IMG/VR virus record: IMGVR_UViG_3300024294_000024
Coordinates: 1 to 40,503 of that record
Direction: 5' to 3' (one strand)
DNA: 40,503 nt
Source of the DNA: a virus
Shown here: piece by piece, positions 1 through 40,503 of the stretch
Layout of the letters: the number at the start of each line of letters is the position of its first letter
Numbering within the stretch: the first letter of the stretch is position 1
Made by a program: the position numbers and the translations under genes
Notes under the pieces: model-generated
The model's input: only the letters and a program-made list of their open reading frames with translations
What the model was told of the DNA's origin: nothing
Database searches by the model: none

Positions 1-3000
1 CCTTAAGTACTTACTGATTTAAGCGCATCTAAAGAGTTCTTAAATGATAACAGGGTAAGAGCTATAGTAGGTAACACTTCATCCGTAGTACTTAGTACTC
101 AAACAGGTAAGTTTAATCTTTATACTGGCTTAGAAGACCCATCTAGCAATTGGAGTAACTACTATTATGTAGTGCCTTTTCCTAATGGAAGCTTTAGCGG
201 TAATGCTACTATCGAGGCTACTAACTTAGAGTTCAGCTCCGATAATGAAGTTACTTTTAAGATTAGTGAATACCAGGATTTAGCGACCTTTAACAGGGTT
301 ATTGATGAACAGACTATAGTAGTTAAAAAGAACTCACAAGAGATAGCAACATTCGAATTGTCATTTAACAACGAACAGTTGACAGATGGTTATTTTATTC
401 TTATAGAATGGACATCTAGTAATAGTGGTACTTCTTTACAAGTGCTACCAAATGGCTTACAGTTCAATATAACGCCTATATCTGCACCTTTAGCTGATGG
501 TTCTGAGATATCTATTAAGGACTTTGTTTATGACATAGACCAATCTAATTTTATTAAGTCACTAGTTCAACAGTTTAACTTAGTTCATTTAACAGATGAA
601 AGGGCTAAAACGGTAGAGTTTCTACATAGAGATGACTTTTATTTAGGTATTGAAGAAGCGGAAGACTGGACAGAAAAGCTAGACGTAAGTAAAATACAAT
701 CTATTGAGCAGATAGATGAAAAGTTGAATAGAAGGTTAGACTTTAAGTATAAAGAAGACGATAAAGACATCTTACTAACTAGCTTTAAAGATACTTGGTC
801 AACTACATTAACAGATGATTCTGAAGAATTGTTAAACGAATTTTTAAAAGATGAGAAAACAATCGCAAACCTTCCTTTCGCTGGAAGTGTGGGAAGTGGT
901 ACTATTATCCAAAAGACAGGTGGAAGTTTATATTTGCCTCAACTAGTTAACTACTTTAGGACTCCAGACGATTCTATAGACCTACAGCCTAGAATATTAA
1001 TTTACGAAGGTTTAAAAAGTGGTGAATGGACTTTTGAGGGTGTTAGGGAAAATAACTTCCCATCTAGTTACTTTATTAAAAAGTCTAGCGGTCAATTTGA
1101 TGTATCTCTAAGTTTTAAGAACCTTAACGAAGTAGATAGGTCAATACAAGACAATGATAAAGGGTTAAAGGATAGGTTCTATAATGAGCAAATAAGACAG
1201 TTTAATGAGTCTAGATTATACACTTGCTACCTAAGGTTAACAGGTGTTGATATTGTTAATCTAAACTTTAGAAAACCTAAGTTAATTGACGGAGTTTATT
1301 ACTATCTTAATAAAGTAGAAGATTACAAGGCAGGAGTTTTTGAATCAGTTAAATGTGAACTAATACAAATAGTGTAAAATGGCAAAAGAAGAAGTATTTT
1401 TTGGAATAAACATAGATACAGGGGAAGCGATAAAAGACTTCGGTACTCTTAAAAGACGAACAAAAGAATTAAAGAAAGAATTAGACGGTACTAAGGTAGG
1501 TACTAAGAGATTTAAAGAACTACAGACTGAAATAACAAGGAACCAAGGCACTATAAGACGTTTTAACAGAGAGTTAAGGCAAACTAAGTCTTTGGCTACT
1601 AGAGTAGGTCAAGGAGTTACTACAGCGTTTAAAAGAGTAGGCGTAGCTATGGCAGGTGCTTTTGCAGTTAGTGGTATCTTTCAGCTTATTAAAAATGGTA
1701 TAAAAACATTTGCAGCATTCGAACAAAAGATAGCAGATGTAGGGGCTGTCTCAGGTGCTACAGCCACAGAACTTAAAAAACTTGAGTTATCGGCTAGGGG
1801 TCTAGGTAAGTCGTCTATATTTACAGCGGAACAAGTAGCAGGGCTACAGTTAGAACTAGCAAAATTAGGTTTCACGACTGAAGAAATAATTAGTGCTTCG
1901 GGTGGTATCTTAGACTTATCTACTGCTTTTAGAATTGACTTGTCACAAGCAGCTTCAGTAACAGCTTCAACCCTAAGAGCTTTTGGACTAGATGCTAATG
2001 ATACTACAATGCTAACCGACTTAATGGCTGACTCGTTCTCTAGTACAGCTTTAGATATTGATAAATTTCAAGAGTCTGTAAAATTAGTTGCCCCTGCTGC
2101 TAAATTAACTGGCGTAGCTGTTGACGAAGTGTCTGCCTTACTTGGTGTTTTAGCTAATAACGGACTTAGCGGTTCAGTTGCAGGTACTCAGCTAAATAGA
2201 GTATTCATCGAGCTTAATGAAAAAGGGCTTACCCTTGAGGACGCTATGATTAGAGTTAATAACGCTACTAACCCTTTTGCTGAATCTTTAGAGTTAGTAG
2301 GAGATAGAGGCGGTAAAGCTTTAGCAATATTTGCTACTCAACAAGACTCTTTAAAAGCTTTGAGAAAAGACTTTGCAGACGTAACAGGTGAAGCAAACAA
2401 GCTATCTAAGGCTTCTGGAGATACTTTAATAGGCGCTACTAGAAGACTACAATCAGCTTATGATGAATTTATCCTTAGTTTATCTGAAACCGACTCTTTT
2501 ATGGCTAGAATAACTAGAGGAGCTGTAGAGTTAGGTACATCATTTTTAGAACTTATAACTGATTCAGAGGATTTAAGCGAGTCAATGCAGAAGCAAAGAA
2601 TTGAGCTAAACGTTTTAATATCTAGAATTACTGACGCTAATATTAAAGAAAAGGATAGGATAGACCTTATACAGCAGCTAAATAAGGAGTACCCTGAGTT
2701 TTTAGGCAACTTAAATGCTGAGACAGCTACTAACCAACAGTTAGCCATGAGATTAGGAGAAGTTAATAAGGAAATGATTAATAAAATCGCCCTTCAGCTA
2801 CAAGATGAAAAGCTTCAAATTAAACTCAAAAAAGCGGCTGAATTACAAAATGAGATATTTGAAGAAGAAGGCAAGATTAGAGCTAGAATTATAGAACTTA
2901 ATGAAGATTATAACTTAGGGATATCCACAACAGGGGTTTCATTAGTGCAAATGACAAGGGCTGCTCAATCAGCTTTAGATGCCCAAACAGTAATAACTGA

Positions 3001-4211
3001 TAACTTCAAGACTGGACTACCTACAGTAAACGCTCAAGGTAGAGCTAACAGCAAGTTGAGTAATTCTTTAGTTTTTTTAAAAGGTGTTCAAGAGGATTAT
3101 AATGAAGCCCAACAAGAAGCTATTGACTTGCAAAAACAAAGGCAAAGGCTTGTTGAGTCTTTATTTGCTGGAGAAGACCCGACAGCTCCTGTAACTTCAG
3201 ATACCTCTACAAGTACAACTACTGGAGATTCAAAAGCAACTAAGAAAACAGCAGAAGAGTTAGAAACGCAAAGGAATCTGTATTTTGAGAACGAAAGACT
3301 TAAAATAATGATTTTAAAGCAGGGGGAAGAAGAAGAACTTGCTTTATTAAGCCTTAAGTACGAGAAAGAAAACCAAAACTTTTTAAACGCAGGTTTAACG
3401 CAAGTGCAAATAACTGAAGCACTAGAAAGAGACAAAGAAGAGGTAAAGCAAAAGTATAGAGATAAAGAGGCTAAAGCAGAAGCTAAAAAACAGAGAGAAC
3501 TTAAAAAGTTTAGAGATGCTCAAGCAAAATACGATGAAGAGCAGTTAAAAAAGAAAGAAGATGCTTTAAAAGCTAAATTAGAAATGGACACTGTGGCGTT
3601 AGAATCTACACAGCAATTAATAGGGTCTAGTATAAGCTTATTAGCTAGGGATGAAGCAGCTAGGCAAAAGAACGGTAAACTAATAAAAGCTTTAGCCATT
3701 GCAGAGATTGCTATTAATACGCAAAAGGCTTTAATGAATGTAGAGGTTAACGAAAAGTCTCCTTTATTTTTACCTAACTTATTTACTGGTGGTTTAGCAG
3801 GTTTAACTATTGGTACTGTTCAGAAAATAGCCATAGCCGCACAAGGTATAGCAAGTGCGGGAATCGTTGCTAGCCAAAAGTTCGCTAAAGGTGGTATTTT
3901 AAGCGGTCCAAGTCACGCACAAGGCGGTATTAAAACTAATCTAGGCGAGTTAGAAGGTGGTGAAGCTGTGATTAATAAAAAGTCTACTGCTATGTTTGGC
4001 GGTGCTTTATCTGCTATAAATGAAGCAGGAGGAGGTAAGAAGTTCGCTAAAGGTGGGGTTTTAGGAGTGCCTTCGACAGTTAACACACCAGACACAACAA
4101 ATAGCCAAGTACTAAGAGCAATTAACAATATTAATATTAAACCTACAGTAAGTGTGGTAGAGATTAACGACGCACAAACTAGAATATCGGAAATTCAAAA
4201 CAATTCAACAT
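1..4211. repeat. Terminal repeat, copy A (partner at 36292-40503)
   Basis: This stretch holds the 3' part of a tail protein gene and nearly all of the tape measure gene, and the same genes recur at the right end of the window. The copies align with a constant offset (36291, then 36292 after one extra base in the short gap before the tape measure gene). They differ at many silent and some coding positions, but the right end of the match (4085-4211 against 40377-40503) is 127 identical bases following a mismatch at 4084/40376. A diverged repeat whose end is exactly one assembly k-mer long suggests two strain variants of one locus joined in a circular graph. A true duplication is the less likely alternative. 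Confidence 0.85.
7..1377 (+). CDS. Tail structural protein, 5'-truncated by the window edge (copy A)
   Basis: This is the C-terminal two thirds of the protein encoded in full at 35650-37668, and the two are nearly collinear at the amino acid level. The reading frame is open from base 7. Codon 4-6 is TAA where the full copy has TCG (Ser), and the first bases also differ, so the very start of the window is probably a poor-quality contig end and the stop is not biological. An ATG at 172 exists but lies in the middle of the conserved protein (VVPFPNG region), so it is not the true start. It ends one base before the tape measure gene. By position it is a tail or baseplate component; no catalytic motif is visible. 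Confidence 0.8.
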   Translation, partial: VLTDLSASKEFLNDNRVRAIVGNTSSVVLSTQTGKFNLYTGLEDPSSNWSNYYYVVPFPNGSFSGNATIEATNLEFSSDNEVTFKISEYQDLATFNRVIDEQTIVVKKNSQEIATFELSFNNEQLTDGYFILIEWTSSNSGTSLQVLPNGLQFNITPISAPLADGSEISIKDFVYDIDQSNFIKSLVQQFNLVHLTDERAKTVEFLHRDDFYLGIEEAEDWTEKLDVSKIQSIEQIDEKLNRRLDFKYKEDDKDILLTSFKDTWSTTLTDDSEELLNEFLKDEKTIANLPFAGSVGSGTIIQKTGGSLYLPQLVNYFRTPDDSIDLQPRILIYEGLKSGEWTFEGVRENNFPSSYFIKKSSGQFDVSLSFKNLNEVDRSIQDNDKGLKDRFYNEQIRQFNESRLYTCYLRLTGVDIVNLNFRKPKLIDGVYYYLNKVEDYKAGVFESVKCELIQIV

Positions 4212-4216
4212 TATAA
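1379..4216 (+). CDS. Tail tape measure protein (copy A)
   Basis: This 945-residue protein sets tail length and is packed inside the tail tube. It starts with a basic coiled region (about 20-75), followed by a small hydrophobic segment (about 88-105) and a TP901-1-type tape measure core (about 110-360). A long charged coiled coil spans roughly 640-780, then a hydrophobic Ala/Gly-rich stretch (about 785-830). The C-terminus has two FAKGG repeats around an ELEGGEAVINK motif, which is typical of siphophage tape measure proteins. ATG 1379 follows the previous stop by one base. A second, diverged copy starts at 37671. Copy A is complete with its TAA stop, so it is the reference for the missing end of copy B. 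Confidence 0.93.
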   Translation: MAKEEVFFGINIDTGEAIKDFGTLKRRTKELKKELDGTKVGTKRFKELQTEITRNQGTIRRFNRELRQTKSLATRVGQGVTTAFKRVGVAMAGAFAVSGIFQLIKNGIKTFAAFEQKIADVGAVSGATATELKKLELSARGLGKSSIFTAEQVAGLQLELAKLGFTTEEIISASGGILDLSTAFRIDLSQAASVTASTLRAFGLDANDTTMLTDLMADSFSSTALDIDKFQESVKLVAPAAKLTGVAVDEVSALLGVLANNGLSGSVAGTQLNRVFIELNEKGLTLEDAMIRVNNATNPFAESLELVGDRGGKALAIFATQQDSLKALRKDFADVTGEANKLSKASGDTLIGATRRLQSAYDEFILSLSETDSFMARITRGAVELGTSFLELITDSEDLSESMQKQRIELNVLISRITDANIKEKDRIDLIQQLNKEYPEFLGNLNAETATNQQLAMRLGEVNKEMINKIALQLQDEKLQIKLKKAAELQNEIFEEEGKIRARIIELNEDYNLGISTTGVSLVQMTRAAQSALDAQTVITDNFKTGLPTVNAQGRANSKLSNSLVFLKGVQEDYNEAQQEAIDLQKQRQRLVESLFAGEDPTAPVTSDTSTSTTTGDSKATKKTAEELETQRNLYFENERLKIMILKQGEEEELALLSLKYEKENQNFLNAGLTQVQITEALERDKEEVKQKYRDKEAKAEAKKQRELKKFRDAQAKYDEEQLKKKEDALKAKLEMDTVALESTQQLIGSSISLLARDEAARQKNGKLIKALAIAEIAINTQKALMNVEVNEKSPLFLPNLFTGGLAGLTIGTVQKIAIAAQGIASAGIVASQKFAKGGILSGPSHAQGGIKTNLGELEGGEAVINKKSTAMFGGALSAINEAGGGKKFAKGGVLGVPSTVNTPDTTNSQVLRAINNINIKPTVSVVEINDAQTRISEIQNNSTL

Positions 4217-4217
4217 A

Positions 4218-4457
4218 ATGAGAGAAGAACTAGCAAAATTAACAGGAGTAGACAGAGAAGTTATAGATAAGCTTTTCAATGAGTTTTTAATAGATGGTCA
4301 AGCAGCTAGTAGATACATCGTTAGAAATGAATTTAAGGAAATTAAAAAAGCGCAACCTAAAAGAAGCAACCCCGATATATACTTTGAATTATCGGAAAAG
4401 TATAGAGTGAGCGAGTCTACTGTTTATAAGTGGGTGACAAATTATACACAATTTTAA
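4218..4457 (+). CDS. Small helix-turn-helix protein
   Basis: This 79-residue protein starts one base after the tape measure stop. The C-terminal half (about 50-76, IYFELSEKYRVSESTVYKWV) reads as a helix-turn-helix of the kind found in Mor-like or terminase-small-subunit DNA-binding domains. The N-terminal half is acidic and helical. Sitting between tape measure and capsid protease genes, it could be a late-gene regulator or a DNA-binding packaging accessory. The HTH is inferred from residue pattern only. The dedicated terminase small subunit is elsewhere (28044), so I do not assign that role here. Confidence 0.7.
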   Translation: MREELAKLTGVDREVIDKLFNEFLIDGQAASRYIVRNEFKEIKKAQPKRSNPDIYFELSEKYRVSESTVYKWVTNYTQF

Positions 4458-4503
4458 AAACCGTAATTTTTTTTATTCATAATTAATACTATAATTGAGC
4501 AAT

Positions 4504-5577
4504 ATGTGGTACAACGCACAGAAAACAAACAATTTAGTAGAGGTTGACCTATTCGACGAAATCGGGGGATGGGGAATCTACGCTAAAGAATTAAAAGATG
4601 AATTATCTTCTATAATTGGAAATCCTACCGAGGAAGTAGTAGTTAACATTAACTCGCCTGGTGGTTCTGTCTTTGAGGGTATTGAAATCTATAACTATTT
4701 AAAAGGGTTGCCTAATAAAGTAACTGTAAAGATTAACAGTTTAGCTGCTAGTATCGCTACGGTTATCGCTTTAGGTGCAGATGAATTAGAGATTAGTGAA
4801 AGTGCTTTCTTTATGATTCATAACCCATGGACAATGGCAGGCGGTGAGTCTGAAGATTTAAGGAAACAAGCGGACGTACTAGACAAGATTAAAGAAACTA
4901 TCTTAAACATCTATAAGAAGAACTCAAATCTATCCTTAGAGCGTTTAACTTCTTTAATGGATGAGGAAACATGGTTAACAGGTTCGGAAGCGTTAGAGTA
5001 CGGATTTGCTACTAGATTAACTGAAGGAATGAATGTAGCTGCAATGGCTACTACTGAAATAGTAAATAATTTTAAAAATAAACCAAATAGCTTACAAATG
5101 GCAGAAGTACAAGAAGCAGTAGAAACTGTTGAAGAGGTAACTGTAGAAGCGACTGAACAAGTAGAAGCAGTAGAAACTGTTGAAGAAAATATTGAAGAGG
5201 TTGTTGAAGACGTTACAGAAGAAAAGGAATCTATCCTAAATAAGGTTAAGGTTTTCTTAAACAATAAATTAGGCGAAGCGTCTAACGAACTATCTGACAG
5301 ATACGGGGAAGTTTCAAACGAATTAAAAGAAGCTAAAGAAGCTAACGCAGATTTAAGCAACGAAATCGAAGAGACTAGAAACGTATTAGAAGAGTCTTAC
5401 AAAGCTATGAACTCTCTAAAGGATAGTATCGAAGCTAAAGAATTAGAGATTAAAGAGCTTAAGGCTAAACTATCTGAAACAGAGGGCGAAGAATTAAAGC
5501 CAGTTACAGAGGTTAAAAATGAAGTAAAAACAAAAATGTCTTTTAGAGACGTAGTAAAGAATAAATTAAATAAATAA
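4504..5577 (+). CDS. Prohead protease (ClpP/S49-like) fused to scaffold-like domain
   Basis: Residues 1-170 are a ClpP/SppA-type serine protease: NSPGGSVFEG at about 50-59, the nucleophile in SLAASIA (Ser83) and the catalytic His in MIHNPW (His106). Residues about 199-357 are very acidic and coiled-coil-like, as expected for a capsid scaffold that the protease removes during head maturation. The major capsid gene follows three bases downstream. I start at ATG 4504; an in-frame TTG at 4495 adds only three residues. An internal ATG at 5098 lies exactly at the protease/scaffold boundary and could give free scaffold, as with lambda C/Nu3. The acidic part contains a 23-bp direct repeat. Confidence 0.88.
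   Translation: MWYNAQKTNNLVEVDLFDEIGGWGIYAKELKDELSSIIGNPTEEVVVNINSPGGSVFEGIEIYNYLKGLPNKVTVKINSLAASIATVIALGADELEISESAFFMIHNPWTMAGGESEDLRKQADVLDKIKETILNIYKKNSNLSLERLTSLMDEETWLTGSEALEYGFATRLTEGMNVAAMATTEIVNNFKNKPNSLQMAEVQEAVETVEEVTVEATEQVEAVETVEENIEEVVEDVTEEKESILNKVKVFLNNKLGEASNELSDRYGEVSNELKEAKEANADLSNEIEETRNVLEESYKAMNSLKDSIEAKELEIKELKAKLSETEGEELKPVTEVKNEVKTKMSFRDVVKNKLNK
5113..5186 (+). repeat. 23-bp direct repeat inside the scaffold region
   Basis: The same 23 bases occur at 5113-5135 and 5164-5186, 51 bp (17 codons) apart and in frame. They encode EAVETVEE twice and look like a small in-frame duplication that lengthens the acidic scaffold segment. Confidence 0.85.
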
Positions 5578-5579
5578 AA

Positions 5580-6521
5580 ATGGCATTAGATTTAGCAGGA
5601 TTATCAAATTACACTTCTGAACACGCAGAAGAGTTTTTCGCAAAAGCAGTATTAAAGTCGAAGACATCGGCACAAATGAACATCCTAACAGGATTCAAAC
5701 CAGGTACGCACAAGTTACCAGACTTTTCGCATGATTACGATTTGTTTCAAGACGGTTCAGCTTGTGGATTCAACGCACAAGGTGATTTAACAATTGAGCA
5801 AAGACAAATTATCGTAGAGTCTTTTAAAATCAATACTCAGTATTGTGTTAGAGACTTAGAAGCTAAGTTTACACGTCAAATCATGCCAGCGGGTCAAGAG
5901 TATGACGGTTTAGCACCAATCGAAGCAGGTTTATTAACTGAGCTTTCTAAAGGTATCGCTAAGGCTGTAGAATTAACTTTATGGAGAGGTAATAAAGCAA
6001 CAGCACCGAACGCTGTATCTTCTTACGATTTAATGAATGGATTAGATAAAGTTATCGCAGATGAAACTGGTAACCTTGCATACGAAGGAGCTACAGGAGC
6101 TTTAACAATCTCTAACATTATCGGAGCAGTTGAAGAGCTTTACCAGAACTTAGGTGTAGACGCTTTTTCTGGAATTGAAGAAGAAAATGACTGGGTAGTT
6201 TTAATGGGTGAAGACAAAGTTAAGTTATACGAAAGAGCTTACAGAGATACTCACGGGGCTGTAGTTTACAACGCAGGATTCGAAAAGAGATTTGTGGACG
6301 GTACAAACATCGCTATCGAAGGTGTAGGAGGTCTTAATGGAACTGATAAACTAGTTTTAGCTAGACGTTCTAACTTAGTTTTAGCTGTTGATTTAGCTAA
6401 TGAAGAGCAAGACTTAATGGTATACATGGACCAAGATATGGAAAATGTAAGGGTTAAAGGTAGATTTGCAATGGGTGTACAGTTACACTTCCCTTCTGAG
6501 GTTTCAGTAGATAACTACTAA
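5580..6521 (+). CDS. Major capsid protein
   Basis: This 313-residue protein directly follows the protease-scaffold gene, the usual place of an HK97-fold major capsid protein. The sequence is rich in short beta segments and Gly turns. Near the N-terminus (about 36-62) is an ILTGFKPGTHKLPDF-type segment seen in Bacteroidota phage capsid proteins, and the protein ends in a beta-rich domain (KGRFAMGVQLHFPSEVSV). No N-terminal delta domain is present, consistent with scaffolding being supplied by the upstream gene. A strong UUCG-loop hairpin follows the stop. Assignment rests on context, length and general character, because capsid folds have no short motif. Confidence 0.85.
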   Translation: MALDLAGLSNYTSEHAEEFFAKAVLKSKTSAQMNILTGFKPGTHKLPDFSHDYDLFQDGSACGFNAQGDLTIEQRQIIVESFKINTQYCVRDLEAKFTRQIMPAGQEYDGLAPIEAGLLTELSKGIAKAVELTLWRGNKATAPNAVSSYDLMNGLDKVIADETGNLAYEGATGALTISNIIGAVEELYQNLGVDAFSGIEEENDWVVLMGEDKVKLYERAYRDTHGAVVYNAGFEKRFVDGTNIAIEGVGGLNGTDKLVLARRSNLVLAVDLANEEQDLMVYMDQDMENVRVKGRFAMGVQLHFPSEVSVDNY

Positions 6522-6538
6522 TAATAAGATTTAATAAC

Positions 6539-6559
6539 GGGGGTCTTCGGACTCCCTTT
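6539..6559 (+). terminator. UUCG-tetraloop hairpin after the capsid gene
   Basis: GGGGGTC (6539-6545), loop TTCG and GACTCCC (6550-6556) form a 7-bp stem with a very stable UUCG tetraloop, followed by only TTT. It could be a weak terminator or an mRNA 3'-end stabiliser that raises capsid message relative to the next gene (ATG 6573). Confidence 0.7.
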
Positions 6560-6572
6560 AAAACATAATAAA

Positions 6573-7124
6573 ATGGCAGAATGTTTAATTACAGCAGGTT
6601 GGGCGGGTCCTTCTTGCGATGAAACCTTTAATGTACCAGGTATTGAGAAGGATAAGATTTATGTAGGTAATAAATCAGAAATTGAAGCACTTACTAGCAC
6701 AGTAGACGGAGAGCTTGATGGTATCACTTTTGAAGCGTCTAAAGGGCTTTTTGCTTTAACTGTACACAAAGATACAGCGTCATGGTCAGAAGAGTTACAA
6801 ATCGGTGCTAACTCAGGTTATTACTATAACACTTCTTTAACTTTTAGAACTATCGACGGAGCTACTACAGTAAGAAACGCTATCGAAGATATGGTTGGAA
6901 CTGCTTTAGTATTTGCAGTTAAAGACAAGAATGGAAGTTGGTTTATTATTGGAGAGACTGACGGCGTAGAATTGTCTGAGCAGACTAAAGGGTCAGGAGC
7001 AGCACCAGGAGACGACACAGGGGACGTATTGACGTTTACAGGTGTTAATAGAGGTAAAGTTAAAAAGTTCTTTAATACTGACGCAGCTACAACAGATACT
7101 ACTTTAGCAGGTTACTTACTTTAA
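6573..7124 (+). CDS. Probable major tail tube protein
   Basis: This 183-residue protein sits between the capsid gene and a terminator. It is rich in beta strands, begins MAECLITAGWAGPSCD and has a GSWFIIGETDGVEL segment (about 115-128) followed by a Gly/Asp-rich loop and another strand. That layout resembles tail tube proteins of Bacteroidota phages. High-copy genes (capsid, tail tube) are often isolated by hairpins, and this one has a hairpin on each side. A head decoration or other virion protein is the main alternative. Confidence 0.55.
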   Translation: MAECLITAGWAGPSCDETFNVPGIEKDKIYVGNKSEIEALTSTVDGELDGITFEASKGLFALTVHKDTASWSEELQIGANSGYYYNTSLTFRTIDGATTVRNAIEDMVGTALVFAVKDKNGSWFIIGETDGVELSEQTKGSGAAPGDDTGDVLTFTGVNRGKVKKFFNTDAATTDTTLAGYLL

Positions 7125-7300
7125 TGGTTCGAAAGGCTTCCGCTTTTTTTGGGAATGGTTCGAAAGGGTTAACTATTAATAGTAAAATAAATTTAATGGT
7201 TCGAAAGGGTTAACTTTGTTTAGTAAAACTAATTTAATGGTTCGGAAAGTAGAAGTAGAATAAGAAGTAGAATACTAATAAGAAGTAGAAGTATAATATT
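7121..7300. repeat. Non-coding island with ATGGTTCG-AAAGG repeats and GAAGTA tract
   Basis: The 243 bases between the tail tube gene and the next ORF contain four copies of ATGGTTCGAAAGG or a near variant, starting at 7124, 7155, 7196 and 7237 (spacing 31, 41 and 41). Copies two and three continue into GGGTTAACT and then TAGTAAAA. The fourth continues as GGAAAGTAGAAGTAGAAT and leads into a purine-rich GAAGTA/AATA tract to about 7292. The inverted form (CCTTTCGAA) and the same purine tract occur at 31049-31190. No ORF is present. Confidence 0.8.
7131..7150 (+). terminator. Terminator after tail tube gene
   Basis: GAAAGGC / GCTTTTTT can pair (with G-U pairs) around a TTCC loop and runs into seven T residues (7144-7150). 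The stem is short. It overlaps the first of the four ATGGTTCG repeats. Confidence 0.5.
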
Positions 7301-7307
7301 AATATTA

Positions 7308-7335
7308 AGAGAGGGCGTTAAAACCCTCTTTTTTT
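7308..7335 (+). terminator. Rho-independent terminator
   Basis: AGAGGG (7310-7315) pairs with CCCTCT (7324-7329) around an 8-nt loop, followed by a run of T to 7335. It ends the repeat island and lies just before a promoter-like box and the next operon. Confidence 0.75.
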
Positions 7336-7336
7336 G

Positions 7337-7367
7337 TATCTTAGAAAAAGTATTAAAAATATATATA
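7337..7367 (+). promoter_or_regulatory. Possible promoter and leader for the portal operon
   Basis: TATCTTAG (7337-7344) is one base off the Bacteroidota TAnnTTTG -7 box and is followed by an A-rich 23-base leader to ATG 7368. It resembles the TATCTTTG boxes at 16.2 and 23.2 kb but lacks the conserved upstream part. Confidence 0.4.
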
Positions 7368-7571
7368 ATGGAAGATTTTAATAAAGAAGAAAAAGAAGTA
7401 GAGGTTTACACAGATTTAGAAACACCTACAAAAGTTTGGGTATTCAAAAACGTAAACAGAAAAGTTATTTTAGATAACTCAGTAGTTACTAGTGAAGACT
7501 TAGAAGCTAACCAAGGTTTAGCAGATATACTAATCTCTAAAGGTTTAAGCGACCTTATATGTTTAAAGTAA
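7368..7571 (+). CDS. Small hypothetical protein
   Basis: This 67-residue protein has an acidic N-terminus, then a VWVFKNVNRKVILDN strand-like section and a helical end. It is the first gene after a terminator and possible promoter, and its last 13 bases overlap the next gene. I do not recognise a family. Its position upstream of the portal suggests a virion or morphogenesis role, without further support. Confidence 0.7.
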   Translation: MEDFNKEEKEVEVYTDLETPTKVWVFKNVNRKVILDNSVVTSEDLEANQGLADILISKGLSDLICLK

Positions 7572-8236
7572 GACAGATTTACTATAAAGACTTACAAAGA
7601 ATATTTAACATGAATAGAACGCAAGACTTTGAACCGTTACTAAACCCTACAAGTGATAAATACCTAGAGTCTGGTGTAATTAGGAGAATGTACGAATCTG
7701 GCGATTATGTAAACAATGACTACTACGGTGTAGTATCTCACAAATTCTATAAGAAAATACACAAATCAAGTGAATACGTTTTAAACACTATTAGTGAAGA
7801 CGTAGACAACCCAGACGTTTATAGTTTCTTTTCTAAGAATCCTAAAATAAATTTAATAACACAAGGTCAGCAATGGCATGAACTTTATTTAGACATCTAT
7901 AAGATAATTTCGGAAAGATTAGAATGGAATATTGACTTATCTGATGAATCGCATAAGATGGAAGGGATATTTTCTAACCATTGGATAGCTAACATACACA
8001 CCTTTAAAGAATATTGTCAGGAGTACTTAATACCTGTAATGGATTTAATGGAGGATAACAAGCTTCTAAGAGACTTATGTAATCAAGACGTTAAATATAT
8101 CAATGATGACAAGTTAAGCCCTGAGGAGTGCTTAAAAGTGTTTAAAAAGCCATATTACACATATCATTGCTTTATACTAGAACGCTTATTCCCTTTATTC
8201 TGTTATTTAACAAATAAAACCGTAAAACATATTTAA
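7559..8236 (+). CDS. Hypothetical protein (225 aa), weakly glycosyltransferase-like
   Basis: The start at 7559 overlaps the previous gene, suggesting translational coupling. The protein is rich in Tyr, Asp and Lys. YYGVVSHKFYKK (about 59-70), SNHWIANIHTFKEY and LIPVMDLME recall proteins of unknown function in surface-polysaccharide clusters and some Bacteroidota phages that look like glycosyltransferase relatives. No DxD metal motif is convincingly placed. It could act on virion or host glycans, or simply be structural. Treat as unknown. Confidence 0.65.
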   Translation: MFKVRQIYYKDLQRIFNMNRTQDFEPLLNPTSDKYLESGVIRRMYESGDYVNNDYYGVVSHKFYKKIHKSSEYVLNTISEDVDNPDVYSFFSKNPKINLITQGQQWHELYLDIYKIISERLEWNIDLSDESHKMEGIFSNHWIANIHTFKEYCQEYLIPVMDLMEDNKLLRDLCNQDVKYINDDKLSPEECLKVFKKPYYTYHCFILERLFPLFCYLTNKTVKHI

Positions 8237-8297
8237 TAACAAGCTTTTTTAAAATGCTTAATTTTTAAAGACTCTAAATTTATATAATTTAAAAAAA

Positions 8298-9563
8298 ATG
8301 GAACAAAACACAGATAACAGTAATATATTTTTCGTCAACCTTACTACTAAATCAGTAACACCTGACGTTATAAGTAGAGGTAATAAGCGTAAGGAATACG
8401 TTTATTATGGTAAAGACAATTTATTTCCTCAATACCTTGTGGACCTTGCGGATAATTGTTCAATTCATAGAGCTTTATTAGATACTAAGTCTAAATTTAT
8501 TAATGGTGGAGGTTTTGAGTTCATAGGTGATGACTCGCAGGTTTCTGCTGCTGAGTCTTTTCTGTCAAGGGTAGATAAAAACTTTTTACGTAATACATCT
8601 ACAGATTTAGCCTACTTCAACGGTTTCTACTGGCAAAGTCTTTTCGAAAGAAGTGGTTTAGTAGCTAACTTAAAGAATGTTGACTTTAACTACATTAGAA
8701 GTGGCAAGATGAACGAAAATGGAGACGTAGACAAGTATTGGTTCAGTCCAGACTGGGCTTTTGCTACTAAGAAAAGTACGTTTAAACCAGAGGATAAGAT
8801 CTACGAACCTAAACCAATTGCTGTTTGGGATACAGTAGATAGAGAGTTAAGAAGAGAAAGAGGTGAATTATTTAAAGGTCAATTTTATAGCCCTAACAAA
8901 GTGTTTTACGCAGAGCCTAGTTATTTAGGAGCGTTAAACTATATCGAAATTAGTAATCAAATAGCTGAATTTCACAAGAATAACCTGGATAATGGAATGG
9001 TAGGCTCTATGCATATTCATTTATTTGAAGACTTAAGCGACATTGAAAAGCGTAGAAAGGTTGAAAAGGCTATTAATAATAAGTTCACAGGAAGTGAGAA
9101 CGCAGGTAAAGTAGTAGTAACATGGTCTACTAATCCAGACGTTAAAACTGTTGTAGATTCAATACCAGTAAACGACTCGCATGAAATGTTTACCTTGTTA
9201 AATACTAAGGTTAACGAAGAGATAGTAATATCACATAGAACGCCTTTAGCTTTAGCAGGTTTAAAAGTGGCAACAGGTTTACAGTCTGATGATTCAGTTA
9301 CTAAAAACGCTATGGAATACTACCAAAACACAGTTATAAAACCACTTCAGCAGTTAATAGAGGAGTCTTTTGATACTATTCTAGAAAGAAACGGTATTAA
9401 CGTAGAGACTAAAATCAAACCTTTAAAGCCTGTTGATTTATTTGCTAGTGAAGAATTGATTAGTAGAACTATGACTATTAATGAGGTTAGAACACAGATT
9501 TTAGGTGTTGAAGAATTAGAAGAGGGTGGAGACGTAATAATTAACGAAGCAACGATAGACTAA
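8298..9563 (+). CDS. Portal protein
   Basis: This 421-residue protein forms the dodecameric ring through which DNA enters the head. Typical portal features of Bacteroidota phages are visible. An N-terminal YYGKDNLFPQYLVDL (about 36-50) is followed by a region of short strands (about 90-200) with a KVFYAEPSYLGALNYIE clip/stem transition (about 202-218). A helix-rich C-terminal part (about 290-365) contains VISHRTPLALAGLK and an EYYQNTVIKPLQQLIEE stem-like helix. The gene begins after a 61-base AT-rich gap. Its stop overlaps the next start by one base. It lies after the capsid and tail tube genes, an unusual order. Confidence 0.85.
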   Translation: MEQNTDNSNIFFVNLTTKSVTPDVISRGNKRKEYVYYGKDNLFPQYLVDLADNCSIHRALLDTKSKFINGGGFEFIGDDSQVSAAESFLSRVDKNFLRNTSTDLAYFNGFYWQSLFERSGLVANLKNVDFNYIRSGKMNENGDVDKYWFSPDWAFATKKSTFKPEDKIYEPKPIAVWDTVDRELRRERGELFKGQFYSPNKVFYAEPSYLGALNYIEISNQIAEFHKNNLDNGMVGSMHIHLFEDLSDIEKRRKVEKAINNKFTGSENAGKVVVTWSTNPDVKTVVDSIPVNDSHEMFTLLNTKVNEEIVISHRTPLALAGLKVATGLQSDDSVTKNAMEYYQNTVIKPLQQLIEESFDTILERNGINVETKIKPLKPVDLFASEELISRTMTINEVRTQILGVEELEEGGDVIINEATID

Positions 9564-10795
9564 TGGCATTAGATTTAGGAATATTTTTAGAGGGTTCGCA
9601 AAGTACTTTTAAGGTTAAGGTGTCTGAAAACGACGCACAAGCTCAATTTTTACTAGACAAGTTCATTAGTTCAGACGGTTCGGTAACTATTACAGAGACT
9701 AACGACGGAGGAATAGAGACTATAGATTTAGTAGCTGGTGGAGGTTCTCCTTTAACGACTAAGGGCGATTTATTTACCTATTCTACTGCGGACGCTAGAT
9801 TAGGAGTAGGAGCGGACGGAGAAGTTTTATTAGCTGATTCTGCTGAAGCTACTGGTTTAAAGTGGGGTACTATTTCCGCTGATAATATGGCTACAGCTGA
9901 CCTAACCTTAACTGGGAATAGAACTCACGATTTAGCGGGATTTGATTTAACAATAACAGACGCTACTAATGGTGATGTGTTAAACCTTAGATCAGATGGT
10001 TCTTTCGCTTTAGGTGAAAATATAACAGAGGGAGCAAGTGCGTATAAACAATACAATACGCTCATAGGTAGTGGAGTAAGTGTTAATAACGGATACTATT
10101 TAACCATTTTAGGTCAAGGCAACAGTTTCAATACTACGGGAGATTTGAATTCAAGAACAACTATTGTAGGTTCAGGAAACTCTGTTAAAAACAATGGCTC
10201 TGTATATAACACTATCGTTGGTGACAACAATAGTCTTGGCAGTTTAACAGGTTTAAATTTTTCTGTAGTAGTAGGTAACAATACAACTACTGCTTCAGGT
10301 ATTACTTCAAGCAGTAATATTATGTTAGGAGGTTATCATTATGTAAATAGCTCAAGTTCTATTAACATAGGTAAATATTTAAGGTCAAACGCGAGCCAAG
10401 CCCATATTTTTGGTGGGTACGGAGGTAATGTGAGGTTACAGAGTAATGTTGGTCAATCTTTCTTTTTTGGTTTCAATAATGGGGTAGTAGACGCTAACAA
10501 CTCTACGGTTGTAGGCTCTCAATTACTTTTATCAAGATTAAGCGATTCGTGGTTAAAATTATACAACGGTACTAATTTAGGTATTAACACTTTCAGTCCA
10601 ACAGCTAAACTAACTGTTAAAGGCGAAGGCTCAACAAATGCTACTTCTACCTTATTAATAGAAAATAGTTCTGGAACTGATGCCTTAGAAGTTAGAGATG
10701 ATTCAATAATAATTATGGCAAACCTTCCAACTGCTTCAGCAGGACTACCTACTGGAGCTTTATGGAACAACTCAGGAGTATTAACAGTAGCTTAA
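9563..10795 (+). CDS. Tail fibre / appendage protein
   Basis: This 410-residue protein begins with a short N-terminal domain. It is followed by a PLTTKGDLFTYSTADARLGV motif (about 72-91), common in tail fibres and other trimeric appendage proteins. The middle (about 150-340) has many short Gly/Asn/Ser-rich units of the IVGSGNSV type. These recall the beta-helical head repeats of trimeric adhesins. A C-terminal knob follows (LPTASAGLPTGALWNNSGVLTVA). It probably forms a trimeric host-binding fibre. Its first 16 coding bases are the same as those of the capsid gene (MALDL), perhaps a favoured initiation sequence. Confidence 0.72.
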   Translation: MALDLGIFLEGSQSTFKVKVSENDAQAQFLLDKFISSDGSVTITETNDGGIETIDLVAGGGSPLTTKGDLFTYSTADARLGVGADGEVLLADSAEATGLKWGTISADNMATADLTLTGNRTHDLAGFDLTITDATNGDVLNLRSDGSFALGENITEGASAYKQYNTLIGSGVSVNNGYYLTILGQGNSFNTTGDLNSRTTIVGSGNSVKNNGSVYNTIVGDNNSLGSLTGLNFSVVVGNNTTTASGITSSSNIMLGGYHYVNSSSSINIGKYLRSNASQAHIFGGYGGNVRLQSNVGQSFFFGFNNGVVDANNSTVVGSQLLLSRLSDSWLKLYNGTNLGINTFSPTAKLTVKGEGSTNATSTLLIENSSGTDALEVRDDSIIIMANLPTASAGLPTGALWNNSGVLTVA

Positions 10796-10811
10796 TAAAT
10801 AAACAATAATA

Positions 10812-11165
10812 ATGGCAACTTATTTTAAAATAAACGAAGCAGTAGAGACTTCAAGCGGTATAACGGTTACCGGAGCGTATTTAAACGCTATCGTTCACGT
10901 TAATAACCTATCTTCTAACGGTGCTATATCTATTGATATACCGTCTAAAGCTGATTTACAAGCTATCGAAGATAACGCAGATAGTATTTACTTTAGAAAA
11001 GTAGGAACTAAGGAAAAAGTAGGAGCTATTTCTGGTTATTCTTTAACTCCGGAGCAGTTAGCGCAGATGGACTTTATTAACGGAATTTGGGTAGAACCGG
11101 TTAAAGACGCTTTAGTAGAGTACTTAGGAGTAACTAGAGAAAACTTAGAAGTAGTAAACGTATAA
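10812..11165 (+). CDS. Hypothetical virion-operon protein (117 aa)
   Basis: A short protein with a beta-rich N-terminal half and a helical C-terminal half (LTPEQLAQMDFINGIWVEPVK). It lies 16 bases after the fibre gene and its stop overlaps the next start by one base. Codon choice is somewhat richer in GC-ending and CG-containing codons than in the neighbours. Possibly a fibre accessory or chaperone by position; family not recognised. Confidence 0.7.
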   Translation: MATYFKINEAVETSSGITVTGAYLNAIVHVNNLSSNGAISIDIPSKADLQAIEDNADSIYFRKVGTKEKVGAISGYSLTPEQLAQMDFINGIWVEPVKDALVEYLGVTRENLEVVNV

Positions 11166-11533
11166 TGAATAACGATAGAGAAGAAATATTAGAAGTAACT
11201 AAAGCTAGTTTTAAGGTATTCGACGTGCCTACTAGATATAGACTTATGATATTAAAAGCCTTCTCTAGTTATGAGTGGGATTTCGAGGATAAGTCTGACG
11301 GGTTAACCTTTTTTAATACCCGTTGGTCTAACGAGTTTCACCCGGTATTCGTTTGGCACGATTTCGCTATGCAGAATAGGGAAACTTTAAAAGGTTCGGA
11401 AAGTGTAACTACTTACGTAAGAAATACTAATCTTACCTTAAAGAAGCTACTAGAAATATATAATTTTAGTATATTAAAGCAATGGGCTTATCCGGTATTG
11501 GCTACCCTAGCTTTTAAACTATTTAAACGATAA
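11165..11533 (+). CDS. Hypothetical protein, possibly DUF1353-like
   Basis: 122 residues, overlapping the previous stop by one base. The central FHPVFVWHDFAMQN resembles the HDxLY-type motif of small phage proteins such as DUF1353. A hydrophobic C-terminal segment (QWAYPVLATLAFKLFKR) could touch a membrane. The match is a short motif only, so function stays unknown. Confidence 0.65.
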   Translation: MNNDREEILEVTKASFKVFDVPTRYRLMILKAFSSYEWDFEDKSDGLTFFNTRWSNEFHPVFVWHDFAMQNRETLKGSESVTTYVRNTNLTLKKLLEIYNFSILKQWAYPVLATLAFKLFKR

Positions 11534-11537
11534 AAAA

Positions 11538-11687
11538 ATGACAGAACAAGACTTAAAAAACATTGAAGTAGTATTCGCAATCGCTAGGAAAGAACTAGCA
11601 TTAGATGAGAATCAGTTAGTAGAGATTATTAATTTAAAAAAGAAAGTTTTAAACGCTTTAACTCCTGAAGAGGAGGCGCAAAAATAA
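11538..11687 (+). CDS. Small hypothetical protein (49 aa)
   Basis: ATG 11538 to TAA 11685-11687 gives a 49-residue, strongly helical and charged protein (starts MTEQDLKNIEVVFAIARKEL). It fills the gap between two genes, is preceded by an A-rich leader, and is followed eight bases later by the next ATG. Compact packing and codon use support it as real. Confidence 0.65.
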   Translation: MTEQDLKNIEVVFAIARKELALDENQLVEIINLKKKVLNALTPEEEAQK

Positions 11688-11695
11688 ATAGAATT

Positions 11696-12007
11696 ATGTT
11701 AGACTTAGACAGTTTATTCAAGTACGTAGTAACAGGGGGTGCAGCAGTTGTAGCCTACTTTTTTAAGAGTATACACAAAGGCATAAAAGACCACGAAAGT
11801 AAAGTAGAGGGCTTACAAATAAATATGTCTAAGTTAGAAAACAGACTAGAGTTAGTTGATAATAAAACGTCGGTACAGGTAGAGAAGTTGGAAGAGCTTA
11901 GTAAAATGCAGTTTGACCAATTACATATGGAAATTAGAGATTTAAAGAAGTCTATAAATATTATCAATGTAAGCATTCAAGAATTAGTTAAAGGGAAAAT
12001 AGTGTAG
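11696..12007 (+). CDS. Membrane-anchored coiled-coil protein
   Basis: 103 residues: one probable transmembrane segment near the N-terminus (about 8-24) followed by a long heptad-like coiled coil (about 25-98). Similar small proteins are common near lysis or tail genes of phages and are sometimes annotated as XhlA-like or holin accessory. Here it is several genes upstream of the endolysin. It may be a lysis accessory or a membrane-contact protein; the sequence does not decide. Confidence 0.65.
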   Translation: MLDLDSLFKYVVTGGAAVVAYFFKSIHKGIKDHESKVEGLQINMSKLENRLELVDNKTSVQVEKLEELSKMQFDQLHMEIRDLKKSINIINVSIQELVKGKIV

Positions 12008-12009
12008 AT

Positions 12010-12600
12010 ATGAGTTTAGCAGAGACGAAATTAATTACAGAGCAGGAGGTTAAGAATTGGACAGATATTAGTAATAATGTGCAGTCTTCTAATTTATCAT
12101 TCGCAATAACAATAAGTCAGGACTTATTTATAAGAACCGCCTTAGGTGAGAAATTGTACGAGGAGTTATTAGACCAAGTACAAAACAATACTTTAACAGC
12201 TTTAAACACTACGTTACTTAATGGTGATGGTAGACTTTTTAGAGGTGTTAAAAAAGGTTTAGCTTGGTGGGTAGCTTACGAGGTTTACCCTTATTTACAT
12301 TCTAAAGTATCGCCTACGGGTATTCAGTCTAAATCTACAGACGAAGCAGTAAGTATTGATAGTAGAGCTTTAGAGATGCGAAGAAACAACGCAAAAAAGA
12401 AAGGCGAGTACTATATCGACCAACTTATCTGTTATATGAAAAATAATACTACAGACTATCCATTGTTTAGAGATAGTGATAACTGTTGTACAGATATTGC
12501 TTATGATGGTTATGGTAATAGTGGAATTATCACAGATGACGAAAGTTACTTAGACGAATATAAAAGAAGTAAAGGTTTAAACAGAGAAGACTTAATATAA
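12010..12600 (+). CDS. Probable head-tail connector / adaptor (DUF6712-like)
   Basis: A 196-residue helical protein. LSFAITISQDLFIRTALGEKLYEELLDQV (split here by an early helix at about 30-58) and the central KKGLAWWVAYEVYPYLH resemble the Bacteroidota DUF6712 family found beside portal and capsid genes. The fold in that family is thought to be of the head-completion type. The C-terminal part is acidic and contains a CC pair. Its stop overlaps the following start. Confidence 0.6.
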   Translation: MSLAETKLITEQEVKNWTDISNNVQSSNLSFAITISQDLFIRTALGEKLYEELLDQVQNNTLTALNTTLLNGDGRLFRGVKKGLAWWVAYEVYPYLHSKVSPTGIQSKSTDEAVSIDSRALEMRRNNAKKKGEYYIDQLICYMKNNTTDYPLFRDSDNCCTDIAYDGYGNSGIITDDESYLDEYKRSKGLNREDLI

Positions 12601-12830
12601 TGGCGATTGAGATAACAAACAGCGGTGGACTTTTTAAGATTAAAAACACCTCAAATGGCAGTATTAAAGCCATATCAAAGGATGACGTAAGGTTTGAGTT
12701 AGATAATGAATTAACTATTCTAAAGGGTGCTAAATACCCTGTACTAGTTATTAAAAGCTCTAGCGAAGTAACTACGCCAGATTCTACAGACTTAAATGAT
12801 TTATTAACTAAATTAAATAACTTAACTTAA
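12600..12830 (+). CDS. Small beta-rich protein, paralogue of the next protein's N-terminus
   Basis: 76 residues. GGLFKIKNT...DDVRFEL...LTILKGAKYPVLVI lines up, position by position, with the first 70 residues of the next protein (GGQLKIVKG...DDVHLES...LLFKQNNAPIIQLLL). Both then have a Thr/Ser-Pro turn and end in a leucine-rich LxDLLxxL helix. This looks like a free copy of the anchoring module used by the adhesin-like proteins downstream. Both start codons overlap the preceding stop. Confidence 0.7.
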   Translation: MAIEITNSGGLFKIKNTSNGSIKAISKDDVRFELDNELTILKGAKYPVLVIKSSSEVTTPDSTDLNDLLTKLNNLT

Positions 12831-13732
12831 TGGCAACAATCTCAAAAGAAGGTGGACAGCTAAAAATAGTTAAGGGGTCGGATATATTTTCCATTCCCTT
12901 AGATGATGTACACTTAGAGTCGGTAAATGCTGACTCTTTATTATTTAAGCAAAACAATGCGCCAATCATTCAGCTTTTACTGACTGATATAACTAGCCCA
13001 ACATTTACAAGCTTAGAAGACTTAGTAGAGCAGATAGGAGGTTTTGCTTCTTCGTCTGGCGTTGGTGGTGAAGTTGCTAACTCTGGTTATTCGCATACGG
13101 GAGCGTTCGCAGGTAAGCCTTTAAGTAATAATTACGTTTGGGAAGCTGGAACGGGTATAAGTTACAGTCAAACAGACGTTAATAACCAAGTATACAAAGT
13201 ACTTTCTTTAGATAACGACGTACATTTAGCAGTAGATAACCCTTATTGGGCTACTCCAGATGTTAGCGGATTAGATAACGTGGGATTGTTTAATGGTTAC
13301 GCTTTACCTAATGACGTAACAAGTTTAGTAGATTATACTTATGACTTCGATACTGAGTACCCAAGTTCAACGGGAACAGGCTTTGAGGGTTCTACGGGTA
13401 GAATTAAACTAAACGATTTACAATATGGAGATCAGATTAGAGTACGTTTTGACTTTAACGTAATACCGCAGATTGCTAATACAACCGTAGAGCCTGCGTT
13501 ATGGTATTCGAATAGAGATGATAACGATAACATCACTTTTACATTTCCACTTACTACTCAGCCTATATTTTATGGTGGCGGTACTGTAGGGAATACGTAT
13601 TTAAACAGAGTAGAGATTTCAGCTTGGGTTATAAGTAACGAAGATGTAAACGCTTTAACATTACCAGCTATTAAATCGGACAATCCTATAATAATTCAGC
13701 CTTTAGGATTATTAATAACAGTAATAAGATAA
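12830..13732 (+). CDS. Probable fibre / receptor-binding structural protein
   Basis: 300 residues. Residues 1-70 form a small beta module shared with the preceding gene. A Gly/Ser-rich hinge follows (about 71-83), and then a beta-rich C-terminal body (about 84-300) with a jelly-roll-like pattern of short strands (for example LNDLQYGDQIRVRFDFNV). The architecture of anchor plus variable beta domain, and its place in a string of fibre-like genes, suggest a receptor-binding or virion-surface protein. No enzyme motif is visible. Confidence 0.62.
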   Translation: MATISKEGGQLKIVKGSDIFSIPLDDVHLESVNADSLLFKQNNAPIIQLLLTDITSPTFTSLEDLVEQIGGFASSSGVGGEVANSGYSHTGAFAGKPLSNNYVWEAGTGISYSQTDVNNQVYKVLSLDNDVHLAVDNPYWATPDVSGLDNVGLFNGYALPNDVTSLVDYTYDFDTEYPSSTGTGFEGSTGRIKLNDLQYGDQIRVRFDFNVIPQIANTTVEPALWYSNRDDNDNITFTFPLTTQPIFYGGGTVGNTYLNRVEISAWVISNEDVNALTLPAIKSDNPIIIQPLGLLITVIR

Positions 13733-13736
13733 TAAA

Positions 13737-15008
13737 ATGAGTATAAAGATTAAAAGAAACGAAGCAGGGAACTGTATAACCTTTGAGGGGTCTTCTAACC
13801 CAGTTTACTGGAATAGCTGTTTAAGTGGGGAAATAGATAGTAGTGACAATACGCTAGTTAATATTATTAATGATATCAGAACAGCTGAAAACGGAACGCC
13901 ATTTTACGAGTTTTTCAGAATACCTTATACAGAGTTTTTAGATGCTAATGGTAGTAGCTTTGCTAGTTCTTCAGATACAGTAGATTATATAAATCAAGAA
14001 GCAAACGTATTAGAAGCAACTTTAGCGGGGTTTCTTAACTTAGAAAATGTATCTGGTACTAACGATAAAGTAAATTTAACAAGCGTAACGAGTCAAGAGA
14101 AAATAGGAGGAGGTATTAAGTTTACTGCTGGTAGCAATATTGAATGTGGGCAACCTGTTTTTTATAATTATAGCTCTACGGGGGTTGTTACTGCTGTATC
14201 TGCTGGTACTTTACCATCTCAACACGATTACATTGGAATAGCTTTAAAAACAGTAACAAGTGGGCAAGGTGTTAACGTATTAACTAAGGGGCTAGTAACT
14301 GCTAAAAGAGATACTACATTTTTAACAAGTTCGGAAACCGTAATACTAAACAACACTTCCAATAACACTATTAGGAACTTAACTAACAGTACTACTTTTG
14401 TAGATAGTGGAGATACGGGAGGAGACTACAATAGTAACGAAAACTATAGTATAACTTTTGATGCTCAATTAGGGTACACGGTAAAAATGACAATAAATGA
14501 CTTTAGATTTGAGCATACAAGTACTAGAATGTACGATAGACTAGGGGTACAAGGTTCTAATGATGGTGTTAACTTTACTAATTTAAGTGTTCCGTGGTTT
14601 CAAAAATCAGCTACATCAACACCGACTTGGAGCGAGTTTTTTGCTAATAATAATTCTTGGAATAGTACAGGTGCAGACAATGGTTATATATTACCGAAAG
14701 ATACAACCAGGGCTATATTGTTAGGCGGTGTACCAAGTGGTACTTTCCCAGCAGAGGTAGATACTGGATATAGATATATTAGATTTTACTTTAGGTCTGA
14801 TACTAGTAGTAACCAAGATGGATGGGATATAACCTTGCAGCCTAATACACCTTATACATCAAGTACAGAAGCTGTAGCGGAAGGAACTACACTATATTTA
14901 GATAATTCAGATTATACGAAAGTAACAACAGACGACACCTCTCAAATATTAGTGGGGTACTGTGCTTTTAATAACGCAGAAAACGATAGCATTTTTATAA
15001 GAGTATGA
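13737..15008 (+). CDS. Fibre-like protein with an inserted CUB-like domain
   Basis: 423 residues. The N-terminal module (about 1-100) ends in EFLDANGSSFASSSDTVDYI, a segment common in Bacteroidota phage fibre proteins. A beta domain (about 120-196, GIKFTAGSNIECGQPVFY, GIALKTV) appears to continue only at 372-423 (AEGTTLYLDN, ILVGYCAF, FIRV). Between its halves, at about 219-367, is a CUB-like region with FVDSGDTGGDYNSNENYSIT, FRFEH, YDRLGVQGSNDG and YIRFYFRSDTSSNQDGWDIT. CUB domains bind glycans or proteins, so host-surface recognition is a fair guess. The stop overlaps the next start by 4 bases. Confidence 0.7.
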   Translation: MSIKIKRNEAGNCITFEGSSNPVYWNSCLSGEIDSSDNTLVNIINDIRTAENGTPFYEFFRIPYTEFLDANGSSFASSSDTVDYINQEANVLEATLAGFLNLENVSGTNDKVNLTSVTSQEKIGGGIKFTAGSNIECGQPVFYNYSSTGVVTAVSAGTLPSQHDYIGIALKTVTSGQGVNVLTKGLVTAKRDTTFLTSSETVILNNTSNNTIRNLTNSTTFVDSGDTGGDYNSNENYSITFDAQLGYTVKMTINDFRFEHTSTRMYDRLGVQGSNDGVNFTNLSVPWFQKSATSTPTWSEFFANNNSWNSTGADNGYILPKDTTRAILLGGVPSGTFPAEVDTGYRYIRFYFRSDTSSNQDGWDITLQPNTPYTSSTEAVAEGTTLYLDNSDYTKVTTDDTSQILVGYCAFNNAENDSIFIRV

Positions 15009-15358
15009 CAATAATACAAGACAAAACGAACGATTTAATATTTTACGCTTCAAGCGGTTTAACTAACCCTTATTATTTAGTAAGGTTAGTGAATAGATTA
15101 ACTGCTAAAGAGTTTGTTTTTTTAGACCAATCAGCAGTATCTTGCCCTTTTATAAGCTTAGAATTATTAGAGCCAGGTAAAGACGCACCAGACGACGCTG
15201 TTAACGGTACTTTAAAAATTGACTCAGGTAGTTACGAGATTTACTTATACGACCAAGAAAGCAACACAAACTTAGATTATACGTTAAGTAATAGTAATCT
15301 TTATAGTGGTTTTGCTTACGTGTATTCAGATGAGGACTTAGATAGAACTTTTTTATAA
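15005..15358 (+). CDS. Hypothetical virion-operon protein (117 aa)
   Basis: A small beta-rich protein, overlapping both neighbours (4 bases before, 1 after). It starts MTIIQDKTNDLIFYASSGLTNPYYLVRLVN, split by a turn near residue 19, and has a GSYEIYLYDQESNTNLDYT segment. Proteins of this type sit just before endolysin genes in flavobacterial phages, but I know no function. Possibly the last gene of the tail-fibre group. Confidence 0.65.
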   Translation: MTIIQDKTNDLIFYASSGLTNPYYLVRLVNRLTAKEFVFLDQSAVSCPFISLELLEPGKDAPDDAVNGTLKIDSGSYEIYLYDQESNTNLDYTLSNSNLYSGFAYVYSDEDLDRTFL

Positions 15359-15807
15359 TGGATTGGCTAGACAAAGTAATAGAAACAGAAGGCGGATATG
15401 TTAACGACCCTACAGATAATGGGGGAGAAACAAAGTACGGTATCTCTAAAAAGGCATACCCGAATGAAGACATTAAAAACCTAACAATAGAACGAGCTAA
15501 AGAGTTATACATTAAAGACTATGTAAAACCTTGTAAAGCTGACTTACTACCGTTAGAGCTTCAATATGCTCACTTTGATAGTGCTGTTAACTTTGGAGTA
15601 ACGGGAGCGGCTAAGATACTACAAGAAGCGGCTGGGGTTAGTGTAGATGGTAAGATAGGACCTATAACACTAAAAGCTGCAAAAAGTTTACAACTAAGCA
15701 AGTACTTATTACATAGAATGTTTAAGTATGCTTATATTGTAGGTAATAATAATACACAGGCTAAATATATTAAAGGTTGGACAAATAGAGTTAAAGAATT
15801 GTTATGA
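15358..15807 (+). CDS. Endolysin, GH108-type N-acetylmuramidase
   Basis: 149 residues. The N-terminal glycoside hydrolase 108 signature is clear: ETEGGYVNDPTDNGGETKYG (9-28), with the catalytic Glu in EGGYVND. The C-terminal part (about 75-149, VNFGVTGAAKILQ and DGKIGPITLKA) is a PG_binding_3-type peptidoglycan-binding domain. It cleaves the glycan of host peptidoglycan at lysis. No signal peptide is visible, so it needs a holin or other route. The next gene, which overlaps by four bases and encodes a membrane protein, is the obvious partner. Confidence 0.93.
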   Translation: MDWLDKVIETEGGYVNDPTDNGGETKYGISKKAYPNEDIKNLTIERAKELYIKDYVKPCKADLLPLELQYAHFDSAVNFGVTGAAKILQEAAGVSVDGKIGPITLKAAKSLQLSKYLLHRMFKYAYIVGNNNTQAKYIKGWTNRVKELL

Positions 15808-16070
15808 GATTAAATTTAAAGAGTATTATTAAATCTATAGCTAATGGGCTTGTAAAAGCTACACCTATAGTAGGTAATATTAAAGAAGAGTTAGAAAAGT
15901 CTAGGAGTGAAGACCTAGCACACAGCCCAAAAGGTAAACCAGATTACGCTAAGATGTTTGGTTATGTTATCATGGGTGTTATAGTAGTAGCTGTAATCTT
16001 TGGAAAGATTGACGTGGAAACTGCAAAAGAATTGATTAAGAAGTTAAATTTGTTTTCGTTTTTTTCATAG
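15804..16070 (+). CDS. Small membrane protein, holin candidate
   Basis: 88 residues with one strong transmembrane segment (about 52-68, GYVIMGVIVVAVIFG), an amphipathic basic N-terminus and a short C-terminal tail. The ATGA overlap with the endolysin gene and the terminator 23 bases downstream make it the last gene of the late operon. Single-span proteins in this place are often holins or lysis regulators. The Bacteroidota versions are poorly characterised, so this is by context. Confidence 0.6.
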   Translation: MRLNLKSIIKSIANGLVKATPIVGNIKEELEKSRSEDLAHSPKGKPDYAKMFGYVIMGVIVVAVIFGKIDVETAKELIKKLNLFSFFS

Positions 16071-16092
16071 TTCATAGTTTTTAGTTTTTTAA

Positions 16093-16125
16093 AGGGGTTA
16101 GCTGTAATGGTTAACCTCTTTTTTT
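16093..16125 (+). terminator. Terminator at the end of the structural/lysis operon
   Basis: AGGGGTTAGC (16093-16102) pairs with the GTTAACCTCT half that ends near 16119 (with G-U pairs) and is followed by seven T residues. It separates the lysis genes from the first early promoter. Confidence 0.8.
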
Positions 16126-16166
16126 CTCTCTAATAATCAGGCAGTTACAAATTAATTTAAAAATAG

Positions 16167-16237
16167 TTGTTAAAAGATTAGGAGTTATCAACTAGGAATA
16201 CATATCTTTGAGGAAACGAATAACAAAAACGAATATT
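16167..16237 (+). promoter_or_regulatory. Early promoter-leader cassette 1
   Basis: TTGTTAAAAGATTAGG is followed by GAGTTATCAACT and a TATCTTTG -7 box (16203-16210). Then comes the leader AGGAAACGAATAACAAAAAC and GAATATT before ATG 16238. The same arrangement recurs near 23.2, 26.4 and 30.0 kb. The TAnnTTTG box matches the Bacteroidota housekeeping promoter, and the -33 position would fall on the TTA at 16178-16180. The leader carries no Shine-Dalgarno site. Confidence 0.75.
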
Positions 16238-16531
16238 ATGACAAATCAAGAAAGAGCAATCCAAGAAGTATTAGAGTTAGAATTAGATTACGACCAAGTA
16301 ATCTTAGACTTTGAGCAGTACGGACACATCGACCAAGTATTAGAAACGGAATCAGAAAACTTTGAATTCTCTATAACTGTAGAGATTAACGCTGCTAACT
16401 ACGGTGAGTTTGATAACTTTGCAGGAACTATCGAAGTAGTAGATATCGAATACTTAAAGGTAGGAGACGAAGACGTTAAAGAGCTTAGATTAACTAAACA
16501 GATTAGAGAACAGCTAAAAACGGTAAGATAA
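16238..16531 (+). CDS. Early hypothetical protein (97 aa)
   Basis: A small acidic protein, first gene after promoter cassette 1. ATG 16238 is the true start: the frame is open further back to 16208, but those ten codons translate the conserved leader (KRITKTNI), which is also seen before two unrelated genes. The protein has an alternating strand pattern (FEFSITVEINAANYGEF) and a basic C-terminus. Its stop overlaps the next start by one base. Function unknown; possibly a host-takeover factor. Confidence 0.75.
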   Translation: MTNQERAIQEVLELELDYDQVILDFEQYGHIDQVLETESENFEFSITVEINAANYGEFDNFAGTIEVVDIEYLKVGDEDVKELRLTKQIREQLKTVR

Positions 16532-16869
16532 TGAGAAACGCAAACCAATTTAAAGGACTAGCGAAGGGGATAAGTAAAAGTACTTACCCTGGTAGCTACA
16601 CTAACCATAAAGAATGGACAGACAGCCATACAACAAAAAGATTTAATGATACCATGTGGAGAATTAGAGTTTTAACCTTAAATATTAAAGAAATGAAAAG
16701 AGAAGAGATTATTAAAATGTACGAAGAGCAATTAGCCAAAGCAGAAAACGGACTAGAGAAAAGTTCTATTAATTACGAAATGAAAAAACACTTAAAAACT
16801 TATGACAATGGAGAAGAATACAAAGTACAAATCGACAAGCCTATTGAATGTATCGGATGTGGCAGCTGA
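16531..16869 (+). CDS. Early hypothetical protein (112 aa)
   Basis: A basic, helical protein, translationally coupled to the previous gene. The central part (about 45-90) is a predicted long helix rich in Lys and Glu, and it ends with a CIGCGS motif that could bind metal or be redox-active. No family recognised. The following recombination gene starts 53 bases later. Confidence 0.7.
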   Translation: MRNANQFKGLAKGISKSTYPGSYTNHKEWTDSHTTKRFNDTMWRIRVLTLNIKEMKREEIIKMYEEQLAKAENGLEKSSINYEMKKHLKTYDNGEEYKVQIDKPIECIGCGS

Positions 16870-16921
16870 TTTAAAGGCATTAATTATACTATTTATACTA
16901 AACAAACTAAAATAAAAGACT

Positions 16922-17497
16922 ATGGGAAAGACGAATTTATATAAGGCACTAGCTAACTTTCAGCAAAGCGTACCAGTAATTCACCAAAACACAAAAGGAT
17001 ATGGTTATACTTATGCTAATCTGGCTAAGATTTTTGAAACTATTAACCCTATAATGAAAGAGAATGGGTTAGGGTTTACTCAGTTGTTAGGTAATAACGA
17101 CTTAGGGTTTACAACAATTACTACAGTTGTATTTCATGTAGAAAGTGGTGAATATATTGAAAGTACTATGGTAATACCTAACGACGTTAACTTAAAAGGT
17201 ATGAATGAATTTCAAGTAATGGGGTCAGCTATCACATATTACCGTAGATACTCTTTAAGTGCTATTCTAGGTATTATTACTGATAAAGATACAGACGCAA
17301 GCGGAGAACAAGATAAAAAACCTACACCTGCTAAAAAGCCTACACCTAAAAAGAAAGAGGTTTTAAACTCTAGCCATAAGGTATGGGCTAATGTAGTAGT
17401 AGGATTAAAGACTGGTTACACTATGGACCAAGTAAAGCAGAAGTACACAGTTTCTAAAGAAGTAGAAGAGGAGTTAACAAAATTAGCTAGCGAATAA
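16922..17497 (+). CDS. ERF-family single-strand annealing protein
   Basis: 191 residues. The ERF signature is clear: NTKGYGYTYANLAKIFETINP (split at about residues 23-43), then GSAITYYRRYSLSAILGI (about 101-118). It anneals complementary single strands during recombination and concatemer formation. A Pro/Lys-rich linker (about 131-146) leads to a small helical C-terminal domain. The exonuclease gene overlaps its stop by one base, making a typical two-component phage recombination pair. Confidence 0.88.
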   Translation: MGKTNLYKALANFQQSVPVIHQNTKGYGYTYANLAKIFETINPIMKENGLGFTQLLGNNDLGFTTITTVVFHVESGEYIESTMVIPNDVNLKGMNEFQVMGSAITYYRRYSLSAILGIITDKDTDASGEQDKKPTPAKKPTPKKKEVLNSSHKVWANVVVGLKTGYTMDQVKQKYTVSKEVEEELTKLASE

Positions 17498-18114
17498 TGA
17501 AACAATTTAAGATAAGTCCAAGCCAATGCGGTAAGATAATGGTTAACGCTCGTAAGAAAGGCGAACTATCTAAAACTACTTTAAGCTACGTAGACGAATG
17601 GGTTAAAGAGCAAATCTACGGTAGAAGAAAAGATATTAGTAGTAAGTATTTAGATAAGGGTAACGACGTAGAAGACGCTTCTATTGATTACATATCTAAG
17701 ATGCTAAATCTAAAAGGTATTAAGAAGAACGAAGAGTTATTCGAGAACGACTTTATGAAAGGTACTCCCGACGTTATAACTAACGACACGGTAATAGACC
17801 TTAAAAACTCTTGGGATTGCTTTACGTTCCCTTTATTAGAGAAAGAAGTGCCAAACAAAGATTACTTCTATCAGTTGCAGTGCTATATGGCTTTAACAGG
17901 TAAAAAGAAAGCTAAGTTAATCTATACGTTAATGAATACACCAGAGGACTTAATACCTAAATGGGACCTCTTCAACCATTGCTATGACGGTATAGATACT
18001 AAGTATAGAATTAAGGTATTTGATATTGAGCGAGACGACGAAGTAATTAAAGAGATAGAAAACAGAGTAAAAGCAATTAGAGAACACATCGCAGTAGTAA
18101 CTGCATTTATTTAG
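17497..18114 (+). CDS. YqaJ-like viral exonuclease
   Basis: 205 residues with the PD-(D/E)XK nuclease core: GTPDVI (89-94) and VIDLKNSWD (99-107), giving Asp92 and the D-x-K triad, followed by a YQLQCYMALTG helix (about 124-134). An N-terminal ISPSQCGKIM is typical of YqaJ/lambda-Exo-like enzymes. It should resect double-stranded ends to provide single strands for the ERF protein encoded just upstream. The coupling of the two genes supports this. Confidence 0.87.
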   Translation: MKQFKISPSQCGKIMVNARKKGELSKTTLSYVDEWVKEQIYGRRKDISSKYLDKGNDVEDASIDYISKMLNLKGIKKNEELFENDFMKGTPDVITNDTVIDLKNSWDCFTFPLLEKEVPNKDYFYQLQCYMALTGKKKAKLIYTLMNTPEDLIPKWDLFNHCYDGIDTKYRIKVFDIERDDEVIKEIENRVKAIREHIAVVTAFI

Positions 18115-18135
18115 TAAACAATTAAATTATATATT

Positions 18136-18390
18136 ATGAGTGAAGCAAAAATTTTCGTAGGAAACGGAAAAGAAAACGAACAGTATGGGTTTGTAAACTT
18201 TTCAATCTGTTTATCAGACTTACCACAGGAACACGTTAGTGAGTTTAAAGGTAAGAAGTACATTAACTTAACTATCTCTAAGAAGAGAAACGGTGCGGAT
18301 GATTACGGTAAGACTCACGCGGTTAGTGTGAATACTTGGAAGCCAGAAGGAAAGGTAATAGATGACTCACCGTCAGACCTCCCATTCTAA
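18136..18390 (+). CDS. Small SSB-like single-strand DNA-binding protein
   Basis: 84 residues with an OB-like strand pattern and a C-terminal acidic tip, VIDDSPSDLPF, much like the SSB tail (DDxPF) that recruits replication partners. Similar small proteins follow the recombination genes in many Bacteroidota phages and are thought to bind single-stranded DNA. The helicase at 19722 ends in an almost identical tip (DLDSLPF). It is shorter than cellular SSB (about 110 or more residues of core and linker). The gene is followed at once by a terminator. Confidence 0.68.
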   Translation: MSEAKIFVGNGKENEQYGFVNFSICLSDLPQEHVSEFKGKKYINLTISKKRNGADDYGKTHAVSVNTWKPEGKVIDDSPSDLPF

Positions 18391-18416
18391 AAAGGTAGTT
18401 TGCATCTTACCTTTTT
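18389..18416 (+). terminator. Terminator after the SSB-like gene
   Basis: AAAAGGTA and TACCTTTTT form an 8-bp stem around a 10-nt loop, ending in a short T run. The stem starts on the last base of the stop codon. Confidence 0.7.
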
Positions 18417-18451
18417 AAGTACCTACTTAAAGAATTAGATTTAGAAATTAT

Positions 18452-18473
18452 AGAGGGGTGGGAACGCTCCTCT
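18452..18473 (+). promoter_or_regulatory. GNRA-tetraloop hairpin in the leader of the membrane-protein pair
   Basis: AGAGGGGTG (18452-18460), loop GGAA, CGCTCCTCT (18465-18473) make a 9-bp stem (with G-U pairs) closed by a GNRA tetraloop. No T run follows and the next ATG is 19 bases downstream, so it is more likely an mRNA 5'-end structure or a translation control element than a terminator. Confidence 0.6.
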
Positions 18474-18491
18474 TAATTAAACAAAAACGAA

Positions 18492-18698
18492 ATGAAAAAA
18501 CTATTAACTACTCTATACAAAAACACACTAAGTCAGATATTACTACTACTTACTGTAATGTTTCTTTCTTACTTCCTTTCTAGGTGGTTCGAATCGCTAT
18601 ATTCGGTGTCTGTTATCGCTTCTGTTATGCTATTGGTTTACGCTTTAGTATTTATTATAGCTGGTATTGTTAACGCTATTAAAGACGGTTTAAAATGA
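18492..18698 (+). CDS. Small two-span membrane protein
   Basis: 68 residues with two strong hydrophobic segments (about 14-31 and 38-60) and a short basic N-terminus. It overlaps the next gene, also a membrane protein, by four bases. Possible roles are superinfection exclusion or membrane anchoring of replication; nothing in the sequence decides. Confidence 0.7.
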   Translation: MKKLLTTLYKNTLSQILLLLTVMFLSYFLSRWFESLYSVSVIASVMLLVYALVFIIAGIVNAIKDGLK

Positions 18699-19060
18699 GT
18701 TTAGTACTAGTAATGTTAGCAGCTATATGTAATGCTATAATGGACGTGACACAGTTTCATTTTTACAAATCTATATTTAATAAAGAACCTTTTAGCGTTT
18801 CTTGGTGGAATGGAGATATATCGTGGAGAAATAAATATAAAAACGGTTCAGTATCTCAAGGGCGTAATAATATCCCTGTATGGTTTACGGATGCCTTCCA
18901 CTTTTTTAAAAGTTTAATGATACTACTATTAGCTTTAGCTATAATCTCTTATGAAACTATGATCAACCCGTTAATAGATTTATTTATGTTAGGGTTAGCT
19001 TGGAACACTTTCTTTTCTTTATTTTACAAACACATTTTAAAATCAGAGACCTATGAGTAA
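18695..19060 (+). CDS. Membrane protein of a phage-associated family
   Basis: 121 residues: hydrophobic N-terminus (about 2-18), a soluble loop with a conserved-looking NIPVWFTDAFHFFKSLMIL (68-86), and two further hydrophobic segments. Proteins with this motif occur in Bacteroidota phages next to replication genes, but I know no function. It overlaps both neighbours (4 bases before, 8 after), so it is part of the replication operon. Confidence 0.7.
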   Translation: MSLVLVMLAAICNAIMDVTQFHFYKSIFNKEPFSVSWWNGDISWRNKYKNGSVSQGRNNIPVWFTDAFHFFKSLMILLLALAIISYETMINPLIDLFMLGLAWNTFFSLFYKHILKSETYE

Positions 19061-19718
19061 ATTACGAAGCGTAAGCACATCGTTTTGGTCTGACCCTTTT
19101 ATAGAGGAGTTATCACCAGAAGCTAAACTATTATATCTATACCTCATTACAAACGATAAGACTAATATGCTAGGCGTTTATGAGTCAAGTATTAAAAAGA
19201 TGTCATTCGAAACTGATATAAGCAAAGAAAACATAAAGACATATCTAAACAATTTTGAGGGGTTCGGAAAGATTCAGTATTTAGACAATTACATTATATT
19301 AGTTAACTACGCTAAGCACCAAAGATATAATACTAATATGCGTAAATCTGCTATTCAGATATACAACTGTTTACCTGACAGTATTAAGTTCTGCATAGAT
19401 CTACCTAGTGACATGGAATCTTTAAAAGAAAGTAAGCCAGTCAAAGCAATAGAGAAAGCTGAAGCAGTAGAAGAAAGCGGCTACAAGTACAAAGAGGGGA
19501 ACTTACAGTTAACGCACAAAGAGTATAGGAAACTAACAGAAAACCATTCCGAAATGATGGTAGACGACTATATTAACAGGGTTGCAAATTGGAAGAACAA
19601 AGACAAGATTAAATCTATGTACTTTACTATCATTAGATGGATGTCTAAAGACACTAAAGCTCAACCTGTGGAGGTTAAAAAAGAAAGTAATATTACTGGG
19701 TTTAATGAAGTGTTTTAA
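19053..19718 (+). CDS. Replisome organiser / helicase-loader-like protein
   Basis: 221 residues. The N-terminus RSVSTSFWSDPFIEELSPEA and then LLYLYLITN is the winged-helix start seen in phage replisome organisers and DnaD/O-like proteins. A linker rich in Lys and Glu (about 125-150) joins it to a helical C-terminal domain (about 150-205). It likely recognises the origin and loads the helicase, whose gene starts four bases downstream. Family placement is by motif and by the gene pair. Confidence 0.72.
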   Translation: MSKLRSVSTSFWSDPFIEELSPEAKLLYLYLITNDKTNMLGVYESSIKKMSFETDISKENIKTYLNNFEGFGKIQYLDNYIILVNYAKHQRYNTNMRKSAIQIYNCLPDSIKFCIDLPSDMESLKESKPVKAIEKAEAVEESGYKYKEGNLQLTHKEYRKLTENHSEMMVDDYINRVANWKNKDKIKSMYFTIIRWMSKDTKAQPVEVKKESNITGFNEVF

Positions 19719-19721
19719 GTT

Positions 19722-20750
19722 ATGAAGTATTACTATAAACTAAACGACGTAACACAAGGGTTGAACAAACTAAGAGAAAACGGGTTAACTAGAGGTAAAG
19801 AAACTGGTTTCCCTTTTGATAATTTAGGTATATCTATTAAACCAGGTTGTACTACTTATTTAGCAGGTGCACCAGCTTCAGGTAAGTCTGAATTTTGGCT
19901 TGAAATATTAATTAACTTATCATGTCTTTACGACTGGAAGCACGTTATATTCACACCAGAAACAGGAAACGTGCAGGAGGTATACGCAGAACTATGCTTT
20001 AAGTATATAAACAAACCTTACTTTTCTACTGTTGATGGGTGCATGAGTGAAGCCGAAAGAGTTAAAGCCGAGATGTTTATTAGTGAACACTTTATAGTAG
20101 TAGACCCTAAAGACGACACTATAACTATTAAAGACTACTACAAGGTGGTAGATGACATAGAGCAAGAATACGGTATAACTGTTAACACTACAACTATAGA
20201 CCCTTTTAACGAGGTTAAGCATGAGCTAGGAGCAGGTAGACAAGATTTATATATAGAGGAGATACTCGGGGAATGCAGAAGAAACGCAAGAGCGACAAAG
20301 AGACATAACTGTTTAATTACTCACGTTAGAGACCAACCTATTATAGAAAAGGAGGGTAAAAGATTTTGTCCTATTCCAACACCTAGAGAGTTCGCAGGTG
20401 GACAAGCTTGGTTTAGGAAAGGTGAACAAATGGTTATTGTTTGGCGACCGCCTTACGGTGTCACTAGAGATAACGGTGAAGGAACTTACCAAGCTAATGA
20501 ATGTATAATAAGAGTAGCTAAGGAAAAGCCAAAAGGAGCGAGTAAAAAAGGCGATTATACTTTTTACTATGACAAAGGCAAGAATGCTTACTACTACGAA
20601 GAAAACAACGCTAAATATTATGCTAAAAGAGATTTAAAACTAGAACAAAAGAAAATAAACCTAGAGCCTGAACCAAGTATGGATAGCTATATAAGAGGCG
20701 ACAGCTTCACAAGGGCAACTGATGAAGACTTAGACTCATTACCATTTTAA
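19722..20750 (+). CDS. DnaB/RecA-fold replicative helicase
   Basis: 342 residues. The P-loop GAPASGKS lies at 49-56, with a Walker B-like strand ending TTIDPFNEV (about 154-162). A TKRHNCLITHVRDQP segment (about 193-207) and an arginine-finger-like region complete a RecA core of the DnaB type. There is no primase or N-terminal DnaB domain, so it is a minimal helicase, smaller than DnaB (about 450-470 aa). It follows its probable loader. The C-terminus ends DEDLDSLPF, mimicking an SSB tip and matching the SSB-like protein of this phage. Confidence 0.8.
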   Translation: MKYYYKLNDVTQGLNKLRENGLTRGKETGFPFDNLGISIKPGCTTYLAGAPASGKSEFWLEILINLSCLYDWKHVIFTPETGNVQEVYAELCFKYINKPYFSTVDGCMSEAERVKAEMFISEHFIVVDPKDDTITIKDYYKVVDDIEQEYGITVNTTTIDPFNEVKHELGAGRQDLYIEEILGECRRNARATKRHNCLITHVRDQPIIEKEGKRFCPIPTPREFAGGQAWFRKGEQMVIVWRPPYGVTRDNGEGTYQANECIIRVAKEKPKGASKKGDYTFYYDKGKNAYYYEENNAKYYAKRDLKLEQKKINLEPEPSMDSYIRGDSFTRATDEDLDSLPF

Positions 20751-20759
20751 AAAACAAAC

Positions 20760-21050
20760 ATGACGGATAAAAAACTAAAACACCAAGGCGTACTAGCTGA
20801 ACTAGTAGCTAAATTAAAAGGCTTAGAAAATAAAACGGAAAGCCAAAAGAAAACATTAGACGACTTAGTAAACATAAGATTCCACATACTTCTAATGTAT
20901 GATAAAGTAGAGGAGCTAGAAAAGGCTAATACTGAACTTTGCTACAGTAACGCCAACCACGAAAGATTCATCTTTAGTCAGAAAAGACTACTAAAAGCAC
21001 AAGACAAAGAGTTGAAAGAGATAAAAGAAGTATTACACAATTCTATATAG
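20760..21050 (+). CDS. Coiled-coil hypothetical protein
   Basis: 96 residues, nearly all helical, with two heptad-rich segments (about 8-35 and 45-92). Highly charged, no signal or membrane segment. It sits between the helicase and the phosphoesterase genes and is probably a small replication accessory or regulator. Not recognised. Confidence 0.68.
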   Translation: MTDKKLKHQGVLAELVAKLKGLENKTESQKKTLDDLVNIRFHILLMYDKVEELEKANTELCYSNANHERFIFSQKRLLKAQDKELKEIKEVLHNSI

Positions 21051-21086
21051 TTAAAAGTTAGTATATTAAACAAAAATTAATAATAA

Positions 21087-22136
21087 ATGGCAAACAGAAA
21101 AAGAGACCTGAGGGTTTGGGTTAACACAGAAGAAAAAGAATTCCTAAAAGATTTAAGAAGTAAAGAAAAAGAGAGAAACAGTTTACTAAAAGAAGAAGCA
21201 GGAGCGGCAGGTATTGAGTTAAAAGATATTAAGCACTATTGGTATAAGTCTGAAAAGTTTTCAATGTTCGCTAAGAATAGTGCTAAGACGTATGAAGAGC
21301 TTAGAGATGATATTATAGCAGATATGGACGGTTACAGTCCTAAGTACCCTAAAGTAAAGCGTAAGCAATCTAAAGACGGGCATTTACTTGTAATTGATAT
21401 AGCTGACCTTCACATTAATAAACACGCTAAAGAATATAGTACGCAAGAAGCAGTTAAAAGAGCTATTCTAGGTACAGAAGGATTACTTCAAAAGTCTAGC
21501 GGTTTTAATATTGATAAGATCCTTTTCGTTATTGGTAACGATGTTCTTAATACTGACACGATATCTAAAACTACAACAAAAGGAACTCCTCAAGACACAG
21601 ATGTTCATTGGTACAAAGCTTTTACTATAGCTCGACAGGTTTATGTTAAGTGTATCGAAATGTGTATGCAGGTAGCTGATGTAGACGTTATCCATTGCCC
21701 TTCTAATCATGATTTAATGTCTGGTTGTTTCTTGGCTGATAGTTTAAAAAGTTGGTTTAGATTGTCCGAAAATGTTAATTTTTTCATAGGTCCTGACTAC
21801 AGAAAGTACTACCAATACCATAGAAATATGATAGAACTAGAACATGGAGACAAAGGAAAGAAGGCTAATTTGCCTTTAGTTATGGCACAAGAGCAACCTA
21901 AAATGTGGGCGGACACTAAATTTAGATACGCTTATTTACACCACGTACACCATTCAGATAAAACACAATTCCAAACAAGCAAAGATTATATCGGTTGTAA
22001 CGTAACTTATTTACGCTCTCCATCTTCTGCTGATGAGTGGCACGAATTACAAGGGTTTATTAATATAGTAGCAGTAGAAGCCTTTGTACACAGTAAAGAA
22101 CTTGGTAGAGTAGCACATTTAACCCATTATTTTTAG
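21087..22136 (+). CDS. Calcineurin-like metallophosphoesterase
   Basis: 349 residues. After a basic helical N-terminus (about 1-95), the metal-binding motifs appear in order: DIADLH (104-109), GND (150-152), NHD (207-209), an ELEHGDKG variant (about 250-257) and HHVHH (285-289). This is the layout of Mre11/SbcD-type and other calcineurin phosphoesterases. In phages such proteins are usually nucleases or DNA-end processing factors. Its place among replication genes fits DNA work. The substrate cannot be read from the sequence. Confidence 0.83.
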   Translation: MANRKRDLRVWVNTEEKEFLKDLRSKEKERNSLLKEEAGAAGIELKDIKHYWYKSEKFSMFAKNSAKTYEELRDDIIADMDGYSPKYPKVKRKQSKDGHLLVIDIADLHINKHAKEYSTQEAVKRAILGTEGLLQKSSGFNIDKILFVIGNDVLNTDTISKTTTKGTPQDTDVHWYKAFTIARQVYVKCIEMCMQVADVDVIHCPSNHDLMSGCFLADSLKSWFRLSENVNFFIGPDYRKYYQYHRNMIELEHGDKGKKANLPLVMAQEQPKMWADTKFRYAYLHHVHHSDKTQFQTSKDYIGCNVTYLRSPSSADEWHELQGFINIVAVEAFVHSKELGRVAHLTHYF

Positions 22137-22141
22137 TATAT

Positions 22142-22235
22142 TGTAGTAGTAGAGTTGCAGCTACATTTAAAAATATTTTAAAAGTCCTTAGTGTTAGTAG
22201 AGTCTGCAACCTCGAAAGCGCTAAGGCTTTTTTTA
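22142..22235 (+). ncRNA. Candidate pseudoknotted RNA ending in a terminator
   Basis: CCTTAGTG (22186-22193) pairs with CGCTAAGG (22219-22226), followed by a T run, which makes a terminator with a long loop. Inside that loop CTGCAAC (22204-22210) is complementary to GTTGCAG (22154-22160) upstream, so the two stems cross as in an H-type pseudoknot. TGTAG (22142-22146) can instead pair with CTACA (22161-22165), enclosing GTTGCAG. The interlocking choices resemble an attenuator or small structured RNA ahead of the HNH gene. No promoter is evident, so it may be a leader or 3'-end element. Confidence 0.45.
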
Positions 22236-22237
22236 TT

Positions 22238-22777
22238 ATGGAAATTTGGAGACCTATAGAAGGTTTAGAAAGTAGTTACGAAGTGTCAAACTTAGGTAAT
22301 GTTAAAACTAAAGAGAGGGTTGTAAGAAACTCTACCCACGGTAAAGCAGATGGTTATAGACTTTTGAAAGAAAAGATTCTTTCCCCTAAAACTAAAAGGA
22401 ACGGGTACTTAGAAGTCAGTTTAACTATTTCCACTAGGAATAGAAAGTCTTTTTATGTTCATAGACTTGTAGCTATAGCTTTTATTGGTGGTATACCAGA
22501 GGGTTATAATGTTAACCATAAGAACGGAATTAAATCCGATAACAGTTTAAACAACTTAGAAGTAGTAACGCATTCTCAAAATATGAAACACGCTTACGAT
22601 AATGGCTTAAACAAACCCCCAGTTAATTATAAGTTTAAAGATAATGAGGTTAAAGATATTAAACGTCTAAAGAAAGTAGACGGACTTTACAACAAGCAGA
22701 TAGCGGATATGTACGGGTGTAATATCGGTACAATCCAAGGTATAACCTCGGGTAGAACATACAAACACGTTAAATAA
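22238..22777 (+). CDS. HNH homing endonuclease (NUMOD4-HNH)
   Basis: 179 residues. IWRPIEGLESSYEVSNLGNV (3-22) is the NUMOD4 DNA-binding motif. The HNH core follows: YVHRLVAIAFI (about 74-84) and NVNHKNGIKSDNSLNNLEVV (about 92-111). A C-terminal helix-turn-helix (YNKQIADMYGCNIGTIQGI) completes it. Such free-standing endonucleases cut related phage genomes and spread themselves. It follows a structured, terminator-bearing gap, and its stop overlaps the RusA-like start. No intron or intein is visible around it. Confidence 0.9.
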   Translation: MEIWRPIEGLESSYEVSNLGNVKTKERVVRNSTHGKADGYRLLKEKILSPKTKRNGYLEVSLTISTRNRKSFYVHRLVAIAFIGGIPEGYNVNHKNGIKSDNSLNNLEVVTHSQNMKHAYDNGLNKPPVNYKFKDNEVKDIKRLKKVDGLYNKQIADMYGCNIGTIQGITSGRTYKHVK

Positions 22778-23124
22778 TGATTTACGAATACTACATAAAA
22801 GAAAACCCTATAAGCCTTAACGACTGGTATTCGGGGAAACATTGGACTCAAAGAAATAAGCAAAAAAACAAATGGAGTAACTTATTTAAAGAGCATCTAG
22901 ATGTCAATCCACCTAACAAACTAACTAAGTATAAGATAACATTACTAGTTAACAGTAGGCACGACCCAAGTAACACTATAACTATCATAAAGATATTTGA
23001 AGACACGTTAAAAAAGCTAGGTTATATTGTAGATGATTCGCCTAAATACTGTAAAAGTATAACGATTAAACCAGATTCAACACTAGAAAAACCTAGTTTT
23101 AAAATAGTTTTAGAAAGTATTTAA
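22777..23124 (+). CDS. RusA-like Holliday junction resolvase
   Basis: 115 residues. NDWYSGKHWTQRNKQKNKW (about 15-33) and the HDPSN segment with KIFEDTLKKLGYIVDDSP (about 68-85) match the RusA pattern in which conserved Asp residues bind metal at the junction. It would resolve branched DNA before packaging. The start overlaps the HNH stop, and a strong terminator follows 25 bases downstream. Confidence 0.78.
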   Translation: MIYEYYIKENPISLNDWYSGKHWTQRNKQKNKWSNLFKEHLDVNPPNKLTKYKITLLVNSRHDPSNTITIIKIFEDTLKKLGYIVDDSPKYCKSITIKPDSTLEKPSFKIVLESI

Positions 23125-23148
23125 TAAAATTATTCTAATTGATAATCA

Positions 23149-23178
23149 AGGGGTTACATATTGTAGCCTCTTTTTTTT
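23149..23178 (+). terminator. Strong terminator
   Basis: AGGGGTTACA (23149-23158), loop TAT, TGTAGCCTCT (23162-23171) form a 10-bp stem with G-U pairs, followed by eight T residues. Almost the same hairpin ends the GIY-YIG operon at 30806. Confidence 0.88.
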
Positions 23179-23249
23179 GTTAAAAAGTTAGGAGTTATCA
23201 ACTTAAATAGTGTATCTTTGAGGAAACGAAACAACAAAAACGAATAACT
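23178..23249 (+). promoter_or_regulatory. Early promoter-leader cassette 2
   Basis: TTGTTAAAAAGTTAGG runs directly out of the terminator T tract. AAGTTA/CAACTT arms (23185-23190 and 23199-23204) form an imperfect inverted repeat with an 8-base centre. The -7 box TATCTTTG lies at 23213-23220. The leader GAGGAAACGAAACAACAAAA precedes ATG 23250. The layout matches cassettes 1, 3 and 4. Confidence 0.78.
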
Positions 23250-23525
23250 ATGAAATTAAGAAGCGGACAAATTCAAGACGTAAAAAAAGCAATTATCAAA
23301 GAGGTAAAAGAGTTAGAGTACGGTACTAAAAGTGTTAATTCTTACGTAACATTAACCGACTTAGATTTAGACCTAGATTACACTTTAAAGGTAGCGCCTG
23401 TAGTATATAGCGGTTTAACTTTAATAGCTTGTTTAGATTACTGTGTAGCATTCCACGAAAGTGTTGGAGATGTAGATATAGAAAACACAGAAGATATTGA
23501 GACTATAACTATTAAACTTTGGTAA
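23250..23525 (+). CDS. Early hypothetical protein (91 aa)
   Basis: First gene after promoter cassette 2. A basic N-terminal helix (about 5-22) is followed by an acidic, beta-rich body with LTDLDLDLDYTLKV (about 35-48) and DVDIENTEDIETITIKLW at the C-terminus. No family recognised. Its promoter is shared with three other small early genes, suggesting an immediate-early role such as host modification. Confidence 0.72.
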   Translation: MKLRSGQIQDVKKAIIKEVKELEYGTKSVNSYVTLTDLDLDLDYTLKVAPVVYSGLTLIACLDYCVAFHESVGDVDIENTEDIETITIKLW

Positions 23526-23526
23526 T

Positions 23527-23691
23527 ATGGACAACGATGCACTACAAGCGATAGAGATAGTAGACAACTTGCTACTGTCTTATAAAGAAAAGATAAAGCA
23601 ATTGCCAAAAAACGAAAGACTCAAACAAGGCTTTAACGATATGCTACAGGTAAGGGGCGTATTATGGAACTTAGGAAAGAATAAAAATTAA
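23527..23691 (+). CDS. Small hypothetical protein (54 aa)
   Basis: ATG 23527 lies one base after the previous stop, and TAA is at 23689-23691. The product is a charged helical protein (starts MDNDALQAIEIVDNLLLSYK). The close spacing and the codon pattern support it. Function unknown. Confidence 0.62.
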   Translation: MDNDALQAIEIVDNLLLSYKEKIKQLPKNERLKQGFNDMLQVRGVLWNLGKNKN

Positions 23692-23733
23692 CTTAGAAAC
23701 CAATTAAAAACAAACAAACAAAAAACAATTATT

Positions 23734-24195
23734 ATGAAAAAATTATTATTACTACTAGCAGTTATTACAAGTTTAACAATTAACGCACAATGGAAGCAGG
23801 GTTATTATGTAGATGAATTCGGAGATAGAACGGGTGACACGTATATGCACATGAGAGCTGTGGGAACTTTCTCTAACTCAGCCACGCAAAACTCGAAATG
23901 TGTTTATGACTTTTACGATTCAGGCAATAGTATTACTGTAGATGTAAAAGAGTATGGTAGTAGTATGGCTACATCTATAGGGTATTCATTCGAGATAGTA
24001 AAAATAAAAACGCCTAGCGGAGAGGTTGAAACAATATATAATACATTCTTCGATAAGTCAGGCGTGTTATTTTTCACTAAAAAAAGATATACTCAACTAA
24101 AATCTATACTAGCAGAAAAAGGCAGATACGTCATGGTGTTTAAAAAATCTGGTAAATACTCTAGTTCATCATATAAAGTACTTATCGAAAACTAA
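23734..24195 (+). CDS. Exported protein 1 (signal peptide)
   Basis: 153 residues. MKKLLLLLAVITSLTINAQ is a classical signal peptide with a Bacteroidota-style cleavage before or after Gln19. The mature part is beta-rich with a TPSGEVETIYNTFFDKSG loop and a basic, Ser-rich end (KKSGKYSSSSYKVLIEN). There is no lipobox Cys. It should act in the periplasm or outside the cell. Together with the next gene it forms a pair of exported proteins inside a DNA-metabolism operon, a setting that suggests superinfection exclusion or envelope modification. Family not recognised. Confidence 0.75.
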   Translation: MKKLLLLLAVITSLTINAQWKQGYYVDEFGDRTGDTYMHMRAVGTFSNSATQNSKCVYDFYDSGNSITVDVKEYGSSMATSIGYSFEIVKIKTPSGEVETIYNTFFDKSGVLFFTKKRYTQLKSILAEKGRYVMVFKKSGKYSSSSYKVLIEN

Positions 24196-24222
24196 TCAAC
24201 ATTAAAACTAAATTAAATTATT

Positions 24223-24627
24223 ATGAAAAATCTACTATTAATCGGAATGCTACTTATGTCTGTAGCTAGTTTCTCACAACGTAATATAGAGTATAGAATC
24301 ACTTCTAATAACCAGGAGCATTACATAGTTACAGGTGACGATGAAATTAAACTTGACTACAAAGTAATTGATGAATACTTATTTGAAATAGACTACTCGA
24401 ATAGAGTGTTCTACTTTACTAGAAGCGGTGACACTTATGCGCTTAAAATTAAAAGTATTGAAAATAAAAGAGGAGATGAATACACGTATGAATTATATAC
24501 TAAAAACGGTCTTACTTTCACAATAATTATAAGTGCTACTCAAAAAAGAATAGTTGAAATAATTAAAAACTCTGAAGGCGTGGCTACTAGGTTTGTAGTT
24601 CATATAATAGATAAAATACAGTATTAA
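24223..24627 (+). CDS. Exported protein 2 (signal peptide)
   Basis: 134 residues. The N-terminus MKNLLLIGMLLMSVASFSQ is a signal peptide ending in SxSQ, like the previous gene. The mature part is a series of alternating polar/hydrophobic strands (for example YLFEIDYSNRVFYFTRSGD and FTIIISATQKRIVEII), so a small beta-barrel or lipocalin-like fold is possible. It does not look like a close copy of exported protein 1. It has its own A-rich leader but no promoter box, so it is probably co-transcribed. Confidence 0.74.
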   Translation: MKNLLLIGMLLMSVASFSQRNIEYRITSNNQEHYIVTGDDEIKLDYKVIDEYLFEIDYSNRVFYFTRSGDTYALKIKSIENKRGDEYTYELYTKNGLTFTIIISATQKRIVEIIKNSEGVATRFVVHIIDKIQY

Positions 24628-24647
24628 AAAACAAAAATTAAATCATT

Positions 24648-25382
24648 ATGAAAAGAAGAGAAATAACAGAATTTAACGAAGCGTTCGGTTATCCAGCACC
24701 GAAAAAGCCAACTATTAAAGCTAACAACAAACTTAGAAGCAAATTAATTATTGAAGAGCTTACAGAGTATAACGATGCTGTAAAAGATAACGATATTGTA
24801 GAGATTGCAGACGCTATAGGCGATATGCTTTACTTAGTCTTAGGAGCAGCAGTAGAACACGGGATAGAGATAGAGCCAGTATTTAACGAGATACACCGCT
24901 CTAATATGTCTAAATTAGGCGAAGACGGTAAACCGATTTATCGTGAAGATGGGAAAGTGCTTAAAGGGTCTAACTACTTTAAACCTAATATCAGTAAAAC
25001 TTTAGTACATTCGATTAACTATAAACCTGGTGTTAAATTCACTACAGATAAAACTATACTCGAGTTAGACGTTGAAATTGAAAAGTACATTAATACTGTA
25101 ATAGACGTTACTGCTGATTACTTCGACGTAACAGTTAATTCTTTAGCAGGTCCAAGCAGAAAGCAACCTATATCAATCGCTAGACATATTATTTCATACT
25201 TATGTTATAAGAGGTACGATTACTATTCAATATTCGGCAAAGAACTTTCGTCTATCATCCATAGAGACAGAACCAGTTTCATACATGGTAATAAATTAGT
25301 TAGTCAATTAATTAACTACGATAACAAAGTAGAGTTAGCAGTTAAAGACATAACTAAAACAGTTACCGCTGAACTAGGATAA
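24648..25382 (+). CDS. MazG-like pyrophosphohydrolase fused to DnaA domain IV-like DNA-binding domain
   Basis: 244 residues. The N-terminal half has the all-alpha NTP pyrophosphatase motif: EELTE (36-40) then EIAD with AIGD (52-59), followed by EIHRSNMSKLGEDGKPIYRE (81-100), a segment typical of MazG-like phage proteins. The C-terminal half (about 140-225) reads as DnaA domain IV: FDVTVNSLAGPSRKQPISIA (159-178) then a SIIHRDRTSFIHGNK variant (about 202-216) of the GRDHTTVIHA signature. It may combine nucleotide pool control with sequence-specific DNA binding at an origin. Confidence 0.75.
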   Translation: MKRREITEFNEAFGYPAPKKPTIKANNKLRSKLIIEELTEYNDAVKDNDIVEIADAIGDMLYLVLGAAVEHGIEIEPVFNEIHRSNMSKLGEDGKPIYREDGKVLKGSNYFKPNISKTLVHSINYKPGVKFTTDKTILELDVEIEKYINTVIDVTADYFDVTVNSLAGPSRKQPISIARHIISYLCYKRYDYYSIFGKELSSIIHRDRTSFIHGNKLVSQLINYDNKVELAVKDITKTVTAELG

Positions 25383-25409
25383 AAAAGTTAAAAAACAAAG
25401 ATTAAAATT

Positions 25410-26369
25410 ATGAACGTATTATCACTTTTCGACGGGATGAGTTGTGGACAGATAGCTCTAGACAAATTAGGAATTAAAGTAGATAACTACTTTGCAAGTG
25501 AAATAGATAAATATGCTATACAAGTAACACAAAATAACTACCCAGAAACTAAGCAGATTGGGAGTGTTACAGAAGTGAAAGGTAAAGATTTACCAAAGAT
25601 TGATTTACTTTTTGGCGGTAGCCCTTGTCAGAGTTTTAGTGTAGCAGGTAACGGTAAAGGGTTTAATGGTAAAAGCGGTTTATTCTGGGAGTACGTAAGA
25701 GTGTTAAAAGAAGTTAAACCTAAATACTTTTTACTTGAGAATGTAGTAATGAAGAAAGAGTGGGAGCAAGTTATCACAGATGCATTAGGTGTTGAACCGA
25801 TTAAGATTAATAGTAGCCATTTAAGCGCACAAAATAGAAACCGTTTATACTGGACAAACATACCAGAAGTAAAAGTACCAGATGATAAAGGTATTCAGCT
25901 TTGCGACATACTAGAGACCAATTTACCGTCTTGTGGTGTTGGCGGTAGGGTTGTAGGTCGCAGACTTAACGAGATAGGGAAAAGAGAAGATTATAATAAA
26001 AGCATTCCTATTAGCCAATATCTAGAGTTAAGAAAAGACAAAAAGTCTAACTGTATGACTACTGTTTATAAAGATTCTGTAGTGCCTTATTTCAAAACAG
26101 ATAAGCGTATAAAAATAAAATTTAATCAAAATAAGTCTAGCTGCTTAACTGGAGGTGGTAATAGTGGCGGAAATCATTCCGATATGGATATTCTAGTTAT
26201 TGACCCAGACGTTTGTAGACGTTATTCAGTAACCGAGTGCGAACGACTTCAGACAGTACCAGATGGCTATACAAAAGGTGTAAGTAATACTCAGAGGTAT
26301 AAGATGCTAGGTAATGGTTGGACAGTAGATGTAATAGCACATATCTTTAAAAATATACCACTAACTTAG
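25410..26369 (+). CDS. C5-cytosine DNA methyltransferase
   Basis: 319 residues with the Dcm motifs in order: LSLFDGMSCGQIAL (motif I, 4-17), GGSPCQSFS (motif IV, catalytic Cys73), ENV (motif VI, 110-112), QNRNRLYW (motif VIII, 141-148), and the C-terminal TECERLQTVPDGYT and LGNGWTVDVI (motifs IX-X). It transfers a methyl group to cytosine C5 in phage DNA, probably for protection from host restriction. No cognate restriction enzyme is next to it. The variable region (about 160-255), which sets specificity, is rather short. Confidence 0.92.
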   Translation: MNVLSLFDGMSCGQIALDKLGIKVDNYFASEIDKYAIQVTQNNYPETKQIGSVTEVKGKDLPKIDLLFGGSPCQSFSVAGNGKGFNGKSGLFWEYVRVLKEVKPKYFLLENVVMKKEWEQVITDALGVEPIKINSSHLSAQNRNRLYWTNIPEVKVPDDKGIQLCDILETNLPSCGVGGRVVGRRLNEIGKREDYNKSIPISQYLELRKDKKSNCMTTVYKDSVVPYFKTDKRIKIKFNQNKSSCLTGGGNSGGNHSDMDILVIDPDVCRRYSVTECERLQTVPDGYTKGVSNTQRYKMLGNGWTVDVIAHIFKNIPLT

Positions 26370-26377
26370 TGTTGCGG

Positions 26378-26446
26378 TTAAAAAGTATTAGGTTTTTAAC
26401 AAGTAGTTATATATCTTTACAAAAACGAATAACAAAAACGAATATT
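26378..26446 (+). promoter_or_regulatory. Early promoter-leader cassette 3
   Basis: GGTTAAAAAGTATTAGG, TTTTTAACAAGTAG, a TATCTTTA box (26412-26419) and the leader AAAAACGAATAACAAAAACG lead to ATG 26447. It begins nine bases after the methyltransferase stop. The -7 box and upstream part are weaker than in cassettes 2 and 4, but the leader is the same. Confidence 0.68.
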
Positions 26447-26677
26447 ATGAAAGTACAAGATTTAAGAAACGAATTATCTAACGGAGTGACAGACTTCGCG
26501 TTTATCAAAAAAGACGGAACAGTAAGATTAGCCCAGGGCACTACAAACTTGGCTTTTGTTCCAGTAGAAAAGCACCCTAAAGGCGGTAAGGCTAGTGATA
26601 AGGTTTTAGCTTACTTTGACCTAGAGAAAGATAACTGGAGATGTTTGTCAGTTAACACGGAATTTATAACAGCTTAA
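26447..26677 (+). CDS. SH3-like small protein (DUF2693-type)
   Basis: 76 residues. FIKKDGTVRLAQGTTNLAFV (19-38) then a conserved Pro/Lys loop and AYFDLEKDNWRCLSV (about 55-69) match the small SH3-barrel proteins common in Bacteroidota phages and hosts. ATG 26447 is the start; the 26 codons in frame before it translate the promoter and leader. A role in DNA or RNA binding is often supposed for this family but not shown. Confidence 0.8.
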   Translation: MKVQDLRNELSNGVTDFAFIKKDGTVRLAQGTTNLAFVPVEKHPKGGKASDKVLAYFDLEKDNWRCLSVNTEFITA

Positions 26678-26695
26678 AAAAAACTTTAGTTTAAT

Positions 26696-27094
26696 ATGAA
26701 AGAGAGATTTATAAAATTATTAGATTCGGTAGGTTATCCCTACCGTTCTATTAACTCAGTAGACAAGAGAGAGTTAATAGAGATACACAAACACATCTTT
26801 AAACACCCTGACAGCTACTATAGAGAAAGGACCTGTAGAAGCTGCTTTCTATCAATGTTAAACGACTTAGTAATCAAGTACGAGCTACCTAAAAGAATGG
26901 AAGTATCTGACGATTACGAAACTAGAATGTCTATTTGTCGCAGCTGTTCAGCTACAAAAGGGCAAGAGGGTAATAGCGTTTTGATTTGCGGGAAGTTAGG
27001 TAGACCTAGTAAAGGAAATTATCCTACTTGCGGGTGCATATTAAATGTTAAGAACCGCTTCAAAAGTCAAAAATGCCCAAGGGGTAAGTTTTAA
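26696..27094 (+). CDS. Cys-rich zinc-binding-like protein
   Basis: 132 residues. Paired cysteines occur as CRSC (47-50), CRSC (80-83), then C98, CGC (113-115) and a final CPRGKF, suggesting at least one zinc ribbon. Proteins with a C-terminal GCxxxxK...CP pattern are frequent in Bacteroidota phages. The TAA stop (27092-27094) is embedded in the outer arm of the large palindrome that follows, which is how genes end in integron cassettes. Confidence 0.72.
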   Translation: MKERFIKLLDSVGYPYRSINSVDKRELIEIHKHIFKHPDSYYRERTCRSCFLSMLNDLVIKYELPKRMEVSDDYETRMSICRSCSATKGQEGNSVLICGKLGRPSKGNYPTCGCILNVKNRFKSQKCPRGKF

Positions 27095-27261
27095 CGGCAA
27101 AGAATATGAGTAGTAAGGTTCATACAGGCTTTGGACACGGTTGCAAACGTATAAATAAGAGCCAGTTAGATTGCTTGGAGCATAACGACCTTATTACTTA
27201 TATTTATTGTTGTATGTCTTTTTTAATTGCATACAATGCCGTTTTAGCCATTGTTAGGCAC
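27093..27261. other. Large palindromic element, attC-like, left boundary of the methyltransferase unit
   Basis: Outer arms AACGGCA (27093-27099) and TGCCGTT (27237-27243) match perfectly. Inner arms 27100-27118 and 27189-27208 are complementary over about 19 bases if G-T pairs are allowed. A perfect TTGTATG/CATACAA hairpin (27210-27216, 27230-27236) interrupts the right side. The element ends in GTTAGGC (27253-27259), which fits the integron core GTTRRRY. Size (about 170 bp), imperfect folding and position between two genes recall an integron attC site. A 53-codon ORF inside it (27106-27267) is probably chance. Confidence 0.5.
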
Positions 27262-27278
27262 TTTTAATTTAATATGAT

Positions 27279-27920
27279 ATGAAGATAACAAACGAAGATA
27301 ATATGGAATTGATGGCAAGGTATGAAGATAATTACTTTAATCTTGCAATAGTTGACCCACCTTATGGGATTAATATGGATGGTGGAAAAATTGGAGGTGA
27401 TAATTGTGTTAAAGCAACAGAATACACTCAGAAACAATGGGATAACAAAGCACCTAATAAACAATACTTTGAAGAACTAAAAAGAGTAAGTAAAAAACAG
27501 ATTATTTGGGGGGCTAATCATTTTATTGAAAACATACCAAACGCTAACAGTAGTTGTTGGATTGTTTGGGATAAGGACAACACGGGTAATTTTTCAGATA
27601 GTGAGTTAGCTTATACAAGTTTTGAAACTGCAGTAAGAAATTTCAAATGGAGGTGGAATGGGATGCTCCAACAAAATATGAAGAACAAACAAAAGAGAAT
27701 ACACCCAACAGAAAAACCTATACAGCTTTATGAATGGCTACTGCAGAACTACGCCAAAGAAGGGGATAAAATACTTGATACTCATTTAGGTAGTGGTTCA
27801 ATAGCAATAGCTTGTCATAATATGAAGTACGATTTAACAGCTTGTGAACTTGACAAAGAGTATTACGATAAAGCAATGAAAAGACTAAAAGAACATACGG
27901 CACAGCAAAGGTTGTTTTAA
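27279..27920 (+). CDS. DPPY-type DNA methyltransferase (beta class, N6-adenine or N4-cytosine)
   Basis: 213 residues. DPPYG (26-30) is the catalytic motif IV. HPTEKP (142-147) and LDTHLGSGSIAIA (166-178) form motifs X and I in the C-terminal half, the order of the beta class. It methylates the amino group of adenine (or cytosine). No restriction partner is nearby; protection of phage DNA is likely. The gene lies between GTTAGGCAC (27253-27261) and its exact inverse GTGCCTAAC (27923-27931), so it may be a mobile cassette. ATG 27279 is chosen over an out-of-frame ATG at 27274. Confidence 0.9.
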   Translation: MKITNEDNMELMARYEDNYFNLAIVDPPYGINMDGGKIGGDNCVKATEYTQKQWDNKAPNKQYFEELKRVSKKQIIWGANHFIENIPNANSSCWIVWDKDNTGNFSDSELAYTSFETAVRNFKWRWNGMLQQNMKNKQKRIHPTEKPIQLYEWLLQNYAKEGDKILDTHLGSGSIAIACHNMKYDLTACELDKEYYDKAMKRLKEHTAQQRLF

Positions 27921-27922
27921 TT

Positions 27923-27977
27923 GTGCCTAACACCAAAACAAAACAGCGTTTTAATGCTGTTTGTTGACTGTTAAAGA
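27923..27977. other. Short palindromic element, attC-like, right boundary of the methyltransferase unit
   Basis: GTGCCTAAC (27923-27931) inverts the left GTTAGGCAC box. The central stem AAACAGC/GCTGTTT (27941-27947, 27956-27962) is perfect. The outer parts are imperfectly complementary, ending near GTTAAAG (27971-27977), a near miss to GTTRRRY. The size of about 55 bp is close to short attC sites. It could equally serve as the methyltransferase terminator, though no T run follows. Confidence 0.42.
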
Positions 27978-28043
27978 GCGTTTTAATGCGAACTATTAAA
28001 AACATTATTTTTATAAACCGCTTATAATTAGTATAATAACACC

Positions 28044-28454
28044 ATGGAAGAAGAAGAAAAGAAACCAAGAAAAAGAAGTACAAAGGCAGAAACTCAAAGA
28101 AGAGTTAATGAAGCAATAGATTTTATGTTTAACCAGAATGCTACTAGACGTGAATGGGTAGACTATTGCGAAGATAACTACGACGTAATACCTAGACAAG
28201 CGGATAAGTACTGGGCAGAAGCTAAAAAAGTAGTATTAGAAAAGTACTCTAAGAATAGAGAGAATGTAATCAACAATCATTACGGTAGACTTTTTAACCT
28301 GTTCAAAGGAGCGCAGAAAGATGGCGAAAGAGAAGTAGCCAGAAAAATTCTAGCAGATATGGCTAAACTTTTAGGGCTTAATGAAGCTGAAAAGAAAGAC
28401 GTTACAAGTGGGGGTGATAAGATTAACATTAATATTAATATAGATGATGACTAA
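28044..28454 (+). CDS. Terminase small subunit
   Basis: 136 residues. A basic N-terminus leads to a helix-turn-helix-like region (about 15-60, ATRREWVDYCEDNYDV) and a helical middle (about 70-112, LFNLFKGAQKDGEREVARKI). The acidic C-terminus carries KININININIDDD. This composition and layout match the small terminases of Bacteroidota phages. The large subunit gene follows after one tiny ORF. It recognises phage DNA for packaging. Confidence 0.82.
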   Translation: MEEEEKKPRKRSTKAETQRRVNEAIDFMFNQNATRREWVDYCEDNYDVIPRQADKYWAEAKKVVLEKYSKNRENVINNHYGRLFNLFKGAQKDGEREVARKILADMAKLLGLNEAEKKDVTSGGDKINININIDDD

Positions 28455-28596
28455 ACACATAGAGAATAATAGACAAGAACGTAAAGCATTACGTACTAAG
28501 CCAAGTATTAACAATATGATGTATTTAACTTACACTAAAAGTGGCAGGTATATTAAAGTAAATTGGAGAAGGTTTAAGACTTATGGTGAATGTTAA
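28447..28596 (+). CDS. Small basic protein between the terminase genes (49 aa)
   Basis: ATG 28447 overlaps the end of the small terminase and TAA 28594-28596 lies inside the start of the large terminase. The product (starts MTKHIENNRQERKALRTK) is short and very basic. Overlaps on both sides suggest coupled translation. It might simply link translation of the two subunits. Confidence 0.55.
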   Translation: MTKHIENNRQERKALRTKPSINNMMYLTYTKSGRYIKVNWRRFKTYGEC

Positions 28597-29896
28597 TTTA
28601 ACCAAAAAGCAAGGTTTAGCACTCAAATATTTAAGAGACAAAGAAACTATAGAAGTACTGTATGGTGGTGCTGCAGGTGGTGGAAAGTCTTTTTTTGGGT
28701 GCTTGTGGATTATATTAAACTGCCTTGACTACGACGGTTCTAGATGGTTAATAGGTAGAGCTAAACTAGATGCTTTAAAGAAGACAACGCTTAATTCTTT
28801 TTTCGACGTAGCTAACATACTAGGTATAAACGGTAAGTTTAACTATAATGCTAACGAAAAAACTATAACCTTTCTAAACGGTTCGCAAGTAGTTCTTAAA
28901 GATTTATTCCACTACCCTAGTGATCCTAACTATGACTCTTTAGGTTCGTTAGAGATTACAGGAGCGTTCATCGACGAGTGTAACCAGGTAGTAGAGAAAG
29001 CTAAAAACGTAGTGATGTCAAGAATACGTTACAAGCTTACGGAACACAATCTAACACCTAAAATGTTGATGACTTGTAACCCTGCTAAGAATTGGGTTTA
29101 TCATAGCTTTTACAAACCAAGTAAGGAAAACACACTACCAGAATACAGAAAGTTTATACAAGCACTTCTAAGCGACAATAAACACGTTCACGAGTCCTAC
29201 GCTCAATCGTTAGCAAAACTAGATAACGCATCAAGAGAAAGACTTTTAAATGGTAACTGGGAGTATGACGAAGATATAAGTAAGCTATTCGAGTTTTCAT
29301 CTGTTTGTGATATTTTTACAAATGACTTTATAGAGGAGGGCGATAACTATATAACTGCAGATATAGCACGATTCGGTAGGGATAAAACGGTTATATGTGT
29401 ATGGAATGGATGGAGGTTAGAAAAGATGAAGTCTATCGACCAATCAAGCATAACAGAATCAGCAGAAGCAATAAGAAAGCTATCGAATGAGTACAGAATA
29501 CCTACTAGTAAAATAGTAGTCGATGAAGATGGTGTAGGTGGAGGTGTTAAAGACATCTTAAAATGCCAAGGCTTTGTAAATAACTCTAAAGCATTAAAAG
29601 TAGAGGGTGAACTACAGAACTATTCAAACCTTAAAAGTCAATGCTATTTTTATTTAGCTGACAAAGTTAAAAACGCTGAAGTGTTTATTAAACATGGTAT
29701 CTACAAAGAAAGCATTATACAAGAACTTGAACAAGTACGTATAAAGAATATTGACCAGGACGGGAAAAGAGCTGTAGAGGGTAAAGAGAAAATAAAAGAA
29801 CTCATCGGTAGGTCACCCGATTATGCTGACGCTATAATGATGCGTAGTTACTTCAGTCTTGTAAGTACTACTTCATGGGTCGATAGTCTCTATTGA
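28583..29896 (+). CDS. Terminase large subunit
   Basis: 437 residues. Walker A is GGAAGGGKS (28-36) and Walker B with catalytic Glu is GAFIDE (127-132). A motif III-like MLMTCNPA follows (161-168). The nuclease domain shows Asp260 in ITADIARFG, Asp314 in VVDEDGVGGG, and the last acidic site in SPDYADAIMM near the C-terminus. It packages and cuts DNA at the portal. The start at 28583 leaves a normal 27-residue lead to Walker A. The next element is a terminator. Confidence 0.95.
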   Translation: MVNVNLTKKQGLALKYLRDKETIEVLYGGAAGGGKSFFGCLWIILNCLDYDGSRWLIGRAKLDALKKTTLNSFFDVANILGINGKFNYNANEKTITFLNGSQVVLKDLFHYPSDPNYDSLGSLEITGAFIDECNQVVEKAKNVVMSRIRYKLTEHNLTPKMLMTCNPAKNWVYHSFYKPSKENTLPEYRKFIQALLSDNKHVHESYAQSLAKLDNASRERLLNGNWEYDEDISKLFEFSSVCDIFTNDFIEEGDNYITADIARFGRDKTVICVWNGWRLEKMKSIDQSSITESAEAIRKLSNEYRIPTSKIVVDEDGVGGGVKDILKCQGFVNNSKALKVEGELQNYSNLKSQCYFYLADKVKNAEVFIKHGIYKESIIQELEQVRIKNIDQDGKRAVEGKEKIKELIGRSPDYADAIMMRSYFSLVSTTSWVDSLY

Positions 29897-29917
29897 AAAT
29901 AATTAAGCTGAAAATGA

Positions 29918-29946
29918 GGGAGTTATAAATTAATTCCCTTTTTTTT
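29918..29946 (+). terminator. Terminator after the terminase operon
   Basis: GGGAGTTA (29918-29925) and TAATTCCC (29931-29938) form an 8-bp stem with one G-U pair around TAAAT, then eight T residues that run straight into promoter cassette 4. Confidence 0.85.
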
Positions 29947-30015
29947 GTTAAAAAGTTATAGTTTATTAACTTGAAGTGCTTATATTTGATGAAACGAATT
30001 ACAAAAACGAATATT
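29946..30015 (+). promoter_or_regulatory. Early promoter-leader cassette 4
   Basis: TTGTTAAAAAGTTATAG is followed by a perfect inverted repeat AAGTTA-8 bases-TAACTT (29953-29972). The TATATTTG -7 box lies at 29981-29988, and the leader ATGAAACGAATTACAAAAAC precedes GAATATTATG (ATG 30016). The perfect palindrome makes this the best place to look for an operator. Confidence 0.78.
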
Positions 30016-30381
30016 ATGACTAGAATAAATGTAGCAGTAAAACCAATCGAGCTTAACGATAAAATGCTAATGGCAGAGCATAGAGAGATTAAGCGTATAC
30101 CCAATTGCATTAAAAAAGGTCGTTATAATCTTAGCGGCATTCCTGACAAATTTACTTTAGGTACGGGTCATGTGAAATTCTTCTACAACAAGCTTGAGTA
30201 CTTACACGATAGATACGTAGACCTTTACTACGAATGTCTTAAACGTGGCTTTAACGTAACTAACTACGAAGAAGCTTTTAACGATTTACCAAACGAACTT
30301 TATAACTGGTACGATGAAACTGATAGAGACAGGGAGATAATTTTACAGCGTATTAATGAACGATTAAATAGTAACAATTAA
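30016..30381 (+). CDS. Early hypothetical protein (121 aa)
   Basis: ATG 30016 is the start; earlier in-frame codons translate the shared leader. The protein begins MTRINVAVKPIELNDKMLMA and has HREIKRIPNCIKKG (about 21-34) then a region rich in Tyr, Glu and Asp (DRYVDLYYECLKRG, about 58-71) of helical character. Short proteins of this kind, sometimes annotated as pyrimidine dimer DNA glycosylase-like (T4 endonuclease V), share the HREIKRIP helix and a late LPxELYxWYDETDR-type motif, so a DNA repair glycosylase relative is a possibility. Confidence 0.65.
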   Translation: MTRINVAVKPIELNDKMLMAEHREIKRIPNCIKKGRYNLSGIPDKFTLGTGHVKFFYNKLEYLHDRYVDLYYECLKRGFNVTNYEEAFNDLPNELYNWYDETDRDREIILQRINERLNSNN

Positions 30382-30408
30382 CAATTAAATAAATAACAAA
30401 AACAAACT

Positions 30409-30777
30409 ATGATAGATAAATATTTATATAAAGAAATTTTAGTAAGTGACTATAAGATGGCTTGTGAAAACTATAAAGGAAGTCAGTTATTAACTAGAAA
30501 CTGGGGCTTGTATTTTTTATACAACAATATTGGACTTTTATTATATATTGGATGGGCGAGGGGTTTTGATAATAGAGTAGGCAACCATATTAGAGGGGCG
30601 AGTAATACAAGTTGTTTTACAGATGAGATTTATAAGATAAAATTAATGAACGAGGATTCTTTTGATTCATTTAGAAAAGAATATACAGATTGTTTAGATA
30701 TAGAATATTACTTAATAGATAAGTTAAAACCTAAATACAATAAACAAAAAGGATTAAAAACTGCTTACATTAATTAA
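30409..30777 (+). CDS. GIY-YIG nuclease
   Basis: 122 residues. GLYFLYNN (32-39) and LLLYIGWARGFDNRVGNHIR (split at about 43-62) form the GIY-YIG core. A later Glu in DIEYYLIDKLKPKYNKQKG (97-115) supplies the metal ligand, and the segment is the usual end of the domain. No extra DNA-binding domain is present. It could be a homing-type or host-directed nuclease. It is the last gene before the large non-coding island. Confidence 0.85.
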   Translation: MIDKYLYKEILVSDYKMACENYKGSQLLTRNWGLYFLYNNIGLLLYIGWARGFDNRVGNHIRGASNTSCFTDEIYKIKLMNEDSFDSFRKEYTDCLDIEYYLIDKLKPKYNKQKGLKTAYIN

Positions 30778-30805
30778 TTACAACGATTAAATAATAATTA
30801 GAAAT

Positions 30806-30833
30806 AGGGGTTACATATTGTAGCTCCTTTTTT
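30806..30833 (+). terminator. Strong terminator, near-copy of the one at 23149
   Basis: AGGGGTTACA (30806-30815), loop TAT, TGTAGCTCCT (30819-30828), then six T residues. All ten stem pairs form if G-U is allowed. Confidence 0.87.
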
Positions 30834-30867
30834 GGTTTATAGCCTTAAATTATACCCTTACTAGGGT

Positions 30868-31013
30868 GGTTACTTTTTCAACAAAAGAGCGTTACTTTTT
30901 CAACACTTGCTACACTAGTAAGTATTTAGTTAGGTAATAAATAGCGTTTAATGCGTCAGACTTACTAATTTTTAGCGCGTTACTTTTTCAACAATGAGCT
31001 TACTTTTTCAACA
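30868..31013. repeat. Iteron-like 14-bp repeats in the non-coding island
   Basis: TTACTTTTTCAACA occurs identically at 30870, 30892, 30980 and 31000, in two pairs spaced 22 and 20 bp (about two helical turns). The complement, TGTTGAAAAAGTAA, differs at two positions from the TGTTAAAAAGTTA-type element upstream of the early promoters. The DNA between the pairs is AT-rich with small inverted motifs. It could be a replication origin or a binding array for a phage regulator. Confidence 0.8.
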
Positions 31014-31048
31014 GCGTTTTACTAAAGTGTTGATATACAGTAGTTTTA

Positions 31049-31190
31049 ATCCTTTCAAAGGGTTACCTTATCCTTTCGAACCCTTACCTTATCCTTTCAA
31101 ACCATTCCACTTTTTTTAGTAACCCTTCGGAAAGTAGAAGTAGAAGTAGAATAAGAATAAGAAGTAGAAGGTTAAGTATAAGTAGAAGTA
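31049..31190. repeat. CCTTTC 21-bp tandem units and GAAGTA purine tract
   Basis: Three CCTTTC(A/G)AA units start at 31051, 31072 and 31093 (21-bp period), joined by TTACCTTAT. They are the inverted form of the ATGGTTCGAAAGG units at 7124-7250. From 31129 the sequence reads CGGAAAGTAGAAGTAGAAG and continues as a GAAGTA/AATA purine tract to about 31192, again shared with the 7.2 kb island. The rest of the 30778-31443 stretch (to the promoter box at 31431) is AT-rich and holds no ORF that I can support. Confidence 0.78.
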
Positions 31191-31430
31191 GAATACTAAA
31201 CAGAATATCACTAAACAGATGCGCAACAAGTTGCTTTTACATAACTAATTCAATTTAATTCATTATAACCTTTTTAAAGCATTATTATAGCGTTATGGAC
31301 TCTATATATCATAATAAAAAGATAATCTCTTAAATCGCTTGTTTAACACCTTAAAAGCTATTCTACGATGCAGTTTTACCCTGTTTATTTATTTAGTTCA
31401 TTAACTAGCTAATAGTATTAATAAATTCCG

Positions 31431-31443
31431 TATCTTTAATAAG
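31431..31443 (+). promoter_or_regulatory. Possible promoter of the tail operon
   Basis: TATCTTTA (31431-31438) matches the TAnnTTTG box except for the last base. It is only five bases from ATG 31444. Transcription from it would make that message leaderless or shift the true start to ATG 31498. Confidence 0.45.
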
Positions 31444-31683
31444 ATGATTATTAGCGATATAATAAGCGATAAAAGGCATAGCGTAGGAGTTGACGAAATG
31501 ATATACCTAGTAGAGTCTTATGTTAAGGATGTTAAGCATAAAAACATAACCGTAAACATATACCAAAACAGCATGGTCAATAAGAGGTTAAACCCTTTAG
31601 CGTTTAATATTGAGATTAAGAAACTGTTTAGAGCGTTTACATACGCTTTAGCTCATTACAAGAAGAATGAATCTGTTAGATAA
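31444..31683 (+). CDS. Small hypothetical protein (79 aa)
   Basis: First gene after the non-coding island. A mixed helical protein with a basic end. Residue 19 (ATG 31498) is an alternative start if the promoter box at 31431 is used. Its 3' end overlaps the next small ORF by 17 bases. No family recognised. Confidence 0.58.
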   Translation: MIISDIISDKRHSVGVDEMIYLVESYVKDVKHKNITVNIYQNSMVNKRLNPLAFNIEIKKLFRAFTYALAHYKKNESVR

Positions 31684-31828
31684 GATTAGAGAAGAAGACG
31701 TAGAGAAGTACGGACCTATCTGCGACAATGAAGATTGCAACAAGAACAAAAAGTTCTGCAGGTGTGAATCTTTTAGAAAGTATAAAGAGTCTATAGAATT
31801 AAAAAAATCATTAAGAGATGGCAATTAA
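31667..31828 (+). CDS. Small Cys-rich protein (53 aa)
   Basis: ATG 31667 to TAA 31826-31828. The middle, CDNEDCNKNKKFCRCESF, has four cysteines (C-x4-C-x6-C-x-C), which could bind one zinc ion, within an otherwise charged helical chain. It overlaps the genes on both sides (17 and 11 bases), the packing seen throughout this operon. Possibly a small morphogenesis or regulatory factor. Confidence 0.6.
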   Translation: MNLLDKIREEDVEKYGPICDNEDCNKNKKFCRCESFRKYKESIELKKSLRDGN

Positions 31829-32593
31829 AGGGCATTTAAGTAGAGGTAGTGAGAAGATTAAGTTTACTATACCTGAGGGTTGGAAAGAACTAACCCTGGA
31901 GACCTATGAGAAGATTAACGACGACATGAACGCTTTGGATATCTTTTCTTTACTGTCTGGACTTGACATTCAATTAGTGAGAAAGTGTGACGCTCAAGAG
32001 GTAGAATTCTTAGTAAGCCAAATGGATGAATTATTCAACCCTAAAGACTTAGAGACTGACGTAGAATCTGTAGATAGCTTCAAGATTAATGATAGAACTT
32101 TTAACGTACCTAGTGACTTGTTAAGCATTAAAGCAGGGCAGTACTATGATATCAAGAAGATTGAAGAGATGTATAAGGATAAGCCTTTAGAAGCTGTTAG
32201 AAAGCTACTATCTTATATAATCTTAGAAGAGGGTAAAGAGTACGATTACAAAGATACCGAAGAGAAGTATAACCTGTTTAAACACCTTGACGTACAGACC
32301 GCTTTTAAAGTGCGTACTTTTTTTTTGACCAGTCATTTATTATCTATGACAGATTCAAACCGTTATTTGAAAAAGACTTCGATAGTAAAGAGGTTATCGC
32401 TGGATACGATGCGCTTAGCAAAAAGTATGGTAGTTTACTTACTGTGTTTAGCCTTGCACAAGATAAAAGTATTATTGAAGGTATTTTCGGATTTAAGGAA
32501 AGGATAACAGATTATAAGATAGGTGAGATTTTTACCTACCTAATGTTAAAACAAGAGAAGAACGACTGCGATATTAAATACCAAAAGATATGA
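31818..32593 (+). CDS. Tail assembly chaperone-like protein made by -1 frameshift
   Basis: Frame 0 from ATG 31818 codes a clean acidic protein (FTIPEGWKELTLETYEKI near the N-terminus) up to the nine-T run at 32318-32326. Past it, frame 0 gives an odd Leu/Lys-rich tail to 32507. The -1 frame gives 88 further codons (starts DQSFIIYDRFKPLFEKDFDS) and stops at 32591-32593 in ATGA overlap with the next ORF. The joined product would be 258 residues. This recalls the G/GT tail chaperones made by programmed -1 frameshifting. A missing T in the assembly would give the same picture. Confidence 0.72.
32318..32326 (+). promoter_or_regulatory. Nine-T slippery run (frameshift site)
   Basis: Codons ACT TTT TTT TTG pass through a run of nine T. 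T TTT TTT fits the X XXY YYZ pattern for -1 slippage, and the run could also allow transcriptional slippage. Reading continues as TTT GAC CAG in the new frame. Confidence 0.65.
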
Positions 32594-32754
32594 AAACTAC
32601 CAAGATTAGATTCGAAGATCAATATCATAATATTGAGATAGAAGAAAAGAAAGAAGATTTAGATATTAATGAATTCTTTGAGATGTTAATAACCTTAGCA
32701 AAAGCTGTAGGTTATCACCCTGATACTATTAATGAATGGTTAAATAATAAGTAA
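32590..32754 (+). CDS. Small acidic protein (54 aa)
   Basis: ATG 32590 overlaps the frameshifted stop (ATGA) and TAA 32752-32754 overlaps the next start by one base. The protein is acidic and helical (starts MKTTKIRFEDQYHNIEIEEK) and ends with VGYHPDTINEWLNNK. Its coupling to the -1 frame is good evidence that this frame is translated. Function unknown. Confidence 0.68.
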   Translation: MKTTKIRFEDQYHNIEIEEKKEDLDINEFFEMLITLAKAVGYHPDTINEWLNNK

Positions 32755-33248
32755 TGAACCTAAACACAATACAGAATATATTTAAAGAACTAGCTACTAA
32801 GCATAAAGCTATAAAGACGTTTTATACTGGTTTAGCTACTGAGTTTAATAGTGAGTTTAATTTAGAGTATCCTGCTTTAATTATTGACCCTGTAAGCATA
32901 ACTAAGTCAGCTAGGGAGGGTTTCTTCGTTAATAATTGGAACGTAGTTCTAGAGGTTATAGACCTTATAAACGATGAGCGTAATATGGATGACGTTAACA
33001 AGACGTTAGATACTACTCAAAGAATACTAGACCAAGTTATAAGTAGGTTTATTACTGACTTTAACGATAAGCTTTTAACGTACGATAACGAGACGTTGAG
33101 AGCTGATTGGGTTATTCAAGATAACTTTAACGTGTTACCGTTAATAGACGACACAGATAAGAATCACACAGGATGGCAAGTATCATTTACAATAACTGAG
33201 CAAGTAAGATTTTCTACTTGTTGCAATGATGACGTATTTAATGCCTAG
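32754..33248 (+). CDS. Tail terminator / neck-like protein
   Basis: 164 residues. YPALIIDPVS (39-48), FFVNNWNVVLEVIDL (57-71) and a GWQVSFTITEQV strand near the C-terminus (about 142-153) form an alpha/beta pattern like tail terminator proteins of Bacteroidota phages. A CC pair is near the end. The next gene encodes a gp10-like protein, its usual neighbour. Assignment by pattern and order. Confidence 0.58.
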   Translation: MNLNTIQNIFKELATKHKAIKTFYTGLATEFNSEFNLEYPALIIDPVSITKSAREGFFVNNWNVVLEVIDLINDERNMDDVNKTLDTTQRILDQVISRFITDFNDKLLTYDNETLRADWVIQDNFNVLPLIDDTDKNHTGWQVSFTITEQVRFSTCCNDDVFNA

Positions 33249-33702
33249 ACCATTTAGCCAAACAGTATTAAAGCTGAAGATAGTTTCTAACGACATGATA
33301 GACGATATCATAGACGATTTGAATAAGGGTAATAAAAATGCTTCAATGAGTTTAGCAAAGTCTCTTAAATCTAATGTTTTAGATACTGGTGCTAGTATAA
33401 TATCTGTAAGGTTCAAAGCTAAAAGTCATTGGCGATTTGTTGACAAGGGTAGAAAGCCAGGTAAATACGTGCCTATAGCACCACTACAAAGGTGGGCAAG
33501 AGTTAAACTAGGGTTAAGTGAGGAAGAAGCAGAAGGCGCAGCTTATGCGATTAGTAAGACTATTAAAAAGAAAGGTATAAAGCCTACTAATATATTTACT
33601 GACAATGTAAACAAGTTTAAGAAAACAGCGTTAAACGTAGTTGCTAAGTCAGGTAAACAGGATGTAGCAGCAGAAATAAGAAAAATATTAAATAGAAAAT
33701 AA
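33241..33702 (+). CDS. HK97 gp10-like tail completion protein
   Basis: 153 residues from ATG 33241. Two ATGs further up (33226, 33229) are possible but overlap more with the previous gene. WRFVDKGRKPGKYVPIAPLQ (split at the middle of the protein) and RWARVKLGL are typical of HK97 gp10-like proteins that join tail to head. The C-terminal KKKGIKPTNIFTDNVNKF is the usual ending of the family. Confidence 0.75.
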   Translation: MPRPFSQTVLKLKIVSNDMIDDIIDDLNKGNKNASMSLAKSLKSNVLDTGASIISVRFKAKSHWRFVDKGRKPGKYVPIAPLQRWARVKLGLSEEEAEGAAYAISKTIKKKGIKPTNIFTDNVNKFKKTALNVVAKSGKQDVAAEIRKILNRK

Positions 33703-34127
33703 TGAGTACAATTTTAACAAGTTCAGTAACAGCAAGTGTAACGGTAAACGGTACAACTTACAGTGCTATTAATAACGAATCTATAACATTAGCTAATGAT
33801 GAGGTAGTACACCAAGTGTTAAATGTTCCAACTTCAGAAACTACAATAGGTAATCTAGGTTTAGTAGGTCCTGCAAGTTTAAGCGACCTTAGTTATGCTT
33901 TAATCGTTAATAGAGACGGTACTAACTTTGTAAGGTTAAGGCTGTCAGATACAGGAGGAGCAACAGCAGATGTTAAGTTAAAAGCAGGTGAGTGTTTTAT
34001 CTTACATTCTAGAGACCTGAGTGTATCAGCTACAGAAGGGGCTTTTTCATCATTCTCTAGCATTGATAATATTAAGCTTCAGGCAGATACTTCGGCTTGT
34101 GATGTTGAACTTTTAATGGCGTACTAA
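33702..34127 (+). CDS. Small beta-rich tail-region protein
   Basis: 141 residues, mostly strands and Ser/Thr-rich loops (VTASVTVNGTTYSAIN, about 8-23). The start and stop codons overlap both neighbours by one base, so it is translated as part of the tail operon. Possibly a tail or head-surface structural protein. It lacks Cys except two (C98 and C133) and has no enzyme motif. Confidence 0.62.
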   Translation: MSTILTSSVTASVTVNGTTYSAINNESITLANDEVVHQVLNVPTSETTIGNLGLVGPASLSDLSYALIVNRDGTNFVRLRLSDTGGATADVKLKAGECFILHSRDLSVSATEGAFSSFSSIDNIKLQADTSACDVELLMAY

Positions 34128-35650
34128 TGGCTTTAACAGTAACAAATAGACCAGATACATATAGTGCGGCTTATTTACCTGTTGAATACGTTTTAACGTC
34201 TGACTTATCGCCTAATAGTATTAGTGGTGAGATTAATTCTTTTGCAACACTTAGAGGTACTTCGTTTAGCGGTAGTGATATTCTAGTAAATACTAGCACA
34301 CAGCCTTTACCTTTGGTAGTGGGTGATTATGTATTAATGGATAACGCAGGAGTTTACAACGGTGTACATAGAGTAAGTTCTATTGTTTCGGGTACTGAGG
34401 GCGTAAATGTTCAGGAGTTCTATATAGATACACCAGTAAGTACTGAAGAGATAACAGTACCGTTCTTAAACGATGTTATTAAATTAGCTGTAGACGTTAG
34501 AAAGCATTACAACAACTATTCAGCTGTTTTAGATGTTTACATAGGTGGTAGCTTTACAGTTAGGTTAAGAAAGAAGAGATACGTAAACAATGAATATATA
34601 TTTGATTTAAGCTCTATTATCCAAGAGTATTTAGGTAGTGACTTACTTACTTTGGATACATCTACTACTAGTACATCTATAGACTTAAGTAAAGAGGTTT
34701 ACGTACAGTATGCAGAAGAGTACGACACTATATCAAATTCATTACCTACGTTAACTATACAAGACTTTGTAGATGATTCAGCGAACACTTTTACAGCTGT
34801 TAACTCTACTGTTCCTTATGTATGGATGACAGACTTTAGTATAAGTTCTGTAAACTACGACTTAAGCGACTACTATAAGGCAGATGCTTTATTTTCTGCG
34901 GGTTCAGCTTATAACTGGCTTACTACTTCTACAGATATTAGAATAGGTAGTAACGATTCATATCAACTAAGCTTTATTAACGGGACAGAAACTTACAACG
35001 GTTCACTTAATCCTGTAGCAGTTGACTTAGATTTAGTGTTAAATAAATACGACAGTTCTAACACTTTACTAGGTACTGACATTATTGTTATTGATAATGA
35101 TTCTACGACTAATTTAGAGGGCGTTTATAACGTGCCTGTTGGTACTTCTAACTTATCAGCTTACTTGACTAGTGATGTCGTTAAATATGAAGTAAGAGCA
35201 AGGATAGACGGTTTTGTTTTAGCTAACTATAAGACGTTTATAATTGAAAACGATTGCACAAAGATTCAAAGACGTTTCGAGTGGGTTAATAAACTTGGTG
35301 GCTTAGATGCTTTTACTTTCACAGGTAAAGAGGTAAGAGACATAGACATAGAAAAAGAAACTTTTAAGAGAGTTATAGGAGCTAGTAGGAGTATTCCAGA
35401 GCGGTCGGTAACTACTTTCGGAGTGCAGACTAAAGATGTTTATACTGTTAATAGCGGTATAGTATCTAAGGTTGAAAAAGAATGGTTAATCAGTTTGTTA
35501 GAGTCTCCTGAGGTTTACTTAGTAGTTGACGGGTATAGGCTACCTGTACAAGTTAATTCTACTTTCGGTTTTGAGAAACTAGGCGAAGATAGTTACAATG
35601 TTACTATGGAGTACGAACTAGCATTTGAGAAAATAATACAACGTAATTAA
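34127..35650 (+). CDS. Large tail structural protein (507 aa), possible distal tail/baseplate part
   Basis: Beta-rich throughout. The C-terminal part (about 385-507) has a KLGGLDAFTFTGKEVRDI segment (about 391-408) and ends TMEYELAFEKIIQRN, a region conserved in Bacteroidota phage tail proteins. Its gene lies between the gp10-like region and the tape measure. In classic siphophages distal tail genes come after the tape measure, so either the order is different here or this is another tail part. The stop overlaps the next start by one base. Confidence 0.65.
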   Translation: MALTVTNRPDTYSAAYLPVEYVLTSDLSPNSISGEINSFATLRGTSFSGSDILVNTSTQPLPLVVGDYVLMDNAGVYNGVHRVSSIVSGTEGVNVQEFYIDTPVSTEEITVPFLNDVIKLAVDVRKHYNNYSAVLDVYIGGSFTVRLRKKRYVNNEYIFDLSSIIQEYLGSDLLTLDTSTTSTSIDLSKEVYVQYAEEYDTISNSLPTLTIQDFVDDSANTFTAVNSTVPYVWMTDFSISSVNYDLSDYYKADALFSAGSAYNWLTTSTDIRIGSNDSYQLSFINGTETYNGSLNPVAVDLDLVLNKYDSSNTLLGTDIIVIDNDSTTNLEGVYNVPVGTSNLSAYLTSDVVKYEVRARIDGFVLANYKTFIIENDCTKIQRRFEWVNKLGGLDAFTFTGKEVRDIDIEKETFKRVIGASRSIPERSVTTFGVQTKDVYTVNSGIVSKVEKEWLISLLESPEVYLVVDGYRLPVQVNSTFGFEKLGEDSYNVTMEYELAFEKIIQRN

Positions 35651-37668
35651 TGGCGACACCTTTAAACATATACAACTTAGATAAGTTTAACCCTTACGAC
35701 TTTTTTATTCCGTTAACGTTTAGTATTAATGACTTTAGAGACATTAGCACAAGAAACGGTACATTCAGTAAGACTGTTAAAATACCAGGTACTAAAAAGA
35801 ATGACTCTTTATTAGGTCATAGCTTTGATATAACTGCGGAGGGTTTCTTTGATAGGAATAAAAGAGTACCTGCGATAATAGAAAAGGATGGTATTAAGTA
35901 TTTAGATGGTTCTATGCAGCTTAAAAGCGTAGACATAACAGACGGTAAAAGTCATGTTTACAACATCATACTATACTCTAGTCTATCCGATTGGGGTGCT
36001 TTGATTAAGGATAAAAATATACAGGACTTAGATTATGATACTTTTACCTATAATGCTGCTAATATTGAAAATAGTTGGTCTTATAATGGACGTGATAATG
36101 GTTATACTTTCCCTCTTATTAATTATGGTGAGTTTACTACCTATCCTACCTATGATACTACTAATTTAGTAGTAGAAGACTTTTTACCATCTGTTTTTGT
36201 TTATGATGTTTGTAGAAAGATATTTAACGATATAGGTTACCAACTTAAACCTGGTTTCTTTAATCGTCAGGAGTTTAGAGATTTAATAATGCCATCGGTA
36301 CTTACTGACTTAACCGCATCTAAAGAGTTTTTAAATGATAACAGAATAAGAGCTATAGTAGGTAATACTTCATCCGTAGTACTTAGTACTCAAATAGGTA
36401 AATTTAACCTTTATACTGGCTTAGAAGACCCATTTAGTAATTGGAGTAACTTTTACTATGTAGTACCTTTCCCTAATGGCAGTTTTAGCGGTAATGCTAC
36501 TATAGAGGTTACTAACTTACAATTCTTGTCTGATAATGATGTAACTTTTAAGATTAGTGAATACCAAGACTTAGTGACCTTTAACAGGGTTATTGATGAA
36601 CAGACTATAACAGTTAAAAAGAACTCGCAAGAAGTAGCAACATTTGAATTGTCATTTAACAACGAACAGTTAACAGATGGTTATTTAATTCTTATAGAAT
36701 GGACGTCTAGTAATAGTGGTACTTCCTTACAAGTGCTACCTAATGGCTTACAGTTCAATATAACGCCTATATCTGCACCTTTAGCAGATGGTTCTGAAAT
36801 ATCTATTAAGGACTTTGTTTACGACATAGACCAATCTAATTTTATTAAATCACTAGTTCAACAGTTTAACTTAGTTCACTTGACAGATGAAAGAGCTAAA
36901 ACGGTAGAGTTTCTACATAGGGATGACTTTTATTTAGGTATTGAAGAAGCAGAAGACTGGACAGAGAAGCTAGACGTTAGTAAAAGACAATCTATTGAGC
37001 AGATAGACGAAAGGTTAAATAGAAGGTTAGACTTTAAGTATAAAGAAGATGATAAAGACATCTTACTAACTACCTTTAAAGACACTTGGTCAACTACATT
37101 AACAGATGATTCTGAAGAATTGTTAAACGAATTTTTAAAAGATGAAAAAACAATCGCAAATCTTCCTTTCGCTGGAAGTGTGGGAAGTGGTACTATTATC
37201 CAAAAGACAGGTGGAAGTTTATATTTGCCTCAATTAGTTAACTACTTTAGGACTCCAGATGACTCTATAGACCTACAACCTAGAATGTTAATTTACGAGG
37301 GTTTAAAAAGTGGTATATGGACATTCGAGAGTAGTGTTAAAAATAACTTCCCATCTAGCTACTTTATCAAAAAGTCTAGCGGTCAATTTGATGTGTCTTT
37401 AAGTTTTAAGAGTCTTAACGAAGTAGATAGGTCAATACAAGATAATGACAAAGGGTTAAAAGATAGGTTCTATAATGAGCAAATAAGACAGTTTAACGAG
37501 TCTAGGTTATATACTTGTTATCTAAGGTTAACAGGTGTTGATATTGTTAATTTAAACTTTAGAAAACCTAAGCTAATTAACGGAGTTTATTACTATCTTA
37601 ATAAAGTAGAAGATTACAAGGCAGGAGTATACGAATCAGTTAAATGTGAACTAATACAAATAGTGTAA
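35650..37668 (+). CDS. Large tail structural protein (672 aa, complete copy)
   Basis: The complete version of the protein truncated at 7-1377. The N-terminus (about 1-130) has FIPLTFSINDFRDISTRNGT and KIPGTKKNDSLLGHSFDI, a module widespread in Bacteroidota phage tails. It is followed by a long beta-rich body and an acidic helix-rich stretch (about 360-470). Two differences from the truncated copy are clustered near 340-390 bases from the end (for example IWTFESSVK for EWTFEGVRE). By position it is a tail-tip or baseplate-like component. The tape measure gene starts two bases after the stop. Confidence 0.72.
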   Translation: MATPLNIYNLDKFNPYDFFIPLTFSINDFRDISTRNGTFSKTVKIPGTKKNDSLLGHSFDITAEGFFDRNKRVPAIIEKDGIKYLDGSMQLKSVDITDGKSHVYNIILYSSLSDWGALIKDKNIQDLDYDTFTYNAANIENSWSYNGRDNGYTFPLINYGEFTTYPTYDTTNLVVEDFLPSVFVYDVCRKIFNDIGYQLKPGFFNRQEFRDLIMPSVLTDLTASKEFLNDNRIRAIVGNTSSVVLSTQIGKFNLYTGLEDPFSNWSNFYYVVPFPNGSFSGNATIEVTNLQFLSDNDVTFKISEYQDLVTFNRVIDEQTITVKKNSQEVATFELSFNNEQLTDGYLILIEWTSSNSGTSLQVLPNGLQFNITPISAPLADGSEISIKDFVYDIDQSNFIKSLVQQFNLVHLTDERAKTVEFLHRDDFYLGIEEAEDWTEKLDVSKRQSIEQIDERLNRRLDFKYKEDDKDILLTTFKDTWSTTLTDDSEELLNEFLKDEKTIANLPFAGSVGSGTIIQKTGGSLYLPQLVNYFRTPDDSIDLQPRMLIYEGLKSGIWTFESSVKNNFPSSYFIKKSSGQFDVSLSFKSLNEVDRSIQDNDKGLKDRFYNEQIRQFNESRLYTCYLRLTGVDIVNLNFRKPKLINGVYYYLNKVEDYKAGVYESVKCELIQIV

Positions 37669-40503
37669 AAATGGCAAAAGAAGAAGTATTTTTTGGAATA
37701 AACATAGATACGGGGGAAGCGATAAAAGACTTTGGTACTCTTAAAAAACGAACAAAAGAGTTAAAAAAAGAATTAGACGGTACTAAAGTAGGCACTAAGA
37801 GGTTTAAAGAACTACAGACGGAGATAACTAAGAACCAAGGCACTATAAGACGTTTTAACCGTGAGTTAAGAGAAACTAAATCTTTAGCTACTAGAGTAGG
37901 ACAAGGTGTTACTACAGCGTTTAAAAGAGTAGGCGTAGCTATGGCTGGAGCTTTTGCGGTAAGCGGTATCTTTCAAGTCGTTAAAAATGGTATTAAAACT
38001 TTCGCAGATTTCGAACAGAAAATAGCTGATGTAGGAGCAGTATCAGGAGCAACAGCGACAGAACTTAAAGAACTTGAGTTATCCGCTAGAGGTTTAGGTA
38101 AAAGCTCTATATTCACAGCTGAACAAGTAGCTGGACTACAGTTAGAATTAGCTAAGTTAGGTTTTACTACAGATGAGATTATAAGTGCTTCTGGAGGTAT
38201 ATTAGACTTATCTACAGCTTTCAGAATAGATTTATCACAAGCAGCTTCTGTCACAGCATCAACTCTAAGAGCTTTTGGGTTAACAGCTGATGATACTACA
38301 AATTTAACTGACTTAATGGCTGATGCGTTCTCTAGCACAGCTTTAGACATAGATAAATTCCAAGAATCAGTAAAACTAGTAGCTCCAGCTGCTAAATTAA
38401 CTGGTGTAGCTGTTGAAGAAGTATCTGCTTTGCTTGGTGTTTTAGCTAATAACGGACTTAGCGGTTCAGTTGCTGGTACTCAGTTAAATAGAGTATTTAT
38501 TGAACTTAATAAAAAAGGGCTTACACTTGAAGAAGCTATGATTAGGGTTAACAATGCTACCGACCCTTTTGCTGAGTCTTTAGCGTTAGTTGGAGATAGA
38601 GGTGGTAAAGCTTTAGCTATTTTCTCTACTCAACAAGAATCTTTAAAAGCTTTAAGAAAAGACTTTGCTAATGTAACAGGAGAAGCCAGTAAGCTAGCTA
38701 AAGCCTCTGGAGACACTTTAATTGGTGCTACTAAAAGACTACAATCAGCTTGGGACGAGTTTGTTTTAAGCTTATCTGAGACTGATTCCTTTATGGCTAG
38801 GATAACTAGAGGAGCAGTAGAATTAGGTACTTCGTTTTTAGAACTTATCACTGATTCAGAAGAATTAAGTGAATCAATGGAAAAGCAAAGGATAGAGCTT
38901 AACGTTTTAATATCTAGGATTACTGACGCTAATATTAAAGAAGAGGATAGAATAGATCTTATACAGCAACTAAACAAAGAGTACCCTGAGTTTTTAGGCA
39001 ACTTAAACGCTGAAACAGCTACTAACGAAGAGTTAGCTATGAGATTAGGTGAAGTTAACCAAGAGATGATTAATAAAATTGCTCTTCAGTTACAAGATGA
39101 AAAATTACAAGAGAAACTTAAAAAAGCAGCTAAATTACAAAATGAGATATTTGAAGAAGAAGGTAAAATTAGAGCTAGAATCATAGAACTTAATGAAGAC
39201 TATAATTTAGGGATAGCTACAACTGGAACCTCTTTTGAGAGGATGGCAAGCGCTGCTAAATCAGCTTTAGATGCTCAGACTATAATCACTGATAACTTCA
39301 AAACTGGTTTACCTACAGTAAATTCCCAAGGTAGAGCTAATGACAAATTAAGTAACTCGTTAATGTTCTTAAAAGATATTCAAGAAGACTATAACGAAGC
39401 ACAACAAGAAGCAATTGACCTTCAAACGCAAAGACAAAGACTTGTTGAGTCTTTATTCGGTGGTGAAGACCCTAATGCACAAGCTGACCCTACTACTCCT
39501 GACGTAAGTACTACGGGGGATTCAAAAGCTACTAAGAAAACAGCAGAAGAGTTAGAAAAACAAAGGAAGCTTTACTTTGATCACGAAAGACTTAAGATAA
39601 TGGTCTTAATGGATGGTGAAGAAAGAGAATTAGCTTTGATTGATCTTAAATACGAAAAAGAAAAGCAGAAACTCACAGAAGCTGGTCTAACAGAAGCCCA
39701 AATATTAGAAGCTAATGAGAGAGATAAGGAAGCTATAAGGCAGAAATATAGAGAGAAAGAAGAAAAAGCAGAAGATAAAAAACAAAGAGACCTTAAAAAG
39801 CTTAGAGATGCTGAAGCGAAATATGATAAAGAACAATTAAAAAAGAAAAAAGCGGACGCAGAGAAAGAAGCGGAAATTAATAACTCTAGATTTGATTCTG
39901 CGGCTAGTTTAGTTAATTCTACAATAGCTTTACTAGATAGAGATGAAAAGTCTAGAAAAAAGAACGGTAAACTCATAAAAGCTCTAGCTATTGCAGAGAT
40001 TGCCATTAACACACAAAAAGCTTTAATGAATGTAGAAGTTAACGAGAAATCGCCTTTATTTTTACCTAACTTATTTACGGGAGGTTTAGCTGGTTTAACT
40101 ATTGGTACTGTTCAAAAAATAGCTATAGCAGCACAAGGTATAGCAAGTGCAGGAATTGTTGCTAGCCAAAAGTTCGCTAAAGGTGGTATCTTAAGCGGTC
40201 CAAGTCATGCACAAGGCGGTATTAAAACTAATCTAGGCGAGTTAGAAGGTGGTGAAGCTGTTATTAATAAAAAGTCTACTGCTATGTTTGGCGGTGCTTT
40301 ATCTGCTATAAATGAAGCAGGAGGAGGTAAGAAGTTCGCTAAAGGTGGAGTTTTAGGAGTGCCTTCGACAGTTAATACACCAGACACAACAAATAGCCAA
40401 GTACTAAGAGCAATTAACAATATTAATATTAAACCTACAGTAAGTGTGGTAGAGATTAACGACGCACAAACTAGAATATCGGAAATTCAAAACAATTCAA
40501 CAT
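36292..40503. repeat. Terminal repeat, copy B (partner at 1-4211)
   Basis: Diverged second copy of the left end of the window. Its last 127 bases match the left copy exactly up to the final base, which would be the first base of the tape measure's last sense codon (TTA). Confidence 0.85.
37671..40503 (+). CDS. Tail tape measure protein (copy B), cut by the window end before its stop
   Basis: This is the second version of the tape measure gene, 2833 bases long with no stop. By alignment it lacks only the rest of the last Leu codon and the TAA. The N-terminal third and the C-terminal 200 residues are close to copy A. The part from about residue 600 to 770 differs much more, for example FDSAASLVNSTIALLDRDEK against VALESTQQLIGSSISLLARD. 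Overall length is equal to copy A, as expected if tail length is kept the same in both strains. Confidence 0.9.
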   Translation, partial: MAKEEVFFGINIDTGEAIKDFGTLKKRTKELKKELDGTKVGTKRFKELQTEITKNQGTIRRFNRELRETKSLATRVGQGVTTAFKRVGVAMAGAFAVSGIFQVVKNGIKTFADFEQKIADVGAVSGATATELKELELSARGLGKSSIFTAEQVAGLQLELAKLGFTTDEIISASGGILDLSTAFRIDLSQAASVTASTLRAFGLTADDTTNLTDLMADAFSSTALDIDKFQESVKLVAPAAKLTGVAVEEVSALLGVLANNGLSGSVAGTQLNRVFIELNKKGLTLEEAMIRVNNATDPFAESLALVGDRGGKALAIFSTQQESLKALRKDFANVTGEASKLAKASGDTLIGATKRLQSAWDEFVLSLSETDSFMARITRGAVELGTSFLELITDSEELSESMEKQRIELNVLISRITDANIKEEDRIDLIQQLNKEYPEFLGNLNAETATNEELAMRLGEVNQEMINKIALQLQDEKLQEKLKKAAKLQNEIFEEEGKIRARIIELNEDYNLGIATTGTSFERMASAAKSALDAQTIITDNFKTGLPTVNSQGRANDKLSNSLMFLKDIQEDYNEAQQEAIDLQTQRQRLVESLFGGEDPNAQADPTTPDVSTTGDSKATKKTAEELEKQRKLYFDHERLKIMVLMDGEERELALIDLKYEKEKQKLTEAGLTEAQILEANERDKEAIRQKYREKEEKAEDKKQRDLKKLRDAEAKYDKEQLKKKKADAEKEAEINNSRFDSAASLVNSTIALLDRDEKSRKKNGKLIKALAIAEIAINTQKALMNVEVNEKSPLFLPNLFTGGLAGLTIGTVQKIAIAAQGIASAGIVASQKFAKGGILSGPSHAQGGIKTNLGELEGGEAVINKKSTAMFGGALSAINEAGGGKKFAKGGVLGVPSTVNTPDTTNSQVLRAINNINIKPTVSVVEINDAQTRISEIQNNST

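Follow-up and report, generated by a model that had tools for sequence, protein, structure and literature searches.

A CUB domain at the exchangeable end of a probable surface fibre in a marine bacterial virus

The CUB domain is a binding module familiar mainly from proteins of animal immunity and development; a marine bacterial virus probably carries one on its surface, at the exchangeable end of a fibre. This domain lies in the product of a gene at 13737-15008 (+ strand) of the IMG/VR record IMGVR_UViG_3300024294_000024, whose entire 40,503 bases were analysed and are called the window here. Judged from sequence, a long insert in this protein is a CUB domain, and the C-terminal cassette that carries it is exchanged for other adhesion-type domains at the boundary of a conserved N-terminal module (N-module). 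The reading that we consider rather likely is that this protein and its upstream partner form a two-protein fibre with an exchangeable adhesion head, probably on the phage head, that would bind via calcium; we infer the presence of the fibre in the virion, the binding of calcium and the ligand of the CUB domain. The features of the gene pair are the following:

12830..13732, + strand: partner gene, 300 amino acids; residues 1-80 phage-specific, residues 80-300 a conserved core
13737..15008, + strand: focal protein, 423 amino acids; N-module and a cement domain (PF09956, residues 114-423) split by the CUB domain
13737..14021, + strand: N-module, residues 1-95; connector common to proteins with differing C-terminal domains
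14076..14321, + strand: cement domain part 1, residues 114-195; PF09956, phrog_122 'head decoration', VIA rows to capsid entries
14322..14849, + strand: inserted CUB domain, residues 196-371; excision test, PF00431, profile matches, structural alignments mostly over 193-372
14511..14513, + strand: Glu259, counterpart of C1s Glu45
14532..14537, + strand: Tyr266-Asp267, counterparts of C1s Tyr52-Asp53
14799..14807, + strand: Asp355-Thr-Ser357; Asp355 and Ser357 are counterparts of C1s Asp98 and Ser100
14850..15005, + strand: cement domain part 2, residues 372-423; PF09956 positions 55-100, continuous match after excision

The CUB Domain and the Domain That It Interrupts

The original prediction had described a CUB-like domain at residues 219-367 that splits another beta domain; the open reading frame, its coordinates and the sequence motifs quoted for it are all present. 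The Pfam family CUB (PF00431) scores 18.5 bits on the whole protein and 19.1 bits on the segment, and both values fall just below the curated cut-off of 21.4. The window's own copy thus stays under this cut-off, which is passed by a close homologue, L020, whose cassette is 80% identical and which exceeds both cut-offs (CUB 26.8 bits, E 6.9e-6; cement 30.5 bits). Other relatives are also under the CUB cut-off (L142, 21.1 bits; L123, 17.0; L144, 15.1; L009, 13.8; L165, 13.5), and the Pfam scan gave no CUB match in L117, L143 and L163. A profile of ten divergent phage copies (A9), compared with the PDB at E<=10, retrieves CUB proteins in 12 of 13 rows, two of them below E 0.01 (ADGRG6, 4.6e-5; MASP-1, 0.0051) and followed by MASP-2, cubilin and C1r. 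In hhalign, the phage profile matches a profile of nine Bacteroidota CUB sequences with 98.3% probability (E 1.5e-14, 34% identity over 104 columns), and the Bacteroidota profile itself retrieves cubilin (5.1e-31) and neuropilin-2 (1.8e-20). Because L020 passes the cut-offs and the A9 profile retrieves CUB proteins, the match is more than a chance similarity; the homologue, the PDB profile search and the profile-profile comparison together confirm the CUB-like domain.

Two AlphaFold (AF2) models were built, one of the full-length protein (alignment A3) and one of the cassette (alignment A6, 17 sequences); the models are weak and the structure scores low, and both were taken only as agreement with the sequence results. 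The full-length model (mean pLDDT 49.7) is good only for the N-module, where the ten-residue blocks of residues 1-90 have pLDDT 59-92, 7 of 9 exceeding 70; the cassette model is better and still poor (mean 58.4). Weak as the full-length prediction is, CUB chains lead its VIA rows, where they hold ranks 1-14 and, judged by titles and ranges, 38 of 50 rows, mostly over model residues 193-372 and with Z 4.7-6.4; filled mostly by CUB, these rows are uninformative on the N-module. The best CUB row has Z 6.4 (93 residues, rmsd 3.0) in this low-confidence model and Z 6.2 (97 residues, rmsd 3.5) in the second, also of low confidence, in which F5/8C chains tie with it; over the CUB region Z is always below 8. 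Foldseek gave no PDB match at E 0.001 or better with either weak model. The only BFVD match below E 0.001 is a concanavalin-like protein of Tetraselmis virus 1 (E 1.2e-4, TM 0.23), and the lower ones include F5/8C entries as well as DUF2190, capsid-fibre and decorator entries (the last three at E 0.04-0.13).

These comparisons bear on a rival assignment of the insert, not to CUB but to the sugar-binding jelly rolls of discoidin type (F5/8C, CBM32-like). With the second model, CBM32 and discoidin (F5/8C) chains come first in Foldseek and tie with CUB in VIA, F5/8C names occur in BFVD, and the 'SNDGVNF' of the insert presumably resembles discoidin sequences. However, Pfam returns CUB and no discoidin family, CUB accounts for all but one of the PDB profile rows and for the top 14 VIA rows of the first model, and hhalign pairs the insert with Bacteroidota CUB domains. 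A discoidin fold is, on this evidence, very improbable.

The interrupted domain was identified by Pfam as Phage_cement_2 (PF09956), which matches the protein in two stretches (31.5 bits, cut-off 24), and by PHROGs, which gives the 'head decoration' family phrog_122 in addition to an unknown family on residues 28-97. In an excision test, candidate inserts were cut in silico and the remaining sequence was rescanned against Pfam. Residues 97-195 joined to 372-423 gave a single PF09956 match (38.9 bits, E 1.2e-9, profile positions 15-100), and two other junctions gave 35.4 bits in two stretches and 29.4 bits in one. Since excision restores one match, a single domain is interrupted once, by an insert that starts before residue 219. 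The predicted split of a beta domain is therefore borne out, and the domain can be assigned more specifically to the head-decoration (cement, beta-tulip-like) family. The predicted range of 219-367 does lie inside the insert, which is wider than proposed and was reset to about residues 196-371 (14322-14849) because the hairpin before residue 219 belongs with the CUB domain. In the VIA rows of the second model, cement part 1 resembles the HFTV1 portal-capsid interface chain (Z 8.0) and the base of phi29 gp8.5 (Z 7.0, rmsd 1.8, 51 residues), as well as Pam3, T1, YSD1 and SHP entries.

All 26 loci found with relatives of the cement half sit on CUB-bearing contigs, which indicates that the two domains move as one unit, a C-terminal cassette. 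With peptide patterns that favour close relatives, no cement domain of the same subfamily was found without CUB. A recent insertion in the window phage was also considered and was rejected, given that the 26 cement-half relatives carry the insert.

The Putative Calcium Site

The reference residues in C1s are Glu45, Tyr52, Asp53, Asp98 and Ser100, and C1q binding changes when Glu45, Tyr52 or Asp98 is mutated (excerpt of PMC4222235); calcium-site residues were also compared with an excerpt of PMC6954182. The phage protein has the five residues at the same spacing as C1s (Glu to Asp, 8; Ser at +2), including the Glu/Asp/Asp set of metal ligands that characterizes calcium-binding CUB domains. In 27 family rows, a set that excludes the duplicates or near-duplicates L001, L004, L128 and L164, E-x7-[D/E] is found in 26, the exception being L163, with one extra residue. 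Glu replaces Asp at the position of Asp267 only in L123, the second Asp (Asp355) is present in the 26 of 26 rows that extend that far, and the Ser at +2 (Ser357), which is not universal, is lost in L117, L165 and L123. These residues are among the most constant columns of the family alignment; since several rows are near-identical copies, the counts do not stand for independent events. The CUB domain thus appears to keep the acidic calcium site of the C1s/ADGRG6-type CUB domains and is predicted to bind calcium. Given such a site, its most likely role would be the calcium-dependent capture of a basic or polar surface group.

Modularity of the Gene Pair

A total of 58 viral loci are related to the focal protein; in 21 the match extends into the cassette, and in 37 it is confined to the part from residue 1 to, at most, residue 134. 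Three of these 37 loci were scanned, and what follows the N-module is Laminin_G_3 in L022, a right-handed beta helix in L030 and a putative Ig domain in L039; L045 and L058, also among the 37, are truncated by the end of their contigs, within the N-module or shortly after it. A six-frame search of 43 of the 58 loci and the window found PF09956 at E<=1 in 14/14 cassette records and 0/30 N-module-only records, with only 2/44 over the cut-off and 4/14 control genomes also positive. The cassette is likewise found behind other N-termini: short ones (L015, L016, L017, L020) and those of L142, L143, L144 (a protein of 1,019 amino acids), L117/L128, L163/L164 and L165. A CUB domain lacking the cement halves was seen once, in L123.

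Some of these contigs have further features. In L123 (2-1813) the CUB domain is about 45% identical and belongs to a 604-residue protein, and the contig also encodes a DNA methylase and another protein with a sub-threshold Capsid_N match; this capsid candidate had no PDB match by sequence search, and L123 is possibly a virus with a different capsid type. Close upstream of the L020 cassette gene, a 914-residue protein (L020:2435-5176) has four Laminin_G_3 stretches. In IMGVR_UViG_3300035070_001383 (L052, L054), two N-module proteins with different C-terminal ends are encoded about 10 kb apart.

The N-module is accompanied by the core of the partner protein. This core is encoded directly upstream of the N-module in 53/53 viral loci (L052 and L054 share one contig, and the L006 contig has only the end of the core) and in the 4/4 cyanophage loci examined, with a gap of -1 to 15 bases, except for 77 in L034. 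It was not found (0/10) at the loci that have the cassette and upstream DNA without the N-module. Homologues of the N-module occur in ten cyanophage records (50-53% identity), and the same ten match the partner protein. Neither the N-module nor the partner has a PDB relative by sequence (best E 0.72).

Comparisons between relatives locate the exchange. L022 has the gene order of the window, with neighbours 53-97% identical, a partner 82% identical and an N-module 76% identical, and Laminin_G_3 replaces the cassette. In a forced global alignment with the window, its DNA is 75-92% identical across the partner core; within the N-module the identity is 80-85% at first and 65-73% further on, then drops to 48% at 14090-14149 and returns to 72-80% at 15030-15329. 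Conversely, L015 and L016 keep the cassette (81%) behind a short, different N-terminus, without the N-module and the partner core, and their upstream protein has only a 75-residue start (25%) in common with the partner. In L007, L009 and L018, the pair and cassette are 81-90% identical and the putative major capsid protein (MCP) and portal only 22-28%. These three patterns imply that both junctions recombine and that the pair moves between distant phages. The DNA identity of the window and L009 also changes in a step near 13070, in the partner gene.

The C-terminal part is therefore exchanged between close relatives (the window and L022) and the attachment part is kept, as is characteristic of receptor-binding proteins. 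The swappable head that had been proposed is real as regards the swapping; the unit is the whole cement-CUB cassette, exchanged at the N-module boundary, and not the CUB domain inserted in a loop.

Position on the Virion and Possible Role

The notion of a fibre in two parts, with a conserved joint and a head that can be exchanged, is based on the co-occurrence of the partner and on the swaps, both of which fit it. The pair 12830/13737 would encode a two-protein virion fibre, in which the first 80 residues of the partner, to judge from their phage-specific sequence, may dock the fibre on the virion, and the partner core may hold the N-module, as their strict co-occurrence suggests. The C-terminus of the focal protein would then be the exchangeable adhesion head, formed in the window phage by the beta-tulip-like cement domain, probably a trimeric platform, with the CUB domain in a loop. 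With the help of calcium from sea water, the CUB domain would most likely capture a surface molecule by one of its basic or polar groups, and the likely target would be the cell surface or an extracellular polymer of a Bacteroidota host.

The cement-family identity of the split domain makes a capsid fibre at least as likely as a tail fibre. Head genes (putative MCP, portal, connector) lie near the pair or the cassette in L007, L009, L018, L142 and S-CRES1, and this gene order, together with family membership, moderately favours the capsid. An alternative to be taken seriously, if less probable, is that the same device sits on the tail, as a side fibre or in the baseplate, with a cement-type domain reused as a fibre trimerisation unit. 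The gene order of S-CREM2, where a short tail fibre gene precedes the pair and an 'adaptor' follows it, and the annotation of the S-H34 homologue as 'tail protein' favour this location; in addition, the protein next to that of L163 has a match to a tail fibre PHROG, the L144 cassette is at the end of its 1,019-residue protein, and the DALI relatives of the beta-tulip fold include the phi29 preneck appendage (excerpt of PMC7602432). The cement/decoration family and the repeated proximity to the putative MCP, portal and connector genes argue against it.

Receptor binding by the CUB domain, on the capsid or elsewhere, is not the only function that can be envisaged. The domain could have a structural or protective role (capsid cementing, spacing or protease shielding), the host being bound by another fibre such as the product of 9563-10795. 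Members of PF09956 are cement proteins by name and a second variable fibre-like gene exists at 9563, but lectin-like and beta-helix modules take the place of this part in relatives, and the residues of the calcium site belong to its most constant columns, so we regard a purely structural role as unlikely. That the CUB domain binds an environmental matrix (an algal polymer or particles) and only keeps the phage where hosts live is less likely than not, although none of the findings argues directly against it. The likelihoods assigned to these alternatives overlap and do not add up to one.

If the adhesion head proposed above is correct, CUB would be an addition to the adhesion folds that phages probably display, with a calcium-dependent mechanism that can be tested. 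In phages of both Bacteroidota and cyanobacteria, heads of lectin type, beta-helix, Ig-like and CUB heads would interchange after the same conserved connector pair. This exchange sketches out an adhesion cassette system in uncultured marine phages, whose natural series of domain swaps could help to predict host range.

Relation to Known Systems and Origin

By profile, the phage CUB is homologous to those of C1r/C1s/MASP and ADGRG6 (PF00431), with which it has in common E-x7-D, a Tyr before the first Asp and the D-x-S spacing; it differs from them in its length (an insert of 176 residues for a profile of 110 positions), in having no cysteine, in its location inside another domain and in being found in a phage. 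CUB proteins of Bacteroidota share the DSGG..Y..NEN start and the FxSDx..GW end, but in them the loop from Glu to Asp is usually shorter (Glu at -4 in 15/25 rows of the phylum); some of them are behind signal-like N-termini of long proteins and others inside long proteins. Glu 8 before Asp is seen in 1/9 (L108) and 2/25 (L173 and L178, also with the commoner Glu at -4) bacterial CUB rows, and the Bacteroidota row L107 has Glu 8 before, but Tyr in place of Asp. At E<=0.001 the phage-CUB profile matches 6/299 genomes from the family of G044, and PF00431 is found in 17/247 genomes of the G044 phylum, in both cases with none close. An origin of the CUB domain in a sampled host protein was considered, and none of the matched bacterial CUB domains proved to be close; a scan of viral contigs with the Saprospiraceae CUB gave no match.

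The cement domain resembles Phage_cement_2/DUF2190 and the beta-tulip decoration proteins (lambda gpD, phage 21 SHP, phi29 gp8.5 base) by PF09956 and by the gp8.5 match; unlike them, it is split by a domain of 176 residues and attached downstream of unrelated N-termini. The Ig-like decoration proteins Hoc (T4) and pb10 (T5) also have an adhesion-type domain on a decoration protein (excerpt of PMC7602432), which makes the phage CUB a variant of a known display theme. The differences are that the domain is CUB and not Ig, that it is inserted in the decoration-type domain rather than in tandem, and that there is a partner protein.

The rarity of CUB domains in phage virions, part of the original prediction, is supported by tblastn of 50,697 annotated phage records, in which no CUB cassette was found (best matches, E 0.4 or worse). 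Among the matches listed in a search of the mostly open-access literature, some of it beyond the CUB term, no CUB domain is reported in a phage virion. An exact-motif scan of 2.9 million viral contigs, which misses variants such as L142, found 24 stretches, all CUB-like, of which 21 are on contigs of the window's family and the remaining three are L117, L123 and L128. A broader and more tentative proposal is that the CUB domain serves marine viruses as a calcium-dependent adhesin, which acts in the manner of the C1s/MASP CUB domains and captures basic groups of a surface molecule through a calcium-ordered acidic pocket. This adhesin may have been recruited, probably from secreted proteins of their Bacteroidota hosts, and may have spread as a cassette over unrelated tailed phages and possibly, with L123, to a virus of a different capsid type.

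Genome Context

The nearest relatives of the window's terminase large subunit (TerL) are those of Flavobacterium phage 11b (55%) and Cellulophaga phage phi10:1 (52%), on which the proposal of a Bacteroidota host is based. The window also encodes a ClpP-type head protease, a sub-threshold match to a major capsid protein, a portal, a DUF6712 gene (which we take to be a head-tail connector), a tape-measure protein and a GH108 endolysin; the focal gene is found between the connector-like gene and the endolysin. The gene at 9563-10795 is a second modular, variable, fibre-like gene, in whose product the first 126-130 residues are kept in L022 (85%) and L015 (46%, partial) and the remainder is unmatched; residues 63-163 resemble Microcystis phage proteins.

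The ends of the window (7-4211 and 36298-40503) form a 4.2-kb direct repeat with 87.5% identity, where the tape-measure protein appears in two copies that are 88% identical. The likely explanation is a circularly permuted genome of about 36.3 kb, with two strain variants contributing the assembled ends. Repeats of about 70-110 bases with 75-81% identity are dispersed at 16135-16270, 23140-23282, 26377-26450 and 29909-30020, with an additional pair of about 50 bases at 7241-7302 and 31126-31199; the dispersed repeats are possibly repeated control elements.
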